Source: Leptolyngbya boryana PCC 6306
GTDB taxonomy: Bacteria > Cyanobacteriota > Cyanobacteriia > Leptolyngbyales > Leptolyngbyaceae
Direction: 5' to 3'
Assembly (NCBI RefSeq): GCF_000353285.1
Contig: NZ_KB731324.1
Coordinates: forward strand, 3,676,577 to 3,740,576
Length of the DNA stretch: 64,000 bases
Shown: positions 1 through 64,000 of the stretch, in pieces
How positions within the stretch are numbered: position 1 is the stretch's first letter
Layout: the number at the start of each line of letters is the position of its first letter
Notes under the pieces: model-generated
Seen by the model: only the letters and a program-made list of their open reading frames with translations
Database searches by the model: none
What the model was told of the DNA's origin: nothing
Position numbers and translations under genes: made by a program

Positions 1-150
1 GAGCGCAATGGTGATTCATCAACCTGCATAAAATTTGAAAAGTCCCCAGAACTAGAGGCGCGATTGATTCGCTCCAAAGTTTGAGGACTAAATTATTGAA
101 TAGTTATACCTGGCAAACACCTCTGTTGCTGAGATGTAAAATCCACCACT

Positions 151-351
151 CTACTTAATCAGGTGTAGAACATCGCGCAGCACACTAAAGCCTGCTAAGT
201 CCCACGCTAAGTAAGCAAGGAATCCGATCATTGCTAATCGACCGTTCCAGAGTTCTGCTTGAGGATTGAAGCCGAAAAGAAAAGCATTGCGATCGACACC
301 ATTGTATTCTGTGGCAACAGGAGGTAAGTTAGTCGCTTTGTTCGATTGCAT
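151..351 (-). CDS. High-light-inducible protein (HLIP/Scp family), 66 aa
   Basis: Single-helix relative of plant light-harvesting proteins; family members bind chlorophyll and carotenoid in the thylakoid and protect photosystems and chlorophyll-synthesis enzymes under stress. The diagnostic chlorophyll-binding motif is visible at residues 33-44 (E33, N36, R38, then AMIGF), followed by a hydrophobic helix to about residue 55. The frame stays open upstream to 522, but the extra 57 residues resemble no HLIP. I chose the ATG at 349-351, which has an AAGAAG ribosome-binding site just upstream and gives the usual family length. It stands alone and is divergent from the RRM gene. Confidence 0.9.
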   Translation of the reverse strand: MQSNKATNLPPVATEYNGVDRNAFLFGFNPQAELWNGRLAMIGFLAYLAWDLAGFSVLRDVLHLIK

Positions 352-562
352 TGTTACACTTCTTAATGAACTTCTATTTACTAGAGTATCGGCAGAATTC
401 CCATCGAGCCTATACCTTTGGGGGTATCTCTGAGTGTTACAGAGAGAAGTTACAGCACAATACGTAGATTTGAGTGCTAAATTATCCGCTTTATCCTTTG
501 CAATCTTAGAAAATGCTTTCAACCTTAGAGCGTGTTGTCAGTAGATAAAAAACTCTCATTGC

Positions 563-601
563 TTCTATTAAGCTACACATCGGATTGTTTCTATTAAGCT
601 A
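563..601. repeat. Direct repeat, 13-mer twice with a 26-bp period
   Basis: TTCTATTAAGCTA occurs at 563-575 and again at 589-601. The pair lies about 130 bp upstream of the RRM gene and on the far side of the divergent HLIP gene. A 26-bp period fits a tandem operator for one of these genes, but the binding protein is unknown. Confidence 0.6.
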
Positions 602-733
602 TACAGTCGTTGAACTTTTAGAAGCTGTGTTAGGCTGAAGGCTGAAGCGATATTTTCGGCTGTGTAATTCCTTATCATTAAGTGTTGCTCCGAACCTAAA
701 TCTCTCTACATTATGATTCTGGAGCCGTTTTTT

Positions 734-1036
734 ATGTCAATCTACGTTGGCAATCTTTCTTACGAAGTGATGCAGGACAACCTCAGCGAAATTTTTGCTG
801 AATATGGAACCGTTAAGCGAGTTCAGTTACCAACCGACCGGGAGACTGGACGAGTTCGGGGCTTCGCGTTTGTCGAAATGGCAACCGACACTGAGGAAGA
901 AGCCGCGATCGAAGCTCTCAACGGAGCCGAGTGGATGGGGCGCGATTTGACCGTCAACAAGGCAAAACCTCGTGAAGAGAGAAGTTCTTCTAGTGGAAGT
1001 TGGGGCGATCGCAGAGGCGGCTCTTCTCGCCGCTAG
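734..1036 (+). CDS. RNA-binding protein with one RRM domain (cyanobacterial Rbp type)
   Basis: A 100-residue protein with one RNA-recognition motif over residues 1-78 and a short Ser/Gly/Arg-rich tail (83-100). Both RNA-contact motifs are intact: RNP2 IYVGNL at 3-8 and RNP1 RGFAFVEM at 42-49. Cyanobacterial Rbp proteins of this build are cold-inducible, and some help bring photosystem mRNAs to the thylakoid. I chose the ATG at 734 because MSIYVGNL is the family start; an earlier ATG at 713 would add seven atypical residues. The tail is shorter than in the glycine-rich cold-induced members. Confidence 0.92.
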   Translation: MSIYVGNLSYEVMQDNLSEIFAEYGTVKRVQLPTDRETGRVRGFAFVEMATDTEEEAAIEALNGAEWMGRDLTVNKAKPREERSSSSGSWGDRRGGSSRR

Positions 1037-1218
1037 ATTCTGATCGAGCAGGGAGCAAGTACAACTCTACCGTCTTAAAGGCAGCTCTTACAGAGTCTGC
1101 CTTATTGTCGATCTCTGAAAACATGATTCATGGCTGGATTGAAAATGGTGCAAGCGTTTCAACTCACCTATTTTTTCATGCAGCGATACAGCATTCCTTA
1201 ACTAAACCCAAGAAACAA

Positions 1219-1581
1219 ATGAATACGAAAGAACTTCTGAGCCGATACAATGCATGACAACGGGACTTTCGGAATCTGAACTTAATTGCCGTAAATTTCA
1301 GAAGTTTAAATTTCACAGGCATCAATCTAAGCGGTGCAAACTTAACCAAGGCAAATCTGACTAAAACGAACTTAAGTTACGCCAATCTCAAAGGCGCAAT
1401 TTTAGTTGGAGCAATGTTAAGCGAAGCAAACTTCACAGGTGCAAATCTGACTGAGGCAAATTTAAGCAATACGAATTTGGGTGAAGCAATTTTGGGTCAG
1501 ACCTATCTTAAGGGTGCAATCTTGCCAGACGGAACCACTCCCAGCACCCTCTCGAACCGTCTTAAAGTGCCGCAGATCTAA
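1219..1581 (+). pseudogene. Pentapeptide-repeat protein interrupted by an in-frame TGA at codon 13
   Basis: The reading frame from ATG 1219 to TAA 1579-1581 encodes a 120-codon pentapeptide-repeat protein, but codon 13 (1255-1257) is TGA. The residue just before the conserved QRDF/QRNF is Gly in the two intact paralogs at 7836 and 8705, so a single GGA-to-TGA change explains the break. After the stop the frame continues cleanly through about fifteen A(N/D)LXX repeats and ends with an ILPDG-type tail like its paralogs. Restart at an internal Met would lose most of the solenoid. A sequencing error is possible but cannot be judged here. Confidence 0.75.
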
Positions 1582-1647
1582 CAGTCAATGCTTGAGATTG
1601 AGAAAATCATAGTTTGAGCAACGCTTCCATTATCAGAGGAAATCCCT

Positions 1648-4056
1648 GTGTTTGATAAATTTACAGAGAGAAGCATTAGGGTTGTGAATGCGGCTCAAAT
1701 CGAAGCTCGTCGCCTTGACCATAATTATGTTGGCACAGAGCAGCTTTTGCTAGGTTTAATTGCGACTCGACCCAGTATTGCTGCACAAGTGTTAGCGGAT
1801 CTAGACATTACTCTGGAAGAAGTACAAGAGCAAGTGCAGGCAGTGATTGGTCGAGGGACTGGACTGTCTCGGACTGAGATCCCCTTTACTCCCCGGAGCC
1901 GGCGTGTCTTAGAGCAGTCCTTAAAAGAAGCAGAGCGGCTCGGACATAGCCAGGTGGAACCAGAGCATTTGTTGCTGGCGATCGTGCAAGATGAGGCGGG
2001 ATTAGCCACTCAGGTTTTAGAACGGCTAGGCGTGGAGCGGGTTGAAGTTCGGATTAAAGTGCTACAAGCCATCTCTGAAGCTAAGCCCATCTTAAAAGGG
2101 AAGAGTTCCGGTCGCAAGAGCACACCGATTTTGAATGAGTGCGGCACGAATCTGACTGAACTTGCGGCATTGGGAAGGCTTGATCCGGTAGTCGGTCGTC
2201 AGCAAGAAGTAGAACGGATGATTCAGATTCTGGGTCGCCGCACGAAGAACAATCCGATTTTAATTGGTGAACCGGGTGTCGGAAAAACTGCTTTAGCCGA
2301 AGGATTAGCGCAGCGTATTGTCGATCGAGACGTGCCCGAATCGCTTCAAAATCAGCAAGTTCTCACGTTGAATATCGGAACTTTACTGGCTGGAACAAAG
2401 TATCGAGGTGAGTTTGAGGAACGGCTCAAAACCATCATGAAGGAAGTTCGCTCATCGGGAAACATCATTTTAGTCATCGATGAAGTTCATACTTTGCTAG
2501 GGGCAGGTTCTGCTCAAGGCTCACTCGATGCTGCAAATATTCTGAAACCTGCTCTCGCGCGCGGCGAACTGCGCTGTATTGGAGCAACAACGCTCGATGA
2601 ATATCGTCAATATGTTGAGCAAGATGCAGCACTAGAACGGCGATTTCAGCCCGTGATGATTAATGAGCCGAGCATTGAAGAGACGATTCTGATTTTACAA
2701 GGGTTACGCAGTCGCTATGAGCAGCACCATCGGCTAGAAATTTCGGATCTTGCCCTAGAAGCGGCGGCAAAGCTTGCCGATCGATATATTTCTGATCGGC
2801 TGCTCCCAGACAAAGCGATCGATTTGATCGATGAAGCTGGATCTCGCGCTCGAATTCTTCACGGCAAGAAATTCTCGCTCGATAAGAGCATGAGTGAACG
2901 ACTCAAACAGATTTTGCTCACCAAAGCAAGCGCGATCGCACAACAGGACTTTAAACGTGCTGGTGAAGTGAGATCGAGTGAGCTGACTCTGCAAGCAGAG
3001 GTTCAGACCGAGGCTCCAGCATTTGGTTCTGCAATCGTTGTGGATGAGGTCGATATCGCTCACATTGTCTCATCTTGGACAGGCGTTCCGGTGAACAAAG
3101 TCACCGAACTTGAGTCAGAACAGTTAATGCAGATGGAAGAAGTTTTGCATCAACGACTGATTGGACAAGAAGAAGCGGTCAGCGCGATCGCACGAGCTAC
3201 TCGTCGGGCAAGAGTGGGCTTAAGCAATCCCAATCGCCCGATCGCATCGTTTATTTTTTCAGGGCCAACGGGAGTGGGCAAAACTGAGTTAGTCAAAGCA
3301 TTAGCTGCCTGCTTTTTTGGATCTGAATCGGCGATGATTCGACTAGATATGTCTGAATTTATGGAGCGACATACCGTTTCTAAGCTGATTGGTTCTCCAC
3401 CCGGATATGTGGGCTATAGCGAAGGCGGACAGTTAACAGAAGCCGTTCGACGCAAGCCTTACACCGTTGTGCTATTTGACGAAATCGAAAAAGCACATCC
3501 CGATGTATTTAATTTGCTGCTGCAAATCTTAGAAGATGGTCGCCTAACCGATGCGAAAGGTCGGACTGTGAATTTCAAGAATACCTTGCTCGTGATGACC
3601 TCGAATGTTGGTTCCAAGGTGATTCAGAAAGGAGGCGGCGGACTCGGTTTTGAACTCTCGACGAATGCTCCAGAAGCATCTTATAACCGCACTGTTGCTT
3701 TGGTCAATGAAGAACTGAAGCAGTACTTTCGCCCAGAATTCTTGAATCGTTTAGATGACATCATTGTGTTCCGACAATTAACACATGATGAAATCAAACA
3801 AATTGCGAATCTCTTACTGAATGAATTTTCAGCTCGCTTGCTAGAACAAGGCATCACACTGGAAGTCAGCGATCGCGTTAAAGATCGCCTCGTCGAAACG
3901 GGCTATCACCCAGAGCAAGGCGCACGTCCGCTGCGACGAGCGATCACTCGTCTACTCGAAGATAGTCTAGCTGAGACGATTCTCTCTGGTCGAGTTAAGT
4001 CTGGAGATTCTGTGAAAGTCGATTTAGATGAGCATGGACAGATCGAGATCGTTTAG
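1648..4056 (+). CDS. Diverged second ClpC-type AAA+ unfoldase (Hsp100)
   Basis: Class I Clp ATPase of 802 residues that unfolds substrates and feeds them to ClpP. Order: double Clp_N domain (1-145), AAA1 with Walker A GEPGVGKT at 207-214 and Walker B VIDE at 276-279, a UVR-like middle segment around 433-450, and AAA2 with Walker A GPTGVGKT at 539-546. The LGF loop that docks ClpP is kept at 666-668, so it probably still works as a protease partner. Compared with the canonical ClpC at 58094, both ATPase cores match closely, but the N-domain and middle segment, where substrates and adaptors bind, have diverged: the second N-repeat reads EPEHLLLA instead of GTEHLLLG. Start is GTG with AGAGGA seven bases upstream. 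A specialised substrate range is inferred. Confidence 0.93.
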
Positions 4057-4065
4057 AGAATTCAG

Positions 4066-4096
4066 GCGATCAAACGAGACAGTAACGAAATCAAAC
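4066..4096 (+). promoter_or_regulatory. Putative operator: two 10-mers 21 bp apart upstream of the NACHT gene
   Basis: GCGATCAAAC at 4066-4075 and GAAATCAAAC at 4087-4096 start exactly 21 bp (two helical turns) apart, 55-85 bp before the NTPase start codon. An inverted near-copy, CTTTGATTTC, lies at 4121-4130. The same pair with the same spacing precedes the allophycocyanin-like gene at 6148-6178, so a shared regulator is likely; its identity is unknown. Confidence 0.5.
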
Positions 4097-4150
4097 GCTT
4101 ACATTTTGAGTAGAGGAATGCTTTGATTTCTAATATGAGCCTTTTATTCT

Positions 4151-6139
4151 ATGGTCAAGCGCTCACTTCAGGCATCTCCTGCTGGTATTCAACAGGCTAA
4201 ACGTGCGTTTGCTATCAAAGGCTGGACGCAGGAAAATCTGGCAGGGGAAGTGAACTTAAAGACCCGTCAACCCATCTGGCGCTTTTTCACTGGACAACCT
4301 GTCGATCGCCAAACTTTTCTAGAAATTTGTTCGATTTTGGATTTAGATTGGCGCGAGATTGCACTTGATCCGCCTGTAGATTTTCCCGTACCTGGAGAAC
4401 GAACAAAAGTAGTTCCTCTCGATGTGGATAGTTTAGTCCAGCAAGTGCGATCGCAGCATCAAGACACGATTCAAGATCAGTGCGGCATCTTACAGTTACT
4501 TGATGTCAACCGTCCGGTGAGGATTGATGATATCTATGTCGATGTCAATACTTTAGAAGAAATTGCTAGCCAACAATGGGTCGAGATCGCTGAACTACAG
4601 AACCTAAAGCCGACTGACTTCGATCGTCTGGGCTTAGGAGACATTGAGCAAAAGCTAATCCCCGGAATGCAGACAGTCAAGACTTATTCAAAGCTGAGAG
4701 TTTTGGGAAAGCCGGGAATCGGGAAAACCACTTTTTTGCAACATCTAGCGATTCAGTGCAATCGGGGAGAATTTGCTGCTAATCGAGTGCCGCTCTTTAT
4801 GGCAATGAGAGAGTTTACAAAAGAATCTAGAAACAGTGGCACTTTTAGCCTTTTTAATTATGTGTGCTCTTGCTTTGTTCCTTCTGGCATTTCAGACCCC
4901 GCCGTAATTGAAACGTTGCTACAATCAGGTCGAGTTTTGCTGTTAATGGACGGGATTGATGAACTGATGAATCAGGACAGTGCATCGGTTCTACGGGAAA
5001 TTCGCCAATTCTCAGATAAGTATCATCGCAATCAGTTTGTTGTTTCCTGTCGTACAGCGGCTCAAAAGTTTCAACTTCGAGGCTTCACCGATATTGAGAT
5101 TGCACCCTTCACCCAAACGCAAATCACAACATTCGCGCAAAAATGGTTTGCTGTATTCAGCAGAACAACACCACGAGCGCAGCAAAATCAGTCCGTTGAG
5201 TTTATGCGGAAACTAGACTTACCGGAGAACTGGCAGTTTCGCCAACTGGCTGTTACCCCTTTGTTTCTGCACCTTGCCTGCTGGGTATTTCAGGGTCAAG
5301 AAAAAATTCCAACAAAGCGGACTGAATTTTACAAGCAAGGACTCGATCTGCTGCTGGGGAAGTGGGATGAAGCCAGAGGAGTCGAACGCGATGAGGCTTA
5401 CCCAGGTTTTTTATTACCTCAAAAGCTAAGATTGCTGAGCCAATTGGCAGCAGTCACTTTTGAGCAGGGTCAGTACTTTTTTGAACAGGGCATGATTGAA
5501 CAGTACATCGGAGACTATTTACGAAACCTACCGAATACGTCATTAGAACCCGAAGAACTGCAAGTTGCAAGCGAGAAGATGCTAAAAGCGATCGAGGCAC
5601 AGCATGGACTTTTAACTGAACGAGCACGAGGCATTTTTTCATTTTCCTACTTGGCGTTTCAAGAATACTTCACGGCTCGGAAAATTGTCGCTAGCCCTAA
5701 TTTACGAGCATTAGAGCAAGCATTAGGAAACTTAGTGAGCCACATTAGCGATGCTCACTGGCGCGAAGTGTTCTTGTTAACAGCAGCAATGTTGCGAAGT
5801 GCAGATTCGCTCGTGCAGTTGATGAAACAACAAATTGATGCGCTAGTCGCAGAAGATCCCTATTTACAAAATTTTCTAATGAAGGTCAGCCAAAAATCCC
5901 AATCGAACCCAAACGAGCCGAAAATTGCAACCACTCGCGCGTTTGACCACATTCAGCATTCCTGGCAGTTTAGTCCTGAGCAACAGCAAGTCCTACAACG
6001 GTACTACGATGCCAATCAGCTCCTAATTGATTGTTTGAATAGCAACTGTGAAGTCACAGCCGCAATTCGACAAGAGATTGAAGCAACGTTGCTCTTGCCT
6101 CAGAAAGAGTCAGAGGATCGAGAATTGCAAGGAGAATGA
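4151..6139 (+). CDS. NACHT-type STAND NTPase with N-terminal HTH-like region
   Basis: A 662-residue signal-transduction NTPase. Residues 10-75 look like a helix-turn-helix fold (GWTQENLA, then a recognition-helix-like stretch), and a linker follows. The NACHT core has Walker A GKPGIGKT at 186-193 and Walker B LLLMDGIDEL at 263-272, with the extra acidic residues typical of NACHT, and then helical winged-helix-like sequence to about 590. No WD40, TPR or LRR sensor is present; the last 70 residues are helical and unassigned. Family members act as ligand-triggered switches in regulation or anti-phage defence. Here the neighbours are photosynthesis stress genes and its upstream operator is shared with the phycobiliprotein gene, so a regulatory role is my preferred inference. 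No clear Shine-Dalgarno precedes the ATG. Confidence 0.85.
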   Translation: MVKRSLQASPAGIQQAKRAFAIKGWTQENLAGEVNLKTRQPIWRFFTGQPVDRQTFLEICSILDLDWREIALDPPVDFPVPGERTKVVPLDVDSLVQQVRSQHQDTIQDQCGILQLLDVNRPVRIDDIYVDVNTLEEIASQQWVEIAELQNLKPTDFDRLGLGDIEQKLIPGMQTVKTYSKLRVLGKPGIGKTTFLQHLAIQCNRGEFAANRVPLFMAMREFTKESRNSGTFSLFNYVCSCFVPSGISDPAVIETLLQSGRVLLLMDGIDELMNQDSASVLREIRQFSDKYHRNQFVVSCRTAAQKFQLRGFTDIEIAPFTQTQITTFAQKWFAVFSRTTPRAQQNQSVEFMRKLDLPENWQFRQLAVTPLFLHLACWVFQGQEKIPTKRTEFYKQGLDLLLGKWDEARGVERDEAYPGFLLPQKLRLLSQLAAVTFEQGQYFFEQGMIEQYIGDYLRNLPNTSLEPEELQVASEKMLKAIEAQHGLLTERARGIFSFSYLAFQEYFTARKIVASPNLRALEQALGNLVSHISDAHWREVFLLTAAMLRSADSLVQLMKQQIDALVAEDPYLQNFLMKVSQKSQSNPNEPKIATTRAFDHIQHSWQFSPEQQQVLQRYYDANQLLIDCLNSNCEVTAAIRQEIEATLLLPQKESEDRELQGE

Positions 6140-6147
6140 ATTGCATC

Positions 6148-6178
6148 GAAATCAAACAATTCATACATGAAATCAAAC
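6148..6178 (+). promoter_or_regulatory. Putative operator: GAAATCAAAC twice, 21 bp apart, upstream of the allophycocyanin-like gene
   Basis: Identical 10-mers GAAATCAAAC sit at 6148-6157 and 6169-6178, 45-75 bp before the phycobiliprotein start codon. Spacing and sequence repeat the element upstream of the NACHT gene. An identical decamer pair at identical spacing is unlikely to be chance. It begins 9 bases after the NTPase stop codon. Confidence 0.55.
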
Positions 6179-6222
6179 ATCGCTCTGTCAATGTAGTTGT
6201 AAAAGATTAGGGGAATGTAATC

Positions 6223-6708
6223 ATGAGTGTAATTCAGAAATTAATCGTGAACGCAGACGCAGAGTGCCGCTATCCTACGCCAGGCGAAATGGATCAGATC
6301 AAAAGCTTTATGATGAGTAGCGATCGTCGATTGCGCTTGGTCAAAACTTTAACTGAAAGTCGCGATCGCATTGTTAAAGAAGCCACTAAACAATTGTTTC
6401 AGCGTCGTCCCAATTTAGTCTCTCCAGGCGGCAATGCCTATGGAGAGAACATGACCGCAACCTGCTTGCGGGATATGGATTACTACCTGCGCTTAATCAC
6501 ATACAGCGTTGCTGCTGGAGAAACGACTCCGCTTGAAGATATCGGACTGATTGGAGTGCGCCAGATGTACAATTCCCTTGGGACACCGCTTGAGGGAGTT
6601 GCTGAGGGTGTTCGCGCCATGAAAGCAATGACAACGTCACTCATGTCAGAAGAAGAAGCAAGTGAAGTCGGTGCTTATTTCGACTACTTAATTGCTGGGC
6701 TTCAGTAA
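6223..6708 (+). CDS. Allophycocyanin alpha-subunit paralog (orphan ApcA-like)
   Basis: A 161-residue phycobiliprotein alpha subunit. The bilin-attachment Cys81 within [15 protein letters not shown] and the NAYGE segment (71-75) are intact, so it should carry phycocyanobilin. It resembles core ApcA more than ApcD around the chromophore, although [12 protein letters not shown] (53-64) is closer to ApcD-like sequences. No apcB, linker or lyase gene is adjacent, so it must pair with a beta subunit encoded elsewhere. A good AGGGGA site lies eight bases before the ATG. Orphan apcA2-type genes are known in other cyanobacteria. It may be a substitute core subunit that changes phycobilisome energy flow under stress; that role is inferred. 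Confidence 0.9.
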
Positions 6709-6836
6709 GCTAGAGTTTCATCTTAACTTTGAATGTGGAGTGCTGTCTGCCGAAAACGAGAAATGCGGTATTGTGCATTACTTAGGAGTAGGCTGGATTA
6801 ATCGATACATTTAATCGCAGATTAGAGGAAAATGAT

Positions 6837-7136
6837 ATGTCTGATTCTTTAGCTCAAGGCATTCTTGTCACAATTATTGGTGAAGCTGTTTTGCAAGAGA
6901 GACTAATCCGTCTGTTATCAAAACTAGGAGTGTCCGGCTACACAATTATTCCAGCTCAGGGCGGAGGAAGCCATGGTAAACGGATGGGAGACATCGCAGG
7001 TTACAACACCAACATTGAACTCAAAACCATTGTCACCTTAGAAATCTCGGATCAATTGCTAGAAGATCTCAAGCAATATCAAGCAACTCATGCTCTAATT
7101 GCATTTCGACAAACCGTAGAAGGATTGTTTGATTAG
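6837..7136 (+). CDS. P-II-like regulatory protein (SbtB-type)
   Basis: A 99-residue protein of the P-II superfamily. The pattern G-x-S-GYT at 32-37, a Gly-rich loop carrying the basic residues HGKR, and NTNIELK around 56-62 follow the nucleotide-binding layout of SbtB/P-II-like trimers, which sense adenine nucleotides such as cAMP, AMP or ATP. No sbtA bicarbonate transporter or ammonium transporter is adjacent; the neighbours are an allophycocyanin alpha paralog and nblA, so its partner is likely different. It lies 128 bp after the phycobiliprotein gene and may have its own promoter. GATTAGAGGAAA provides the ribosome-binding site. P-II-superfamily membership is secure, the ligand and target are not. 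Confidence 0.75.
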   Translation: MSDSLAQGILVTIIGEAVLQERLIRLLSKLGVSGYTIIPAQGGGSHGKRMGDIAGYNTNIELKTIVTLEISDQLLEDLKQYQATHALIAFRQTVEGLFD

Positions 7137-7193
7137 ATCTATCTTTGGAGAGATTCATCTGTGATGAGCTAAGAAATTACTCACAGAATATAG

Positions 7194-7240
7194 CTCAAGC
7201 AACAATTCCAACACAAAATCAAACATCAAGCTGACATACT
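7194..7240 (+). promoter_or_regulatory. Upstream region related to the allophycocyanin-like promoter
   Basis: AAAATCAAAC at 7215-7224 is followed by ATC, three variable bases and CTG, as in the region after 6169. A weaker copy, TCAAGC followed shortly by CAATTC, starts 24 bp before it, matching TCAAAC and CAATTC upstream of the phycobiliprotein gene but with three extra bases. It precedes the fasciclin relic. Confidence 0.4.
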
Positions 7241-7293
7241 TGTGATGGTTAGCGTAATCAATATTAACGAGTACCAAATGAAAGGTGAAACTC

Positions 7294-7425
7294 GTGACCG
7301 ATATTGTTGATACTGCTGTCAAAGCTAGTGCCTTGAACACTCTAGCTGCTCTCAAGCTGCTGGTTTAATTGAGATGCTCAAAGGTAAGGGTCCATTCACC
7401 TGCACAAGTGAAGTAGCTGAGGAGT
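7294..7425 (+). pseudogene. Fasciclin (FAS1) domain protein, decayed remnant
   Basis: From GTG 7294 the sequence reads VTDIVDTAVKASALNTLAA, the classic start of a cyanobacterial FAS1 protein. A one-base deletion near 7350 shifts the frame; in the next frame the family sequence resumes as QAAGLIEMLKGKGPFT. Further small deletions follow where VFAPTDEAF should be encoded, and after about 7425 nothing recognisable remains, whereas a full domain needs about 130 residues. AAGGTG upstream is a leftover ribosome-binding site. FAS1 proteins are usually extracytoplasmic adhesion modules. The relic shows this cluster once contained another gene. Confidence 0.7.
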
Positions 7426-7618
7426 AAAACTCTAGATGCGTTCTCTAGAGACAGCTACAATATATGAGTTACTTTAATTCTCACTTTTGTCTCTACAGAA
7501 TCAGGTGGGAGTTTTCTATCAGTTTAATCACGCTAGAACCACAGCTTCATTTTGCCTAGTTTGTGATTTTCCATCAGGCTCACAATTTTTACCTTCACTA
7601 GGGTTATTAGAGGTCAGT

Positions 7619-7819
7619 ATGGATCCATCGAGCGGACTTACTCCAGAGCAGGAATTCAACCTCAGAAATTTTGCAGATCAAGCCCACTGGATGTCCCGTG
7701 AGCAGGCTCAAGAGTTTCTGATTGTACAGTATCGACTCACGTTAGTTCAGAAAACAACGATGTATCTAGGGCTTCTCAAGCAGGAATGGAAATTGGAACT
7801 CAATCCCACCAATATTTAA
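7619..7819 (+). CDS. nblA: NblA phycobilisome degradation protein
   Basis: A 66-residue NblA: helix 1 LTPEQEFNLRNFADQ (7-21), the family hallmark MSREQAQEFL (25-34), and the second helix ending LKQEWKLEL. NblA dimers bind phycobiliproteins and act as adaptor to the Clp protease (ClpC) when phycobilisomes are dismantled under nitrogen, sulfur or other starvation. The frame is open further upstream to 7487, but the added residues are not NblA-like; the ATG at 7619 after TTAGAGG gives the family length. A diverged clpC, a spare allophycocyanin alpha subunit and a P-II-like gene lie upstream, so degradation machinery and possible substrates cluster. The hallmark variant (FADQAHWMSREQ) suggests a paralog rather than the main nblA. 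Confidence 0.9.
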   Translation: MDPSSGLTPEQEFNLRNFADQAHWMSREQAQEFLIVQYRLTLVQKTTMYLGLLKQEWKLELNPTNI

Positions 7820-7835
7820 ACTCAGGAGAAACATA

Positions 7836-8390
7836 ATGAATGCTCAAGAGATTGTAGAACTCTATGCAACAGGACAACGAGATTTTAGTCACGTCAAACT
7901 GCTCCAAGTCTGCTTGACAGATGCAAAGCTGATTGGAGCAAAGCTGATTGGGGCTGAGTTAGTCAGAGCGGATCTGCGCGGGGCGGATCTTACTGAGGCT
8001 CACCTTAACCAAGCAAAACTAAATCAAGCAAATCTAGCCGATGCCGCAATGATTCAAGCTTGCTTAATCCATGCAGACCTGAGTGGGGCAGACCTGAGTG
8101 GGGCGAATTTGACTCATGCAGATTTGAGCGGCGCAGATCTCAGTGAAGCTAAACTAGGTGGGGCAAATTTGCGGAAAGCAGATTTGAGTAAGGCAGATCT
8201 AAGCGGTGCTGATTTACGAGGTGCAAATTTAACTGAAGCCAATCTGAGAGAGTCAGATTTGAGTGATGCAGACCTCAACGGCGCACATTTGAGTGAAGCG
8301 AATCTAACGGGAGCAACAATTCAAGGAGCCAATATCGACCATACAGGATTAAGTAAAACGATAATGCCCGATGGCAGCGTGCATGACTAG
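7836..8390 (+). CDS. Pentapeptide-repeat protein, 184 aa
   Basis: After a short cap (MNAQEIVELYATGQRDF) the protein is almost entirely A(D/N)LXX pentapeptides from about residue 25 to 165, which fold into a right-handed quadrilateral beta-helix. The end, IMPDGSVHD, matches the ends of the two related genes at 1219 and 8705. No enzymatic domain, signal peptide or membrane helix is present. Such proteins are very common in cyanobacteria and mostly of unknown function. It starts 16 bp after nblA, with CAGGAG upstream of the ATG, so it is probably co-transcribed with nblA. Confidence 0.88.
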   Translation: MNAQEIVELYATGQRDFSHVKLLQVCLTDAKLIGAKLIGAELVRADLRGADLTEAHLNQAKLNQANLADAAMIQACLIHADLSGADLSGANLTHADLSGADLSEAKLGGANLRKADLSKADLSGADLRGANLTEANLRESDLSDADLNGAHLSEANLTGATIQGANIDHTGLSKTIMPDGSVHD

Positions 8391-8704
8391 CTGAGAAATG
8401 ACGTATGACTCATCATGCTTGAACGCTCAAACCAAGGTTCTGCCAAATTTTTCCAAGCGATCGTGGTTGCTGTTTACGGCTGACGATCGCTTTCGACTTG
8501 TCAGAAGGAATCATGGGATCTTGATTAGAGAGAGTTGGTATAGATCACTGGCTAGGCAACAAGCGAATAGAAAGCTTAAATCAGGTTCAGTCGTAAATTG
8601 GAGCAGAAGTCATTCGATAGACTGTTCGATTAGGTAGCTATAAAAGCCATTAGGCTCTACAATAGAGATACAGCGATTGCGCTACACGTCGCGAGGCGAC
8701 CAAC
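8391..8704. other. Intergenic, 314 bp, nothing recognised
   Basis: Separates the two intact pentapeptide-repeat genes. It contains a 79-codon open frame (8398-8637) without a ribosome-binding site or protein-like character, which I do not call. A GC-rich segment just before 8705, GCGCTACACGTCGCGAGG, resembles dispersed cyanobacterial repeat fragments. Confidence 0.5.
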
Positions 8705-8992
8705 ATGAATGCTAATGAAGTCCTCAACCGATACGCAGAAGGGCAAAGAAATTTCAGAACAGAAGATTTGAAAAACTTGAACTTTGCAAACGCAAATCTA
8801 AGCGGAGTTGATTTTACTGGGGCAAATTTGACCGGATCAGACTTGAGCAGTTCAGACCTAAGCGATACCAACCTAAACTGGGCAACTTTGAAAGGAGCTA
8901 ACCTTGGCGGAGCAAACTTAAAAGGCGCAAAGCTGCCCAATGGCAGTATTTACAACGAATTTTTGGGATCTGCTAATTACTTAGGTAATTAG
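8705..8992 (+). CDS. Short pentapeptide-repeat protein, 95 aa
   Basis: Same layout as the neighbours at 1219 and 7836: cap MNANEVLNRYAEGQRNF, then about nine A(N/D)LXX repeats (residues 26-78), then KLPNGSIYNEF. It is the closest paralog of the broken gene at 1219, whose cap reads MNTKELLSRYNA before the stop. The solenoid is only about two turns long, so it probably acts as a dimer or capped module. Function unknown; the shared cap suggests that these three form one local gene family. Confidence 0.82.
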   Translation: MNANEVLNRYAEGQRNFRTEDLKNLNFANANLSGVDFTGANLTGSDLSSSDLSDTNLNWATLKGANLGGANLKGAKLPNGSIYNEFLGSANYLGN

Positions 8993-9030
8993 CTAACTGA
9001 ACGCAAAAACTTTGAATTGGAGAAAGGGAC

Positions 9031-9162
9031 ATGGCAAAAGAGAAAAAAGGCAATCGAGAAGCTAAAAAACCGAAAGCAGAGTCTCAGGGCGGTAAAAAAC
9101 AGAAAAAAGACCCGAAAAGATTTGACGGGAACACAACCGGATTACTTAGAAATTTAAAGTAG
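9031..9162 (+). CDS. Small lysine-rich basic protein, 43 aa
   Basis: Starts MAKEKKGNREAKKPKAE and ends in FDGNTTGLLRNLK; roughly a third of the residues are Lys or Arg. Very similar small proteins beginning with MAK/MSK, GN(R/K)E and KKPK occur in many bacteria without known function. A strong GGAGAAAGG ribosome-binding site precedes the ATG, and a hairpin follows the stop, both supporting a real gene. It probably follows the pentapeptide gene in one transcript (gap 38 bp). Nucleic-acid or ribosome contact is plausible from charge only. Confidence 0.65.
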   Translation: MAKEKKGNREAKKPKAESQGGKKQKKDPKRFDGNTTGLLRNLK

Positions 9163-9189
9163 AATCTGCTTCTATTTCCTGCTTTTCTA

Positions 9190-9212
9190 GTAAGCCAGAG
9201 TAACTGGCTTAC
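9190..9212. terminator. Hairpin, likely terminator after the small basic gene
   Basis: GTAAGCCAG (9190-9198) pairs perfectly with CTGGCTTAC (9204-9212) around a five-base loop. The following T-tract is weak. Confidence 0.5.
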
Positions 9213-9329
9213 TTCTAGCTTCCACTACTGATTCAACAATAAGTAGATGGAAGTTTTTTTTGTCCCAATTTACAATTCCAAGTCTAAGATTTTATTTTTG
9301 TCACGATCTCACTAGAAACCTTTTTTAAT

Positions 9330-9536
9330 ATGCCTACTTCAATCAATACTTCCCTAAGAATTCAGTCTCAAGCGAATTTTAGCTTCTGTAGTCACACTAC
9401 GTTCGATCGCAGTACAACGAGCCAGCATCTCTGTCCTTGCTGTTCGTATGTGCTGCTTCGCCATGTCAGACTAGATGGAGTGTACTGGCGATGTAGTCAT
9501 TGTCATGCAGAGATGGCTGTTTGGCGTAGTGCATAG
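9330..9536 (+). CDS. Small zinc-ribbon protein, 68 aa
   Basis: Residues 34-64 hold two knuckles, CPCC and CSHC, separated by RHVRLDGVYWRC, a pattern of a widespread cyanobacterial small-protein family that usually reads CPCC...RHIR...VYWFC..C. The four-cysteine arrangement should bind one zinc ion. The first 30 residues are Ser/Thr-rich and not conserved in the relatives I recall, so a later start is possible although no other Met is available. No partner gene is evident. Function unknown. Confidence 0.65.
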   Translation: MPTSINTSLRIQSQANFSFCSHTTFDRSTTSQHLCPCCSYVLLRHVRLDGVYWRCSHCHAEMAVWRSA

Positions 9537-9996
9537 CTGGAAATAAGCACCTTACACAGCATCCTGATTAAGGCTAGAAAAAGCTGATCAAAAGCTGGAG
9601 ACTGCTGAAGGGTTCCATGCAGCAATTTTGACAGGTGTGGGGCAACTCTTCAACGCTAGCACGCACCATTCGCATAATTTGAACCCAGATTCCATCGAAC
9701 TTCATTTGAGCAGTATTTTCCCATCTCTACAATCTGTAATCCTGTAGAGTGTATTCGCTATATTCCTGTTCTTCAATTGATTTGCAAGCAGCTAGTTAAG
9801 TCCATGGCTTAGAGGCAAGCAGTTAAGAGTCACCAACACCTTAATTAAAAATTCGGCTGTTCCTTACCTTACCTTAACCATTTTTCTACGTTATTTCCGT
9901 TATTCTCAACGTTGGTGCATTATGCGTTGACATCTTTCCTCTCAGTACTTCATTGACTGTTAATTCGTTTGTTCTTTTGAGCGGTTCTGCCAAACT
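9537..9996. other. Intergenic, 460 bp, upstream of exbB
   Basis: No supported gene. A 42-codon frame on the minus strand (9576-9705) has no recognisable product. Near the exbB side there is a CCTTACCTTACCTTAACC run at about 9862-9879 that resembles part of a Pho box but lacks the regular 11-bp period. Confidence 0.4.
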
Positions 9997-10695
9997 ATGT
10001 CTAATTTGTACGAAGTTGTAGCGAAAGGGGGACCATTGATGCTTCCCCTCGTTGGTTTATCGGTTGCCTCTTTTGCATGTGCCTTCGATCGTGCAGTATT
10101 CTGGTTTCAAGTGCTCAGAACCGAAGACCGAGTCGCACATCATATCTTAGACGCAGCACAATATAGCTTGACCGATGCTCGAATGATTGCGGAGAAAGCC
10201 AGGTCGCAACCAATTGGACGCTTCATGTTAGCGGCTCTAAAACTCAACCAGCCCAACCCAGAAACTTTCCGATTGGCACTGGAAACGGCGGGTGATGAAG
10301 AATTTGCCAAAATGCGCAGAGGCGACAAGATGTTGGAAACAGCCGTCGCGATCGCGCCCCTGCTCGGATTGCTAGGAACTGTAACAGGTCTGATGTTGAC
10401 CTTTGCCAACTTGAACGTAGGCGGCGCAACGCTCGGAGCAGAACAAACCACCAAAGCGGCAGCCGGAATCGCTGAAGCACTCACAACCACGGCTTGCGGT
10501 ATGGTCGTCGCAATCATTGCGTTGGCACTTCTAAGAGTCTCTGTCACTCTGCAATCTCAGCAGATGGAGTATTTCTCTAAAATTGGTGGCGAGTTAGAAC
10601 TGATTTATCGCCAAGTTTGGTACGAACCTTGGACAAATGAATTGGCGAAAGCAGGATCGGCTCAGTTATCTTCTGAACTCTCTGTCGGGAGCTAG
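9997..10695 (+). CDS. exbB: ExbB/TolQ-family proton channel
   Basis: A 232-residue MotA/TolQ/ExbB protein of the inner membrane. It has a first transmembrane helix around 13-31, a long cytoplasmic stretch, then two helices (about 115-138 and 160-182) with the family motif region IAPLLGLLGTVTGLM and conserved small residues that line the channel. With ExbD it converts the proton gradient into work on a TonB-type protein. exbD follows two bases after the stop, so they form an operon, and the TonB-like gene lies convergent just beyond it. Confidence 0.92.
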   Translation: MSNLYEVVAKGGPLMLPLVGLSVASFACAFDRAVFWFQVLRTEDRVAHHILDAAQYSLTDARMIAEKARSQPIGRFMLAALKLNQPNPETFRLALETAGDEEFAKMRRGDKMLETAVAIAPLLGLLGTVTGLMLTFANLNVGGATLGAEQTTKAAAGIAEALTTTACGMVVAIIALALLRVSVTLQSQQMEYFSKIGGELELIYRQVWYEPWTNELAKAGSAQLSSELSVGS

Positions 10696-10697
10696 GC

Positions 10698-11102
10698 ATG
10701 AAATTTAACAAATACCAGCAAAGCCAAATTCCAGAGGTGAATCTCGTTCCGATGATGGACGTGATTATGACGATTCTGACGTTTTTCATTCTGGTGTCGA
10801 TGACACTAACGAGTTCCAAATCTGTGGACGCAACGCTGCCTAGTACCGATAAAGGAGTCAACAATAAACCTGCTCCTGAGCCGCTGATTATTGGAATGAC
10901 ACGGGCTGGACAAACGGAAATTAACAATGCAACCGTCACAGAAACGCAGATTGCAGAACAGGTTGCAGCTTATTTTCAAAGAAATCCACAGGGCGCGATC
11001 GTGCTCAAAGCTGATAAGTCGCTTGCTTACGAAAAAGTGGTTCAAACTCTGGGAACGCTGCGAGATGTCGGAGGCGATCGCGTTTCTTTAGCGATCGAGT
11101 AG
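10698..11102 (+). CDS. exbD: ExbD/TolR-family biopolymer transport protein
   Basis: A 134-residue partner of ExbB. It has a short cytoplasmic N-terminus (PEVNLVPMMDVIMTIL), one transmembrane helix at about 18-38 containing the functional Asp in the MMDV motif, and a periplasmic C-terminal domain. Family length is normal. It is translationally close to exbB (two-base gap), and a strong hairpin terminator follows the stop. Confidence 0.92.
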   Translation: MKFNKYQQSQIPEVNLVPMMDVIMTILTFFILVSMTLTSSKSVDATLPSTDKGVNNKPAPEPLIIGMTRAGQTEINNATVTETQIAEQVAAYFQRNPQGAIVLKADKSLAYEKVVQTLGTLRDVGGDRVSLAIE

Positions 11103-11128
11103 AGAGAGCGCGCAGAATGGATAGTTTG

Positions 11129-11156
11129 ATCGGGACATTCATCATGTCCCGATTTT
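11129..11156. terminator. Bidirectional terminator between exbD and the TonB-like gene
   Basis: ATCGGGACAT (11129-11138) pairs with ATGTCCCGAT (11144-11153) around a five-base loop, followed by a T-run on the plus strand. It ends exbBD; its position at the convergent stop suggests use from both sides. Confidence 0.8.
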
Positions 11157-11158
11157 TC

Positions 11159-12241
11159 TTAGCTTTTCGGATCTTTGAGCCACGTTACAATGATCGTTCC
11201 AGTTTGATCTTTCGTGGGGATCAAATTTAAGTAGAACGTAGTACTTCCTTTCTTTAAGCGATACAACTTACCGCCGCCATACTGACCTTGCTCTGAAATC
11301 TCAAAGAAACCTGATAGTCCAGCCGCAGACATGGATTGATAGAAATTCGTCGGATTTTGACCTTGTGCTAGCTTCGGTGTTCCATCAATTCCGGGGCGCA
11401 AGTCTGGAATCGCTCCCTGCTGCAACTCTGCCTCACTCACAATGTTATAGAACATCTGCGGTTGAGCAAAGTTTTCCGGTGAAGCCGTGTTCGCAGGATT
11501 ATCTGAGCGATCGGCTTCTACTAAGAGATCCGCCAAAATTTGGTAGTACTCTTCAGGCGGACTCACTGATTCCTTCAAGGTTGCGAGATCAGTCACCTTT
11601 TGTTCAGAGAGCAAAATTACTGTTGTAGGAGCGTCAGCAAATAAGCTGAGAAACAGCGTTTGACCATTTTTAGCCGTCACGGTGTAGATCTTTGCGTTCG
11701 CGTTCTCTTCAGCTAAAGTAACAGTGAATCCTTTTGCTTTGGGTTGAGATTGATAAAAGGCTGCTACTGTGGGTAAATTTGCAGTCGCAATCCGGCAATT
11801 CTCACCTAACCCTTTGCCAAAACAATCCGGAGTAGAGGGTTGATAATGCGGGAAATCGACAAACGAGGTGGCACCACCACTGGCAGGATTTGCAACTTGA
11901 CCTTTTTCAGGAGGTGCTTCTTGCGATCGCGCCGCTTCGGGCTTGGGTGGTTCTGGTTTGATCACAACTGGATTTGCCGCAGGGCGATTGATTTTAGGCA
12001 AACTGGGTTTATTGGGATTTGCAATCTTCGCTTTATTTTGTACCTTCACTTTTGTTGTCGGAAGCTGCGTAATTTTAACGGGTGCTTCCTTATTTTCAGG
12101 CGGCTTTGGTTTTTCCTGCGGGAATGGAGCAAACAATAAGAGAGCGTGCATTCCAATTGCTGCTAAAAGCATCGGTCGGATGAAGGCACGCGCTGGAGCA
12201 GGGATCGCTGGCATAACAGGCATTGAGAGAGTTTTAGTCAT
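11159..12241 (-). CDS. TonB-like membrane-anchored periplasmic protein
   Basis: 360 residues: one N-terminal transmembrane helix (about 22-41), a Pro/Lys-rich spacer (42-115) with KPKPPENK and PEPPKPEA, then a long C-terminal region (130-360). The anchor and rigid charged spacer are what TonB uses to span the periplasm, and convergent exbB-exbD supports that role. The C-terminal half is much longer than a TonB domain, and I do not see the usual TonB motif; instead there are two similar-looking modules that each contain a FYQS stretch (FYQSQPKAKGF and FYQSMSAAGLSGF). It could be a cyanobacterial TonB variant or another ExbBD-driven envelope protein. Confidence 0.7.
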   Translation of the reverse strand: MTKTLSMPVMPAIPAPARAFIRPMLLAAIGMHALLLFAPFPQEKPKPPENKEAPVKITQLPTTKVKVQNKAKIANPNKPSLPKINRPAANPVVIKPEPPKPEAARSQEAPPEKGQVANPASGGATSFVDFPHYQPSTPDCFGKGLGENCRIATANLPTVAAFYQSQPKAKGFTVTLAEENANAKIYTVTAKNGQTLFLSLFADAPTTVILLSEQKVTDLATLKESVSPPEEYYQILADLLVEADRSDNPANTASPENFAQPQMFYNIVSEAELQQGAIPDLRPGIDGTPKLAQGQNPTNFYQSMSAAGLSGFFEISEQGQYGGGKLYRLKKGSTTFYLNLIPTKDQTGTIIVTWLKDPKS

Positions 12242-12314
12242 GGGATTCAGTCAGATTGAACGTCAACACAAGAAATCGATTGAGAAGAAATCGATCGAGA
12301 AAAAGTTACAGTGA

Positions 12315-12640
12315 GGAAGGCTCCAGCTATTTTGCAATTCCTCAATGTGGCTTGAAATTTCTAGCCGTCTACATAAACCTGAACTCTTACATGCCGAGCT
12401 AAAAAGCTCCAGAACATTTCAGTTGTGATCACTTAAATATTTCTTGAATTTCAGAATGTTGTCATCATTTTCATCGTTTGTGAATACAGATGAGCATTTC
12501 TGTTTTCTGGAATACAGGGAGGTAGGCTACACCTTATCTGTACCAATATACATCTCAAGGTGGATTTGTAGCGATAACTTTACTGAGACATTTAGTACAT
12601 CGCATGTGTAAAGAATCTATTTCACTAGCATTCCAATTTG
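12315..12640. other. Intergenic upstream of the Pho box, AT-rich
   Basis: The left part of the 458-bp gap (12315-12772, exclusive of the Pho box) between the TonB-like gene start at 12241 and pstS. It should contain the promoter of the minus-strand TonB-like gene. No coding potential or repeat was seen. Confidence 0.4.
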
Positions 12641-12641
12641 G

Positions 12642-12669
12642 TTAACCTAAGATTTAACCAAATTTAACC
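12642..12669 (+). promoter_or_regulatory. Pho box (PhoB-type response regulator site) upstream of pstS
   Basis: TTAACC occurs three times at 12642-12647, 12654-12659 and 12664-12669, a 10-12 bp period that fits the direct-repeat Pho box of cyanobacteria (consensus CTTAACCT repeats) bound by SphR/PhoB. A fourth degenerate copy (CACTTAAC) lies near 12693. It is about 105 bp before the pstS start and implies induction in phosphate limitation. Confidence 0.75.
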
Positions 12670-12772
12670 AATTATTATTTTTTCGTTTGTCTTCACTTAA
12701 CTACTAGAGTTGTAGGGTGTTCAGTGTTACCTAAATTGATGCACCACAGTCTTTGCTCAAGGACACAACACA

Positions 12773-13810
12773 ATGGCACTCTCGACAGCTTTTCGCCGCG
12801 CTGCTACTGCGTCTGTAGTAACCATTGCGCTCACGCTTACTCCAGTTTTGACCGCGATCGCCGAAGCCGTCACACTCAATGGAGCTGGCGCAACTTTCCC
12901 GGCACTCCTGTATGAACGGTATATTTCCGAATTTAAGAAGAAGAATCCTGGCGCGACGGTGAACTATCAAGCAATCGGAAGCGGCGGTGGGATTCGCCAA
13001 ACTATCGCAGGCGTTGTAGACTTCGGCGGTAGTGATGCGGCGATGACCGATGACGATATGAAGAAGGTCGATCGCGGCGTGATTTTAGTCCCAACGGCAG
13101 GTGGTTCTGTCGTGCCCATCTTCAATCTTCCTGGGGTTTCTAACCTCAAACTTGGTCGCGAAGTGCTACCGGACATTTTTTCAGGTCGGATCACCCGTTG
13201 GAATGACCCAAGAATTGCGAAAGATAATCCGGGTGTGAATCTACCTAACTCCGACATTAAGACCGTTGTTCGTGCCGATGGGAGTGGGACAACGTTTGTG
13301 TTTGTAAACCACCTCAGTGCAGTCAATCCGTACTTCAGAGGGCGTGTAGGCGTGGGAACAGCCCCCAAATGGACGACAAATCCGTTGAAAGGGCGGGGCA
13401 ATGCAGGGGTTGCCTCTACTGTTCAGAAAACGTCGGGATCGATTGGCTATGTTGAGCAATCTTATGCTGAGAAAAATAAGCTGAACGTTGCTCAGGTGCA
13501 AACGAAGCGGGGGGAATGGCTGTCTCCGTCACTAGCAGAGACCAACAAAGCCATTGCATCCTTGAAACTCCCGGATAATTTTCGGGTGTTTGATGGAGAT
13601 CCAGACGCAGGATATCCGATTACAGGGCTGACCTGGATGATGATCTATCGCCGCTATGACAACCCTGAAAAAGCAGCAGCCGTGAAAAAGTGGGTTGAAT
13701 GGGTTCTTACAGAAGGTCAAGAACTCAATGATGATCTGAATTTTGCTCGAATTGCACCGAGTGATGTGCAACGGATTTTGCAAGTAGTCAGAAACGAAGT
13801 CAAGCCCTAG
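12773..13810 (+). CDS. pstS: Phosphate ABC transporter substrate-binding protein PstS
   Basis: A 345-residue periplasmic phosphate-binding protein. A signal peptide covers about residues 1-32 (hydrophobic core ATASVVTIALTL, cleavage near AEA). The mature part starts LNGAGATFPALLY, and the phosphate-contact segments are present: GSGGGIRQ, FGGSDAAM and RADGSGTT. Length is normal. It opens a pstS-porin-pstC-pstA-pstB cluster and is preceded by a Pho box, so high expression under phosphate starvation is expected. Confidence 0.95.
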   Translation: MALSTAFRRAATASVVTIALTLTPVLTAIAEAVTLNGAGATFPALLYERYISEFKKKNPGATVNYQAIGSGGGIRQTIAGVVDFGGSDAAMTDDDMKKVDRGVILVPTAGGSVVPIFNLPGVSNLKLGREVLPDIFSGRITRWNDPRIAKDNPGVNLPNSDIKTVVRADGSGTTFVFVNHLSAVNPYFRGRVGVGTAPKWTTNPLKGRGNAGVASTVQKTSGSIGYVEQSYAEKNKLNVAQVQTKRGEWLSPSLAETNKAIASLKLPDNFRVFDGDPDAGYPITGLTWMMIYRRYDNPEKAAAVKKWVEWVLTEGQELNDDLNFARIAPSDVQRILQVVRNEVKP

Positions 13811-13999
13811 TTTCTAAAAATTCCTCCTCACACTTTTACATTGTTTCTTCACGCCTTGTGAGCTGACACGATCGAAGTTGAGCGATCGAGATAAAGGAAC
13901 CGTGCCGTTAGAGTTGCTTTTCATTTTCGATGCTGAATTTCGAGTCGCGTCGGCTCTTTCTTCAATTTTCATTCATTCTTGCGATGTGAGGACTATCAA

Positions 14000-15808
14000 A
14001 TGTTACGAACAGTTTGGCATTCCCTTGTGTTATTGCCTGGGTTATTTTCTATCTTTGCGATCGCGGCTGTTGCTGAAACTTCGCCTGCATTAACGCAAGT
14101 CGAAACTTCAGTCAATCAGCTTGCAAGCGAAGCCCAACCTTCACAGCTTGCTGGTCAGGTTACTTCGGTTTCTCAACTTTCTGATGTTCGCCCGACAGAT
14201 TGGGCATTTCAAGCGTTACAGTCTCTCGTTGAGCGGTATGGTTGTATTGCAGGCTATCCCGATCGGACCTATCGGGGCAATCGTGCTTTAACGCGCTACG
14301 AATTTGCAGCAGGTTTGAATGCTTGCCTCGATCGCGTCAATGAATTGATTGCAGCAGCAACCACTGATTTAGTGAAGCGAGAAGATTTAGCAACCCTGCA
14401 AAAGCTCCAAGAAGAGTTTGCAGCAGAGTTAGCAACGCTGCGGGGCATGGTGGATAGTTTAGAGGCACGAACCACTACGCTAGAAAAACAGCAATTCTCC
14501 ACGACTACTAAGCTAACCGGGGAAGTCATTTTCTCGGCAGCGCAAGCGTTCGGAGATGAAAGAGCGATCAACTCTGATCAACAACGAATCATTGATGCAG
14601 CAGCAACGCCCGCAGCACGGGAAACAGCAACTACAGCCGCGATTGGAGCAGGATCAGCGCGAAATGTACAAGAGAATCTAACCCTGTCTAGTCGGGTGCG
14701 AATTGCTTTTGATACCAGCTTCAATGGTCGCGATCGCTTAAGAACTCAACTGCAAGCCCGGAACATTCCCTCTTTTGCAGGTGCAGTCACCAACACAAAC
14801 ATGGCTCGTTTGGGCTATGACGGTAGCAATGACAACAGTGTTTCATTGCGTCGCCTAGAGTATCGTTTCCCACTCGGAGATCAAACCACGGTCTTTGTTG
14901 GAACGGGAACGGGTGACGGGTTAGAATTCAACGATTCTATTCCGACCCTCAGTCCTTTTGAATCCAGTGGTTCTGGTGCAATTTCCCGCTTTGGTCGCTT
15001 TAACCCAATCTACCGTGCGGGTAGCGGAACGGGTGTGATTGTCAACCATCGCTTAGGGCGAGAATTTACTGTTGGCAATCGGTTTACCTTGTCTTTAGGT
15101 TATTTAGTCCCGACTGGAGATGCACAAGATCCAAGCCTCGATCGAGGTTTATTTAGTGGCAACTATGCAGCGATCGGGCAGTTAGTCTATCAACCGACCC
15201 CTAATTTTGGACTTGGCTTTACCTATGTAAATGCCTACTACACAGCGGGTTCGGGCATCTCAGGTAGCACAGGCAGTAGCTTTGCTAACAATCCATTTGG
15301 TAGCACAGGTACCATTAACGGCGCGGGAAATATTCCAACCACTACAAATCAATTCGGACTCCAAGCAAATATCCGGTTGAATCCTGGCTTAACATTAGCA
15401 GGCTGGGCAGGTTATACCGATGCGAAGGCAAATCGCCGAGTCAACACGATTTCTGGTCAAGGAACCGCTCTCAATCCAGCGGTTCAGGATGGAGATAATG
15501 CTTCTATCTGGAACTGGTCAGTCGGACTTGGGTTCCCTGATCTCTTCAAAGAAGGGAATTTTGGCGGATTAATCTTTGGGATGCCGCCGAAAGTGACGAG
15601 TAGTGATTATGGCCCGACCACAGGAACGGGCGTGATTCGTCGCCGTCGCGATCGCGATACTTCTTATCACTTGGAAGCATTCTACCGCTATCGCTTGAAT
15701 GACAATATCGCCATCACACCGGGTGTTCTGGTGATCTTTAATCCAGAGCACAATTCGGCAAACGATACGCTCTTGATTGGTACCATTCGTACCACATTTA
15801 CCTTCTAA
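14000..15808 (+). CDS. SLH-domain outer-membrane porin (iron-uptake/OprB-like)
   Basis: A 602-residue cyanobacterial porin: signal peptide (1-28), an S-layer-homology domain at about 55-105 (VRPTDWAFQAL, then RYEFAAGLNACL) that anchors to peptidoglycan-linked polysaccharide, a coiled coil (115-160) and a C-terminal beta-barrel of the OprB type ending in Phe (TTFTF), as outer-membrane proteins do. It lies between pstS and pstC, so it probably serves phosphate entry across the outer membrane rather than iron; this is inferred from context. I chose the ATG at 14000 over 13979 because it begins a better signal peptide. Confidence 0.88.
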   Translation: MLRTVWHSLVLLPGLFSIFAIAAVAETSPALTQVETSVNQLASEAQPSQLAGQVTSVSQLSDVRPTDWAFQALQSLVERYGCIAGYPDRTYRGNRALTRYEFAAGLNACLDRVNELIAAATTDLVKREDLATLQKLQEEFAAELATLRGMVDSLEARTTTLEKQQFSTTTKLTGEVIFSAAQAFGDERAINSDQQRIIDAAATPAARETATTAAIGAGSARNVQENLTLSSRVRIAFDTSFNGRDRLRTQLQARNIPSFAGAVTNTNMARLGYDGSNDNSVSLRRLEYRFPLGDQTTVFVGTGTGDGLEFNDSIPTLSPFESSGSGAISRFGRFNPIYRAGSGTGVIVNHRLGREFTVGNRFTLSLGYLVPTGDAQDPSLDRGLFSGNYAAIGQLVYQPTPNFGLGFTYVNAYYTAGSGISGSTGSSFANNPFGSTGTINGAGNIPTTTNQFGLQANIRLNPGLTLAGWAGYTDAKANRRVNTISGQGTALNPAVQDGDNASIWNWSVGLGFPDLFKEGNFGGLIFGMPPKVTSSDYGPTTGTGVIRRRRDRDTSYHLEAFYRYRLNDNIAITPGVLVIFNPEHNSANDTLLIGTIRTTFTF

Positions 15809-15818
15809 ATCTACCCTT

Positions 15819-15849
15819 GGGGTACTTCAGATCTGTGAGTACCCCTTTT
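15819..15849 (+). terminator. Hairpin between the porin gene and pstC
   Basis: GGGGTACT (15819-15826) pairs with AGTACCCC (15838-15845), followed by TTTT. It may end most transcripts after the porin and so keep pstCAB levels below those of pstS and porin. Confidence 0.6.
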
Positions 15850-15895
15850 CCTTGCCTTGCTGCTGTTTCCCAATCCCAATTGCCACCCAATTGTT

Positions 15896-16852
15896 ATGAG
15901 TTCTTCGCTTTCTTCACGATCTCCATCACCTTCGATCACGGATGGAAATACAGCATGGCTTGATCGGGGCTTTGCTTGGGTGCTCCAGGCTGTTGCATTA
16001 GCCTCGATCGGAGTATTGCTGTGGATGGGTTGGGTGATTTTTAAGTCTGCTGCTCCCGCAATTCAGGCATTTGGGTTGGGATTTTTATCGCGTCAGGAAT
16101 GGGATGTCAATCAGCTTCAATTTGGTGCTCTGACTTACATTTACGGAACTCTTGTGAGTTCTTTTATTGCACTCTTATTTGCGGTTCCAGTTGGCATTAC
16201 CGTTGCCATTGTGACGAGTGAGAAATTCTTACCTGCGGTAGTGCGATCGCTGTTAGGGTTTCTAGTTGAACTCATTGCTTCAATCCCTAGTGTCATTATT
16301 GGTTTTTGGGGAATCTTTGTCTTGATTCCATTTATGAAACCGATTCAACTCTGGCTGCATCAGCAATTCGGTTGGATTCCGTTCTTTAGTACTGAAACCT
16401 TTGGACCAAGTCTACTCGTTGCTGGAACGATTCTAGCTGTGATGATCTTACCCACGATCGCAGCGATTAGCCGAGATGTGATGACAAGCATTCCGCAAGA
16501 GTTAAGAACTGCTTCGATGTCACTCGGTGCAACGCGGTGGGAAATGATTTTCACCATTCTCTTACCTGCGAGTGCTTCAGGAATTGTCGGAGCCGTCATT
16601 TTAGCGTTGGGTCGGGCGTTAGGCGAAACGATGGCTGTAACGATGGTAATTGGGAATTCGGATCAAGTTAGCTTATCGTTGCTAGATGCAAGTAATACGA
16701 TTCCTGCAATTTTAGCAAACCAATTTCCCGAAGCGTTAGATGAATTACATATCGGCGCATTGATGTACTTAGCATTGATTTTATTTGCATTAACGTTAAT
16801 CGTTAATATCATCGCAACCGTATTGGTAAAAATCGTAAGCTTCAAGCGTTAG
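15896..16852 (+). CDS. pstC: Phosphate ABC transporter permease PstC
   Basis: A 318-residue inner-membrane permease with six predicted helices and the EAA-type loop (ISRDVMTSIPQELRTASMSLG) that contacts PstB. LGATRWEMIF and the GRALGETMAV segment are typical of PstC. I chose ATG 15896 (MSSSLSS) over 15857, whose extra 13 residues overlap the upstream terminator. pstA follows after 20 bp. Confidence 0.95.
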   Translation: MSSSLSSRSPSPSITDGNTAWLDRGFAWVLQAVALASIGVLLWMGWVIFKSAAPAIQAFGLGFLSRQEWDVNQLQFGALTYIYGTLVSSFIALLFAVPVGITVAIVTSEKFLPAVVRSLLGFLVELIASIPSVIIGFWGIFVLIPFMKPIQLWLHQQFGWIPFFSTETFGPSLLVAGTILAVMILPTIAAISRDVMTSIPQELRTASMSLGATRWEMIFTILLPASASGIVGAVILALGRALGETMAVTMVIGNSDQVSLSLLDASNTIPAILANQFPEALDELHIGALMYLALILFALTLIVNIIATVLVKIVSFKR

Positions 16853-16872
16853 TCTTTTATTGATTTTGATCA

Positions 16873-17757
16873 ATGTCAAGTTTTTTTGATCGGCAACTTA
16901 CAAAGCCATTATCGGTTGATCGCCGTTTGTTCAGTTATGGGATGAGTGCGATCGCAGTTCTGCTCACCGGACTCGCGTTACTTCCGCTTTTGTCTATTTT
17001 GTTTGAAATTCTCCGTCAAGGTTTACCCAATTTGCGATGGGAAGTGTTGACGAATCTTCCTGCTCCAGTGGGGGAAGCAGGTGTCGTAAGCGGATTTGCT
17101 AATGCGATTCAAGGTACAGTCCTCATGGTTGGACTTGCCGCGATGATGAGTATTCCGTTTGGTATTCTCACAGCTATCTATCTCGTTGAAATTGGACGTG
17201 GAAATACCATTGCTCAGATTGTTCGATTTGTGATGTCAATCTTGAGTGCAGTTCCCTCGATCGTAGTTGGTGTTTTTGCTTATGCAGTGATTGTACTTTC
17301 TACGATTTTGGGATATCGCGGTTTTTCTGCATTAGCGGGTGCATTCGCATTAGCTGTGATTATGCTACCCATCATTGTTTTGTCAACCGAAGAAGCATTA
17401 AAGCTAGTTCCAACTCAGCAGCGTTTAGCTTCCGCCGCATTGGGTGCGAACTCGATTCAAACAACCTTCAAAGTTGTATTGAAAGCGGCATTGCCTAGTA
17501 TTACGACTGGCGTTTTATTAGCGATCGCTCGTGTTTCGGGTGAGACTGCTCCCTTGCTATTTACTGCACTATTCAGCCAGAACTGGGTCGAGCAGGCTTT
17601 GAACCCAACGCCATCGCTATCCGTGATGATTTACAACTATGCAAGCTCAGCCTTTCCTGAGCAAAATCAGTTAGCGTGGTCAGCATCAGTTGTGCTTTTA
17701 GGAATTGTCATTCTTACCAATTTACTTTCCCGATTGATCACTCGTCGCCATCAATAA
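16873..17757 (+). CDS. pstA: Phosphate ABC transporter permease PstA
   Basis: 294-residue second permease of the Pst complex with six hydrophobic helices. The cytoplasmic coupling loop (LSTEEALKLVPTQQRLASAALG) and SGETAPLLFTALF are PstA signatures. It ends three bases before the pstB start, so the genes are translationally linked. Confidence 0.95.
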   Translation: MSSFFDRQLTKPLSVDRRLFSYGMSAIAVLLTGLALLPLLSILFEILRQGLPNLRWEVLTNLPAPVGEAGVVSGFANAIQGTVLMVGLAAMMSIPFGILTAIYLVEIGRGNTIAQIVRFVMSILSAVPSIVVGVFAYAVIVLSTILGYRGFSALAGAFALAVIMLPIIVLSTEEALKLVPTQQRLASAALGANSIQTTFKVVLKAALPSITTGVLLAIARVSGETAPLLFTALFSQNWVEQALNPTPSLSVMIYNYASSAFPEQNQLAWSASVVLLGIVILTNLLSRLITRRHQ

Positions 17758-17760
17758 TTC

Positions 17761-18570
17761 ATGAAACCCGATCCCACTATGCAATTTGCTTCTCAAGCAA
17801 CCGATTTAGCTCTCTGTGTCAAAGATTTAGCCGTTTACTATGGCACTCGCAAAGCAATAGAAGGTGTGTCGATCGACATCCCTTCTGCACAGGTAACAGC
17901 GATTATTGGGCCTTCAGGATGCGGCAAATCTACCTTTATCAAAACGCTGAATCGAATCGGCGAGCTTGAAAGCAATATGCGGATCGAAGGAACCATTCAG
18001 TTCTTTGGGCAAGATATCTATAGTAATCGGGTGAATCTCAATCGCTTGCGGCGGCAAATTGGCATGGTCTTTCAGAAGCCGAACCCTTTTCCAATGAGCA
18101 TTTACGATAATGTTGCCTATGGAATTCGCGTGTTTAGTCGTCCTTCCCGCTCAATGTTGGATGAAATGGTAGAATCTGCCCTCAAAAGTGCAGCGCTGTG
18201 GAATGAAGTCAAAGATCATTTGAACAAGTCAGCCTTAAGCTTGTCAGGTGGGCAACAACAAAGGCTTTGTATTGCAAGAGCACTAGCGATTAAACCCAGA
18301 GTCTTGCTCATGGATGAACCGTGTTCGGCACTCGACCCGATTACAACAATGAAGATTGAAGAATTGATCCAGGAATTGCGGGAACAATTCACGATCGTGA
18401 TTGTGACGCACAACATGCAGCAAGCCGCACGGATCAGCGATAGAACCGCATTCTTCAGTACCGATGAAAGCCAAATCGGACAATTAATCGAAGTTGATGC
18501 AACTAGTAAAGTATTCAGTGCAGCAACCGATGTCCGCACCCGCAATTACGTCGAGGGTCGCTTTGGTTAG
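17761..18570 (+). CDS. pstB: Phosphate ABC transporter ATP-binding protein PstB
   Basis: A 269-residue ATPase with Walker A GPSGCGKST, PstB-typical Q-loop FQKPNPFPMSIYDNVAYG, signature LSGGQQQRL and Walker B VLLMDEP. It drives import through PstC-PstA. Start could also be the Met seven codons further (17779). No phoU follows; the next 400 bp are non-coding. Confidence 0.96.
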   Translation: MKPDPTMQFASQATDLALCVKDLAVYYGTRKAIEGVSIDIPSAQVTAIIGPSGCGKSTFIKTLNRIGELESNMRIEGTIQFFGQDIYSNRVNLNRLRRQIGMVFQKPNPFPMSIYDNVAYGIRVFSRPSRSMLDEMVESALKSAALWNEVKDHLNKSALSLSGGQQQRLCIARALAIKPRVLLMDEPCSALDPITTMKIEELIQELREQFTIVIVTHNMQQAARISDRTAFFSTDESQIGQLIEVDATSKVFSAATDVRTRNYVEGRFG

Positions 18571-18689
18571 ACGAGTCTTATCTGGGAAGATTCGGTCACA
18601 ATCGCTGGTATCGCAATAGAGGTTCCGGGATGACATCGGAATCCAGTACTGCTTGAAGCGGTAAGTAGATAGGCGCAATTAACTTGAAG

Positions 18690-18852
18690 GTAGTTGCTGC
18701 GTTTGCGTCTCGCCCTGAACTGGAAGTTCGGGCTAACCGTGCGAAGTGGGTTGAAACCCACTGAAGAAGACATTACAACTAGCTGTTAGTCCAGTTCAGT
18801 GGACTTCGCACGGTTAGCCCCGAATTCATTCCGGGGCGAGTCAGCAACGAAG
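18690..18852. repeat. Long imperfect inverted repeat (MITE-like) after pstB
   Basis: The left arm from about 18690 (GTTGCTG, then CTCGCCC, GGGCTAACCGTGCGAAGT) is mirrored by a right arm ending near 18852 (ACTTCGCACGGTTAGCCC, GGGGCGAG, CAGCAAC). The best core pairs 18729-18747 with 18802-18820. Inside are smaller palindromes, GTGGGTTGAAACCCAC and CCAGTTCAGTGG. It fits a non-autonomous repeat or processed-RNA hairpin of the sort dispersed in cyanobacterial genomes. The rest of the 18571-18998 gap holds nothing recognisable. Confidence 0.7.
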
Positions 18853-18998
18853 CGAGAGAACTCATCGAACTGATGTTTAATCTACCCATCTACTTATTTT
18901 CTGCGAATCTACAAATTAATAACGATTCCCCAAGCTGCATCATTGCGAGAGTCTGTCCTGACATACAATAATCAGCGAACCAATTTCTAATTGCTGTT

Positions 18999-19349
18999 AT
19001 GAGCGACTCGAACGACACAATCTTCGGCAAGATTATTCGTAAAGAAATTCCTGCTGATATTGTCTACGAAGACGATCTTGCCCTTGCCTTTCGCGATGTG
19101 AACCCACAAGCCCCCGTTCATATCCTGGTCATTCCCAAACAACCGATCGCGAAACTCGCCGATGCCGAATCCCAAGATCATGCGCTGATGGGACATCTCC
19201 TCCTCACCGTTAAACGGGTCGCCGAACAACAAGGACTCAGCAACGGTTATCGAGTTGTCATCAATACAGGTGAAGAGGGCGGACAAACCGTGTATCATAT
19301 GCACCTGCATCTTCTGGGCGGTCGATCGATGAGTTGGCCTCCCGGATAG
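18999..19349 (+). CDS. HIT-family nucleotide hydrolase (HINT type)
   Basis: A 116-residue histidine-triad protein. The catalytic triad motif is H100-M-H102-L-H104 in [11 protein letters not shown], and the N-terminal [19 protein letters not shown] is typical of HINT-like phosphoramidase/AMP hydrolases. Length matches the family. The downstream recR frame begins just after or slightly overlapping its end. Confidence 0.93.
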
Positions 19350-19396
19350 TAGCGGTTTACGCTACGATCGAATCCAGCGCAATCGGAGGAAGGACA

Positions 19397-19993
19397 ACGG
19401 TTTACACACGCCCTTTAGCTCGTCTCATCGAGCAACTTCAACACCTCCCAGGTGTCGGCCCTAAATCAGCCCAACGTCTCGCACTACACATCCTTAAACG
19501 CCCCGAAGAAGAAGTAAAAGCTTTGGCAATGGCGTTGATGGAAGCAAAGCTGCAAGTTGGGTTCTGTTCTGTTTGCGGTCATTTGTCGGCTGAACCCGTT
19601 TGTGAGATTTGTCGATCGCCCCAACGCGATGCGAAAACCATTTGTGTTGTGGCAGAGTCTCGTGATGTGATCGCGCTTGAGAAAACGCGGGAATATCGCG
19701 GGAAATATCATGTTTTAGGGGGACTGATTTCCCCGATCGATGGCATTGGCCCTGAGCAACTCAACATTAAGCAACTCGTTCGGCGCGTCAGTCAGCAAAA
19801 AGTCGAAGAAGTCATTATCGCCATCAGTCCGAGCGTAGAAGGCGAGACGACAACTCTATATGTTGGAAGCTTGCTAAAACCTTTTACTCGTGTGACGCGG
19901 ATTGCCTTCGGGCTACCAATGGGTGGAGATTTGGAATATGCAGACGAAGTAACTCTAGCGCGTGCTTTAGAAGGTCGGCGCGTTCTAGATTAA
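19397..19993 (+). CDS. recR: Recombination protein RecR, probable ACG start
   Basis: RecR acts with RecF/RecO to load RecA at gaps. Visible parts: helix-hairpin-helix [13 protein letters not shown] (17-29), a four-cysteine zinc finger (C57, C60, C69, C72) and a Toprim domain ([10 protein letters not shown] onward). Homologues begin [13 protein letters not shown]; here the codon at the Met position is ACG (19397-19399), with a near-perfect GGAGGAAGG ribosome-binding site ending a few bases before it. The next upstream alternative is TTG at 19334, inside the HIT gene and without a ribosome-binding site. I therefore favour ACG initiation; the product would be 198 residues. Confidence 0.9.
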
Positions 19994-20125
19994 GACGATT
20001 GCTGAGCAGACATCGATCGCACAGGAATCTCTTACTATTTTCAGAATCGTCTCTAGCAATCCTGCCTGAAGTAGAGATGGGTCAATGACCTATCTCTACT
20101 TTAGTTTTTGCACTATCTTGCCGAT

Positions 20126-23050
20126 TTATTCATACGCATCCATCGGCAAACAAGAACAGACCAAATTGCGATCGCCAAAAGCATTATCAATTCGCCCAAC
20201 CGCTGGATAGAATTTGTTCGCCTTTGTCCAAGTAGTCGGGAAAATTGCCTCCTGACGTGAGTAAGGACGATCCCAAGTCTCAGATGTGAGATCTGCAACT
20301 GTGTGAGGAGCATTCTTCAGGAGATTGTTCGTGCGATCGACATTGCCATTCTCAATGGCTCGAATCTCTTCTCGAATCGCAATCATGGCATCACAGAAAC
20401 GATCGAGTTCCGCTTTCGATTCACTCTCAGTCGGCTCAACCATGACCGTTCCTGCCACAGGCCAAGAAACCGTTGGCGGATGGAAGCCATAATCGATCAA
20501 GCGTTTTGCAATGTCATCGACTTCGATATCTGCATTTTTCTTGAATTCACGCAGATCGAGAATACATTCATGCGCAACCCAGCCATTCTTGCCCTTGTAT
20601 AACACTGGATAATGTCCTTCCAGGCGTTTTGCAATATAGTTCGCATTCAGAATGGCAATCTCAGTGGCTTCAGTCAAGCCTTGACCGCCCATCATTGCAA
20701 TGTACATCCAAGAAATCGGCAAAATGCTAGCACTGCCCCAAGGCGCGGCTGACACAGCTCCAATTCCCGATTCTCCACTCGTTGCCACGACTGAATGATT
20801 CGGCAAGAACGGAACAAGATGCGAAGCGACTCCAATAGGGCCAACTCCAGGGCCGCCACCTCCATGCGGAATACAGAAGGTTTTGTGCAAGTTCAAATGG
20901 CACACATCTGCACCAAAATCACCGGGACGACACAAGCCGACTTGAGCATTCATGTTTGCGCCATCCATGTAGACTTGCCCGCCGTTCTCATGCACGATCG
21001 CGCAAATCTCTCGAATTCCTTCTTCAAACACACCATGCGTTGAAGGATAAGTCACCATCAAGGCTGCTAGATTCTCTCGATGCTGTTCAGCTTTTGCTTT
21101 GAGATCTGCAATGTCGATGTTGCCTTCGTGATCACATGCGATCGCTACGACTTTCATCCCTGCCATGACTGCACTCGCTGGATTCGTGCCATGAGCAGAT
21201 TGAGGAATCAAACAGATCGTGCGATGAGTATCACCCCGACTTTGATGATACTGACGGATAACGAGCAAGCCAGCATACTCACCTTGAGAGCCTGCATTCG
21301 GTTGCAATGAAATGCCTGCAAATCCGGTAATTTCAGACAGCCAGGATTCGAGCTGTTGGAACAACGTTTGATAGCCTTGAGTTTGATTCGTCGGTGCAAA
21401 AGGATGAATCTGTCCGAACTCTGGCCAAGTAATCGGAATCATTTCAGCAGTTGCATTTAACTTCATCGTGCAAGAGCCGAGCGGAATCATCGCAGACGTA
21501 AGAGAGAGATCTCTCGACTGCAAGCGATACATGTATCGCAGAAGTTCCGTCTCCGATCGATAAGCCGAAAAAGTTGGATGAGTCAGATATTTGGAAGTCC
21601 GAATAAACGCAGATGGAATTTGAGGATCAGGAATCGCAGGCAGCGATCGACCTGCAAAACAACCGACTAAATCGAGTAAATCCGCTTGAGACGTGGTTTC
21701 ATCGATCGAGATCCCCACGGTATCGGAATCAATCTTGCGTAAGTTGATCCCTTTCTGCAACGCACGCGCCAGAACAGCATCCGCATCACATTCGACTTTG
21801 AGCGTGTCAAAGTAAGGCTCAGTTCCAAGCTTGAGTCCGAGTTTTTGCAGCGCGATCGCTAATTGTGCAGTTAAACGATGAACGCGATCGGCAATTTTTC
21901 TCAAGCCTTCTGCACCGTGATAAACCGCATACATGCCCGCAATCACGGCAAGTAACACTTGGGCTGTACAAATATTGCTCGTTGCTTTGTCTCGGCGGAT
22001 ATGTTGCTCGCGAGTTTGTAGCGCCAGTCTCAAAGCAGGCTGACCATTGCGATCTTTAGAAACACCAACTAATCTTCCAGGCAATTGACGTTTGTAAACT
22101 TCTTTCGTCGCAAAGTAAGCCGCATGAGGGCCACCATAACCGAGCGGAACCCCAAAGCGTTGAGTATTGCCGATCGCAATGTCAGCTCCAAATTCTCCCG
22201 GTGCTTTTAGTAAGGTCAAACTCAACAGATCAGCCGCAACCGTCACTAATGCGCCCGCTTGATGAGCACGATCGACAAATTCCGAATAGTCATAAATCGC
22301 GCCATCGGTTGCGGGATATTGCAGCAATGCCCCAAAGATCGGAGTGTCAAATTCAAAGGTTCGATGATCGCCGACAATTACTTCGATTCCAAGTGGCAAT
22401 GCGCGAGTTTGAATTACTTCGATCGTCTGAGGATGACATGCTTCTGACACCCAGAACGTCTTCGCTTTATTTTTCACAATGCCATAGCTCATGGACATCG
22501 CTTCTGCTGCTGCTGTGCCTTCATCTAGAAGTGACGCATTCGCAATTTCCAAGCCTGTTAGATCCATGATCATGGTTTGGAAATTCAGCAGCGCTTCGAG
22601 CCGTCCTTGAGAAATTTCGGGCTGATACGGCGTGTATTGCGTGTACCAACCTGGATTTTCGAGAATATTGCGCTGAATGACAGGAGGCGTAATGCAATTC
22701 GAGTAGCCCATGCCAATCAACGATCGCAGCACTTGATTTTTCGACGCGATCGCTTTGAGTTCCTTCAAAAGCTCATATTCACTCCGACCCGATCGAATTT
22801 GTAGCGGACGCTGAATTCGGATGCTTTTTGGCACAGCCTGCTCGATTAGATCGGAAATCGAGTTTAATCCCAATACCGCGAGCATTGCTCGAATTTCTTC
22901 ACCTCGCACCCCGATATGTCGATCGACAAAGCGATCGGTATAAGTCAATTCAGGAGTCGAAACAGTGGATTCTGAAGGTTCGGACGAATCGAAATCGAGC
23001 GAGCGAGCGTAGTCGGACAATGCGGACACGGACACTGTGGGTTCAGACAT
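20126..23050 (-). CDS. gcvP: Glycine dehydrogenase (decarboxylating), P protein
   Basis: A 974-residue P protein of the glycine cleavage system: PLP-dependent decarboxylation of glycine with transfer of the aminomethyl group to the lipoyl arm of H protein, which in cyanobacteria recycles photorespiratory glycine. The N-terminal half starts FVDRHIG; the C-terminal half has the PLP-lysine motif [18 protein letters not shown]. Single-chain form of normal length. It is the last of gcvT-gcvH-gcvP on this strand but separated from gcvH by 278 bp containing a hairpin, so it likely has its own promoter. Confidence 0.97.
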
Positions 23051-23253
23051 AGATTACGAATCGTTTAGAGTGACAAAAGCAGGTTCGATTCTAAGTCAAT
23101 TTTCGGAGCCGCAAATGTTTGAGAAGACTCAAAATCTGAAGCTCAGACAGATTAACCTAGCCTAAATGAGGCTTTAAAACTGAAATTCCAAACCATCAAG
23201 CACGTTGAACGTTCAAGATATCAAAATTTGTTAGACACATTCTGCAACAATTA

Positions 23254-23276
23254 ACCCGCCAGCGGAACTAGCGGGT
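23254..23276 (-). terminator. Hairpin downstream of gcvH
   Basis: ACCCGC at 23254-23259 and GCGGGT at 23271-23276 form a stem extended by AG/CT, with a weak T-tract on the minus strand. It separates gcvH from gcvP. The rest of 23051-23328 shows no glycine-riboswitch-like motif. Confidence 0.5.
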
Positions 23277-23328
23277 GTAAAGCTACAGTGAAATTGCCAT
23301 GTAGATTTCGGAAATTACTGAGAAATTT

Positions 23329-23718
23329 TCAAGCACCCTCAACCTGAGCACGGTATTCATCGGCTGACATCGCATCGTCAATCTCAGTCGAATCGCTGAT
23401 TTGCACCTTGATCAGCCATCCGTCTGTATAGGGAGCGTCTACCAACTTCTCTGGCGAATCCATCATTTCTGTATTTGCCTCTAGCACGGTTCCGCTTACC
23501 GGAGATTTCAAATCTTCCACCGCTTTCACGGATTCCACGGTGCCAAAATTCTCGCCTTTTTGAACCTCAGTTCCAGGTTCTGGCAATTCCAAAAACACAA
23601 TATCGCCAAGCTGATCGATCGCGAATGCGGTGATCCCGATCGTGGCAGTGTCGCCATCGAGCTGGACATATTCGTGAGAGTCTGTGTATTTCAGTGTGTC
23701 AGGATATTCAAATGCCAT
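23329..23718 (-). CDS. gcvH: Glycine cleavage system H protein
   Basis: 129-residue lipoyl carrier protein. The lipoylation lysine lies in [18 protein letters not shown], and the C-terminal DEYRAQVE segment is typical. It shuttles the aminomethyl intermediate between P, T and L proteins. It starts 32 bp after gcvT and is probably co-transcribed with it. Confidence 0.97.
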
Positions 23719-23750
23719 GATGTCTAAACGTATCGAAGATTTTTCTTATT

Positions 23751-24845
23751 CTATTTGCTTGCGCGGTAGAACGGACGCTTCACGACGATCGCGGGATAGT
23801 TCTTTCCCCGGATGCCAATTTCGACTGCTTGCCCAGGTTTCGACAATTCAGTCGGAACATAGCCAAGCGCGATCGCTTGTCCGACCGTCGGTGCTAACGT
23901 CCCACTGGTGACAATTCCAACCTCTTTCCCTTCAAAGAAAATCGGATAGTCATGTCGCGCAATATTCCGTCCTTGCATTTGTAATCCGACTAAGCGCTTT
24001 TTCACGCCGTTTTGTCTTTGCTCTTCGAGAACGGATCGCCCGATAAAATCACCCTTGGTATCGAGATGCACAAGCCAACCAAGCCCCGCTTCTAAGGGCG
24101 TCGTTGTCTCGTTAATATCTTGTCCGTATAACGCCATTGCCGCTTCTAATCGCAATGTGTCCCGCGCTCCCAACCCGCAAGGAGTCACGCCGGAATTTAA
24201 CAACGATCGCCAAAGTGCGATCGCAGCTTCTGGTGCGAGCATCACTTCAAATCCATCTTCTCCGGTATATCCGGTACGCGCTAAGAAGGCAGGCTGTCCT
24301 AAAACATGCGCTTCTAAATGTCCAAAGGCTTTCACCCCTGACAAATCTTGATCGACGATCTCGCTTAAATATTCGACTGCCTTCTTCCCTTGCACTGCGA
24401 TTAAAGCTTGAGTCTCTGAGAGATCTTGAAACTCGATCCCACTCAGATGAGCCAGCATCCAATCGCGATCTTTCTGAGTCGTTGCGGCATTCACAATCAC
24501 GACCCAGCGATCGTCGCCTTGAAAATAGAAAATCAAATCATCAATGATCCCGCCTTGCGGATTTAGCAAGACTGTATATTGAGCTTGTCCCGGCTGAAGG
24601 CGACTCAGATCAGATGGCACAAGTTTTTGGATTTGTGTCAAAACATCCCGACCGCTCAGCGTGAATTTACCCATATGCGAAATATCAAACATGCCTGCTT
24701 GCGATCGCACAGCCTGATGTTCTTGAGTAATTCCGCCAAATTGGACGGGCATTTCCCATCCCGAAAAACCCGTCATCCGGGCATTGAGTTCGATCGCTAA
24801 TTCATACAACGGAGTTCGACGCAAAGCTTCCAAAGGCTGACTCAC
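23751..24845 (-). CDS. gcvT: Glycine cleavage system aminomethyltransferase (T protein)
   Basis: 364-residue tetrahydrofolate-dependent T protein, normal length. N-terminal TPLYELAIELNARMTGFSGWEMPVQ and GMFDISHMGK, and the folate-contact region GEDGFEVML are recognisable. It transfers the methylene carbon from the H protein to tetrahydrofolate and releases ammonia. First gene of the gcv group. Confidence 0.97.
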   Translation of the reverse strand: MSQPLEALRRTPLYELAIELNARMTGFSGWEMPVQFGGITQEHQAVRSQAGMFDISHMGKFTLSGRDVLTQIQKLVPSDLSRLQPGQAQYTVLLNPQGGIIDDLIFYFQGDDRWVVIVNAATTQKDRDWMLAHLSGIEFQDLSETQALIAVQGKKAVEYLSEIVDQDLSGVKAFGHLEAHVLGQPAFLARTGYTGEDGFEVMLAPEAAIALWRSLLNSGVTPCGLGARDTLRLEAAMALYGQDINETTTPLEAGLGWLVHLDTKGDFIGRSVLEEQRQNGVKKRLVGLQMQGRNIARHDYPIFFEGKEVGIVTSGTLAPTVGQAIALGYVPTELSKPGQAVEIGIRGKNYPAIVVKRPFYRASK

Positions 24846-25044
24846 AAAAAACTCAACACAGATATTCTAAACGTAGCGTTACTCCTGAACTCAGGGGTTT
24901 GAATGTATTCTAGAATGCAAATATCTACGGATTCGAGAATATTGATCCCTGATTTCAATTTCTCTGCCTCAAACCTCTTGTCAACTTTGCCATACAGACA
25001 GAAACTAATGGTGGGAGTCGAAGTGGAAGTGCGAGGTTATTTTT

Positions 25045-26340
25045 GTGAAAAAAGTTTTAGCTATTATTTTAGGAGGGGGTGCTGGAACCCGTCTGTATCC
25101 ATTAACCAAGCAGCGGGCGAAGCCAGCCGTCCCATTAGCCGGAAAATATCGACTCATTGATATTCCAGTCAGTAACTGTATCAATTCTGAGATCTTTAAG
25201 ATCTACGTTCTGACGCAATTCAATTCGGCTTCTCTCAACCGCCACTTAGCTCGCGCTTACAATTTTTCAGGGTTCAGTGAAGGATTTGTTGAAGTCCTCG
25301 CCGCTCAGCAAACTGCCGAAAATCCGAACTGGTTCCAAGGAACTGCCGATGCGGTTCGCCAATATATTTGGTTGTTTCAAGAATGGGACATTGATGAATA
25401 TGTGATTCTGTCGGGCGATCACTTGTATCGCATGGACTATCGCGAATTCGTTCAGCGTCACCGCGAAACTGGAGCGGATATTACGCTTTCAGTTGTGCCG
25501 ATGGATGAGGCACGCGCTTCTGATTTTGGTTTGATGAAGATCGATGATTCTGGACGAGTTGTAGACTTTAGCGAGAAGCCGAAAGGCGATGCGTTGAAAG
25601 CCATGCAGGTTGATACGACCGTTTTAGGATTGTCGCCTGAAGAAGCAAAACAAAGTCCCTACATTGCTTCAATGGGGATCTATGTCTTCAAGAAAGAAGT
25701 TCTCGAAAAATTATTGAGAGAAGCCCCGAATCAAACTGATTTCGGAAAGGAAATCATCCCCAGTTCGGCAAGTACTTACAACGTTCAAGCCTACCTGTTT
25801 AACGACTATTGGGAAGACATCGGAACGATTCAAGCGTTCTACGAATCGAATTTGGCATTAACCCAACAACCCTATCCGCCTTTCAGTTTCTACGACGAAA
25901 CGGCTCCAATCTATACTCGTCAACGCTTCTTGCCACCGAGCAAATTCCTCGATTCTCAAATTACCGAATCGATCGTGGGTGAAGGCTGCATCCTGAAAAA
26001 TTGCCGAGTGCATCATTCGGTGTTGGGTGTGCGATCGAGAATTGAAGCAGGCTCGATCATTGAAGATTCGCTGATTATGGGAGCGGACTTCTACCAAGGT
26101 AATACTGAGCGCAAATCCGGTGCGGATTGTGATAGTCCAAATGTACCGCTAGGAATTGGTTCAGACACGATTATTCGTCGTGCCATTATCGATAAGAATG
26201 CTCACATTGGATGTAATGTCCAAATTGTGAACAAAGACCATGTGCAGGAAGCCGATCGAGAAAATCTCGGTTTCTATATTCGCAGTGGGATTGTTGTGAC
26301 GTTGAAAAATGCGGTGATTCCCGACGGAACGATTATCTAA
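25045..26340 (+). CDS. glgC: Glucose-1-phosphate adenylyltransferase
   Basis: A 431-residue ADP-glucose pyrophosphorylase making ADP-glucose for glycogen. It has the nucleotidyltransferase start [20 protein letters not shown], the catalytic [10 protein letters not shown], the glucose-1-P site FSEKPKGD and a C-terminal left-handed beta-helix ending IPDGTII. Start is GTG at 25045, which matches the family N-terminus [11 protein letters not shown]. In cyanobacteria it is activated by 3-phosphoglycerate and inhibited by phosphate. Confidence 0.97.
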
Positions 26341-26353
26341 ACCGATTCGATTA

Positions 26354-26965
26354 GTGCTAATGATTGGACTGCCAGGGAGCGGGAAATCGACTCTGGCAGA
26401 CTCTTTGTTGGCAGATGAATCGTTGCCTTCCGAATTGTTGTGCTCTCGCGAATGGAATTTGCAGGACACTCATACAAGAAGGTTAATCTCCACCGATGCT
26501 ATTCGCGCTCAACTGTTCGGAGATGAGGCGATTCAAGGCAGTTGGCTGAAAATCTGGCTCGAAGTGCGATCGCAGTTTCACCAAGCGGTCAGTGAGATCG
26601 CAGCCGACGAACTCGAATTTGCGCTCTACGATGCCACCAATGCTGTGCGGAAACAACGCCGAGCCGCGATCGCACTCGCACGAAAAGCTGGATTCACACA
26701 CATCACTGGAATTTGGGTCAATCCAACGATCGAGATTTGTCTAGAGCGAAATCGACTGCGATCGCGCCAAGTTCCAGAAGAAGTCATTCACCGCATGGCT
26801 CGCCGATTATACGGAGCACCACCATCCGTAGAAGAAGGATTAGATTGTTTGATTGAAACTGAAAGCCAGACTACTTCCCACCCCCTACTCCCCACTTTTT
26901 CTGATCCCGAAAGCAACTTTCCAAGTCATAATGAACAGAGCGTTAACTCACCGCACGCAACATAA
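26354..26965 (+). CDS. P-loop kinase-like protein (AAA_33 type)
   Basis: 203 residues with Walker A GLPGSGKST at the very N-terminus, the substrate-loop STDAIRAQLFG, YDATNAVRKQRR and a lid-like RNRLRSRQVPEEVI. This resembles the polynucleotide-kinase/zeta-like small-molecule or RNA kinases of the AAA_33 family; substrate unknown. The GTG start follows glgC by 13 bp. The C-terminal 35 residues are non-conserved and partly encoded by a CCCCTACTCCCCAC repeat that looks like an inserted heptamer repeat. It ends with TAATG overlapping the next gene. Confidence 0.8.
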   Translation: MLMIGLPGSGKSTLADSLLADESLPSELLCSREWNLQDTHTRRLISTDAIRAQLFGDEAIQGSWLKIWLEVRSQFHQAVSEIAADELEFALYDATNAVRKQRRAAIALARKAGFTHITGIWVNPTIEICLERNRLRSRQVPEEVIHRMARRLYGAPPSVEEGLDCLIETESQTTSHPLLPTFSDPESNFPSHNEQSVNSPHAT

Positions 26966-27264
26966 TGGACGCTTTTGAACCGACTCCGCCGACTTGGACA
27001 ACTTCGGCAGTGCATTCTTTCTCTTTTGCTTGTCCAACCTGTCATAAGTCTTCTAAGGAAGCGAATGGAGTTTGGATCAATCGTCGCGCTCCGGTATTCA
27101 CCGAAGACTATCGCAAAAAATGGCAGGAATTCTATCATTGCCAATGCGGTCAAGTTTGGTGGGCATGGAGTAGCGATCGCCCACCGAGCGAACTTGGAGA
27201 ACGCGAACGGGATGAACCTCGCCGCCGCCGTTTTGATTCGTTTAACCCTTTTGACGACTTCTAG
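26965..27264 (+). CDS. Conserved small zinc-ribbon-like protein, 99 aa
   Basis: Two CxxC/CxC-like pairs (CPTCHKS near 23 and YHCQCGQVWWAW near 58) suggest a zinc ribbon. The C-terminus is rich in Asp, Arg and Glu and ends FNPFDDF. Its start overlaps the kinase stop by one base, so the two are translationally coupled. The last 23 bases overlap the convergent permease gene. I know no function for this cyanobacterial family. Confidence 0.7.
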   Translation: MDAFEPTPPTWTTSAVHSFSFACPTCHKSSKEANGVWINRRAPVFTEDYRKKWQEFYHCQCGQVWWAWSSDRPPSELGERERDEPRRRRFDSFNPFDDF

Positions 27265-28147
27265 GCATTAAGCTTTTAATCTCACGTAATAACGGAATCG
27301 ATTGTCGAGTCGTCGATCGCGGTTGTGTGAGAACTCCATGTCGAGGACTCAATAGAAACGCCAGAAAAAACAATGCCGATGTGACCATCACGATCGCGGC
27401 TCCCGATGGCAAATTGTAGAAATAGCTCAAATACATGCCGCTGATACTGGAGAAAATCCCGATCGCGGCTCCAACGATCATGACGTGGTGCAATCGCTTG
27501 ACTAACAAATAGGCAGTTGCACCTGGAGTAATGAGCAACGATAAAACCAGAATGACACCTACAGCTTTCATGCTGGCAACGATCGTTAATGCAATCAAGA
27601 CCATCAAACCCAAATTCAGCAAATTGGTCGGAAGCCCTGCTGCTTGTGCGCCTAAGGCATCAAAAGTATAGAAAAGAAGTTCTTTATAAAAGAGCACCAC
27701 GATCGCTAAAATCACCGCAGCAATAATCGCAGTGTCTCGCACATCGCCTGTTGTCACACCCAAAATATTGCCAAATAGAAAATGATTCAAATCGATTTTG
27801 TTATCTTTTTGAATCACCGTAATTAACGTAATTCCAAGTGCAAAAAACGCACTGAAGACAATGCCCATGGCGGCATCTTCTTTAATCGGCGATCGCGTGC
27901 GAATCCAAGCAATAATCAAGGTACTGAGAACGCCTGCGATGAATGCGCCCACAAAAATATTGAATCCAAACAGAAATGCGATCGCGAGTCCTGGCAGAAC
28001 CGAGTGGCTAATTGCATCACCTAAGAGGGCTAAGCGTTGAACAATCAAATAGCTCCCGACGATCGCGCAAATCAACCCGACTAAGATGGCGATGATTAGG
28101 GATCGCTGCATGAATCCATATTGCAAAGGCTCAATGAGGGCTTCCAT
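27242..28147 (-). CDS. Manganese/zinc-type ABC transporter permease
   Basis: 301-residue ABC-3 permease (ZnuB/MntB/PsaC family) with about eight transmembrane helices. The family segments GDAISHSVLPGLAIAFLFG near the N-terminus and GVILVLSLLITPGATAYLL are clear. With the ATPase at 28316 it would import Mn, Zn or Fe. The substrate-binding protein is not in this window, so the metal cannot be assigned. Confidence 0.88.
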   Translation of the reverse strand: MEALIEPLQYGFMQRSLIIAILVGLICAIVGSYLIVQRLALLGDAISHSVLPGLAIAFLFGFNIFVGAFIAGVLSTLIIAWIRTRSPIKEDAAMGIVFSAFFALGITLITVIQKDNKIDLNHFLFGNILGVTTGDVRDTAIIAAVILAIVVLFYKELLFYTFDALGAQAAGLPTNLLNLGLMVLIALTIVASMKAVGVILVLSLLITPGATAYLLVKRLHHVMIVGAAIGIFSSISGMYLSYFYNLPSGAAIVMVTSALFFLAFLLSPRHGVLTQPRSTTRQSIPLLREIKSLMPRSRQKG

Positions 28148-28315
28148 AGTTCGATGGTGGATGAAATGACTCTGAATGTTTGCCTAGCGAATAGAACTCA
28201 CAGCGACGACAAAGTTCGCCTGACGTAGACTACCCGCCATGCTTGTAATCCACCCTATGCGAGTTTTGTCTGGATTACCATGAATTAAATCGCTGAGTGA
28301 ATCGAATTCACGATC

Positions 28316-29134
28316 CTAAGCAGCATCCGAGAAGAATACAACCTTGCCACCATAAGCCTGCTGCAAATTCTCTTGAGTCAAGACTTTCTGCCGAGATCCA
28401 CTTGCAACCAGCGATTTATTCAGCAAAATCAGCTCATCAAAATTGACGATCGATTCACCCAAATCGTGATTCACCACCAGCACCAATTTATTCTCGCGCG
28501 TCAACTCCTTAAACACATCGAACATAATTGTCTGGGTTTTCTGATCAATTCCGACAAACGGTTCATCAAAGCAAAATACATCCGCTTGCTGTGCCAATGC
28601 CCGCGCCAAAAAGACTCGTTGTTGCTGCCCACCGGACAAATCCGAGATTGCGCGATCGCGAAACTCCATCATTCCCACCCGCTCTAAAGCCTGGGTTGCT
28701 AACCTGCGACTGATCGAAGAATATCGCTGAAACCAGCCCGTTTTCTTCGTCCGCCCCATCATTACAACATCCCAAACGGTGACAGGATACGACCAATCAA
28801 TCTGCGATCGCTGCGGCACATACGCGACTCGATCCAACTGATCCACCAGCGCTTTTCCTTCGTACTGCACCGCACCGCTCACCGCCGGAATCAATCCGAG
28901 CATTGCTTTAATGAGCGTACTTTTTCCGGCTCCATTCGGCCCGAAAATTCCTACCAACCGACCGGATTGAAGCGAGACGCTAACATCCGTCAGTGCCTCG
29001 ATCGCTCGATATTTCACGCTGAGATTTTCGACTGTCAGATTTGGCGAAATATCCAGCGCTTGAGTATGGACAGTCAATCGGGGATAAGAATTCTCAAAGA
29101 ATGGAGTCGATTGCATATCAGTGTCCTTGGTCAA
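28316..29134 (-). CDS. Manganese/zinc-type ABC transporter ATP-binding protein
   Basis: 272-residue ATPase: Walker A GPNGAGKST, Q-loop VPQRSQIDW, which is typical of metal importers, signature LSGGQQQRV and Walker B VFCFDEPFVGID. It precedes the permease by 168 bp on the same strand. An alternative start is the Met seven codons in. The Q-loop context favours Mn/Zn/Fe rather than other substrates. Confidence 0.9.
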   Translation of the reverse strand: MTKDTDMQSTPFFENSYPRLTVHTQALDISPNLTVENLSVKYRAIEALTDVSVSLQSGRLVGIFGPNGAGKSTLIKAMLGLIPAVSGAVQYEGKALVDQLDRVAYVPQRSQIDWSYPVTVWDVVMMGRTKKTGWFQRYSSISRRLATQALERVGMMEFRDRAISDLSGGQQQRVFLARALAQQADVFCFDEPFVGIDQKTQTIMFDVFKELTRENKLVLVVNHDLGESIVNFDELILLNKSLVASGSRQKVLTQENLQQAYGGKVVFFSDAA

Positions 29135-29322
29135 TAATGAAAGAATAATGAAAAGTTTGAATACTCTAAAGTATGACAGAAAATGAAAGAAAAATGAAAA
29201 TCTCTTAGTTCCCTAGTTTAGGCAAAGTCAAATTGAGTTGAATCAGCTTTATGGAAGACAATCGCAATCTCATCCCCTCGCCCTTATGATGGAATCTTGC
29301 GTTTGTTTCGGAATCCCAAGTC

Positions 29323-30429
29323 TTGAATCAATTCTCTTACCAGTGCCAAGCTCGTTGCACTCATACCCACGCCCGCGCTGGAGTCTTCCATACTCCTCAC
29401 GGCATTGTCGAAACGCCTCGCTTCATGCCCGTCGGCACACTCGCCAATGTCAAAACCATTACGCCTGATCAACTCGAAGCCACAGGCGCACAGATGGTTT
29501 TGTCGAATACGTATCATCTGCATTTGCAGCCCGGAGAAGACATCGTAGAGCGAGCCGGAGGCGTACATCGATTTATGGGTTGGTCGAAGCCAATGCTGAC
29601 CGATTCAGGCGGCTTCCAGGTCTTTAGCTTAAGTGAGATGCGATCGATTACGGACGAAGGGGTCACGTTCCGCTCTCCTCGCGATGGGCAAATGATCAAA
29701 ATTACGCCAGAGAAATCGATTCAAATTCAAAACGCTCTGGGTGCAGATGTGATCATGGCATTCGATGAATGTCCTCCACCGGGAGTGGGACGAGAAGCGA
29801 CTGAGAAAGCAACTTCTCGAACCTACGATTGGCTAAAACGCTGTATTGAGGCACATGGGAGATCAGATCAAGCTTTATTTGGGATTGTGCAAGGGGGAGA
29901 ATTCCTAGATCTCAGAGCCGAAGCCGTTCGACAATTGGCAGATTTAGATTTGCCAGGATATGCGATCGGAGGTGTCAGTGTTGGTGAAGCACCTGAGATT
30001 ATCGATCGCGTTGTTCAAGCCACAACTCCTTTACTTCCCGACAATAAACCTCGCTATTTAATGGGTGTGGGAACCTATCGCGAAATCGCACGTGCGATCG
30101 CGGCTGGCATGGATTTATTCGATTGTGTGATTCCAACTCGACTGGCACGACATGGAGCGGCATTAGTCCAAGGAGATCGCTGGAATTTGAAAAATGCGAA
30201 GTTCCGAGAGGACTTTCAGCCGATCGATGAAACTTGCCCGTGTTACACCTGCCAGAATTTCAGTCGGGCATATATCAGCCATTTGCTGCGGTCACAAGAA
30301 CTGCTGGCTTACACCCTAATTTCGATTCACAATATTACTGAACTGATCCGATTCACCACCCAAATTCGGGCGGCGATTTTCAACGGCACGTTTCACACCG
30401 AATTCGCAAAATGGCTTACTCCTCTCTAG
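29323..30429 (+). CDS. tgt: tRNA-guanine transglycosylase
   Basis: A 368-residue enzyme exchanging G34 for preQ1 in tRNAs with GUN anticodons. The catalytic Asp motif [10 protein letters not shown], the nucleophile segment FDCVIPTR and the zinc site CPCYTC with a following His are intact. Start is TTG at 29323, placing [10 protein letters not shown] at the family N-terminus. psbK lies two genes downstream. Confidence 0.96.
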
Positions 30430-30441
30430 GGCATCAGCACT

Positions 30442-30873
30442 ATGGAACTCTACGATCGCGACTTCTTCCAATGGACACAGCAGCAAGCTGACTCCTTGAA
30501 AAAAGGGCGTTGGGCAGAATTAGATATCGAAAATTTGATCGAGGAATTAGAAGCTTTGGGACGCAGTGAACAACGAGAGCTTGGCAGCTACTTGCAGGTT
30601 CTCATTTTGCATTTGCTCAAATATCAATATCAACCAGAACGAAGAACCAAAAGCTGGGAAACGACGATCATCAATTGCCGAGATCACATCCAAGATTGTC
30701 TAGAGGATACGCCTAGTTTGAGGCGGTTTCTTGAAGATCCAAGCTGGATTGAGAAGTACTATCGACGAGGATGCAGAGAAGCTGTGAAGGAAACCCGCTT
30801 ACCCAGTGCAACCTTTCCTCCTGAATGTCCTTACTCGATCGCAGAAATTCTTGATCCCAACTTTCTGCCTTAA
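30442..30873 (+). CDS. DUF29 family protein
   Basis: 143-residue helical protein with the DUF29 pattern LYDRDFFQWTQQQADSLKKG, then LIEELEALGRSEQRELGSYL and LLKYQYQPERR. The family is abundant in cyanobacteria, often near toxin or nuclease genes, with no established function. It starts 12 bp after tgt and may be read from the same transcript. Confidence 0.88.
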   Translation: MELYDRDFFQWTQQQADSLKKGRWAELDIENLIEELEALGRSEQRELGSYLQVLILHLLKYQYQPERRTKSWETTIINCRDHIQDCLEDTPSLRRFLEDPSWIEKYYRRGCREAVKETRLPSATFPPECPYSIAEILDPNFLP

Positions 30874-30941
30874 AGACGACCCTCGAATCATGTTAAAATC
30901 CGTATCAATTATGAGTCCTGTGTTGGAGAGGTCATCGAGTC

Positions 30942-31079
30942 ATGGAAGCAGCAATGCTACTTGCAAAATTGCCCGAAGCTTATTCGATTTTTGATCCGCT
31001 GGTTGATATCTTGCCTGTAATCCCTGTTTTCTTTCTGTTGCTGGCATTTGTATGGCAAGCAGCCGTCGGTTTCAAATAA
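30942..31079 (+). CDS. psbK: Photosystem II protein PsbK
   Basis: 45-residue precursor of the small PSII subunit K. The mature form begins after a short presequence at [20 protein letters not shown], followed by one transmembrane helix ([16 protein letters not shown]). These residues are nearly invariant in cyanobacteria and plastids. GGAGAGG lies upstream of the ATG. It helps assemble and stabilise PSII with CP43. A strong terminator follows the stop. Confidence 0.96.
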
Positions 31080-31098
31080 GTTAATCGATCAAAACGAT

Positions 31099-31134
31099 AA
31101 AAAAAAGAGGGGTCAACACTGCCCCCTTTTTTTG
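31099..31134 (+). terminator. Rho-independent terminator after psbK
   Basis: AAAAAAGAGGGG (about 31101-31112) pairs with CCCCCTTTTTTT (31122-31133) in a hairpin with a T-run, directly downstream of psbK. Confidence 0.85.
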
Positions 31135-31161
31135 TTGTACGATGCTCGACCTTTGTTGCAT

Positions 31162-31713
31162 TTATTTCCGACCGCCGATCGATTTTTGAAATGCCGGACG
31201 TGCTGTGATTCGCTGCATATAGCTCACCACATTCGGATATTCACTCAAATCCAGTTTTAACATCAACGGAATATAAGCAAGCAAGGAACCAACTGCCACG
31301 TCTGAAACCGTAAACTGATCGCCTGCAATAAATTTACGCTTGCCAAAAATTTCATCGAGAGGCTGCATCAGTCGCGGCATTTCTCGCTCTCGATTCGTCT
31401 CTACGAAGATCCCAGGGCCCAACGTGGCATTGGCAAACAGCACCCATTGAGCCGCAATTGCACGCTGATTAACATCCGCATTGTCATAGCGATCGAGCAA
31501 ATAGAGCAAGATCGCACCCGACTCCCAAAGTTTCAGATCCCCATCCACGATCGCAGGAACCTTGCCGAATGGATTGATCTCGCAGAATTCAGGCTGCCGA
31601 TGTTCCCCAGTTTGCATATCAAGCAGGTCAAACTCATAAGGGATCTCTAATTCTTCGAGATACCACTGCACAATCGATGCTCGACTGCGCGCACCCCCAA
31701 ACAGTTTCAACAT
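31162..31713 (-). CDS. Glutathione S-transferase
   Basis: 183-residue GST with an N-terminal thioredoxin-like domain (LKLFGGARSRASIVQWYLEEL, the G-site segment NPFGKVPAIVDGD and ESGAILLYL) and a helical C-terminal domain with the folding motif FTVSDVAVGSLL. It conjugates glutathione to electrophiles or acts as a peroxidase; the exact substrate is unknown. Confidence 0.92.
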   Translation of the reverse strand: MLKLFGGARSRASIVQWYLEELEIPYEFDLLDMQTGEHRQPEFCEINPFGKVPAIVDGDLKLWESGAILLYLLDRYDNADVNQRAIAAQWVLFANATLGPGIFVETNREREMPRLMQPLDEIFGKRKFIAGDQFTVSDVAVGSLLAYIPLMLKLDLSEYPNVVSYMQRITARPAFQKSIGGRK

Positions 31714-31721
31714 AAAATTTT

Positions 31722-32186
31722 CTACAGAACCTTGTGCGTATATTCGTGTTGTTTCACATTATCCTCAGTCTTCACAATTCGCTGAGAATTTAACACTCGT
31801 TTCCGCTCGGTTGAGAAATTGAAATCCTCGCGTGTTGTACCTGTTGGAATGTGAGATTGAGCAATCGATCGCGCTTTATAGGTTCGAGCCGATGCCGTAG
31901 CGCGGAAAACAAAATCATCACAGAATTGCGCGTCTGATGGAAAACACTCTGGGAGATGTAACGCTTCACCCGGGATCACAGAGCCGAGCGTCGTCGCAGT
32001 TGCAACTTTATAAGAAGTTGGGATGCCTTTGACGATCGCTTCTAATGCCGCAGAAGGAATTGGCTCAACCACATTCACTTCATGGACCCCATCATCGTCT
32101 TTGATAAAGCAAGTCGCCAACCCAACGACGAGATAATCATCGCTAGCAAGATCAGTTGTGTGAGGATAGCAAATCGTTGTCGTCAT
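31722..32186 (-). CDS. Conserved hypothetical cyanobacterial protein, 154 aa
   Basis: Starts MTTTICYPHTTDLASDDYL; a longer frame runs to 32246, but the additional residues look unconserved and have no ribosome-binding site. The central part (EPIPSAALEAIVKGIPTSYK) resembles proteins found in many cyanobacteria without a named domain. No signal peptide or membrane helix. It ends only nine bases before the GST start, so the two may be co-expressed. Confidence 0.7.
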   Translation of the reverse strand: MTTTICYPHTTDLASDDYLVVGLATCFIKDDDGVHEVNVVEPIPSAALEAIVKGIPTSYKVATATTLGSVIPGEALHLPECFPSDAQFCDDFVFRATASARTYKARSIAQSHIPTGTTREDFNFSTERKRVLNSQRIVKTEDNVKQHEYTHKVL

Positions 32187-32278
32187 AATTTTTGCATTTG
32201 AAGAGATATGCATTGAATGCGATCGTATCAAGTGCCTAGAACGCAAGTTTCAGAATGACTCAATTCTTAATCTGAATA

Positions 32279-32307
32279 AAAAAGGATCGTCTTAAACGAT
32301 CCTTTTT
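32279..32307 (-). terminator. Terminator of the ctp gene
   Basis: AAAGGATCG (32281-32289) pairs with CGATCCTTT (32297-32305) with T-runs on both sides. It lies 20 bp past the ctp stop. Confidence 0.85.
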
Positions 32308-32326
32308 CAAACTTGATCAAGTTCGC

Positions 32327-33646
32327 CTATTCACGATTGGCTGGCGCGGATTGCGAGGCTTGTTGTGCATTCGGTTTCAGCAGTGCCGTCCGTTGCAGCG
32401 TATTCAACGCTTGAGCGTACTGCGGATCTTGAATCGTTCCAATCAGTTTCGGATTGGTTGCCAAGAATTTCTGCTGAGCATCAGACAAATCAACCTTCAC
32501 ATCGGGTGAAATTCCCTTGTGGCTAATGTCTGTTCCGTTGGGCGTGTAGTAATGCGCGATCGTCACCGCCAGTCCCGATCCGTCAGACAGCGAATGCACC
32601 GATTGCACTAATGCCTTTCCAAAGGTCTGACTGCCAATCACCATTGCCCGCTTATTGTCTTTCAGCGCGCCTGTGAGAATCTCGCTCGAGCTTGCCGATC
32701 GACCATCGACCAAGACCACTAGCGGCAACTTCGTCAATTGTCTACCCGTCGCATAAGCCGTATCACTGCCGCCTTGACGATTCACCGTCTTGACGATCGC
32801 TCCTTTATCTAACCACATGCGGCTGATATCAATACTGGCTTGCAACAGCCCGCCTGGATTGCCGCGTAAATCAAGCACAAAGGCATCCACTTTCTGATCG
32901 CTCAATTTCTTGATCGCTCGCTCCATTTGTTCAGCAGCATGGCTGCTAAATTCAGCGAGGCGAATGTAGCCAATCTTGTTTTTGCCTTCTTGCCGGACAT
33001 CTGCACGAACGGTTTGCAGTTCGATGCGTGCACGGGTCAGGGGTAGATTAAAGGCAGTCGCTCCATCTCGCCCGACTTGGAGCGTCACTTTTGTTCCGAC
33101 TTCCCCTCGAATCAAATTGGATGCGTCTTCAACCGTCATGCCTTTGGTCGATTTGCCGTTGATCGCCAAAATGCGATCGCCTGACTTGATCCCCGCTCTT
33201 ATCGCTGGAGAATTTTCTAACGGCTCAACCACAGTCAACACTTTAGTTTTTTCATTCTGCTCCAAGCGAATCCCAACCCCTGACAGTTCTCCAGACGTTT
33301 GACTACTCAATGCCTCAAACTGCTTTTGATCCATAAAGCGGGTATAGGGATCATCGAGTTTTTTCAGAGCATCTCGAAGCGCTGTATATGCCTGCTGACG
33401 AGAGCTATAGTCTCGACTCAAAAGAGATTGCCGGACAGCACGCCAGTCATTTTTGTTAAACGTACCGTCTACATATTCGCGGTTCACAATCTGCCAAGCT
33501 TCGTCCAAAACAGATTTGGGGCTGTCTTGAAGTGCTGCCCGAACCGAGCGATCAGATCCAAATACGGATACAGCAGCTGTAGCTGCAACGACACCACTAC
33601 AGAGAGCGACTTGAAGCAGCGATACACGGCGAGTGGGTTGGTTCAT
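32327..33646 (-). CDS. Carboxyl-terminal processing protease (S41 family)
   Basis: 439 residues: N-terminal signal/anchor (8-36), PDZ domain (about 118-200) and S41 catalytic domain with Ser319 in GRSASSSEIL and Lys344 in FGKALVQS. Ctp enzymes in the thylakoid lumen or periplasm trim C-termini; CtpA matures the D1 protein of PSII, while CtpB/CtpC paralogs have other targets. Which paralog this is cannot be fixed by eye, though the AALQDSPKSVLDEAWQIV start fits the CtpB/CtpA group. Confidence 0.92.
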   Translation of the reverse strand: MNQPTRRVSLLQVALCSGVVAATAAVSVFGSDRSVRAALQDSPKSVLDEAWQIVNREYVDGTFNKNDWRAVRQSLLSRDYSSRQQAYTALRDALKKLDDPYTRFMDQKQFEALSSQTSGELSGVGIRLEQNEKTKVLTVVEPLENSPAIRAGIKSGDRILAINGKSTKGMTVEDASNLIRGEVGTKVTLQVGRDGATAFNLPLTRARIELQTVRADVRQEGKNKIGYIRLAEFSSHAAEQMERAIKKLSDQKVDAFVLDLRGNPGGLLQASIDISRMWLDKGAIVKTVNRQGGSDTAYATGRQLTKLPLVVLVDGRSASSSEILTGALKDNKRAMVIGSQTFGKALVQSVHSLSDGSGLAVTIAHYYTPNGTDISHKGISPDVKVDLSDAQQKFLATNPKLIGTIQDPQYAQALNTLQRTALLKPNAQQASQSAPANRE

Positions 33647-33977
33647 TGAGTATTGAGGAGGCGAGAAGTGGACAGTTAATAATTTACACCGGTCACTTAG
33701 GGTGACATTGGTCGAATTCGATCAACGAAATTTAATTAAGTTCAGGATTCAGGTGAAGAGTGGGGATCAGAATTACCCCAAAGACTAGATACAACGTATA
33801 CGGAGCAATTCCGGTCAGTCTGACAGTTTTAGGACAGTTAATTAAGTGTCTCTGAGTTGAAAACGTGCCTTAATATGGCTCAGACAAGGTAACGATGAAT
33901 GCAATCTTTATGACAATCTAACGGAATTTGGGCAAATTGTTGTAAGAATTTCTTGCGAGTTTTGTAAACCTTTCTTA
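33647..33977. other. Divergent promoter region, 331 bp
   Basis: Lies between the divergent ctp gene and the anchored protein at 33978. No ORF, RNA or clear repeat was seen. It should hold promoters for both genes. Confidence 0.4.
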
Positions 33978-34817
33978 ATGAGGTTCTCTGTTGTGGTGTT
34001 AAGCGTGCGTCAAACTTGGAAGTCTTGTAGCGGGATCATTGCCCATGTGACGATCGCAGCAGTCGCGATCGCGGGAGTGATAACAATTCAGTACGATCGA
34101 CTCAAACAACCTTCGATTACGTTAGAAACGCCTGAGCAAGCAGAGCACCAGGAACGAGTCCGCCTCACTTTGCTCAGCAAAATGCCAAGTTTTGGGTTTG
34201 ATAATATGGTGGCGAACTGGACATTCCTCAATTTTGTTCAGTATTACGGCGATGCACCTGCTCGGAAAGTCACTGGATTCTCGCTTGCTCCCCAGTATTT
34301 TGATATCGTGACGCGTCACGATCCTCGTTTTGTCGATAGCTACTTGTTTGTTTCTGGCAGCATTTCGCATCAATTGGGTCAGCCAGAATTAGCGCTGAAA
34401 TTGATGAAGCGAGGAACCGATGCGCTTACGCCTCAAATGCATCCCAAGGCTTTCTCAGTCTGGCGATTTGCGGGGTTAGATCAAATTTTATTGCTTGGGG
34501 ATCTGCCAGGAGCAGCAAAATCGTTTGAAATGACTGCGAAATGGGCAGCGGAAAGCGAAGATTACAAGCAGTTTGCACCGAACTTCCAGGAGACTGCCAA
34601 TTTTCTCAAAACCAAGCCCAATATTGAAGCAGTGCAGTTTCAAGCTTGGCAAGTGGTTTATCAGGATGCCCTTGAAGTTGGGGATCAGCAATCGGTCGAT
34701 CGCGCCAGACGCGAACTTTTAAAACTCGGTGCAATTGAGCGAAAAAACGAGCAAGGCGAGACGGTGTTTATCATGCCAACCGCGTTGCAGGAGAAAGCGC
34801 CGCCTCGTCAAAGGTGA
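33978..34817 (+). CDS. Membrane-anchored TPR-like protein, 279 aa
   Basis: One N-terminal transmembrane helix (20-37), then a soluble helical domain with TPR-like pairs (FVDSYLFVSGSISHQLGQPELALKL, then WRFAGLDQILLLGDLPGAAKSF). Similar single-anchor proteins are conserved in cyanobacteria with unknown function. The conserved core (MVANWTFLNFVQYYGD) precedes the repeats. Likely faces the periplasm or lumen. Confidence 0.75.
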   Translation: MRFSVVVLSVRQTWKSCSGIIAHVTIAAVAIAGVITIQYDRLKQPSITLETPEQAEHQERVRLTLLSKMPSFGFDNMVANWTFLNFVQYYGDAPARKVTGFSLAPQYFDIVTRHDPRFVDSYLFVSGSISHQLGQPELALKLMKRGTDALTPQMHPKAFSVWRFAGLDQILLLGDLPGAAKSFEMTAKWAAESEDYKQFAPNFQETANFLKTKPNIEAVQFQAWQVVYQDALEVGDQQSVDRARRELLKLGAIERKNEQGETVFIMPTALQEKAPPRQR

Positions 34818-34890
34818 CGCTTTAGACAGAGCTGAGGCAACGGCAACAATTCGAGTGGTGCAATCTGCATTGTTGCCTCGAATGAACAGC

Positions 34891-35754
34891 TTAAAGAATC
34901 AACTGATCAATCATGCGATTCGCTTGTGATTCGTAGCCGCCTCCAAACAAATTAAAATGATTCAGAATGTGATACAGGTTATAGAGTTTTTTTCGCTGGT
35001 GATAGCCTGCATCGATCGCAAAAATTTCGTCATATCCTCGATAAAATTCGGCAGGAAAGCCCCCAAACAGTTCGGTCATTGCCAAATCCACTTCTCGATC
35101 GCCCCAATAGGTTGCTGGATCAAAAATGACAGGCTCCCCAGATTGGGTTACTGCTGCATTTCCTGACCACAAATCTCCATGCACGATCGACGGTTTTGGG
35201 GTGTGATCTGCAAGTAATTCTGGAATCTGTTCGAGGAGGCGATCGCCATTGCGAAATCGTCCGCCGTTTTGATGTCCTAATTCAAGCTGATACCCAATTC
35301 GATATTGGGTGAAAAAGTCCACCCAACTCGATGTCCAAGGATTTTTCTGAGGAGTCGAGCCGATCGTATTATCGCGCTCCCACCCAAACGCGGTCGATTT
35401 TTGAAATTGATGCATTCGAGCCAGATTGCGCCCCAATTCTGCCCAAGCTTGAGAACTCCCGCGACCGAGTTCCAGCCACTCCAAGACAATATAGGCAGAA
35501 TTTCCAGCAACCCCAACGCACATGGGCTTCGGAACGCGAATGGCTTGCGCTTCTGCCATCTGTTTGAGTCCGAGCGCTTCGGCTGTAAACATTTCCAGTT
35601 GATCAGCCTGATTGAGCTTAACGAAGAAGGTGAGATTGCCATCGCTCACCTGATAGCCCTGATTGATGCAACCTCCACCCACAGAACGTCGATCGCGACT
35701 TTCAAACGGGTGGGAAATTGCTTGACTAATCTGAGCATCGATCTGCGTCCACAT
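34891..35754 (-). CDS. Fructosamine/ketosamine-3-kinase family protein
   Basis: 287-residue aminoglycoside-kinase-like enzyme. The catalytic motif HGDLWSGNAAV and DPATYWGDREVDLAMTELFGG are hallmarks of fructosamine-3-kinase, which phosphorylates ketoamines on glycated proteins so that they decompose. N-terminal GGCINQGYQV is the nucleotide loop. Normal length. Confidence 0.92.
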   Translation of the reverse strand: MWTQIDAQISQAISHPFESRDRRSVGGGCINQGYQVSDGNLTFFVKLNQADQLEMFTAEALGLKQMAEAQAIRVPKPMCVGVAGNSAYIVLEWLELGRGSSQAWAELGRNLARMHQFQKSTAFGWERDNTIGSTPQKNPWTSSWVDFFTQYRIGYQLELGHQNGGRFRNGDRLLEQIPELLADHTPKPSIVHGDLWSGNAAVTQSGEPVIFDPATYWGDREVDLAMTELFGGFPAEFYRGYDEIFAIDAGYHQRKKLYNLYHILNHFNLFGGGYESQANRMIDQLIL

Positions 35755-35773
35755 AAGTCTATATTTCTCAGGT

Positions 35774-37048
35774 CTATTTTCCCGGCTTCACGACAACACA
35801 ACCATACGCCTGAGTTGGCAAATAAGTTTGTGCTGCATTTTGCAGGTCTACAGCAGACAGAGATTGAATATAAGTCGGATAGTTGAATGCTGGCTCTAAA
35901 TCGCCGACTAGAGCTTGATAATAGCCATACAAACCAGAGCGATCGCTGGGTGTTTCGTTGCCAAACGTGAAATGATTTGCAACTTGAGTCCGTACCCGAT
36001 CGAGTTCGACAGCAGTTGCAAAATCAGTTTGCAGAGTTTGAATATGCTCTAAAAGCGCTGCTTCAACCGCTTCAATATTTTCGACTGGCAACTGAGCGGA
36101 CAAACAGAAAATGCCTTGGTGACGATAGTTCATATTGCTCGCCGACACACTGGACACTAAGCCGCGATTCTCACGCAAGTCTTTGACGAGTCTTGCTGTT
36201 CTGCCATGTCCGAGAATGCTCGCGATTCCGTCTAAGGCATAAGTTTGCTTGAGATTGTCTAATCCGGGAACCCGCCATAACAGCATTAATCGCGCTTGAG
36301 TCAGACTGGGATCTACATGTTCTTGACGAATAATTTCAGTGAACGGCTGTTCTGCAAACAGGCGATCGCGTTCCGGTGCAGCCGTGGGCAAAGCGTGAGA
36401 AACACTGTCTTCGACAATTTGAATCAGTTGATCAACCGGAAGATTTCCAACTGCAACCGCCGTCATCGATCGAGGTTGATACCAAGTGGAATGAAAATCT
36501 CGCATTTGTTGAGCGCTGAGATGTTCAATTACAGAGGCTGGCCCTAAAACTTGTCGTCGATAAGGCAAGGTTTCAAATGCCATTTCTGACATGTGTTGAT
36601 AGGTGCGACGGCGAGGATTATCTTGCGATCGCCGAATTTCTTCTAACACTACAAATCGCTCGCGTTCAAATCCATCTTCTGGAATCCGAGCATTCAGCAC
36701 TACGTCCATTTGCAAGGGTGCTAAAGCTGCGAAATCTTTGGGAGCGGTCGTAATGTAGTAATGCGTGTAATCTTGGCTGGTTGCGGCATTTGTGACTGCG
36801 CCACAGCGTTCAATCTGTTGCTCAAATTCGCCGCTTTTCAAGTGATCGGTTCCTTTGAACACCATATGCTCTAAAAAGTGAGCCATTCCGTTAATCGCAT
36901 CTGATTCGATCGCACTTCCGACATCTAGCCAAACATTGAGATTGACTGCATCGACGGGAATTTGTTCGGCAATAATCGTCAACCCATTCGAGAGGCGATG
37001 GATCGTGGGCGCGTTCAGCTTCGGAGATTTAATCAACGTTGAAGTCAT
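35774..37048 (-). CDS. M16 zinc metallopeptidase (processing-peptidase family)
   Basis: 424 residues. The inverted zinc motif HFLEH is at H57-E60-H61, followed by GAVTNAATSQDYTHYY and a distal Glu. The C-terminal half contains the R/Y region FGNETPSDRSGLYGYY. Cyanobacterial genomes often carry two M16 genes, one active and one subunit-like; the intact HxxEH shows this is the active type. Substrate unknown. It lies 20 bp from the FN3K gene. Confidence 0.92.
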   Translation of the reverse strand: MTSTLIKSPKLNAPTIHRLSNGLTIIAEQIPVDAVNLNVWLDVGSAIESDAINGMAHFLEHMVFKGTDHLKSGEFEQQIERCGAVTNAATSQDYTHYYITTAPKDFAALAPLQMDVVLNARIPEDGFERERFVVLEEIRRSQDNPRRRTYQHMSEMAFETLPYRRQVLGPASVIEHLSAQQMRDFHSTWYQPRSMTAVAVGNLPVDQLIQIVEDSVSHALPTAAPERDRLFAEQPFTEIIRQEHVDPSLTQARLMLLWRVPGLDNLKQTYALDGIASILGHGRTARLVKDLRENRGLVSSVSASNMNYRHQGIFCLSAQLPVENIEAVEAALLEHIQTLQTDFATAVELDRVRTQVANHFTFGNETPSDRSGLYGYYQALVGDLEPAFNYPTYIQSLSAVDLQNAAQTYLPTQAYGCVVVKPGK

Positions 37049-37216
37049 GGCTTACCTGTAGCGTCGCTTTACTTATCTTAGTCTTCCGAAAGTGGCAATT
37101 GACACTCTAAATCTTTAGATTTCAAGCAAAAGCTTGAGCAGATGGATTGTGCACGATGTTCTACGATTCTTTACAATGAAGTCAGAAAGTTAAGTTTTTT
37201 TAAGCAGTATAGAAAG

Positions 37217-38716
37217 ATGCCCCAGAAAGTTGTCGTTGTCGGTGCTGGAATTGGTGGATTAACTGCGGCTGCACTCCTTGCTCATCGCGGATATGAAGTC
37301 CTGGTTTTAGATCAAGCCCTTGTTCCAGGCGGATGCGCTTCAACCTTCAAACGGCAAGGTTTTACCTTCGATGTGGGTGCGACTCAGGTTGCAGGATTAG
37401 AGCCGGGTGGAATTCATCACCGAATTTTCTCAGAGCTTGAGATCGATTTACCCCCTGCGACGTTCTGCGATCCAGCCTGTGCAGTTTATCTTCCGGGTGA
37501 AACTGAGCCGATTCAGGTTTGGCGAGATCCCGATCGCTGGAAAGCGGAACGCCAAAAACAATTTCCCGGCAGCGAACCTTTTTGGCAATTGCTGAATGAT
37601 TTATTTCGCTACAGTTGGCAGTTTCAATCCCGCGATCCAGTGCTTCCGCCTCGAAATGTCTGGGATTTGTGGCAACTGACAAAAGCGGTTCGACCGAATA
37701 CACTGCTGACATTGCCGCATACCTTCTCGACGGTTGGTGATGCGTTGCGAGGATATGGGTTAAACGATCGCCGACTTCGCACGTTTCTCGATCTGCAATT
37801 GAAACTCTATTCTCAAGTGAGTGCCGAGGAAACTGCGTTGCTTTATGCTGCAACGGCTTTAAGTGTTTCTCAAGCGCCCCAAGGCTTGTTTCATTTGCAA
37901 GGCAGTATGCAGGTTTTGAGCGATCGTTTAGTCGAAGCTTTGGAGCGAGATCGCGGCAAACTTTTAATGCGGCACAGCGTTGAGCGAATCCACACTCAAG
38001 CAGGACGCACGACAGGGGTGACGATTCGGAATCAGAAAACGAATGAATCTTGGTTCGAGTCTGCGGATCACGTGGTTGCAAACGTGACGGTTCAGAATTT
38101 AGTCGAACTTTTAGGAAAAGATGCGCCTCAAGGGTATCAGCGTCGAGTCGATAAATTGCCGCCTGCTTCGGGCGCATTTGTGATTTATTTGGGAGTTGAT
38201 CGGGCTGCAATTCCTGCCGATTGCCCGCCTCATTTACAGTTTCTCTACGATTACGAAGGCGCGATCGGTGAAAATAATTCCCTGTTTGTGTCGGTGAGTC
38301 ACGAAGGCGATGGTCGCGCTCCAGCCGGAAAAGCAACGATTATTGCGTCTTCTTTCACCGATACAGGCGCTTGGAAAACTAGCGGTGATTATGAGGCGAT
38401 GAAACAGCACTATGCAGAAACAGCGATCGCGAAATTAGGGCAGTATTTCAAACTCGATCCATCAACGATCGTGTATCAAGAATCTGCGACTCCCAGAACA
38501 TTCCAGCGATTTACAGGACGTGCAGATGGAATTGTAGGAGGCATTGGGCAGCGCATCCCGACATTTGGGCCTTTTGGATTTGCAAATCGAACGCCAATTC
38601 AGCAGCTTTGGCTGGTCGGAGATTCGACCCATCCCGGAGAAGGAACCGCAGGCGTGAGCTATTCTGCATTAACGGTTGTGCGCCAAATCGAAGCTTTAGC
38701 CTTGCCACGTGCCTGA
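37217..38716 (+). CDS. crtD: C-3',4' carotenoid desaturase CrtD-type
   Basis: 499-residue FAD-dependent desaturase/isomerase of the CrtI/CrtD group. N-terminal dinucleotide fold KVVVVGAGIGGLTAAALLA, the substrate-side GGCASTFKRQGFTFDVGAT, and the C-terminal FAD segment GLWLVGDSTHPGEG-like (QLWLVGDSTHPGEGTAGV). The cyanobacterial enzyme adds the 3',4' double bond in myxol glycosides. I chose ATG 37217 (MPQKVVVV), the family start, over 37142. CrtH-type isomerase is the main alternative; the MQVLSDRLVEAL and FTGRADGIVGG regions favour CrtD. Confidence 0.85.
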   Translation: MPQKVVVVGAGIGGLTAAALLAHRGYEVLVLDQALVPGGCASTFKRQGFTFDVGATQVAGLEPGGIHHRIFSELEIDLPPATFCDPACAVYLPGETEPIQVWRDPDRWKAERQKQFPGSEPFWQLLNDLFRYSWQFQSRDPVLPPRNVWDLWQLTKAVRPNTLLTLPHTFSTVGDALRGYGLNDRRLRTFLDLQLKLYSQVSAEETALLYAATALSVSQAPQGLFHLQGSMQVLSDRLVEALERDRGKLLMRHSVERIHTQAGRTTGVTIRNQKTNESWFESADHVVANVTVQNLVELLGKDAPQGYQRRVDKLPPASGAFVIYLGVDRAAIPADCPPHLQFLYDYEGAIGENNSLFVSVSHEGDGRAPAGKATIIASSFTDTGAWKTSGDYEAMKQHYAETAIAKLGQYFKLDPSTIVYQESATPRTFQRFTGRADGIVGGIGQRIPTFGPFGFANRTPIQQLWLVGDSTHPGEGTAGVSYSALTVVRQIEALALPRA

Positions 38717-39031
38717 AAAAATACTTTTGACGGCGATCGCAATTCGGTCTAAATCCTCATTCAATAGCGGTGGACAATCGCGACTTTTGCCTAACCCATT
38801 ATTAAATAAGCGTCTTGCTTCATTAGAAATCGAAAATAATGCAGCAGCCAATGTGCGATCGAGGGTGGTTTGATCTTTCAACGCATCAAATACGACTCTC
38901 AATGCCAGCAAAATTGAAGTGACTTGACCCGGAACAGGCGGTTTTCCTTGACCCAACCGTCCCAGGAAGGTATCGCTGGCAGTCGAATTCGTTTGGTCAA
39001 TTAAGAGCTGACGTGCAGTTTCGTAATCCAC
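38696..39031 (-). CDS. Conserved hypothetical cyanobacterial protein, 111 aa
   Basis: Helical protein beginning VDYETARQLLIDQ, with LGRLGQGKPPVPGQVTSILLALRVVFDAL and LLNEDLDRIAIAVKSIF conserved in the family as I remember it. I chose GTG 39029-39031 since this is where relatives begin; the frame remains open to an ATG at 39094. The 3' end overlaps crtD by 21 bp convergently. No function known. Confidence 0.7.
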   Translation of the reverse strand: MDYETARQLLIDQTNSTASDTFLGRLGQGKPPVPGQVTSILLALRVVFDALKDQTTLDRTLAAALFSISNEARRLFNNGLGKSRDCPPLLNEDLDRIAIAVKSIFSGTWQG

Positions 39032-39090
39032 GATCGAGCGATCCGAGCGAAATGAACTGTACCACTTTAGCGTGAATTCACAACTTTGCT

Positions 39091-39288
39091 TCATACATAA
39101 AAAATCGGGGAGAGAGTTGTATCCTCTTTCCCCGATTTACCAGAGTTTGAATTGTTTTGTCCGTCTTGGAGTTTCTTGCGTAGGACTTGATTGCGTTTCT
39201 TGAGTTGTCTTTGTCTCGCCGCTCCACCTTTTCCTTTATCGTTTCGCCCTTCTCGTCTGGGCGATTCCCAACGTTTCATCATCGCCAT
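39091..39288 (-). CDS. Small basic protein, 65 aa
   Basis: Arg/Lys-rich (KRWESPRREGRNDKGKGG, then QRQLKKRNQVLRKKLQ) with an unstructured Asn/Ser tail. The last codons run through a terminator hairpin (39102-39138), so the true end may have changed by frameshift. No known family; nucleic-acid association is plausible only from charge. ATGAAATATGG lies at the start, and a second Met three codons in is an alternative. Confidence 0.5.
   Translation of the reverse strand: MAMMKRWESPRREGRNDKGKGGAARQRQLKKRNQVLRKKLQDGQNNSNSGKSGKEDTTLSPIFYV
39096..39138 (-). terminator. Terminator hairpin inside the 3' end of the small basic gene
   Basis: AAATCGGGG (39102-39110) pairs with CCCCGATTT (39130-39138); on the minus strand the stem is followed by TTTTTTATG. 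It overlaps the last coding triplets of the small basic gene. Confidence 0.75.
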
Positions 39289-39380
39289 ATTTCATGTCCT
39301 TTTGATTCGTATCTAAATTTTAGCGCGAGAATCAAGCCTGTCAAAGGGTGAAGCCAACGGTTAACCGCCCTGAATTTTGA

Positions 39381-39941
39381 CTAGGGATTAATAATTTGAA
39401 GGACATCAATTTGAATCGTTGGAAATGCGATCGCATGAATTATGCCGCTATCCTGTTCTGTGATTGAAGTGTATTCAGACCCCTGAGGATCGCGATGAAC
39501 AATGAGGCGGTTTTTCTTGACCTCGACGATCCAATATTCAGAAATGCCAGCCGTCGCATAAACTGCTAACTTGACGGATTGATCATGATTCAAGGTTGAA
39601 TCCGAATACTCAATTAAAAAGAAAATATCTTCGGGATAGGGATGATGATGACGATATGAACTTCCTGGAGGACGAACAACCGCGATATCTGGTTCTGGTT
39701 CTGAGTGGTTGGGTAATGTGATTGGTTTCGCTTGTCGAATATAGGCATATGGCTCTAAAAGACGTGCAAGATACCGATCAGCCTCTTGGCTCTGATAAGC
39801 GTGTGGCGGGTTCTCAGGAGGCATCTCGATAATCTGACCATTTAATAACTCGACATGGCTGTTACCAAGCAAACCAGTCTCAATGAGTTGATGGTACTCA
39901 TCGATCGTCCAGCGCTTTAGTTGAAGTGCGGTTTCAGCCAT
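39381..39941 (-). CDS. Uma2-family (DUF820) restriction-endonuclease-fold protein
   Basis: 186-residue PD-(D/E)XK-fold protein. Typical pattern: YHQLIETGLLG, VELLNGQIIEMPPE, EPDIAVVRPP and FLIEYSDSTLNHDQSVKLAVYATAGISEYWIVEV, with Asp and Glu/Lys of the putative active site. The family is highly expanded in cyanobacteria and its biological role is unknown. A second member lies at 50715. Confidence 0.92.
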   Translation of the reverse strand: MAETALQLKRWTIDEYHQLIETGLLGNSHVELLNGQIIEMPPENPPHAYQSQEADRYLARLLEPYAYIRQAKPITLPNHSEPEPDIAVVRPPGSSYRHHHPYPEDIFFLIEYSDSTLNHDQSVKLAVYATAGISEYWIVEVKKNRLIVHRDPQGSEYTSITEQDSGIIHAIAFPTIQIDVLQIINP

Positions 39942-40109
39942 TTCAACCTCTGATACTCTATTCCAATTGCCCTAATCATAATTGAGAAAGCACTTTGCCC
40001 AAAGTGATACAGCTTCAGACGATCGAGCAAAATTAGATATTTTCAATAAATTCTAAAACTCCTGCTAATGACCAGTGCTAGCCTTGGTCGTTAACTTTGT
40101 AATCTGTGA

Positions 40110-40191
40110 TGGGCGGAGAGAGAATCGAACTCTCATACCTTTCGGTGCCACATTTTGAGTGTGGTGCGTCTACCAGTTTCGCCATCCGCCC
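40110..40191 (-). tRNA. tRNA-Leu (CAA)
   Basis: 82-nt cloverleaf on the minus strand: acceptor GGGCGGA pairing with TCCGCCC, D-arm GGCGAAACTGGTAGAC, anticodon stem CCACA/TGTGG with loop CTCAAAA (anticodon CAA), a long variable arm (ACCGAAAGGT) as in class II tRNAs, and T-arm GAGAGTTCGATTCTCTC. Discriminator base A. CCA is not encoded. Confidence 0.96.
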
Positions 40192-40370
40192 TTGGATGTC
40201 TTAATCAATATAATCTGTTTTGTCACTTTAACGCAAGCATCTAAAAAATCGTATTTTCCGAACCAAAAAAGATTGGTTGGAATCTCGCAAAGCGCTTTAT
40301 TCTTAGATTAAGAGTCTCTGCAACGTTTTGTAGAGTTTTGTTTGTCCGCGATCGCCCCTCAACACGAATC

Positions 40371-40610
40371 ATGGCTTTCTTTCGTCAATACATCGCTCCG
40401 TTGATCGTTGTTCTCGTATTTTTGTTTTCCCTAGTCGTTGTTAGTGCTCGAATTTTTCTACCGAGTGACATGGCAGCACCTGCACCTATTGAAGAAGTCA
40501 CTCCTCGTGGTGATAAGGCACAATCTCCTGATGTCGATGCAGTTGCAGGTTTACCGCCCGCACTTGCACCGTTTATTCAGGGCTTGCCGAATGATCCGAC
40601 TCAGCTTTAA
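40371..40610 (+). CDS. Small single-pass membrane protein, 79 aa
   Basis: MAFFRQYIAPLIVVLVFLFS starts a single transmembrane helix (8-29), followed by a Pro/Ala-rich soluble tail ending PFIQGLPNDPTQL. I chose the ATG at 40371. The downstream acetyltransferase starts six bases after its stop, so they are probably co-transcribed. Function unknown. Confidence 0.7.
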   Translation: MAFFRQYIAPLIVVLVFLFSLVVVSARIFLPSDMAAPAPIEEVTPRGDKAQSPDVDAVAGLPPALAPFIQGLPNDPTQL

Positions 40611-40616
40611 ACGATC

Positions 40617-41090
40617 GTGTCGGAATTCCTGCCAGGATATGTGCTTGAACGCGGCTCAGGTAGCGGACGCGATCGCGATCGATTGCTAACGTTTATGCAG
40701 AATACCTATACAGAACTATTTCCCGGGCGCAATTTTCCTCAGCTTGAGTCTGCGATCGCGCGGTTTTTCTCTGCTGAAACACCTTTGCAGTGGGTTCAGT
40801 GTTCAAATCGTTCCGGTTGGAATCCAATTGCCGGATTATGGCTTGGAAGCGCAATTGAGCAAGGCACAGGCGAACGACAGACCCATATTTTGTTGCTATA
40901 TGTCATGCCTGAACATCGACGCAAGGGGATCGGAGCGGCACTCGTGCGTTACGCTGAAACATGGGCAAAAATGCGCGGCGATCGCCAGATCGGGCTGCAA
41001 GTTTTTGAAACAAATTTGCCTGCACTGTCACTCTATCAAGCCCTAGGGTATGGCACCCAATCCCGCTGGATGACAAAATCGATCGATTAG
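40617..41090 (+). CDS. GNAT-family N-acetyltransferase
   Basis: 157-residue acetyltransferase. The acetyl-CoA loop is visible as YVMPEHRRKGIGAALVRYAE (Q/RxxGxG/A type) followed by LQVFETNLPALSLYQALGY. GTG start six bases after the upstream small membrane gene. Substrate unknown. Confidence 0.88.
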   Translation: MSEFLPGYVLERGSGSGRDRDRLLTFMQNTYTELFPGRNFPQLESAIARFFSAETPLQWVQCSNRSGWNPIAGLWLGSAIEQGTGERQTHILLLYVMPEHRRKGIGAALVRYAETWAKMRGDRQIGLQVFETNLPALSLYQALGYGTQSRWMTKSID

Positions 41091-41108
41091 CAGAATAAAA
41101 TAAATCCC

Positions 41109-41864
41109 ATGTATAGCAATGATGATTTAAAGGTTTTAGACCTAGAAGAGGATTTAGCCGATCCGTTGGATGAACTGCCGACGGTCGAGGATGAGGTTGC
41201 TGCCAAACCTGATCCAGAGGCGATGCTGCCTTTATTGGATGCTGCCGATATTCAGCAACGCATGTTAGCAGCACGAGCTTTCTGTGATGTGCAAGACGAT
41301 CGTGCCATTCCAAAATTGATCGCACTGTTGAGCGATCCTTGTCCGTTGGTGCGGGTTAGCGCGGCGTATGCGTTAGGAAGAAATCCTAGCCCGGAAGCGG
41401 TGGAGTCATTAGTCGATCGCTATCAGCAAGATTGGAATGGCTATGTCCGCAAAGGAGTCGTTTGGGCACTGGGGAATTGTCGCGATCGACGATCGCTTAA
41501 TACCTTAACCGAGGCGGTCAAAACTGATATTTCAGCCGTTCGCTTATGGGCAGCAAGTTCTCTTGCCCAGATGGCAACCCTCGGATACGACGTAATCGTT
41601 GCCGCCGTTCCACCTTTAATTGAAGGATTAAGACGTGATCCGGTTGCAGCCATTCGGAGCAATTGCGCTTGGGCATTGGGTGAGTTGTGTCGAGAGATGC
41701 CATCGAATGTCGTTTATGCAACTGCGATCGATGCCTTGATCGAGGCATTTGCAGAAGACGAAGATTCTGGCGTGCGAGAAGATGCCAAAGCTGCAATGCT
41801 CAAAGTTGGAGACGCACGCGGCTTACAAGTGATTGAAACGTTGGAACAAGAAGATTGGTTCTAA
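41109..41864 (+). CDS. HEAT-repeat protein (phycobilin-lyase-like fold)
   Basis: 251 residues with an acidic N-terminus (1-40) and about five HEAT-like repeats, for example DDRAIPKLIALLSDPCPLVRVSAAYALG and VRLWAASSLAQM. CpcE/F and NblB proteins share this architecture, but such repeats are generic; no lyase-specific motif was seen. The GNAT gene lies 18 bp upstream; a terminator follows. Confidence 0.8.
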   Translation: MYSNDDLKVLDLEEDLADPLDELPTVEDEVAAKPDPEAMLPLLDAADIQQRMLAARAFCDVQDDRAIPKLIALLSDPCPLVRVSAAYALGRNPSPEAVESLVDRYQQDWNGYVRKGVVWALGNCRDRRSLNTLTEAVKTDISAVRLWAASSLAQMATLGYDVIVAAVPPLIEGLRRDPVAAIRSNCAWALGELCREMPSNVVYATAIDALIEAFAEDEDSGVREDAKAAMLKVGDARGLQVIETLEQEDWF

Positions 41865-41867
41865 AGG

Positions 41868-41898
41868 AAAGCCGGAGTGTTGTAACGCCCCGGCTTTT
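41868..41898 (+). terminator. Terminator after the HEAT gene
   Basis: AAAGCCGG (41868-41875) pairs with CCGGCTTT (41890-41897) with a following T; it lies between the convergent HEAT gene and cp12. Confidence 0.75.
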
Positions 41899-41904
41899 GA
41901 AGGT

Positions 41905-42141
41905 CTAAACGTCGTAGATTCGGCACTCTGGCGCATCTGGATTATCGTCACAGAAAACAGTCAGCGAAGTTTTCACCGCCGATCGGCGATGTGAGATTTC
42001 AGCTTGAACTTCTTCAACCGCATCCCACGCCGCCGCACAATCATCGGAAATTGTTCCATTGGTGCTGCAAACATCGTGAGCGGATTCAATCAGAGTATTG
42101 AGGCGTTGTTCGATCGTCACATTTCCTGTTGCGTGAGCCAT
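41905..42141 (-). CDS. cp12: CP12 Calvin-cycle regulator
   Basis: 78-residue intrinsically flexible redox protein that binds GAPDH and phosphoribulokinase in the dark, holding both inactive. All four regulatory cysteines are present: C25, C35 (N-terminal pair) and C64, C73 (C-terminal pair), with the AWDAVEE core at 38-44. The C-terminal tail ECRIYDV inserts in GAPDH. Confidence 0.95.
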   Translation of the reverse strand: MAHATGNVTIEQRLNTLIESAHDVCSTNGTISDDCAAAWDAVEEVQAEISHRRSAVKTSLTVFCDDNPDAPECRIYDV

Positions 42142-42332
42142 AACTTTAACCCTTGGTGTAGTGAAACTGGGTGACTCCTTTTAGTGTGCAACCGAAATTT
42201 CAAAACTGGGCAGAGTCTTACCTTTAATTTAACGATTCAGAAAACTCGAATGTCGCAGGCGCTTTAGTCAGATCTGCTGAGTTGACTGAATTGCGATCGC
42301 CCTGTTCGTCATCTGCTCCATCCATCTGATAG

Positions 42333-43739
42333 ATGCAAGGTACGGCAGAATTCCCGATGGTAGGAAAAGTGCCAAAGTTCGCCTTAAACTCATTGCAGAG
42401 CAGAATCATGGAAGCCTTTGATAATACATTGCTGAGCAACTATATCCAAACGGTTCAGCAGCGGACACAAGTTCTATATAAAAATACAAAAGACTCTAAG
42501 CAATCTTCTGCAAGCATAGAAGATTGTTTAGAGGAATTATTCTCAGCCTTAGAAGAACTGAGTATTGCAGAAGAAGAATTACGACAACAAAATGAAATGT
42601 TAATCGCGGCTCAGTCTGAGATTGAAGCAGAGCGACAGCGTTATCAAGAGTTGTTTGAATTTGCGCCGGATGCGTACTTAATTACGGATCTATATGGAAT
42701 CATTCGAGAGGCAAATCGGGTCGCACTTCAACAATTTAATATTGCTCATCGGCATTTGATCCAGAAACCGTTAATCAGCTTTATTCCTGAACATCAGCGT
42801 CAGGCATTTCGATCGATTCTGAATCAATTACCGATGATTTATCGAGTCCAAGAATGGGAAGTGATGGTTTGTGGACGCAAGCGTGAGCCGTTCATCGCAG
42901 CAATTACAGTTGAAGCAGTACTTGATCAACAAGGAAAGGCAACTGCACTGCGCTGGCTGATTCGCGACATTACGAATCGCAAACGCACTGAGGCACAACT
43001 TCAAGACACTCAACTTCAAAATCTGGAACTGATCGAAATCGATCGACTCAAAGACCAGTTCATGGCAACGATTTCTCACGAACTGCGAACGCCAATGAAT
43101 GCAATTTTGGGATTTTCTCGGCTGATTGGCGATCGCGTTGCGCTTTTGGGTGATGGTAGGTTGAACCAAATGGTGGATCATGTCGTTCGCAATAGTCATC
43201 ATTTGTTAGCCATGATCGAAGAACTGCTCGACTTTTCTAAGCTCAAATCTCGAAAGCTTGAACTTCGACCCGCAGGATTTGATCTGGTTCAGATTGCGTC
43301 TGAAACGATTCAGGATCTTCGCTGTTTAGCAGAGCAAAAAGGCTTAGCGTTAGAGCTTGATTGTTCGCAGGACAGTTTACCGATCGTCAATGATCCGGGT
43401 CGAATTCGCCAAATTTTAGTGAATCTGATTTCTAATGCCGTCAAATTTACGGATTCAGGTCTTGTTACTGTCGGCTTCTGGGAAGCTCCAGAAGGACGGA
43501 TTTTAATTGTGGTTCAAGATACCGGAATTGGTATTGATGTCGCCGATCAAGAGAATATTTTTCAAGAATTTTGGCAAGTGAATCAATCGCGCACTCGACA
43601 AGTCGGCGGCACAGGCTTGGGACTCGCGATCGTTCATGCTCTGGTAGAATTAATGGACGGATCAATCTCAATCCACAGCAAAGTCGATCAGGGCACAACG
43701 ATTCGGGTCGAGCTTCCTCGCCGCATTGCACCGCTCTAA
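42333..43739 (+). CDS. PAS-domain sensor histidine kinase
   Basis: 468 residues, cytoplasmic: a coiled coil (about 60-104), a PAS domain (104-215, FEFAPDAYLITD to WLIRDITNRKRTE), HisKA with phospho-acceptor His249 in SHELRTP, and HATPase with N-box NLISNAVKFT and G-boxes DTGIGI and GGTGLGLA. No receiver or membrane helix. Start could also be Met at 42408. It heads a group with CheB-like and CheR-like genes, suggesting a shared pathway; its response regulator is not in this window. Confidence 0.92.
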   Translation: MQGTAEFPMVGKVPKFALNSLQSRIMEAFDNTLLSNYIQTVQQRTQVLYKNTKDSKQSSASIEDCLEELFSALEELSIAEEELRQQNEMLIAAQSEIEAERQRYQELFEFAPDAYLITDLYGIIREANRVALQQFNIAHRHLIQKPLISFIPEHQRQAFRSILNQLPMIYRVQEWEVMVCGRKREPFIAAITVEAVLDQQGKATALRWLIRDITNRKRTEAQLQDTQLQNLELIEIDRLKDQFMATISHELRTPMNAILGFSRLIGDRVALLGDGRLNQMVDHVVRNSHHLLAMIEELLDFSKLKSRKLELRPAGFDLVQIASETIQDLRCLAEQKGLALELDCSQDSLPIVNDPGRIRQILVNLISNAVKFTDSGLVTVGFWEAPEGRILIVVQDTGIGIDVADQENIFQEFWQVNQSRTRQVGGTGLGLAIVHALVELMDGSISIHSKVDQGTTIRVELPRRIAPL

Positions 43740-43971
43740 ACCCGCGTTTTCATTGCCTCCACGATTTCATTGCCCTGAACGAAGTTAAAGACCCCACCTA
43801 GTTGTCATACATCTCTGAAGCGATTGTATATCTGAGCAATTGGCTAAGCTCAGCAGTCCTTGTCAGGGAACTTGCAGAGTTAACACCGGACTTTGAAGCT
43901 AGTGCGGGACAGCATTGAATTTCTAAACAATCCGCGATCGCATCTCTCTTGATCACTGATCAGAAGGAGCT

Positions 43972-44982
43972 ATGACTAAACATAATATTATTGCGATCGG
44001 GGCTTCGGCAGGTGGAGTCGAAACGCTGTCGAACTTAGTGAGTCAACTCCCGAGCGATTTAGATGCAGCGATCTTTGTGGCGATCCATTTTCCTCCTCGT
44101 GCAACCAGTGTTCTTCCCCAAATTCTCAATCGCCTCAAGACGCTTCCTGCACAGCATCCAGCAGAAGGAGACGCGATCGCACCCGGACAAATCTACATTG
44201 CACCTCCTGACCATCATTTATTCGTTCGGCAGGGTCACATTCATCTTGATCACGGTGCGCGGGAAAATGGACATCGCCCTGCGATCGATACATTGTTTCG
44301 CTCGATCGCGTATGCTTACGGTCGGCAGGCAATTGGAGTCATCTTGACTGGAACGCTAGACGATGGGACGGCTGGACTGTTGACCATTAAAGCCCGTGGC
44401 GGCATTGCGATCGTGCAAGATCCAAATGAAGCCTTATTTGCTGGAATGCCGCTCAGCGCGATCAATGCGGTAGAAGTAGACGAAATTTTGAGGGTCAGAG
44501 ACATTGCAAAGCGATTAATCGAGCTTTCCCTCACACCTATCCATGAGCAAAAGCCGATGACTGACGAAATTTCGCATGAAGGGGAGTGGGTGGCACAGGA
44601 AAAAGCTGCGATCGAGCAAGGAGAGCGCACAGGCTTAGCATCCACCTTTACCTGTCCTGACTGTGGGGGTGTGCTGTGGGAGTTGCATGATCAAAATTTG
44701 ATGCGATATCGCTGTCATGTGGGTCATGCTTATTCGATCGATAGCTTGCTCTCGGAAAAAGACAACAGTTTAGAACGAGCGCTTTGGACAGCCCATCGTG
44801 CCTTAGAAGAAAAAGCGGCACTGGCACGGCGCATGGCAGCACAAGCGAAGCGATCGAATTACTCCATGTCAGAAGCACAATTTCTGGAACGAGCAGCAGA
44901 AGCGGAAAATCATGCGGCAGTGTTGAAACAGGTCTTGTCTCAGCAGATTGAGTTGCAGCCTCACCCAGAGGAAATCGATTAG
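43972..44982 (+). CDS. CheB-type methylesterase domain protein with zinc-ribbon-like tail
   Basis: 336 residues. The methylesterase core has the catalytic Ser12 (GASAGG), His39 (IHFPP) and Asp131 (TGTLDDGTAG), but no N-terminal receiver domain, so it is not the classical CheB. The C-terminal part has CPDCGG and YRCHVGHAYS, which look like a metal-binding ribbon, then helices. Stand-alone CheB domains with CheR-PAS neighbours occur in cyanobacteria in non-chemotactic systems. Two genes upstream and downstream support such a module. Confidence 0.88.
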   Translation: MTKHNIIAIGASAGGVETLSNLVSQLPSDLDAAIFVAIHFPPRATSVLPQILNRLKTLPAQHPAEGDAIAPGQIYIAPPDHHLFVRQGHIHLDHGARENGHRPAIDTLFRSIAYAYGRQAIGVILTGTLDDGTAGLLTIKARGGIAIVQDPNEALFAGMPLSAINAVEVDEILRVRDIAKRLIELSLTPIHEQKPMTDEISHEGEWVAQEKAAIEQGERTGLASTFTCPDCGGVLWELHDQNLMRYRCHVGHAYSIDSLLSEKDNSLERALWTAHRALEEKAALARRMAAQAKRSNYSMSEAQFLERAAEAENHAAVLKQVLSQQIELQPHPEEID

Positions 44983-45268
44983 GCTCAGCAGATCTTGCAC
45001 CCTCAAGGCCATGTTTGAGCATTTCGTTTCTGATGTCATCCTGCCCGTGAATAGAATTCACAATCTATACAGCGCGAAGTCCCTTGAGCGAGAGTGACAG
45101 CCGGATTGAGAACTTTAATCTTTATTCAAAGGGGTTCGCGCACCGTTCAATCCGGATTCAAATTCCAGTGCGGACAGAATCGATCTCAAAAAAAACTTTT
45201 AAATGCAAGTCTAGCAACGTTAACGTTATGACCCACAAAAACGCCGCAGGCGTACAAGGACAAATCAA

Positions 45269-47134
45269 GTGGAAGACCATCAAACTAATATTGAACTCGA
45301 AGCACTGCTGGACTACATCAAACAGAGCCGTGGCTTTGACTTTACAGGCTACAAGCGCCCCAGCTTAGTGCGTCGCATTCACAAAGCAATGCAGACAGTC
45401 GGAGTCGAAGGATATAGTAACTATTTAGATTATCTCGAAGTTCATCCTGAAGAGTTCGAGCAATTATTTAATACACTGCTGATCAATGTCACTTGCTTTT
45501 TCCGCGATCGACCTGCTTGGGATTGCATTCGCAGCGAGATTGTTCCGCAAATTCTGGCTCAGAAAGATCCAACTGACCCGATTCGTATTTGGACAGCGGG
45601 CTGTGCCTCGGGTCAGGAAGCCTACACGATCGCAATTTTGCTGGCAGAAGTTTTAGGCATTAAACCGTTTCGCGATCGCGTCAAAATTTACGCTACAGAT
45701 GTTGATGAAGACGCGCTCAATCAAGCACGTCAGGCTAGCTATTCTGATAGTGAACTGACTGAATTGACTCCTGAACAGATCGAGCACTTCTTTGAGCAGT
45801 CCGATGCTCTCTATGTCTTTCGCAAAGACTTACGGCAATCTGTGATTTTTGGACGACATGATCTGATTCATGACGCGCCCATTTCCAGAATTGATTTGCT
45901 CATCTGTCGGAATACGTTGATGTATCTCAATGCCGAAACTCAGGCGAAGATTCTGACTCGATTTCACTTTTCTCTGCGAGAGAGTGGCTTTCTGTTTTTG
46001 GGTAAAGCTGAAATGCTGCTGTCTCATACGAGCACGTTTGCCCCAGTTCAGTTGAAACATCGCATCTTCTCAAAAGTACCCAGAGCAACTTTTGCACATC
46101 GACCTGTAGCAACCAGTCAACCGACTCAAGATGAAGCGTTCAACTTCTTACCGAGCTATGCGCGACTCCGTGACTCAGTATTTGAAACTGCGCCCCTTGC
46201 GAGGCTAGTGATCGATGCGGCTGGTTTTCTTGCCTTGGTGAATGAACGTGCTCGATCGCTGTTTGGCATTAGTCTGCGAGATGTCGATCGCCCGATCCAG
46301 GACTTAGAAATTTCCTACCGTCCGGTCGAACTTCGATCGTGTATCGAGCAAGTTTATATCGATCGTCGATCGGTGACTCTTTGCAATGTCGAATGGCAAA
46401 CCGCCCGTGAACTGATCTATCTAGACGTGCAAATCACGCCTTTAATTGATCCGTCGGACAATATTCTTGGTGTCAGTGTCAGCTTTACTGATGTGACGCG
46501 ATACAAACGGTTGCAGGAAGAACTCGAACACTCGAATCAAGAATTGGAGACAGCGTACGAAGAACTGCAATCGACCAATGAGGAATTAGAAACGACAAAT
46601 GAAGAACTGCAATCGAGCAATGAAGAATTAGAAACAACCAACGAAGAATTGCAATCGACCAACGAAGAACTCGAAACGATGAACGAGGAGCTTCAATCAA
46701 CCAATGAGGAACTCCAAACCGTCAACAAAGAACTTCAACGTCGCAGCGAAGAACTAAATCAAAGCCATGCCTTTCTAGAATCAATCCTCAAAAGCTTGAA
46801 AGGTGGAGTGGTCGTTGTCGATCGAGACTTGCGCGTCCAGATTTGGAATCACAAAGCCGAGGATCTCTGGGGAGTGCGCCCTGAAGAAGCGATCGGGCAG
46901 AATTTTCTCAATCTCGATATTGGGCTGCCTGTCGAAGCGCTATGCCAACCGATTCGGGACTGTCTGTTGGGATTGTCTGAGGGCACAATTGATCTGATGC
47001 TGACATCGGTTAATCGTCGGGGACGCAGCATTCAATGTCATGTCACTTGCACTCCATTGGTCAGAAGTGAAGGCACAACTCAGGGCGTAATTTTGCTGAT
47101 GGAAGAATGGAAAAATGAGGGGGCTGGCTCCTGA
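45269..47134 (+). CDS. CheR methyltransferase fused to PAS domains by a repeat coiled coil
   Basis: 621 residues: CheR N-domain (1-75), SAM-binding methyltransferase domain with TAGCASGQEAYT and NTLMYL, then a PAS domain (about 295-395), a long coiled coil (about 405-500) made of near-identical repeats (NEELQSTNEELE and variants), and a second PAS (about 505-610). GTG start at 45269. CheB and a kinase are upstream. The cytoplasmic architecture with no MCP nearby suggests an alternative function to chemotaxis. Confidence 0.92.
   Translation: MEDHQTNIELEALLDYIKQSRGFDFTGYKRPSLVRRIHKAMQTVGVEGYSNYLDYLEVHPEEFEQLFNTLLINVTCFFRDRPAWDCIRSEIVPQILAQKDPTDPIRIWTAGCASGQEAYTIAILLAEVLGIKPFRDRVKIYATDVDEDALNQARQASYSDSELTELTPEQIEHFFEQSDALYVFRKDLRQSVIFGRHDLIHDAPISRIDLLICRNTLMYLNAETQAKILTRFHFSLRESGFLFLGKAEMLLSHTSTFAPVQLKHRIFSKVPRATFAHRPVATSQPTQDEAFNFLPSYARLRDSVFETAPLARLVIDAAGFLALVNERARSLFGISLRDVDRPIQDLEISYRPVELRSCIEQVYIDRRSVTLCNVEWQTARELIYLDVQITPLIDPSDNILGVSVSFTDVTRYKRLQEELEHSNQELETAYEELQSTNEELETTNEELQSSNEELETTNEELQSTNEELETMNEELQSTNEELQTVNKELQRRSEELNQSHAFLESILKSLKGGVVVVDRDLRVQIWNHKAEDLWGVRPEEAIGQNFLNLDIGLPVEALCQPIRDCLLGLSEGTIDLMLTSVNRRGRSIQCHVTCTPLVRSEGTTQGVILLMEEWKNEGAGS
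46540..46745 (+). repeat. In-gene coiled-coil repeat of about 21 and 42 bp
   Basis: The CheR-PAS linker is coded by tandem units of seven residues, pairing as a 14-residue (42-bp) unit, ELQSTNEELETTNE with little drift (ELQSSNEELETTNE, ELQSTNEELETMNE). It likely expands and shrinks by slippage or recombination. Confidence 0.85.
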
Positions 47135-47357
47135 GGATGAGGGTTCGATGCGTCGGTATCCAGAGGATTAGCTCCATCAGAGAAATAACCTCACAAGCAT
47201 CTTAGAGCGCGAATCCATTGCTCTAAAATCTCTCAGTTTATCGCAGCAAAACTTAATAGATCCCCGATCGCACTTTGAAAGACCGCCATTTGGTAGGATT
47301 GATAACTGAGATTGCCCATGAAAACGGCGACTAATCAGCAGTTGGAGGACTTATTTC

Positions 47358-48395
47358 GTGGAAAACACGCTTGGTTTAGAGATTATTGAAGTCGTAGAAC
47401 AGGCGGCAATTGCCTCGGCACGCCTCATGGGGAAAGGCGACAAAAATGAAGCCGATCGAGTTGCAGTAGAAGCGATGCGCGAACGCATGAACAAAATTTA
47501 CATGCGTGGTCGGATCGTGATTGGAGAAGGGGAACGTGACGATGCGCCGATGCTCTACATCGGAGAAGAAGTCGGAATTTGTTCTCGTCCTGATGCAGCA
47601 GATTTTTGCAACATCGAAGAGTTGATCGAAATCGATATCGCTGTTGACCCCTGCGAAGGCACAAACCTTTGTGCATATGGTCAGCCAGGTTCGATGGCAG
47701 TTCTAGCAATCTCCGAGAAAGGCGGATTGTTTGCAGCTCCCGACTTCTATATGAAGAAGCTTGCGGCTCCTCCTGCTGCAAAAGGTAAAGTTGACATCAA
47801 CAAGTCAGCCACCGAAAACCTGAAAATCTTGTCTGAGTGCCTTGATCGCTCGATCGATGAACTGGTGGTCGTCGTGATGAAACGCGATCGTCACAATGAC
47901 TTGATCAAAGAAATCCGTGACGCAGGCGCGCGCGTTCAACTCATCAGCGATGGTGACGTAGGCGCAGCAATTAACTGCGGTTTCGCTGGAACCAATATTC
48001 ACGCCCTGATGGGAATTGGTGCGGCTCCTGAAGGTGTAATTTCGGCTGCGGCTCTGCGTTGTCTCGGCGCACACTTCCAGGGACAATTGATCTACGATCC
48101 AGAAGTCGTCAAAACCGGATTGATCGGAGAGAGCAAAGAAGCAAATATTGCTCGCCTCAAAGAAATGGGCATCACTGACCCTGATAAGGTTTACACCGCT
48201 GAAGAACTTGCATCCGGTGAAACCGTGTTGTTTGCTGGAACAGGTATCACTCCCGGCAACATCATGAACGGTGTTCGGTTCTTCAAAGGCGGCGCGAGAA
48301 CCCAAACCCTGGTTATCTCTAGCCAATCGAAGACGGCACGGTTTGTGGACACGATTCACATGTTTGACCAGCCGAAGATTGTTCAGTTGCACTAA
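47358..48395 (+). CDS. glpX: Fructose-1,6-/sedoheptulose-1,7-bisphosphatase, class II (GlpX)
   Basis: 345-residue dual-specificity phosphatase of the Calvin cycle. Metal-site motifs: [32 protein letters not shown] and the sugar-phosphate loop [16 protein letters not shown] start with GGAGGA nine bases upstream. Length normal. hemA follows after a short repeat, an arrangement frequent in cyanobacteria. Confidence 0.96.
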
Positions 48396-48400
48396 GAAGG

Positions 48401-48466
48401 TAGGGAGTAGGGAGTAGGGGGTAAAAGCATTCTTGCTCCCCACTCCCCACTCCTCACTCCCCACTC
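48401..48466. repeat. Heptamer-type short tandem repeat hairpin between glpX and hemA
   Basis: TAGGGAG heptamers (48401-48421) face CCCCACTCCCCACTCCTCACTC (48438-48464, trimmed here in thought to its heptamers) on the other arm, forming an inverted STRR-type repeat. The two arms can pair as a weak hairpin; related motifs occur inside the gene at 26354. Confidence 0.6.
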
Positions 48467-48505
48467 TTCCCTTCACCCTTCCGATTTATCAGAGCGCTTT
48501 TTAAT

Positions 48506-49792
48506 ATGAACATTGCTGTTGTTGGGCTAACTCACAAAACTGCTCCAGTTGAGGTTCGTGAGAAGCTAAGTATCCCGGAACCTGTTTGCGATAAAGCGAT
48601 CGCACAACTGTGTAGCTATCCCCACATTGAAGAAGTCGCAGTTCTCAGTACTTGTAATCGCTTGGAACTTTATTTAGTCACTTCTGAGACTGAGCAAGGT
48701 ATTCGAGAAGTCAATCAATTTTTATCAGAACATAGTAAATTGCCCAGTGCTCGCTTGCGTCCTTATCTGTTCACGCTGTTACATCAGGATGCAGTCATGC
48801 ACTTGATGCGAGTATCGGCGGGTCTCGATAGTCTGGTTTTGGGTGAAGGGCAGATTTTGGCACAGGTGAAACAATGCCACAAACTCGGTCAGCAACATCA
48901 AGGCATTGGTCGAATTCTAAATCAACTCTTTAAGCAAGGAATTAGCGCTGGAAAACGAGTTCGGACTGAGACGAGCATTGGAACTGGAGCAGTTTCAATT
49001 AGCTCCGCAGCCGTTGAATTGGCGCAAATGAAAGTCGATTCGCTAGCAGATCAGCGCGTCACGATTATCGGGGCAGGGAAGATGTCTCGATTGTTGGTGC
49101 AGCACCTACTGTCGAAAGGCGCGAATAACATTGTGATTTTGAATCGATCGATGAATCGCGCCCGAGAACTTGCAAATCTGTTCCCGGATGCTCATTTGAG
49201 ATTGCTGCCGATCGAAGACATGATGGATGCGATCGCACAATCTGACATTGTGTTTACCAGTACGTCTTCGACAGAGCCAATTCTCGATCGTGCCAATCTC
49301 GAACCTGTTTTGGACGCAAACCAGCCTTTAATGGTGATTGATATTGCGGTGCCGCGAAATGTTGCCGCAGATGTCAATGAATTGCCGATGGTACGAGCAT
49401 TTAACGTCGATGATTTGAAAGCAGTGGTCGCCCAAAATCAGGAAAGTCGTCGGCAGATGGCGATGGAAGCAGAAGCACTGCTCGAAGAAGAAGTAGAAAC
49501 GTTTCAAGCATGGTGGCGATCGCTCGAAACCGTTTCGACGATTAGCTGTTTGCGAGACAAAGTTGAAGCGATTCGGGCACAGGAACTAGAGAAAGCCTTA
49601 TCGAGACTAGGGACAGAATTTGGCGATCGACATCGCGAGGTGATTGAAGCCTTGACTAAAGGGATTGTGAATAAAATTTTGCACGATCCGATGGTTCAAT
49701 TGCGAGCGCAGCAGGATATTGAGGCGCGGCGACAAGCGATGGAGACTTTGGAACTGCTGTTCAATTTAGAGAGTCCGCAGGCAAGAGTTTAG
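48506..49792 (+). CDS. hemA: Glutamyl-tRNA reductase
   Basis: 428-residue NADPH-dependent enzyme that reduces glutamyl-tRNA to glutamate-1-semialdehyde, the first step of heme and chlorophyll synthesis. Catalytic Cys50 in [10 protein letters not shown] and H-site [13 protein letters not shown] and the dinucleotide fold ([13 protein letters not shown]) are seen. Normal length. Confidence 0.97.
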
Positions 49793-49828
49793 ACTCTGGG
49801 AGCGATCATATACGATCGCATTTTGGGA

Positions 49829-49880
49829 AAGTGATACCAAATTGTTTTTTTCATTGCGACAGATTGATTTGGTATCACTT
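49829..49880. repeat. Perfect 14-bp inverted repeat with 24-bp loop
   Basis: AAGTGATACCAAAT (49829-49842) and ATTTGGTATCACTT (49867-49880) are exact inverse copies with a T-run in the loop. It lies between hemA and the convergent gene at 49914. It may act as terminator or be a small mobile-element relic. Confidence 0.8.
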
Positions 49881-49913
49881 GCTTTAAGTCGAGAAACCCG
49901 TCCAGCGCAGAAA

Positions 49914-50558
49914 CTAGATGCGACGTACAAAGAAGTAGAGTCGGTAGCGTCCCTCAGATGGGCTGCCCATTTCCCAAGTGAAATCAGCGATTGGATCACC
50001 CCCTTCCCCTTGATTTGCAAGCTGAATCAAGCGCTCTTTTGTAAAAAGCTCCGCTCGTCTGCCGACATCATCATCCCCTGCGCCGACTAGCTCACTTAAC
50101 TTATTCGCAATAAACATTTCTACCGTTTCTGGCACAGACACCCCAGTTTGACTGTTGAGCGCACTATTCCCTGCATCCAAAATTGATTTAAATGTTGCAG
50201 AGAAAGCATGAGGATCACCTTCATCGTTTTCTCGAATGACTGCTGCTAAAATCAAGTCTCTTGCAGATCCTGAATACAGGCGGATTGCAGATCGAATGAC
50301 ATCGCCTTCGTCCACTTCAATTACACCTGTTTCATAAGGTGTTTGCGCTTGATCAGAAGAAGAAACGCCTAGAAACATATAAGGCTCATCACTATCCGAC
50401 CATTCATTTGATTCTTCTAAACATTGAAATCCAGTAAACCAAACTTCGACTTTGGGGGCAGCCAGTCGTTTCACGGCTTCAGATGAGAGACGGTCTTTCA
50501 AATGAGACGGAATTTTCGTCATCGAACCGCGATCGACTGAAAATACGGAAGAGGGCAT
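49914..50558 (-). CDS. Hypothetical protein, 214 aa
   Basis: Starts MPSSVFSVDRG six bases after an AGGAGAA-type ribosome-binding site; an upstream ATG at 50576 lies within that site. It has two beta-rich blocks: LEESNEWSDSDEPYMFLGVSSSDQA and YETGVIEVDEGDVI. No known domain, signal peptide or membrane segment was recognised. Mostly acidic. Confidence 0.7.
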   Translation of the reverse strand: MPSSVFSVDRGSMTKIPSHLKDRLSSEAVKRLAAPKVEVWFTGFQCLEESNEWSDSDEPYMFLGVSSSDQAQTPYETGVIEVDEGDVIRSAIRLYSGSARDLILAAVIRENDEGDPHAFSATFKSILDAGNSALNSQTGVSVPETVEMFIANKLSELVGAGDDDVGRRAELFTKERLIQLANQGEGGDPIADFTWEMGSPSEGRYRLYFFVRRI

Positions 50559-50714
50559 TACGTTCTCCTGAATCATGAATTAAAGCATCGGTGCTTTTGA
50601 ATTCATTGTGTCAGTCACGATCTGCGATCTACAGTGCCCAGTTGGGTAGTTTGTCCGCAGTTTAGAGCGTAGCCGGATCAAGACCGCGATCTCGAAGAAA
50701 TCACGATCGCTCAA

Positions 50715-51458
50715 CTATCCAAGCGTATCCGGATCAATTCCACGACTGCGTAGCTGTTCTCGTAATTGTTCAAGTTGTTGTTGTGCAGCTTCAGCTTGGC
50801 GTTGTGCAATTTCAGCTTGGCGTTGTGCAGCTTCAGCTTGGCGTTGTGCTAATTCTGTCCGCTCATCCGGGAGAAGATAACGATCGCCTTGCTCGTTGTA
50901 CCAAAAGACCCATTCCCGCTCAATGCCCAGATAAGTTGCACGCTCTCGCCCAATCCCTAAACCGATTTCCGGCATCCAACAAGGAGATTGGGTCGAAAGC
51001 AACATATATTCGCCATTGACTAATTTATAAACTTCAAGCGGTGGCTTGCGACGGCGGCGGCTGGAATATACGACGTAATACAGCACCCCCATTTCCTGAT
51101 ACATGAGTTTTTTAGTGCTGTATTCACCTCGGTAATTCTGCGAAACGACTTCTAAAACAAAAATTGGAACGACACCTTCTTCCCACAAGGGATAACTGAG
51201 CCGCAAATCTTCATCGATAAACCGCTCAACTCCCAAACTGAGAAATCCGTCCGGCACGATCGCAGGTTCTTCTGGATCGTAATAAATCCCCATATCGATC
51301 CCAAAGAACCAATCCCAGCGATCGACCCATAGGTATCCAAGAATTGCTTTTAACAAGCCTGGAATTAAATCTTGAAGCTCATTATCCACAGGCGTATCAT
51401 CCGAGTCGGGCAGTTCTTCAGAAGAAGGGTAGTAATGGAGAGGCTTGTACTCGAACAT
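50715..51458 (-). CDS. Uma2-family protein with C-terminal Gln/Ala repeat
   Basis: 247-residue DUF820/Uma2 protein: the LSYPLWEEGVVPIFVLEVVSQN and EMGVLYYVVYSSRR regions carry the putative PD-(D/E)XK active site. The C-terminus repeats QRQAEAAQRQAEIAQ as a short coiled coil, as in many cyanobacterial members. Function unknown. Confidence 0.88.
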   Translation of the reverse strand: MFEYKPLHYYPSSEELPDSDDTPVDNELQDLIPGLLKAILGYLWVDRWDWFFGIDMGIYYDPEEPAIVPDGFLSLGVERFIDEDLRLSYPLWEEGVVPIFVLEVVSQNYRGEYSTKKLMYQEMGVLYYVVYSSRRRRKPPLEVYKLVNGEYMLLSTQSPCWMPEIGLGIGRERATYLGIEREWVFWYNEQGDRYLLPDERTELAQRQAEAAQRQAEIAQRQAEAAQQQLEQLREQLRSRGIDPDTLG

Positions 51459-51485
51459 CTTGAGTCCTCCAGCGCTCCTTTCATC

Positions 51486-52247
51486 TTAAAGTTTCTTCCC
51501 AACCTTGCCAAATCGTCGTTCTCGTTGCTGATATGAGATCAAAGCCTGGTGAAATTCAGCTCGATCAAAGTCGGGCCATAACGTATCGGTCACATACAAC
51601 TCTGCATAAGCAGCTTGCCAGAGCAAGAAATTACTGAGCCGCATTTCTCCGCTAGTGCGAATCATCAGATCCGGATCGCAGATTCCCGCAGTATACAAAT
51701 GCCGCTCAAATAAGCTCTCATCAATATCATCTGGCTGAATTAACCCTTGTTGAATTTGAGTGGCGATCGAGCGACATGCCTTAATAATCTCCTGTCGTCC
51801 ACCGTAATTCGTTGCGACCGTAAACCGAATTCCCGGATTATCTTTCGTTTCTAAAACCGCCCGTTCAATCTCCGCCTGCAAACTCGTGGGCAGCGCATCC
51901 AAATTCCCAACAAATTGAATCCGGACATTTTCTTCCTTCATTTCACGCAGCTCTTGCCGCAAGACTCGCTCAAACAAAGTCATCAAGAATTCCACTTCTT
52001 CGAGTGGGCGTCCCCAATTCTCAGTTGAGAAGGCATAAGCCGTTAAGGCTTCAATTCCCCAATCGCGACAGCAGCGAAGTAAATCTTTCAGCACATCTAC
52101 ACCACGTCGATGCCCCATAATTCGAGGTCTACCCTGCCGTTTTGCCCACCGTCCATTTCCATCCATAATCACCGCGACGTGGCGGGGCAAGCGATTGCGG
52201 TCTAGATCAGCAGGTAAATCTTGAAAAATTTTGTGCTTGGCAGTCAT
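51486..52247 (-). CDS. uppS: Isoprenyl transferase (undecaprenyl-diphosphate synthase type)
   Basis: 253-residue cis-prenyltransferase making undecaprenyl diphosphate, the carrier for peptidoglycan and O-glycans. The catalytic Asp is in [31 protein letters not shown] and [10 protein letters not shown] are typical. Third gene of lysA-cdaA-uppS on the minus strand. Confidence 0.96.
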
Positions 52248-52303
52248 TGTGGTTTCGGGGAACGCCGATAAAAGGGGTTAAAGTCAACTTGGTTTTAGCA
52301 GAA

Positions 52304-53317
52304 TTAAGAGTCGCCTCGCTTACGTTCATTCCGAATCCGGCGGTCTTTTAAACTACCTTCGTTAAATAAACGCGAGAATAAGAATACTGCCTTTGTTCGG
52401 AATTGACGACCGAGACTTTTCAGATCGCGCGTGACAGGTTCGCGATCGCCCGACTGTGAAAACCGTTCTTCTAGAAGCTCCTTTAGTTTACTGCTGGTTA
52501 AGGGACGATTTAACATTCCGCGTTCAGCCAGCGAAATCGACCCGGTTTCTTCAGAAACGACGACACAAATACAATTTTCTAATTTCTCAGTAATGCCCAT
52601 GGCAGCCCGGTGCCGAGTCCCAAGCTGCCGAGATGCCGTTTTTTCCGATAATGGCAAAATTACCCCGGCGGCAATCACGCGAGAACCTCGAATTAAAACC
52701 GCTCCATCGTGTAAAAGTGTCGTGGTTTGAAAGATTGTTTGTAGGAGTTCTTTAGAGATTTCGGCATTCAGTTTAACACCCGGAACTGAGAAATCTCGTT
52801 CGTCGATCGCAGTTCCGGTCTCGATAATAATTAAAGCTCCAGTACGATTTTGAGAAAGTCCTTTCACCGCTTCGACAATCTCATCGGTCACACTATCTGA
52901 ACTGGGTAAATTTCGATTGGACGGTTGAAAAAGTTGCGTGATTTCTCCTCGTCCCAATTGCTCAAGAAATCGGCGGAACTCAGATTGAAGAATAAACGCC
53001 ATTGCTACGGCTGCCCCAACCACCAGATTATTGAGGACAAAACTCAGCAAGGCTAAATCCATGCGACGACTGACCGCCGCCGCGAGCATCAAAATAATAA
53101 ATCCCCGCACCATCCAGAGGGTACGTCTTTCTCGTCCGATGATCACGAGCATCACGTAGGTCAGCGCCAAGACTAACCCGACATCAACGAGAAATCGGAG
53201 ATTTTCAAAAACGAACTTGAGTAGGGAGGTCAAAGCAGAAGGAATAAAGAGTAAGAAACTAAGGGCTTGGGTCATTGTATACAAGCTTAGAGGGGAGACT
53301 TGCAATTGAATTTCCAT
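52304..53317 (-). CDS. cdaA: Diadenylate cyclase (CdaA type)
   Basis: 337-residue membrane enzyme synthesising c-di-AMP. N-terminal three hydrophobic helices (about 40-115) precede the DAC domain with DGA motif (LLHDGAVLI) and RHR motif (LGTRHRAAMG). The start at Met 53275 (MTQALSFLLF) is an alternative. It is flanked by lysA and uppS in a common cyanobacterial operon that links to cell-wall and osmotic control. Confidence 0.95.
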   Translation of the reverse strand: MEIQLQVSPLSLYTMTQALSFLLFIPSALTSLLKFVFENLRFLVDVGLVLALTYVMLVIIGRERRTLWMVRGFIILMLAAAVSRRMDLALLSFVLNNLVVGAAVAMAFILQSEFRRFLEQLGRGEITQLFQPSNRNLPSSDSVTDEIVEAVKGLSQNRTGALIIIETGTAIDERDFSVPGVKLNAEISKELLQTIFQTTTLLHDGAVLIRGSRVIAAGVILPLSEKTASRQLGTRHRAAMGITEKLENCICVVVSEETGSISLAERGMLNRPLTSSKLKELLEERFSQSGDREPVTRDLKSLGRQFRTKAVFLFSRLFNEGSLKDRRIRNERKRGDS

Positions 53318-53353
53318 CTCTGCTCATCCTCACCCTTTATCCTTCATCCTGCT

Positions 53354-54733
53354 TTATTTCAATCTATCCGGGACGCGATCGTTGCGAATCAAGTCGGCAT
53401 AAGTTTCTCGTTCGAGGATAATGCTCGCTTCTCCTTCATACACGAGAACTGCTGCCGGACGAGTCAACCGATTGTAGTTCGATGCCATGCTGTAATTGTA
53501 GGCTCCCGTTGCCATCACGACGAGAATATCTCCCGGTTGTGTTTGAGGCAGCGAAATATCTTTGATTAAGACATCTCCGGATTCACAGTGTTTTCCAGCG
53601 ATTGTGACTGTCTCTTTTGGCTCAGCAGACATCCGATTCGCAATGACTGCACGACAGATGGACTGATAGGTAATCGGTCTTGGATTGTCTGACATGCCGC
53701 CATCGACACTAATATAAGTGCGAATTCCTGGCACAGTTTTGCGTCCACCGACTGTGTAAGCAGTGATGCAAGAAGACCCAATCAGCGATCGACCTGGTTC
53801 ACAGAGCAATTTCGGCAGCGGCATATTTTCTGCTTCACAGGCTTTGACCATCGATTCTGCAACAATCTTCACCCATTCATCAATGCTAGGTGGATCATCG
53901 CTTTCGTTGTAGCAAATCCCTAAACCGCCACCAATATTCACTTCGGGAACATTCAAACCGTATTGAGCAGCTTTCTTCACCCATTGCAGCATGACGCTGG
54001 GCAAATCGCGATGCGCTTGCAGTTCAAAAATCTGCGAACCGATATGAGCGTGCAAGCCAGTTAATTCAAGATTTGAATTCTGACTGATGAACTGGAAAAT
54101 ATCTTCGACTTGATTGGGATCAAAGCCAAATTTGCTGTCTAAGTGCCCGGTGCGGATATATTCATGCGTATGGCAATCTAATCCGGGTGTAATTCTCAGC
54201 ATGACTCGGATCGGACGCTCAGCATTCATCTGCGCCAATCGTTGTAGTTCAAGCTGATTGTCAACAACGATCGTGCAACCGGATTTCACGGCATATTCTA
54301 ATTCAGCGATCGACTTGTTATTTCCGTGCAGATAAATCTTGCTTGGATCGGCTCCAACCTGCAGCGCGGTATAAAGTTCGCCTCCAGTTGCCACATCGAT
54401 CCCCAGTCCTTCCTGAGAGACGATCGAGCAGACTGCCAAACAGTTCCAAGCTTTTGAGGCGTACAACACCTGCGTTTCTGCAGGATAGTAGCGGCGAAAT
54501 GCATCGCGATATTGTTGGCAAGCCGTTCGCAAGCCTGTTTCATCTAAAACATAGAGCGGAGATCCGAAATGTTTGACCAGTTCAGTCAAGTCACAGCCGC
54601 CGACTTCGAGATGATCGCGATCGTTGACCTTCGCGGTCAGGGGCATGAGAAATTGATTGGGAGAGCGATCGGAACCGGAATTCGGGAGATATTGACGACC
54701 AGAAGCCGTCGTTGCAATCGGAGTCGATACCAT
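53354..54733 (-). CDS. lysA: Diaminopimelate decarboxylase
   Basis: 459-residue PLP enzyme converting meso-DAP into lysine. The PLP Lys is in YASKAWNC, and GGGLGI plus CESGDVL (substrate loop) are conserved. The first 30 residues may be non-native, since homologues often begin near MPLTAKVNDRDHLEV. Gap to cdaA is 36 bp. Confidence 0.96.
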   Translation of the reverse strand: MVSTPIATTASGRQYLPNSGSDRSPNQFLMPLTAKVNDRDHLEVGGCDLTELVKHFGSPLYVLDETGLRTACQQYRDAFRRYYPAETQVLYASKAWNCLAVCSIVSQEGLGIDVATGGELYTALQVGADPSKIYLHGNNKSIAELEYAVKSGCTIVVDNQLELQRLAQMNAERPIRVMLRITPGLDCHTHEYIRTGHLDSKFGFDPNQVEDIFQFISQNSNLELTGLHAHIGSQIFELQAHRDLPSVMLQWVKKAAQYGLNVPEVNIGGGLGICYNESDDPPSIDEWVKIVAESMVKACEAENMPLPKLLCEPGRSLIGSSCITAYTVGGRKTVPGIRTYISVDGGMSDNPRPITYQSICRAVIANRMSAEPKETVTIAGKHCESGDVLIKDISLPQTQPGDILVVMATGAYNYSMASNYNRLTRPAAVLVYEGEASIILERETYADLIRNDRVPDRLK

Positions 54734-54969
54734 GCGTGAGTCCTCAATGCTGGCAGGTGTTGTAGCTAGCTTTTTTTGCAGTATCTACCAGTTTACAATT
54801 GAGGGCTTTGGATTTAAGAGTAATTTCTGATTGATCGTCCCCCGTTCCAATTCCTTGAACTCCGATTGAGAATCCGCGATCGCGACTTGATTTACTGTAA
54901 TTCGTCGATCGCTGCTCAGCCTGAAATTTTGAGGATCGTCTTAACTCATACGCTTCTGTGTAGAGTGAA

Positions 54970-55188
54970 ATGAAGTCTACTGCGATTACCTCTATGCAAG
55001 CGAAAGAACAATTGCTGCATGAAATTGACGAGATCCCTGATTTCTTGCTCGAAGAAGTTCTAGATTTTGTTCAATTTCTGAAATCAAAACATTTGCGGAA
55101 CAAACTTGAAATTAGTGCGATGAGTGAGGCAGTTCTAGCGAAGGACTGGCTTAGACCGGAGGAGGACGAAGCTTGGCAAGATTTGTAA
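54970..55188 (+). CDS. DUF2281-like antitoxin
   Basis: 72 residues. LLHEIDEIPDFLLEEVLDFVQFLKSKH matches small antitoxin-like DUF2281 proteins that precede PemK/MazF toxins in cyanobacteria. The end overlaps the toxin start by 16 bases. A later Met at 54994 (MQAKEQLL) is likely the original start in many homologues. Because its toxin is broken the antitoxin is presumably free of its usual role. Confidence 0.78.
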   Translation: MKSTAITSMQAKEQLLHEIDEIPDFLLEEVLDFVQFLKSKHLRNKLEISAMSEAVLAKDWLRPEEDEAWQDL

Positions 55189-55262
55189 AGGGCGATGTGG
55201 TGATCGTGCCGTTTCCGTTCTCGGATTTGACAAATGCAAAACGGCGACCCGCTAAGTTCTAG
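55173..55262 (+). pseudogene. PemK/MazF-type toxin remnant
   Basis: TTG start at 55173 with GGAGGAGGAC upstream encodes the conserved beginning ARFVKGDVVIVPFPFSDL, continues TNAKRRPA and stops at codon 30, whereas full MazF-like toxins run about 110 residues. Just past the stop, DNA reading FCVRLPA in another frame resembles the family ILCQIT segment, so the gene decayed by small deletions. The antitoxin-toxin order and overlap are standard. Confidence 0.75.
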
Positions 55263-55293
55263 CCACATTCAAGATAACGATCTAGATTTTGTG

Positions 55294-55788
55294 TCAGATT
55301 ACCAGCCTATTAATTTCTGATAGTTGCTTGATAAATAAAACCCTATCTTCTCCTGAGCCATCGTAATCTGGATGGAAAGGCACTCCATTTCTCTCAGCAT
55401 TACTAGGTTCAGCCTCAAATCCCAAGCGTAGATGATAAGCGATCGAGTCTTGATTAACCGGGGAAGTTACACACCTAACTCGAACCCGCTCAAACCTTTG
55501 CACCACTTGAAAGAACTGTTGATACAAAGCACTTCCTACACCTTGCGTCCTAAAATCCGGGTGAATTCCAACAAAGTGAATATATGCTTCTTCCGAGTGA
55601 CTCTGCGATAAGAAGCCAATTAAAAAACCAATAATTTTTTGATCAATTTCTGCGATGAAACTTGTCTCACAAAAGTGAACAAAAAAGAGCTTAGGGAGCA
55701 TATCTCTCATCTGTCTGCCGCCCCACCATTCATTCACAACACAAATAATGGATTGATAGTCACTGGGCTGCACATTCCGAATTTTCAT
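55294..55788 (-). CDS. GNAT-family N-acetyltransferase
   Basis: 164 residues. MKIRNVQPSDYQSII begins a GNAT fold, and the acetyl-CoA motif GIHPDFRTQGVGSALYQQFF is intact, followed by VNQDSIAYHLRLGFEAE. Family is broad; target unknown. It lies against the toxin remnant in opposite orientation. Confidence 0.9.
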   Translation of the reverse strand: MKIRNVQPSDYQSIICVVNEWWGGRQMRDMLPKLFFVHFCETSFIAEIDQKIIGFLIGFLSQSHSEEAYIHFVGIHPDFRTQGVGSALYQQFFQVVQRFERVRVRCVTSPVNQDSIAYHLRLGFEAEPSNAERNGVPFHPDYDGSGEDRVLFIKQLSEINRLVI

Positions 55789-55950
55789 GCGATTTCATTC
55801 AAATCGTTGCGATTTCAGATTGGGTTGACGCTAGCTCAAACGGTAACAGCTTGATTGATTCTGGATACAGCCTCAGAGATTCATAGGTTCTTTCATCTCG
55901 ATCGACTTGACTTCGATACAATCAGATCCGTCCGTCTATGCGCTATCTCT

Positions 55951-56166
55951 GTGAATTCCATCACGCTTCAAACGATGGACCACCCGCTCCTCCCCAAAGT
56001 CCTCGAACTGGATCAAGTTTGTTTCAACGGACTTTGGGCAATCGCAGGGTATCACCGAGAAGTAGACAGCCTCAATCGTGAATTAATCGCACTCTTATCT
56101 GGGGATCGCTCGATCGGATATAGGGTGACCGTTTTGTATCAGATTTGTTCTTTAGCGCAGTTCTAA
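55951..56166 (+). pseudogene. Truncated duplicate of rimI (5' part only)
   Basis: GTG 55951 starts VNSITLQTMDHPLLPKVLE, almost identical to the intact rimI at 57348 through LIALLSGDRSIGY. At about 56123 the similarity ends, and the frame closes at 56166 within unrelated sequence (71 residues). The upstream DNA, with a TACAAT-like box, is duplicated too. The acetyl-CoA motif is lost, so no acetyltransferase activity can remain. Confidence 0.8.
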
Positions 56167-56898
56167 CCCTGTCGCCGTAAAGCGCAACCGATCTGGGCGC
56201 ACTCCCAAAGCAGTTTCGAGAGAAACTCCAGCGATCGAGCGGTAGGTTTCGAGCAACTCTTGGTCTTTCTCCTCGGTTGCTACTACATAGCCCGCTAGAG
56301 GCAGAGTCGCCATCAGAACAAAGGTTTCATAGAGCTTTTGACGCTCTTGGCTGTTCAGTGCTTTGAAGGTTGCCGAAGAACCGAAGGCAGCATCGACGTT
56401 AGCTTGGAGATTCATCAGCGCAGTTTCACTGGGTTCCTCGCCGTAATGCACCATGTAGCAAACCCCGACCAAGTAGGTGAATGCCATCGCGACATTGTTA
56501 GGGCGACCCAGACGTTGGGCTTCTTGCTCGAAAGCAGTGAAGCCCCCGATAAAAGTTTCGTTCAACTGACTTAGTATAGTGGGGTCGTTGCTCAAACTCT
56601 GAGAAAACTGCGTCACCAGCAGGCGTTGCGGACTGGAGCTAAAGCTTGTTTGTGGGGCGGTTTGAGCTTGGGCGCGGGCAGTGGTTTGCGCACTCCGGTC
56701 ACTGTTGTTGCGCCGATTGATGCTATCAAGCCGTGTCTGAGTTTCACGAACCATTGCAGCATTTTTCTGGATGCTGAGGTAGGCATTCATGTTGCTGAAG
56801 CTGAGACTGCTAGGTGCGCCAAACTGAGCCGAAGCTGGGCTACCAAAGCCAGCAGTGATGAAGACGGTTATGAGGATGGCACGAATGGATGGGTTCAT
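56152..56898 (-). CDS. Secreted protein of unknown function, 248 aa
   Basis: Signal peptide (1-25, ending SPASAQ), then a Ser/Gln/Ala-rich linker (60-92) and a helical domain (95-248) with NVAMAFTYLVGVCYMVHYG and LNSQERQKLYETFVLMATLPL. Such secreted proteins are frequent in cyanobacteria (DUF6683-like); no enzyme motif was seen. It sits between the truncated and the intact rimI copies. Confidence 0.75.
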   Translation of the reverse strand: MNPSIRAILITVFITAGFGSPASAQFGAPSSLSFSNMNAYLSIQKNAAMVRETQTRLDSINRRNNSDRSAQTTARAQAQTAPQTSFSSSPQRLLVTQFSQSLSNDPTILSQLNETFIGGFTAFEQEAQRLGRPNNVAMAFTYLVGVCYMVHYGEEPSETALMNLQANVDAAFGSSATFKALNSQERQKLYETFVLMATLPLAGYVVATEEKDQELLETYRSIAGVSLETALGVRPDRLRFTATGLELR

Positions 56899-57347
56899 CG
56901 GTTCTTCTGTTATGGGTCTTGAAGTTTACACAGTTGAGAACTTGAGCATTACAGCACCCTGCGCCAAAACGATCGCATAGAAGGCTTAAAACTTTTGCCT
57001 TCACATAATTTCCTTAGCTGAGGAAGGATCCAGTCTAAACTTTTCTAGAACGAGTGTCCAGGAGTAATTTATACAGTAAACAATGATGAGTTATCGCATC
57101 TTCTCATTTACCAATCAGCGTTGACGCGATCTCGTCAACTTGTCTAATTGCTGCTAATTTCAACCCGTGCTTCACCTGATTTCAAAAGCTCTCATGCTTC
57201 TAGCAATGCTACCCTTAAAATCTCCTGCATTCGCGAGTTGAAAGTCTTGCCTCAAGCATCTCTCAAGCCCGCATCGTGAGTGATCAAAATTTTCTCATAT
57301 CGATCGCACTTCGATACAATCAGATTCGTTCTGTTCATCCTATCCCT
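56899..57347. other. Intergenic, 449 bp, rimI upstream
   Basis: Contains the rimI promoter region with TACAAT at 57313-57318 and the left part of the duplicated segment (about 57299-57347, also at 55899-55950). No gene, RNA or repeat beyond that. Confidence 0.5.
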
Positions 57348-57926
57348 GTGAATTCCATTACGCTACAGACAATCGACCACCCGCTCCTCCCCAAAGTCCT
57401 CGAACTGGATCAAATTTGCTTCAATGGACTCTGGACGATCGAAGGATATCAGCGAGAAGTAGACAGCCCAAATAGTGAATTAATCGCGCTCTTATCTGGG
57501 GATCATTTAATTGGCTATGGATGTTTCTGGGCGATCGTAGACGAAGCGCACATTACCATTCTCGCGATTCATCCCGATGATCAACATCAGGGATTTGGAC
57601 AATTGATCTTACTGGCATTGCTCGATCGGGCGCGTCAACGCCAAATGAAACACGCTACGTTAGAAGTTAGAATTTCTAATGAGGCTGCAATCTCTTTATA
57701 CGAAAAGTTCCAGTTTAAAGTTGCAGGTCAGCGTAAGAATTACTACACTGATACGGGCGAAAATGCCTTAATTCTCTGGCGTGGTCAACTACAAACAGCA
57801 GAATTCGAGGATTCTCTAAAGGAAAAGTGGCAACAAATTCGCGATCAACTCCACCAGCAACAATGGACACTCAGCGATCCTGAAGCTTTGCTGAACCTGA
57901 AAAAAATCAGCTTGACTTCTCCCTAA
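57348..57926 (+). CDS. rimI: Ribosomal-protein-alanine N-acetyltransferase RimI
   Basis: 192 residues from GTG 57348 (VNSITLQTIDHPLLPK), the conserved start also found in the truncated copy; a frame from 57276 is not needed. Acetyl-CoA motif HPDDQHQGFGQLILLALLDRA and the C-terminal NEAAISLYEKFQF are typical of RimI, which acetylates the S18 N-terminus. A C-terminal extension of about 45 residues follows the domain. Confidence 0.88.
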   Translation: MNSITLQTIDHPLLPKVLELDQICFNGLWTIEGYQREVDSPNSELIALLSGDHLIGYGCFWAIVDEAHITILAIHPDDQHQGFGQLILLALLDRARQRQMKHATLEVRISNEAAISLYEKFQFKVAGQRKNYYTDTGENALILWRGQLQTAEFEDSLKEKWQQIRDQLHQQQWTLSDPEALLNLKKISLTSP

Positions 57927-58093
57927 AGATTCGATAACAATCTGCCTTTGGTAGTAAATCACACAATTTCAATTCATTCTAACGGCAGGATTTCGTTCGG
58001 TAATCCTCCCATTTGCCTGTTTCGGAACTCCGTAACCGGAGAGTTCGGCTATGCTAGAATCAGACCTACGCAGCAGGTGAATGGAAATACGCC

Positions 58094-60562
58094 ATGTTTG
58101 AACGCTTCACAGAAAAAGCCATTAAGGTGATTATGTTAGCCCAAGAGGAAGCACGCCGCTTGGGTCATAACTTTGTGGGTACAGAGCAGATCCTCCTGGG
58201 TCTGATTGGAGAAGGAACGGGTGTCGCTGCCAAAGTTCTCAAATCGATGGGAGTGAACCTCAAGGACGCTCGGATCGAAGTTGAGAAGATCATTGGTCGC
58301 GGTTCCGGCTTTGTGGCAGTGGAAATTCCGTTTACCCCACGGGCAAAGCGCGTTTTGGAACTCTCGCTTGAGGAGGCTCGCCAACTCGGTCACAATTATA
58401 TTGGAACCGAACACCTGCTCTTAGGATTAATTCGAGAAGGTGAAGGCGTTGCCGCCAGGGTGTTAGAGAATCTAGGCGTTGACCTCTCGAAAGTTCGTAC
58501 TCAAGTTATTCGGATGTTAGGCGAAACCGCCGAAGTCACTTCGGGTGGTAGCCAAGGTCGCACCAAAACCCCGACCTTAGACGAATTCGGCTCAAATCTG
58601 ACGCAGATGGCAGCCGAAGGCAAGCTCGATCCCGTGGTCGGTCGCCAAAAAGAAATCGAACGAGTCATTCAAATCCTGGGTCGTCGGACGAAGAACAACC
58701 CCGTGTTAATTGGTGAGCCTGGGGTCGGTAAAACCGCGATCGCTGAAGGACTCGCTCAACGCATTGCCAATGATGACGTTCCTGACATCTTAGAAGATAA
58801 GCGCGTCGTCACCCTCGATATCGGTCTACTCGTGGCAGGAACCAAGTACCGAGGCGAATTCGAGGAACGCTTGAAAAAAATCATGGATGAAATCCGCTCT
58901 GCCGGAAATGTCATCCTGGTCATTGACGAAGTTCATACCTTAATCGGTGCAGGCGCGGCAGAAGGCGCGATCGACGCTGCCAACATTCTGAAGCCAGCCC
59001 TTGCCCGAGGTGAACTGCAATGTATTGGTGCAACGACGCTCGATGAGTATCGGAAGCACATTGAACGCGATGCAGCGCTCGAACGCCGCTTCCAGCCTGT
59101 CATGGTGGGTGAACCTTCGGTCGATGAAACGATCGAGATCCTCCGAGGCTTACGCGAACGTTATGAGCAGCACCACAAGCTGAAAATTTCAGATGAAGCG
59201 CTAGAAGCAGCCGCGAAGTTATCCGATCGCTATATCTCAGATCGATTCTTGCCGGATAAAGCGATCGACTTGATCGACGAAGCAGGCTCGCGCGTGCGGT
59301 TGATTAATTCTCAATTGCCGCCCGCTGCAAAAGAACTCGATCGCGAACTGCGTCAAGTCCTGAAAGACAAAGATGATGCAGTCAGATCTCAGAATTTCGA
59401 CCGAGCAGGTGAACTGCGCGATCGCGAAATGGAGATCAAAGCGGAAATCAGAGCGATCGCTCAAACCCGCAAAACCGAAGCGACCGATGAAAATGCTTCT
59501 CCGGTGGTCGGCGAAGATGACATCGCGCAAATCGTTGCCTCTTGGACAGGCGTTCCGGTGAACAAACTCACCGAATCTGAGTCTGAGAAGCTGCTGCACA
59601 TGGAAGATACGCTGCACACTCGCTTGATTGGTCAAGATGAAGCGGTGAAAGCAGTATCGCGTGCAATTCGCCGCGCACGGGTGGGCTTGAAGAATCCCAA
59701 TCGCCCGATCGCGTCCTTTATCTTCTCTGGTCCGACTGGGGTAGGTAAAACCGAATTGACGAAAGCCTTAGCAGCTTACTTCTTCGGATCTGAAGAAGCG
59801 ATGATTCGTCTCGACATGTCAGAGTTCATGGAGCGTCACACCGTTTCTAAACTGATCGGTTCGCCTCCTGGATATGTCGGTTACAACGAAGGTGGTCAAT
59901 TGACTGAAGCCGTTCGTCGTAGACCTTACACCGTTGTGCTCTTCGACGAAATCGAGAAAGCGCACCCCGACGTGTTCAACATGCTGCTGCAAATCTTGGA
60001 AGATGGTCGTTTGACCGATGCCAAGGGACGCACTGTAGACTTCAAGAACACACTCTTGATCATGACCTCGAACATTGGTTCTAAGGTGATCGAGAAGGGT
60101 GGCGGTGGACTTGGTTTCGAGTTCTCTACCGAGAACGAATCGGAATCGCAATACAACCGCATCCGCTCCTTGGTGAACGAAGAACTGAAGCAATACTTCC
60201 GTCCTGAGTTCTTGAACCGACTAGATGAAATTATCGTCTTCCGTCAGTTGAACAAGGCAGAAGTCAAAGAGATCGCGGACATCATGCTCAACGACGTGTT
60301 CAAGCGTTTGAAAGAGCAAGGAATTACGCTGCAAGTCACGGAGCGGTTCAAAGATCGCCTCGTTGATGAAGGCTACAATCCGAGCTATGGTGCACGTCCG
60401 CTCCGTCGAGCCATTATGCGATTGCTTGAGGACTCGTTAGCAGAAGAGATTCTATCTGCACGGGTGAAAGATGGCGATATTGCGACGGTTGACGTAGATG
60501 AGAATGGACAAGTGAAGGTACTTCACGGTCAAGAGCGAGAATTGCTGCCAGCAGCAGAGTAA
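58094..60562 (+). CDS. clpC: ClpC, canonical cyanobacterial Hsp100 unfoldase
   Basis: 822 residues. Clp_N double repeat (1-143), AAA1 Walker A GEPGVGKT at 207-214, UVR middle domain around 434-452 ([13 protein letters not shown]), AAA2 Walker A GPTGVGKT near 540 and the LGF ClpP-docking loop. Sequence is that of the essential cyanobacterial ClpC which, with ClpP3/R, degrades regulatory and damaged proteins and uses adaptors such as NblA. A strong terminator follows. Confidence 0.98.
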
Positions 60563-60582
60563 GTTCTAATTCTTGAAAAGTA

Positions 60583-60623
60583 AAAGGGATAGAAAGAGTT
60601 GACTTTCTATCCCTTTATTTTTT
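60583..60623 (+). terminator. Rho-independent terminator after clpC
   Basis: AAAGGGATAGAAAG (60583-60596) pairs with CTTTCTATCCCTTT (60603-60616) in a 14-bp stem with T-run. Confidence 0.92.
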
Positions 60624-60757
60624 TGATGCTATCTATAAGAAATATCAGATCTTTGAAAAACTGCAATAATTCTCGTCCTATAATACGCGTAAGTAGAAAA
60701 TGATGCAGTCGGCAGATTGAATCATTTCTATTGTGAAAGTTGAGGACAAATTGACCT

Positions 60758-61168
60758 ATGGCAAGAAGTAGTTTTTGGGCTGATTTTCAGAAGTTTCTTA
60801 TGCAAGGAAATGTCATTGACCTTGCAGTTGCAGTCATTATTGGTGCTGCTTTTGGCAAAATTGTGACTTCGTTTGTAGAGGATATTATTACTCCGTTAAT
60901 TTTGAATCCGGCTTTGAAAGCTGCTCGAGTTGATAGTTTGCAGAATCTCTCGTACGAAGGAATTAAGTATGGAGTTTTTCTTGCGTCGGTTATCAATTTC
61001 CTGGTGATTGCTTTTGCAATCTTCTTGATGATTCGTGCATTTGAGAAAGCAAAGCGGCGTTTTTCCCGACAAGAAGCGATCGAAGAAGCCGCAGCACCCG
61101 ATCCATTGTTAGTTTCTCAAGAACGTTTGACCAATGCGATCGATCGTTTGGCTTCTAAAATGAACTAA
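60758..61168 (+). CDS. mscL: Large-conductance mechanosensitive channel
   Basis: 136-residue MscL: FLMQGNVIDLAVAVIIGAAFGKIVTSFVEDIITPL forms the N-terminal helix and gate helix (trimmed: NVIDLAVAVIIGAAFG), the second helix is FLVIAFAIFLMIRAF and a short C-terminal helix follows. It releases solutes during hypo-osmotic shock. Confidence 0.95.
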   Translation: MARSSFWADFQKFLMQGNVIDLAVAVIIGAAFGKIVTSFVEDIITPLILNPALKAARVDSLQNLSYEGIKYGVFLASVINFLVIAFAIFLMIRAFEKAKRRFSRQEAIEEAAAPDPLLVSQERLTNAIDRLASKMN

Positions 61169-61280
61169 TTGAATTTCACGATTGAACGATCGCAGTTCAC
61201 TTTTGAGAATCGCGATCGTTCTTTTTAAAGTTAAACCTGAATGAAAAGTTAAGAATTTTAAGACCTCCAACTTCTCGGAC

Positions 61281-61874
61281 TTAAGGAAGTCTTGCAAACA
61301 CTTCGCGAATAAACTCTTGATCATTAATTTGTCGGGCTTGGAGACTCTGTTTCAAAGTGATTAAATCGCTTTTCAGTTTGCGAAGTTCATTCAGTTCGGA
61401 AGTGGGAGTCGGAGTTGGAGATACGACACCTTTTGCATCATCATTTAAGCGTCTCCGAACTGTAAGTGTCGCAATTCCTGTAACAGGAAGTTTGCGAGTT
61501 CTTTGATAAGTTTTAACAGCACTATAAGTCGTGCGGCGGTAGTTGCCGCTCAGCTCAATATCGACTTTCAAAACGATTTTGAGATTGTTTTGTAGAATTC
61601 TCACCGTCTTCTCGATCGAACTTCTCAAATCTGCACCATCGTTTCCGGTTGCTGCCATGTTGCTATCCAATTGGTATTGCAGAATCGCAGCACGGGTGTA
61701 GTCGTCTAAATTCGATAAGACTCGCAGCGAAGTTGTGTCACAGTTAATCGCACCGAGAATGTCACGATCGCAAGCATTCACGCTATTTCCTAACCCATCA
61801 AGTCCTCTAGGACCTAGATAGTATCCCAGTCCATCGAGATTTTCTCGTAGGTCTTGAAGTGAAGTGATTGGCAT
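61281..61874 (-). CDS. Peptidoglycan-binding-like repeat protein, 197 aa
   Basis: From MPITSLQDLRENL, with AGGAG in the preceding 15 bases; a longer frame (to 61949) lies over that site. Two regions, LDDYTRAAILQYQLD and YSAVKTYQRTRKLPVTGIATL, look like PG_binding_1 modules. No signal peptide was seen, so a cell-wall location is unclear. A Pro/Thr linker precedes a C-terminal coiled coil. Confidence 0.72.
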   Translation of the reverse strand: MPITSLQDLRENLDGLGYYLGPRGLDGLGNSVNACDRDILGAINCDTTSLRVLSNLDDYTRAAILQYQLDSNMAATGNDGADLRSSIEKTVRILQNNLKIVLKVDIELSGNYRRTTYSAVKTYQRTRKLPVTGIATLTVRRRLNDDAKGVVSPTPTPTSELNELRKLKSDLITLKQSLQARQINDQEFIREVFARLP

Positions 61875-61978
61875 AGAACGATGCTCCTGAATTTTGCACG
61901 TTTTTACAGACAATTCAGTTTCTATTTTGCTACAAGAAAGCCTGGTCAAAATCGGTAAAGAAGTGGAAGAGAGATAAA

Positions 61979-62605
61979 ATGTCCAAAGACCAAGTTAAAC
62001 GTGCCATGACTCCCGAAACCAAAGCCGAACCTCAAAATCTTCCTGCTTCAGATTCTCCGCCCAAATGGAAAATCTGGTGGGAGAACTTCCAAATTCTATT
62101 TATTGCCTTGATTTTGGCTTTGCTCGTGAGATCGTATGTGGCAGAACCGAGATTTATTCCATCTGATTCGATGGTTCCGACGTTGCGAGTGGGCGATCGC
62201 TTAGTCGTTGAGAAATTGTCGTATCGATCGCATCCACCAGAATTTGGCGACATCATTGTCTTTGATCCACCCCCTCAGTTACAAGAACTTGGATATTCTA
62301 AAGATCAAGCCTTCATCAAGCGGATCATTGGCAAGCCTGGGCAAACGGTCGAGATTAAGTCTGGAAAAGTATTTGTCGATGGTCAGGCCTTACAAGAACC
62401 GTATATTGCTGAACCGCCGAAGTATACGATGCGACCTGCAGCTGTTCCAGCAGATAGCTACTTTGTGATGGGAGACAACCGAAACAATAGTAATGATTCG
62501 CATGTTTGGGGCTTTTTGCCCAAAGATTTTATCTTGGGTCGCGCTTGGATCCGGTTTTATCCATTCGATCGCATTGGACGAGTCAGTATTGATACCAGAT
62601 CATAA
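61979..62605 (+). CDS. lepB: Signal peptidase I
   Basis: 208-residue type I leader peptidase. Catalytic Ser64 in PSDSMVPTL and general base Lys114 in FIKRIIG are in place; one transmembrane helix at about 37-53 and the box GDNRNNSNDSHVWG confirm it. It cleaves signal peptides in the cytoplasmic or thylakoid membrane. Confidence 0.96.
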   Translation: MSKDQVKRAMTPETKAEPQNLPASDSPPKWKIWWENFQILFIALILALLVRSYVAEPRFIPSDSMVPTLRVGDRLVVEKLSYRSHPPEFGDIIVFDPPPQLQELGYSKDQAFIKRIIGKPGQTVEIKSGKVFVDGQALQEPYIAEPPKYTMRPAAVPADSYFVMGDNRNNSNDSHVWGFLPKDFILGRAWIRFYPFDRIGRVSIDTRS

Positions 62606-62749
62606 TGTGAATTTTGCGTGAAGTTTTTCAAAAAAGCCTGTCGTAAAAACAGAGTACACGAATCAGTAGAAACCGAACTTGCTCTACTTGTTTCCTAAAT
62701 CACTTGAATAGGAAATCATTCGGAGATCATTCTCCTGTTGGGTTTCTAC

Positions 62750-64000
62750 ATGTTGAAAATTAACCGCGCAGTTACGTTAGTGTGGCAAAGTTCGCCATTC
62801 TGGACAACGATTCATAGCTTTGTGGCGATTGTTCAAACGCTGTTACCGCTGATCCAGCTTTACTTGATTAAGCTGATTGTTGACAGCATTGCCAGTAGTC
62901 TCAAGGGAACGAGTCAGTCTCAAAATTTTAATCACATTCTATTTCTGTTGATGGGTACAGGAATAGTCATGCTGCTGACTAATTTTGCTGCCGTTATCGC
63001 TGAGTTAGTCTCGACGACTTTATCTCAGCGAGTGACGGATTACATGCAAGTTGTACTCTACAGAAAAGCGATCGAGATTGATTTAGAGTCTTATGAAAAT
63101 CCTCAGTATCAAGACATTCTAGAGCGTGCGAAGTGGGAGGCGCCTCACCGTCCTACTCGAATGTTGAACAATTTGACCTCAATTGGGCAAAGTGCCCTTT
63201 CTCTCATTGTGGTTGCCGGGTTACTCATCACGATGCATTGGGGGTTGATTAGTATTTTAGTCGTTGCCTCGATGCCCATGATGCTTCTGCGGGTTCAACA
63301 GTCTAAAGCGCTTTACAAGTGGCAGCGACATCAAACTGAACTTGAACGTAAAGCTAATTATTTTGGGCATTTACTGTTAGGCGATAGCCCAGCGAAAGAA
63401 ATTCGGCTCTTCAATATTGGCAACTTACTGATTGAATGGGTGCAGGAGTTAAGACAGCAATTGCTGCGAGAAAAGCTTGCGTTGATTACCCGACAAGCCA
63501 GTGCTCGATTGCTCATGCAAGGGATCACGAGCCTTGCAGTTCTTGCAGCGTATGGATTCATGATTGAACAAACGTTGCAGGGGAAATTTCAGCTCGGCGA
63601 TCTCGTCCTTTATAGCCAAGCTCTGCAACGCGGGCAGGGTGCGCTGAAAGATCTCATTGGCAATCTAGCAAGCCTGCATGAAAATCATCTATTTCTTGCT
63701 GACCTGTACGAGTTTTTGGCGATTCAACCCACGATCGCGAAACCTCTTCACCCGACAACTGTGCCATATCCGTTTCGCCGCGGAATTGTGTTTGAAAATG
63801 TCAGTTTTCGATACCAGAATTCTGCCCGTTTTGCACTGAAGCAAATCAATCTTTCTATTCAACCGGGAGAAGTGATTGCACTCGTTGGTGAAAATGGCTC
63901 GGGTAAAACAACATTGGTCAAACTTTTGACTCGACTCTACGATGTCACAGAAGGGCGGATTACGATCGATGGCATTGACATTCGGCACTTCTCGCCTGAC
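62750..64000 (+). CDS. ABC exporter (membrane domain fused to ATPase), partial at right edge
   Basis: Open from ATG 62750 to the window end (417 codons). The N-terminal half has six hydrophobic helices like an ABC exporter, followed by the NBD beginning VFENVSFRYQNSARFALK and Walker A VGENGSGKTTLVKLLTR. The signature and Walker B lie beyond the window. Substrate unknown; multidrug, lipid or peptide exporters share this build. The ribosome-binding site is poor. Confidence 0.85.
   Translation, partial: MLKINRAVTLVWQSSPFWTTIHSFVAIVQTLLPLIQLYLIKLIVDSIASSLKGTSQSQNFNHILFLLMGTGIVMLLTNFAAVIAELVSTTLSQRVTDYMQVVLYRKAIEIDLESYENPQYQDILERAKWEAPHRPTRMLNNLTSIGQSALSLIVVAGLLITMHWGLISILVVASMPMMLLRVQQSKALYKWQRHQTELERKANYFGHLLLGDSPAKEIRLFNIGNLLIEWVQELRQQLLREKLALITRQASARLLMQGITSLAVLAAYGFMIEQTLQGKFQLGDLVLYSQALQRGQGALKDLIGNLASLHENHLFLADLYEFLAIQPTIAKPLHPTTVPYPFRRGIVFENVSFRYQNSARFALKQINLSIQPGEVIALVGENGSGKTTLVKLLTRLYDVTEGRITIDGIDIRHFSPD

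Follow-up and report, generated by a model that had tools for sequence, protein, structure and literature searches.

Positions 151 to 9536 of the analyzed DNA, a stretch of 64,000 nucleotides from Leptolyngbya boryana PCC 6306 (the window), are probably the local form of a mobile, re-assorting island for photoprotection and repair, of which phycobilisome remodeling would be one arm. The functions of the island genes are inferred from sequence alone. The initial annotation had proposed a phycobilisome-remodeling stress island with its own ClpC, NblA, and phycobiliprotein, and profile matches recovered all of the genes that it named. The island was read as follows:

151–351, minus strand: HLIP-type one-helix chlorophyll-binding protein (PF00504, 23.6 bits; cut-off 22.3)
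734–1036, plus strand: RRM RNA-binding protein (PF00076, 75.6 bits; NF058537, 116.5 bits, cut-off 100)
about 1219–1581, plus strand: small pentapeptide-repeat gene with an in-frame TGA (from the sequence, with PF00805 on the downstream open reading frame)
1648–4056, plus strand: island-type ClpC with a GTG start (N-terminal and middle domains diverged, ATPase modules and LGF loop conserved)
4151–6139, plus strand: NACHT NTPase (NACHT/STAND) with an NCH2 C-terminal domain (PF05729, 74.5 bits; PF22727, 78.5 bits)
6223–6708, plus strand: orphan island-type allophycocyanin alpha, ApcA (NF058521, 300 bits; cut-off 270)
6837–7136, plus strand: PII-like protein, the anchor of the recurrent island (PF00543, 47.6 bits; cut-off 25)
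7619–7819, plus strand: island-type NblA, ATG at 7619, 66 amino acids (PF04485, 58.7 bits; cut-off 25)
7836–8390, plus strand: pentapeptide-repeat protein of the Alr5209 family (NF052603, 175 bits; cut-off 125)
8398–8637, plus strand: open reading frame with a remnant of an SRPBCC-type gene at 8441–8617 (tblastn, 59%, residues 107–165 of L041_4)
8705–8992, plus strand: small pentapeptide-repeat protein (PF00805, 69.8 bits)
9330–9536, plus strand: short CxxC zinc-ribbon-like protein (found repeatedly in islands)

The extent of the HLIP gene is given from its ATG start, and the gene lies at the equal position in the islands of G003, G005, G006, and G007. All three pentapeptide genes that had been claimed were located, but one of them (1219–1581) is broken by its in-frame TGA; the counterpart in G003 is open. 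The Alr5209-family protein is 86–90% identical in the G005 and G007 islands, and the SRPBCC-type gene from which the remnant derives is present in the G005 island. The zinc-ribbon-like cluster covers 10 of 93 loci and the NACHT cluster 11 of 93, the window counted in both, with 72–75% identity for the former in the G005, G006, and G007 islands. Further upstream of the window lie an island-type radical SAM protein, a Carot_N (HCP-like) protein, a fasciclin, and a carotenoid-isomerase-like enzyme, while FtsH, a full OCP, and a Psb34-like gene are absent from the window's own island copy. No RNA family reached its gathering score in positions 1–20,000, and promoter and terminator scans of positions 1–10,000 did not rise above shuffled sequence. 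The island genes are under purifying selection, with dN/dS values of 0.03–0.07 for the PII-like gene (two comparisons), 0.05–0.09 for ApcA, approximately 0.06 for ClpC, 0.09–0.12 for NACHT, and 0.15–0.27 for NblA. We also considered an anti-phage NACHT defense island and rejected it on its low scores (for EruA, 24 bits against a cut-off of 1000); as a defense family, the NACHT protein matched PADLOC PDC-S60 at only 31 bits, in an alignment that covers a portion of that profile.

To find if the gene combination recurs beyond this genome, other cyanobacterial genomes were searched for stretches anchored on the PII-like gene, and the combination did recur. At least three of 23 recurrent families were present in 25 of 61 such stretches of at least 15 kb (window included). 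The mean was 2.97 families, versus 0.125 in 24 controls, a figure that is partly circular because the families were picked for recurring, their reference sequences came partly from the tested loci, and the sample takes in the window and two same-genus islands. A fairer test used the seven families named in the initial annotation and 86 PII-anchored stretches outside the genus. At least one family was found in 45 of these 86 versus 1 of the 24 controls (Fisher p = 7e-6) and at least two in 13 versus none (p = 0.03); at least three were found in 5 of 86 versus 0 of 24, which is not significant (p = 0.28). By family, the counts were 21 for RRM, 18 for pentapeptide, 12 for NblA, five each for ApcA and NACHT, and four for ClpC, two of which are probably ClpB, as they are just 45–48% identical. 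The window-type HLIP was found in none of the 86.

Copies of the PII-like gene turn up across many groups of cyanobacteria, often co-oriented with their neighbors, and their company varies. The families that re-assort around it include FtsH, HLIP, Psb34-like, NblA, rhodanese, fasciclin, OCP, orphan ApcA, NACHT, desaturase, response regulators, RRM, and pentapeptides, and NdhI is also among the wider company. Across the 93 clustered stretches (L098, L103, and L124 among them have no called PII gene), the commonest close partners of PII were FtsH (15 loci), RRM (15 loci, as a close upstream neighbor and mostly in Nostocales), and fasciclin (11 loci). NblA was often followed by HLIP (8 loci) or rhodanese (4 loci), and the orders RRM–pentapeptide–ClpC (7 loci) and NACHT–ApcA (5 loci) were also conserved. 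Consequently, the claim that ClpC, NblA, and ApcA form the center of the module was not supported, given these commonest partners and, among the genomes examined, the confinement of the trio to five of eight same-genus genomes. The wider company (FtsH, HLIP, Psb34-like, OCP, desaturase, and NdhI) points beyond an exchange of phycobilisome parts, to photoprotection and repair.

Most of the set is also found within approximately 25 kb of a plasmid, pB of Chroococcidiopsis CCNUC1, which carries radical SAM, desaturases, pentapeptides, an RNA-binding protein, PII-like, ApcA, OCP, a response regulator, FtsH4 (the RefSeq name), rhodanese, HLIP, NblA, fasciclin, and NACHT. The Gloeothece plasmid pP742403 has PII-like, OCP, the ssl1498 (Psb34) family, a desaturase, a pentapeptide gene, and fasciclin, and Kovacikia likewise has a plasmid island copy. 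Within the genus, the window's right flank was found elsewhere in all four of the other carriers and the left flank elsewhere in three; the G005 island stops at a contig end. Thus, the island does not keep to a single chromosomal position within this genus, and in some strains it is plasmid-borne. Values of dS were 0.5–1.2 for island genes, 0.45–0.65 for canonical ClpC and ApcA, and 1.3–1.6 for the third ClpC, a comparison compatible with either the presence or the absence of recent transfer of the island within the genus.

Such mobility raises the question of whether the locus is a loose collection, a hot spot for cargo as on plasmids, where adaptive genes accumulate without joint function. 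Content differs strongly between loci, and many PII loci are bare, as 28 of 89 PII-anchored stretches hold none of the families and 20 hold one. IS630 and IS701 transposases lie inside and beside the CCNUC1 island copy, and genes of the NACHT and pentapeptide kinds are often carried as cargo. However, fixed small orders recur in distant groups (FtsH–PII, NblA–HLIP or NblA–rhodanese, RRM–pentapeptide–ClpC), most of the named partners work in light harvesting or photosystem maintenance, and the island copies stand apart from canonical ones in trees. We therefore regard a chance gathering as unlikely and favor the photoprotection and repair island. That the island is one with dedicated parts, as had been proposed, stands on its recurrent families and on the separation of its NblA, ApcA, and ClpC from their canonical copies.

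The genome holds three ClpC-type genes, with the canonical ClpC in the same window at 58094–60562. The proposed divergence of the island ClpC was borne out for the N-domain (48% identity to the canonical ClpC of its own genome) and the middle domain (36%), which are the usual adaptor-contact regions of ClpC; the ATPase domains are at 76% (D1) and 79% (D2). The protein has the features of a class I HSP100, namely PF02861, PF00004, PF07724, and PF10431, Walker motifs, Clp_N repeats, and the ClpP-docking LGF/IGF loop. It falls apart from canonical ClpC in a tree in which one of the 17 rows labeled canonical (L136, G048) fell beside the island branch. Alignment of island and canonical proteins gave 140 group-specific changes for ClpC and 24 for ApcA. 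Island ClpC occurs in five of eight same-genus genomes; G004 has broken pieces of it, and Leptolyngbya PCC 7375 has part of the gene. G048 and G180 hold more distant relatives, which repeat the RRM–pentapeptide–ClpC order of the window, and in the genomes examined RRM and pentapeptide genes were the constant neighbors of ClpC. Split ClpC genes in G015, G016, and G048 were at one point candidates for broken island ClpCs; they are canonical ClpCs with draft-assembly frame changes, which in two cases fall at a run of A, and were excluded from the island count.

The island NblA passes PF04485 but scores only 16.6 bits against the NCBIfam NblA equivalog, far under its cut-off of 100, so we treat it as a member of the family and not as a classical NblA. 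It was aligned to 1ojh, and binding of phycobiliprotein and ClpC is putative here. A branch with 100/99 support parts it from canonical NblA; a second tree kept 12 of the 30 canonical rows of the first and added L064, while L243 and L244 gave no row. The island ApcA passes its equivalog and retains the chromophore cysteine. It lies outside the apcEABC operon, with the genome's canonical apcA elsewhere, followed there by a second phycobiliprotein gene at 35% identity, and no other phycobilisome gene was recognized beside it among the open reading frames of positions 1–16,000. A branch with 99/97–98 support parts the window-type ApcA from canonical ApcA in trees that omit the L042 fragment (71 amino acids) and the second ApcA-like match of L079; the L101 protein was counted in the island group in the first tree and in neither group later. 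The island ApcA of the Kovacikia plasmid is 83% identical to that of the window, versus 37–42% for three chromosomal phycobiliprotein genes. The Chroococcidiopsis plasmid ApcA has the canonical proteins, not those of the window's type, as its closer neighbors in the tree, and consequently a single origin of island ApcA is not established.

These features invite a more specific explanation, in which a matched island ClpC–NblA pair removes the ordinary core subunit, the island ApcA replaces it, and the PII-like sensor gates the exchange. The trio lies inside 6.2 kb and occurs together in the five same-genus genomes, the changes in ClpC fall in the N- and middle domains while D1 and D2 are kept, and the island ApcA is as constrained as canonical ApcA. 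The carriers of this ClpC type (the five of the genus, G048, G180, and, with a partial gene, G388) also have an island-side NblA, although that of G180 is intermediate and outside the tree. Because five of these eight carriers are in one genus, the co-occurrence amounts to few independent events. Moreover, 12 of 18 stretches with island-type NblA show no island-type ClpC (within a reach of at most about 10 kb per side), and the G048 and G180 ClpCs sit beside RRM and pentapeptide genes, not NblA or ApcA. The G180 NblA shares 61% identity with the island query and 58% with its canonical counterpart, and the G007 NblA frame stops approximately nine residues early. A dedicated pair of this kind is doubtful. 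It is similarly improbable that the island ClpC and NblA strip the normal allophycocyanin core for insertion of the ApcA variant, changing photosystem coupling or OCP quenching under an adenine-nucleotide-sensing PII-like switch. We hold with equal reserve the extension that cyanobacteria trade such a kit and use it to edit the phycobilisome core in a programmed and reversible way, instead of by bulk bleaching.

The claimed P-II-like sensor is in keeping with its predicted fold, which is that of adenine-nucleotide sensors. A profile search matched TTHA0516 and SbtB, and the predicted model matched 2cz4 (E = 4e-10), SbtB (E = 6e-9), and CPII. The likeness to SbtB and CPII thus lies in profile and predicted fold; the window protein differs in having no cysteine, and its island partners are FtsH, RRM, and fasciclin. 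No bicarbonate transporter was recognized among the recurrent neighbor families of the gene.

Regulatory elements bear on whether the island is an ordinary bleaching set, that is, a second NblA system for nitrogen or sulfur lack. PII proteins recall nitrogen control, and NblA is best known for nutrient-starvation bleaching (PMC7966870). However, an NtcA-like GTAN8TAC within 350 bp upstream was present in 1 of 30 rows nearest the island-type NblA query versus 9 of 44 nearest the canonical query, the PII-like protein is nearest to TTHA0516, SbtB, and CPII, and the company consists of light-stress genes. A starvation set is therefore very unlikely. HLR1 matches of at least 14 of 16 occurred upstream of 5 of 15 nblA genes (among them L064, a canonical nblA) versus 12 of 426 other genes, and a wider scan gave 9 of the 30 island-nearest rows, which include second NblA copies of other kinds, versus 6 of the 44. 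A shared element that fits GTTATANTRRTTTACATA was found at 4 of 344 loci, all four upstream of an island-type nblA. The HLR1-like element is absent upstream of nblA in the window's genus, and we do not use the shared element for the window for the same reason. RpaB-type regulation was rejected, since the cluster labeled RpaB mixes full RpaB-like proteins with single-domain response regulators; the response regulator in the genus islands is a receiver-only protein.

A paralogous ApcA could also mark a FaRLiP-type cluster, one that serves acclimation to far-red or low light. Such clusters likewise bring an alternative phycobilisome subunit and regulators, and they contain apcA2 (PMC4390838). The island instead has protection, repair, and proteolysis genes. 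Neither the plasmid copy, as listed in PLSDB gene tables that are incomplete, nor the open reading frames of the window's first 16 kb, as judged by eye, include photosystem core, rfp, apcB, apcD, or apcE genes. In Kovacikia, which we take to have FaRLiP status, the plasmid island ApcA is separate from the three chromosomal phycobiliprotein genes. The FaRLiP set (apcA2/B2/D2/E2/D3, photosystem paralogues, and rfpABC) appears in neither the window nor the plasmid lists, and we rejected this reading as scarcely credible.

In the photoprotection and repair island that we favor, the genes would provide, in strong light or oxidative stress, a second and tunable set of parts for maintaining antenna and photosystems. 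NblA would deliver subunits of the phycobilisome to a Clp unfoldase, which in this genome may be the ClpC of the island, and the orphan ApcA would be a variant subunit that refills core positions. OCP or HCP would quench the phycobilisome core, while HLIP, FtsH, and the Psb34-like protein would shield intermediates of photosystem II and clear them away. The PII-like protein may signal the adenine-nucleotide state and gate one island step, with FtsH as the first candidate target because it is a frequent neighbor of the PII-like gene. The RRM protein may govern messenger stability.

Several of these parts resemble known systems. NblA is a ClpC adaptor for phycobilisomes (PMC7966870). The island likewise encodes an adaptor of the NblA family and a ClpC of the class I HSP100 type, in which the Walker motifs and the LGF loop are present, but this pair is paralogous to the chromosomal copies and separate from them, and its genes lie next to those for a phycobilisome subunit and for light-stress proteins. 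In Synechocystis, FtsH4 regulates Hlips (PMC11287208). FtsH and HLIP genes share one island here too; the plasmid or island copies are joined with a PII-like gene, and the FtsH of the Chroococcidiopsis plasmid is named FtsH4 by RefSeq. The all0450 gene of Anabaena PCC 7120 presumably sits outside the classical operon. It resembles the island ApcA as an apcA with its own locus tag, distinct from that operon, and is listed as apcA in PMC4788461; a possible Nostocales relative in L101 branches less far from canonical ApcA than the proteins of the window's type do. Light-acclimation gene clusters are an already known kind, and in the literature searched we found no account of a plasmid-travelling cluster that bundles OCP, HLIP, FtsH, NblA, orphan ApcA, and a PII-like sensor.

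For one island OCP, the nearest PDB entry is 8pyh. OCP2 and OCPx paralogues have a sporadic distribution (PMC10172135), which the island would help explain if its OCPs are OCP2 or OCPx. The presence of several nblA genes in some cyanobacteria would become easier to understand as well. The island also offers a case in which the re-tuning of a Clp unfoldase to a single adaptor could be tested, and strain engineering could draw on it for a ready-made set of photoprotection parts. For the organism, a spare antenna protein, adaptor, and unfolding machine may let cells rebuild the light antenna under stress.

The initial annotation had read this region as a possible phycobilisome-remodelling stress island, and the genes it named were all found in place by ORF reading and profile matches. 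In the window (contig C1, 3676577-3740576, of a 7.26 Mb cyanobacterial genome), the set runs as follows:

151-351, minus strand: HLIP, the first gene in island order
plus strand: RRM protein
plus strand: small pentapeptide gene, interrupted by an in-frame stop codon
1648-4056, plus strand: ClpC-like protein
4151-6139, plus strand: NACHT NTPase
6223-6708, plus strand: ApcA
6837-7136, plus strand: PII-like protein
7619-7819, plus strand: NblA
plus strand: two further pentapeptide genes, separated by an SRPBCC remnant
plus strand: short zinc-ribbon-like protein

The set extends upstream past the window edge, where it includes a radical SAM protein (72% identity to one in island L040), a Carot_N (HCP-like) protein, a fasciclin protein, and a carotenoid-isomerase-like enzyme. 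A receiver protein and a fasciclin adjoin the PII-like gene in three genomes of the genus (G003, G005, and G007); the window copy is without both. Base composition across the window showed nothing unusual. Immediately to the right, positions 9997-16852 hold ExbB/ExbD-like genes followed by genes for a PstS-like protein, a porin, and a PstC-like permease (identified by eye); the initial 3.8 kb here is located elsewhere in the other same-genus carriers.

Recurrence was searched with the PII-like gene as anchor. Its product matches the profiles of TTHA0516 (E 8e-18) and SbtB (E 4e-8), and its AlphaFold2 model (28 sequences; mean pLDDT 82.8, about 57-62 at residues 41-60) matches by fold 2cz4 (E 4e-10), SbtB with ATP (E 6e-9), and CPII (E 2e-8). 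Given these matches, it likely senses nucleotides. At E 0.001, 25 of 115 relatives gave 28 matches, of which 17 were 57-100% identical over most of their length, one was a decayed piece (G007), and the rest were 24-41% identical; the gene is also present on five plasmids. From 118 loci encoding a relative, 80 named ones were retained, and neighbors were clustered for 92 loci plus the window. Recurrent families across these 93 were response regulator (32), pentapeptide (26), RRM (25), FtsH (20), fasciclin (19), Psb34-like (ssl1498; 19), NblA (16), OCP (12), NACHT (11), ApcA (10), zinc ribbon (10), rhodanese (10), SPFH-like (9), and ClpC (8).

In a stricter search, 61 PII-anchored stretches of at least 15 kb, including the window and two same-genus islands, held a mean of 2.97 of 23 families versus 0.125 in 24 controls (20 taken from round coordinates in five relatives, two stretches flanking the G003 island, and two further parts of the window); at least three families occurred in 25 of the 61 and at least five in 15. 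Since these families were chosen for recurring, with reference sequences drawn from some of those loci, a second count used only seven families named in the initial annotation and loci outside the genus. At least one was present in 45 of 86 anchored stretches versus 1/24 controls, and at least two in 13/86 versus 0/24; the difference for at least three (5/86 versus 0/24) was not significant. This count comes largely from RRM (21) and pentapeptide (18) genes, followed by NblA (12), ApcA (5), NACHT (5), and ClpC (4, two of which look like ClpB). Against recurrence, however, 28 of 89 anchored stretches had none of the families and 20 had only one.

Gene order, counted as same-strand neighbors within 1 kb in the 93 stretches, also recurred: FtsH to PII in 15, RRM to PII in 15 (every case within L092-L119 and mostly Nostocales), PII to fasciclin in 11 (including one whose PII is the decayed G007 copy), NblA to HLIP in eight, RRM to pentapeptide to ClpC in seven, and NACHT to ApcA in five (these five all from the genus).

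The genome has three ClpC-type genes: the island copy, a canonical copy about 54 kb away (window 58094-60562), and a third at contig position 5848670. This differs from the single ClpC attributed to cyanobacteria in a review (PMC7966870). Island and canonical ClpC are 48% identical in the N-domain, 76% in D1, 36% in the middle domain, and 79% in D2. Across 388 genomes, N-domain identity to the island copy was 86-91% in the four other genus carriers, 58% in G048, 54% in G180, and at most 51% in the remaining matches listed. One branch (98) unites the five genus copies and, in addition, pieces from G004 and Leptolyngbya PCC 7375, with a G048 copy as sister (100). The dedicated ClpC-NblA-ApcA module proposed initially did not prove general among the genomes examined. 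In G048 and G180, both outside the genus, ClpC adjoins RRM and pentapeptide genes, not NblA, and 12 of 18 stretches with island-side NblA show no such ClpC; a fixed module is therefore at best a local assembly. Island-type NblA lies elsewhere in the genome in G048 and PCC 7375, as does an NblA near the island type in G180. A ClpC type whose reading frame stays open for about 880-900 aa occurs in four genomes (G010, G012, G022, and G026); its two halves are 59-74% identical to the window ClpC. Frame changes near residue 206 or 261 in the canonical ClpC genes of three draft genomes (L225, L226, and L227), at an A-run in two, are probably assembly errors.

Among 58 relatives, seven have an ApcA 83-100% identical to that of the window, with the next identities at most 68%; these seven form a single group (98/93). 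One branch (99/97) separates 12 island from 18 canonical ApcA rows, and another tree was similar. A common origin of all island ApcAs is not supported, as the Chroococcidiopsis plasmid copy branches beside the canonical side (87/75). An orphan ApcA in Westiellopsis (L101:11116-11595), adjoining PII and RRM genes, branches near canonical ApcA and may be of the all0450 type of Anabaena.

For NblA, 18 of 19 island rows fall on one side of a 100/99 branch and 30 canonical rows on the other; the outlier, L064, is a canonical-type NblA encoded about 6 kb from PII on the opposite strand. As a control, 20 second-NblA loci were chosen outside PII stretches, giving 18 usable rows. Twelve belong to a separate branch, four of these adjoining phycobiliprotein genes of a different kind, and six group with the island side: five in a 93/94 branch that also holds 15 of 18 island rows (L056, L059, and L084 fall outside), and L233 at its base, without support. 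Of these six, four have island genes (rhodanese, HLIP, radical SAM) but no PII as neighbors, one stands by itself on a contig of 5.8 kb, and for L233 the 16 kb covered hold no island gene. An HLR1-like element, missing from the window's genus, precedes some island nblA genes, a sequence feature that hints at light control. A third NblA kind (starting QLPLEQQFEL or QLSLEQQFEL; L320, L326) has OCP nearby in Nodosilinea PCC 7104 and a rhodanese nearby in Leptolyngbya PCC 7375. In 11 Nostoc plasmid records, NblA genes share 59-64% identity with the island type; the one examined further (L328) adjoins katG, and its annotation lists no island gene.

Every island gene tested is under purifying selection (dN/dS). 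Island ClpC (0.06) is less constrained than canonical ClpC (0.01), island ApcA is constrained equally to canonical ApcA, and NblA is the least constrained (0.15-0.27).

The fullest annotated copy lies on plasmid pB of Chroococcidiopsis sp. CCNUC1 (157.5-182.7 kb). It comprises radical SAM, desaturase, pentapeptide, RNA-binding protein, PII-like, ApcA, pentapeptide, OCP, response regulator, FtsH4 (RefSeq name), 2Fe-2S protein, rhodanese, HLIP, NblA, desaturase, radical SAM, fasciclin, and NACHT genes, the PII-like gene identified by the PII-like plasmid search and the others named from annotation. An IS630 transposase lies within the set and an IS701 transposase adjoins it. Smaller plasmid versions occur on Gloeothece pP742403, in Kovacikia, and on Aulosira plasmid5, the last with no match in the PII-like plasmid search. 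Within the genus, five of eight genomes carry the island (G000, G003, G005, G006, and G007); G004 has ClpC as broken pieces, the PII search matched nothing in G006, and G007 has a decayed PII and a truncated NblA frame. The window's right flank is sited elsewhere in all four other carriers (e.g., 4.07 Mb versus 5.90 Mb in G003) and its left flank in three, the G005 island running to a contig end on that side. The Kovacikia island encodes NdhI (L122:12108-12704, 332 bits), and a Picosynechococcus plasmid encodes a cytochrome b6f iron-sulfur subunit about 6 kb from its PII gene (L039:17947-18480); electron-transport parts may also be carried along.

The island's parts are already known. In published work, Hlips are under FtsH4 control in changing light (PMC11287208), NblA delivers phycobilisome proteins to ClpC (PMC7966870), and algal fasciclin-domain proteins can bind carotenoids (PMC10147662), a role that the island fasciclin may share. 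We found no description of the island in a search of mainly open-access literature that was only partly aimed at it; within the reach of that search, the mobile gene combination, like the island-type forms of ClpC, NblA, and ApcA, appears undescribed. In the mechanism we propose, OCP and HCP would quench, HLIP and the Psb34-like protein would shield, FtsH and NblA with a Clp unfoldase would clear, ApcA and desaturase would refit, and the PII-like, receiver, and RRM proteins would regulate, so that the whole would act as a movable light-stress kit.
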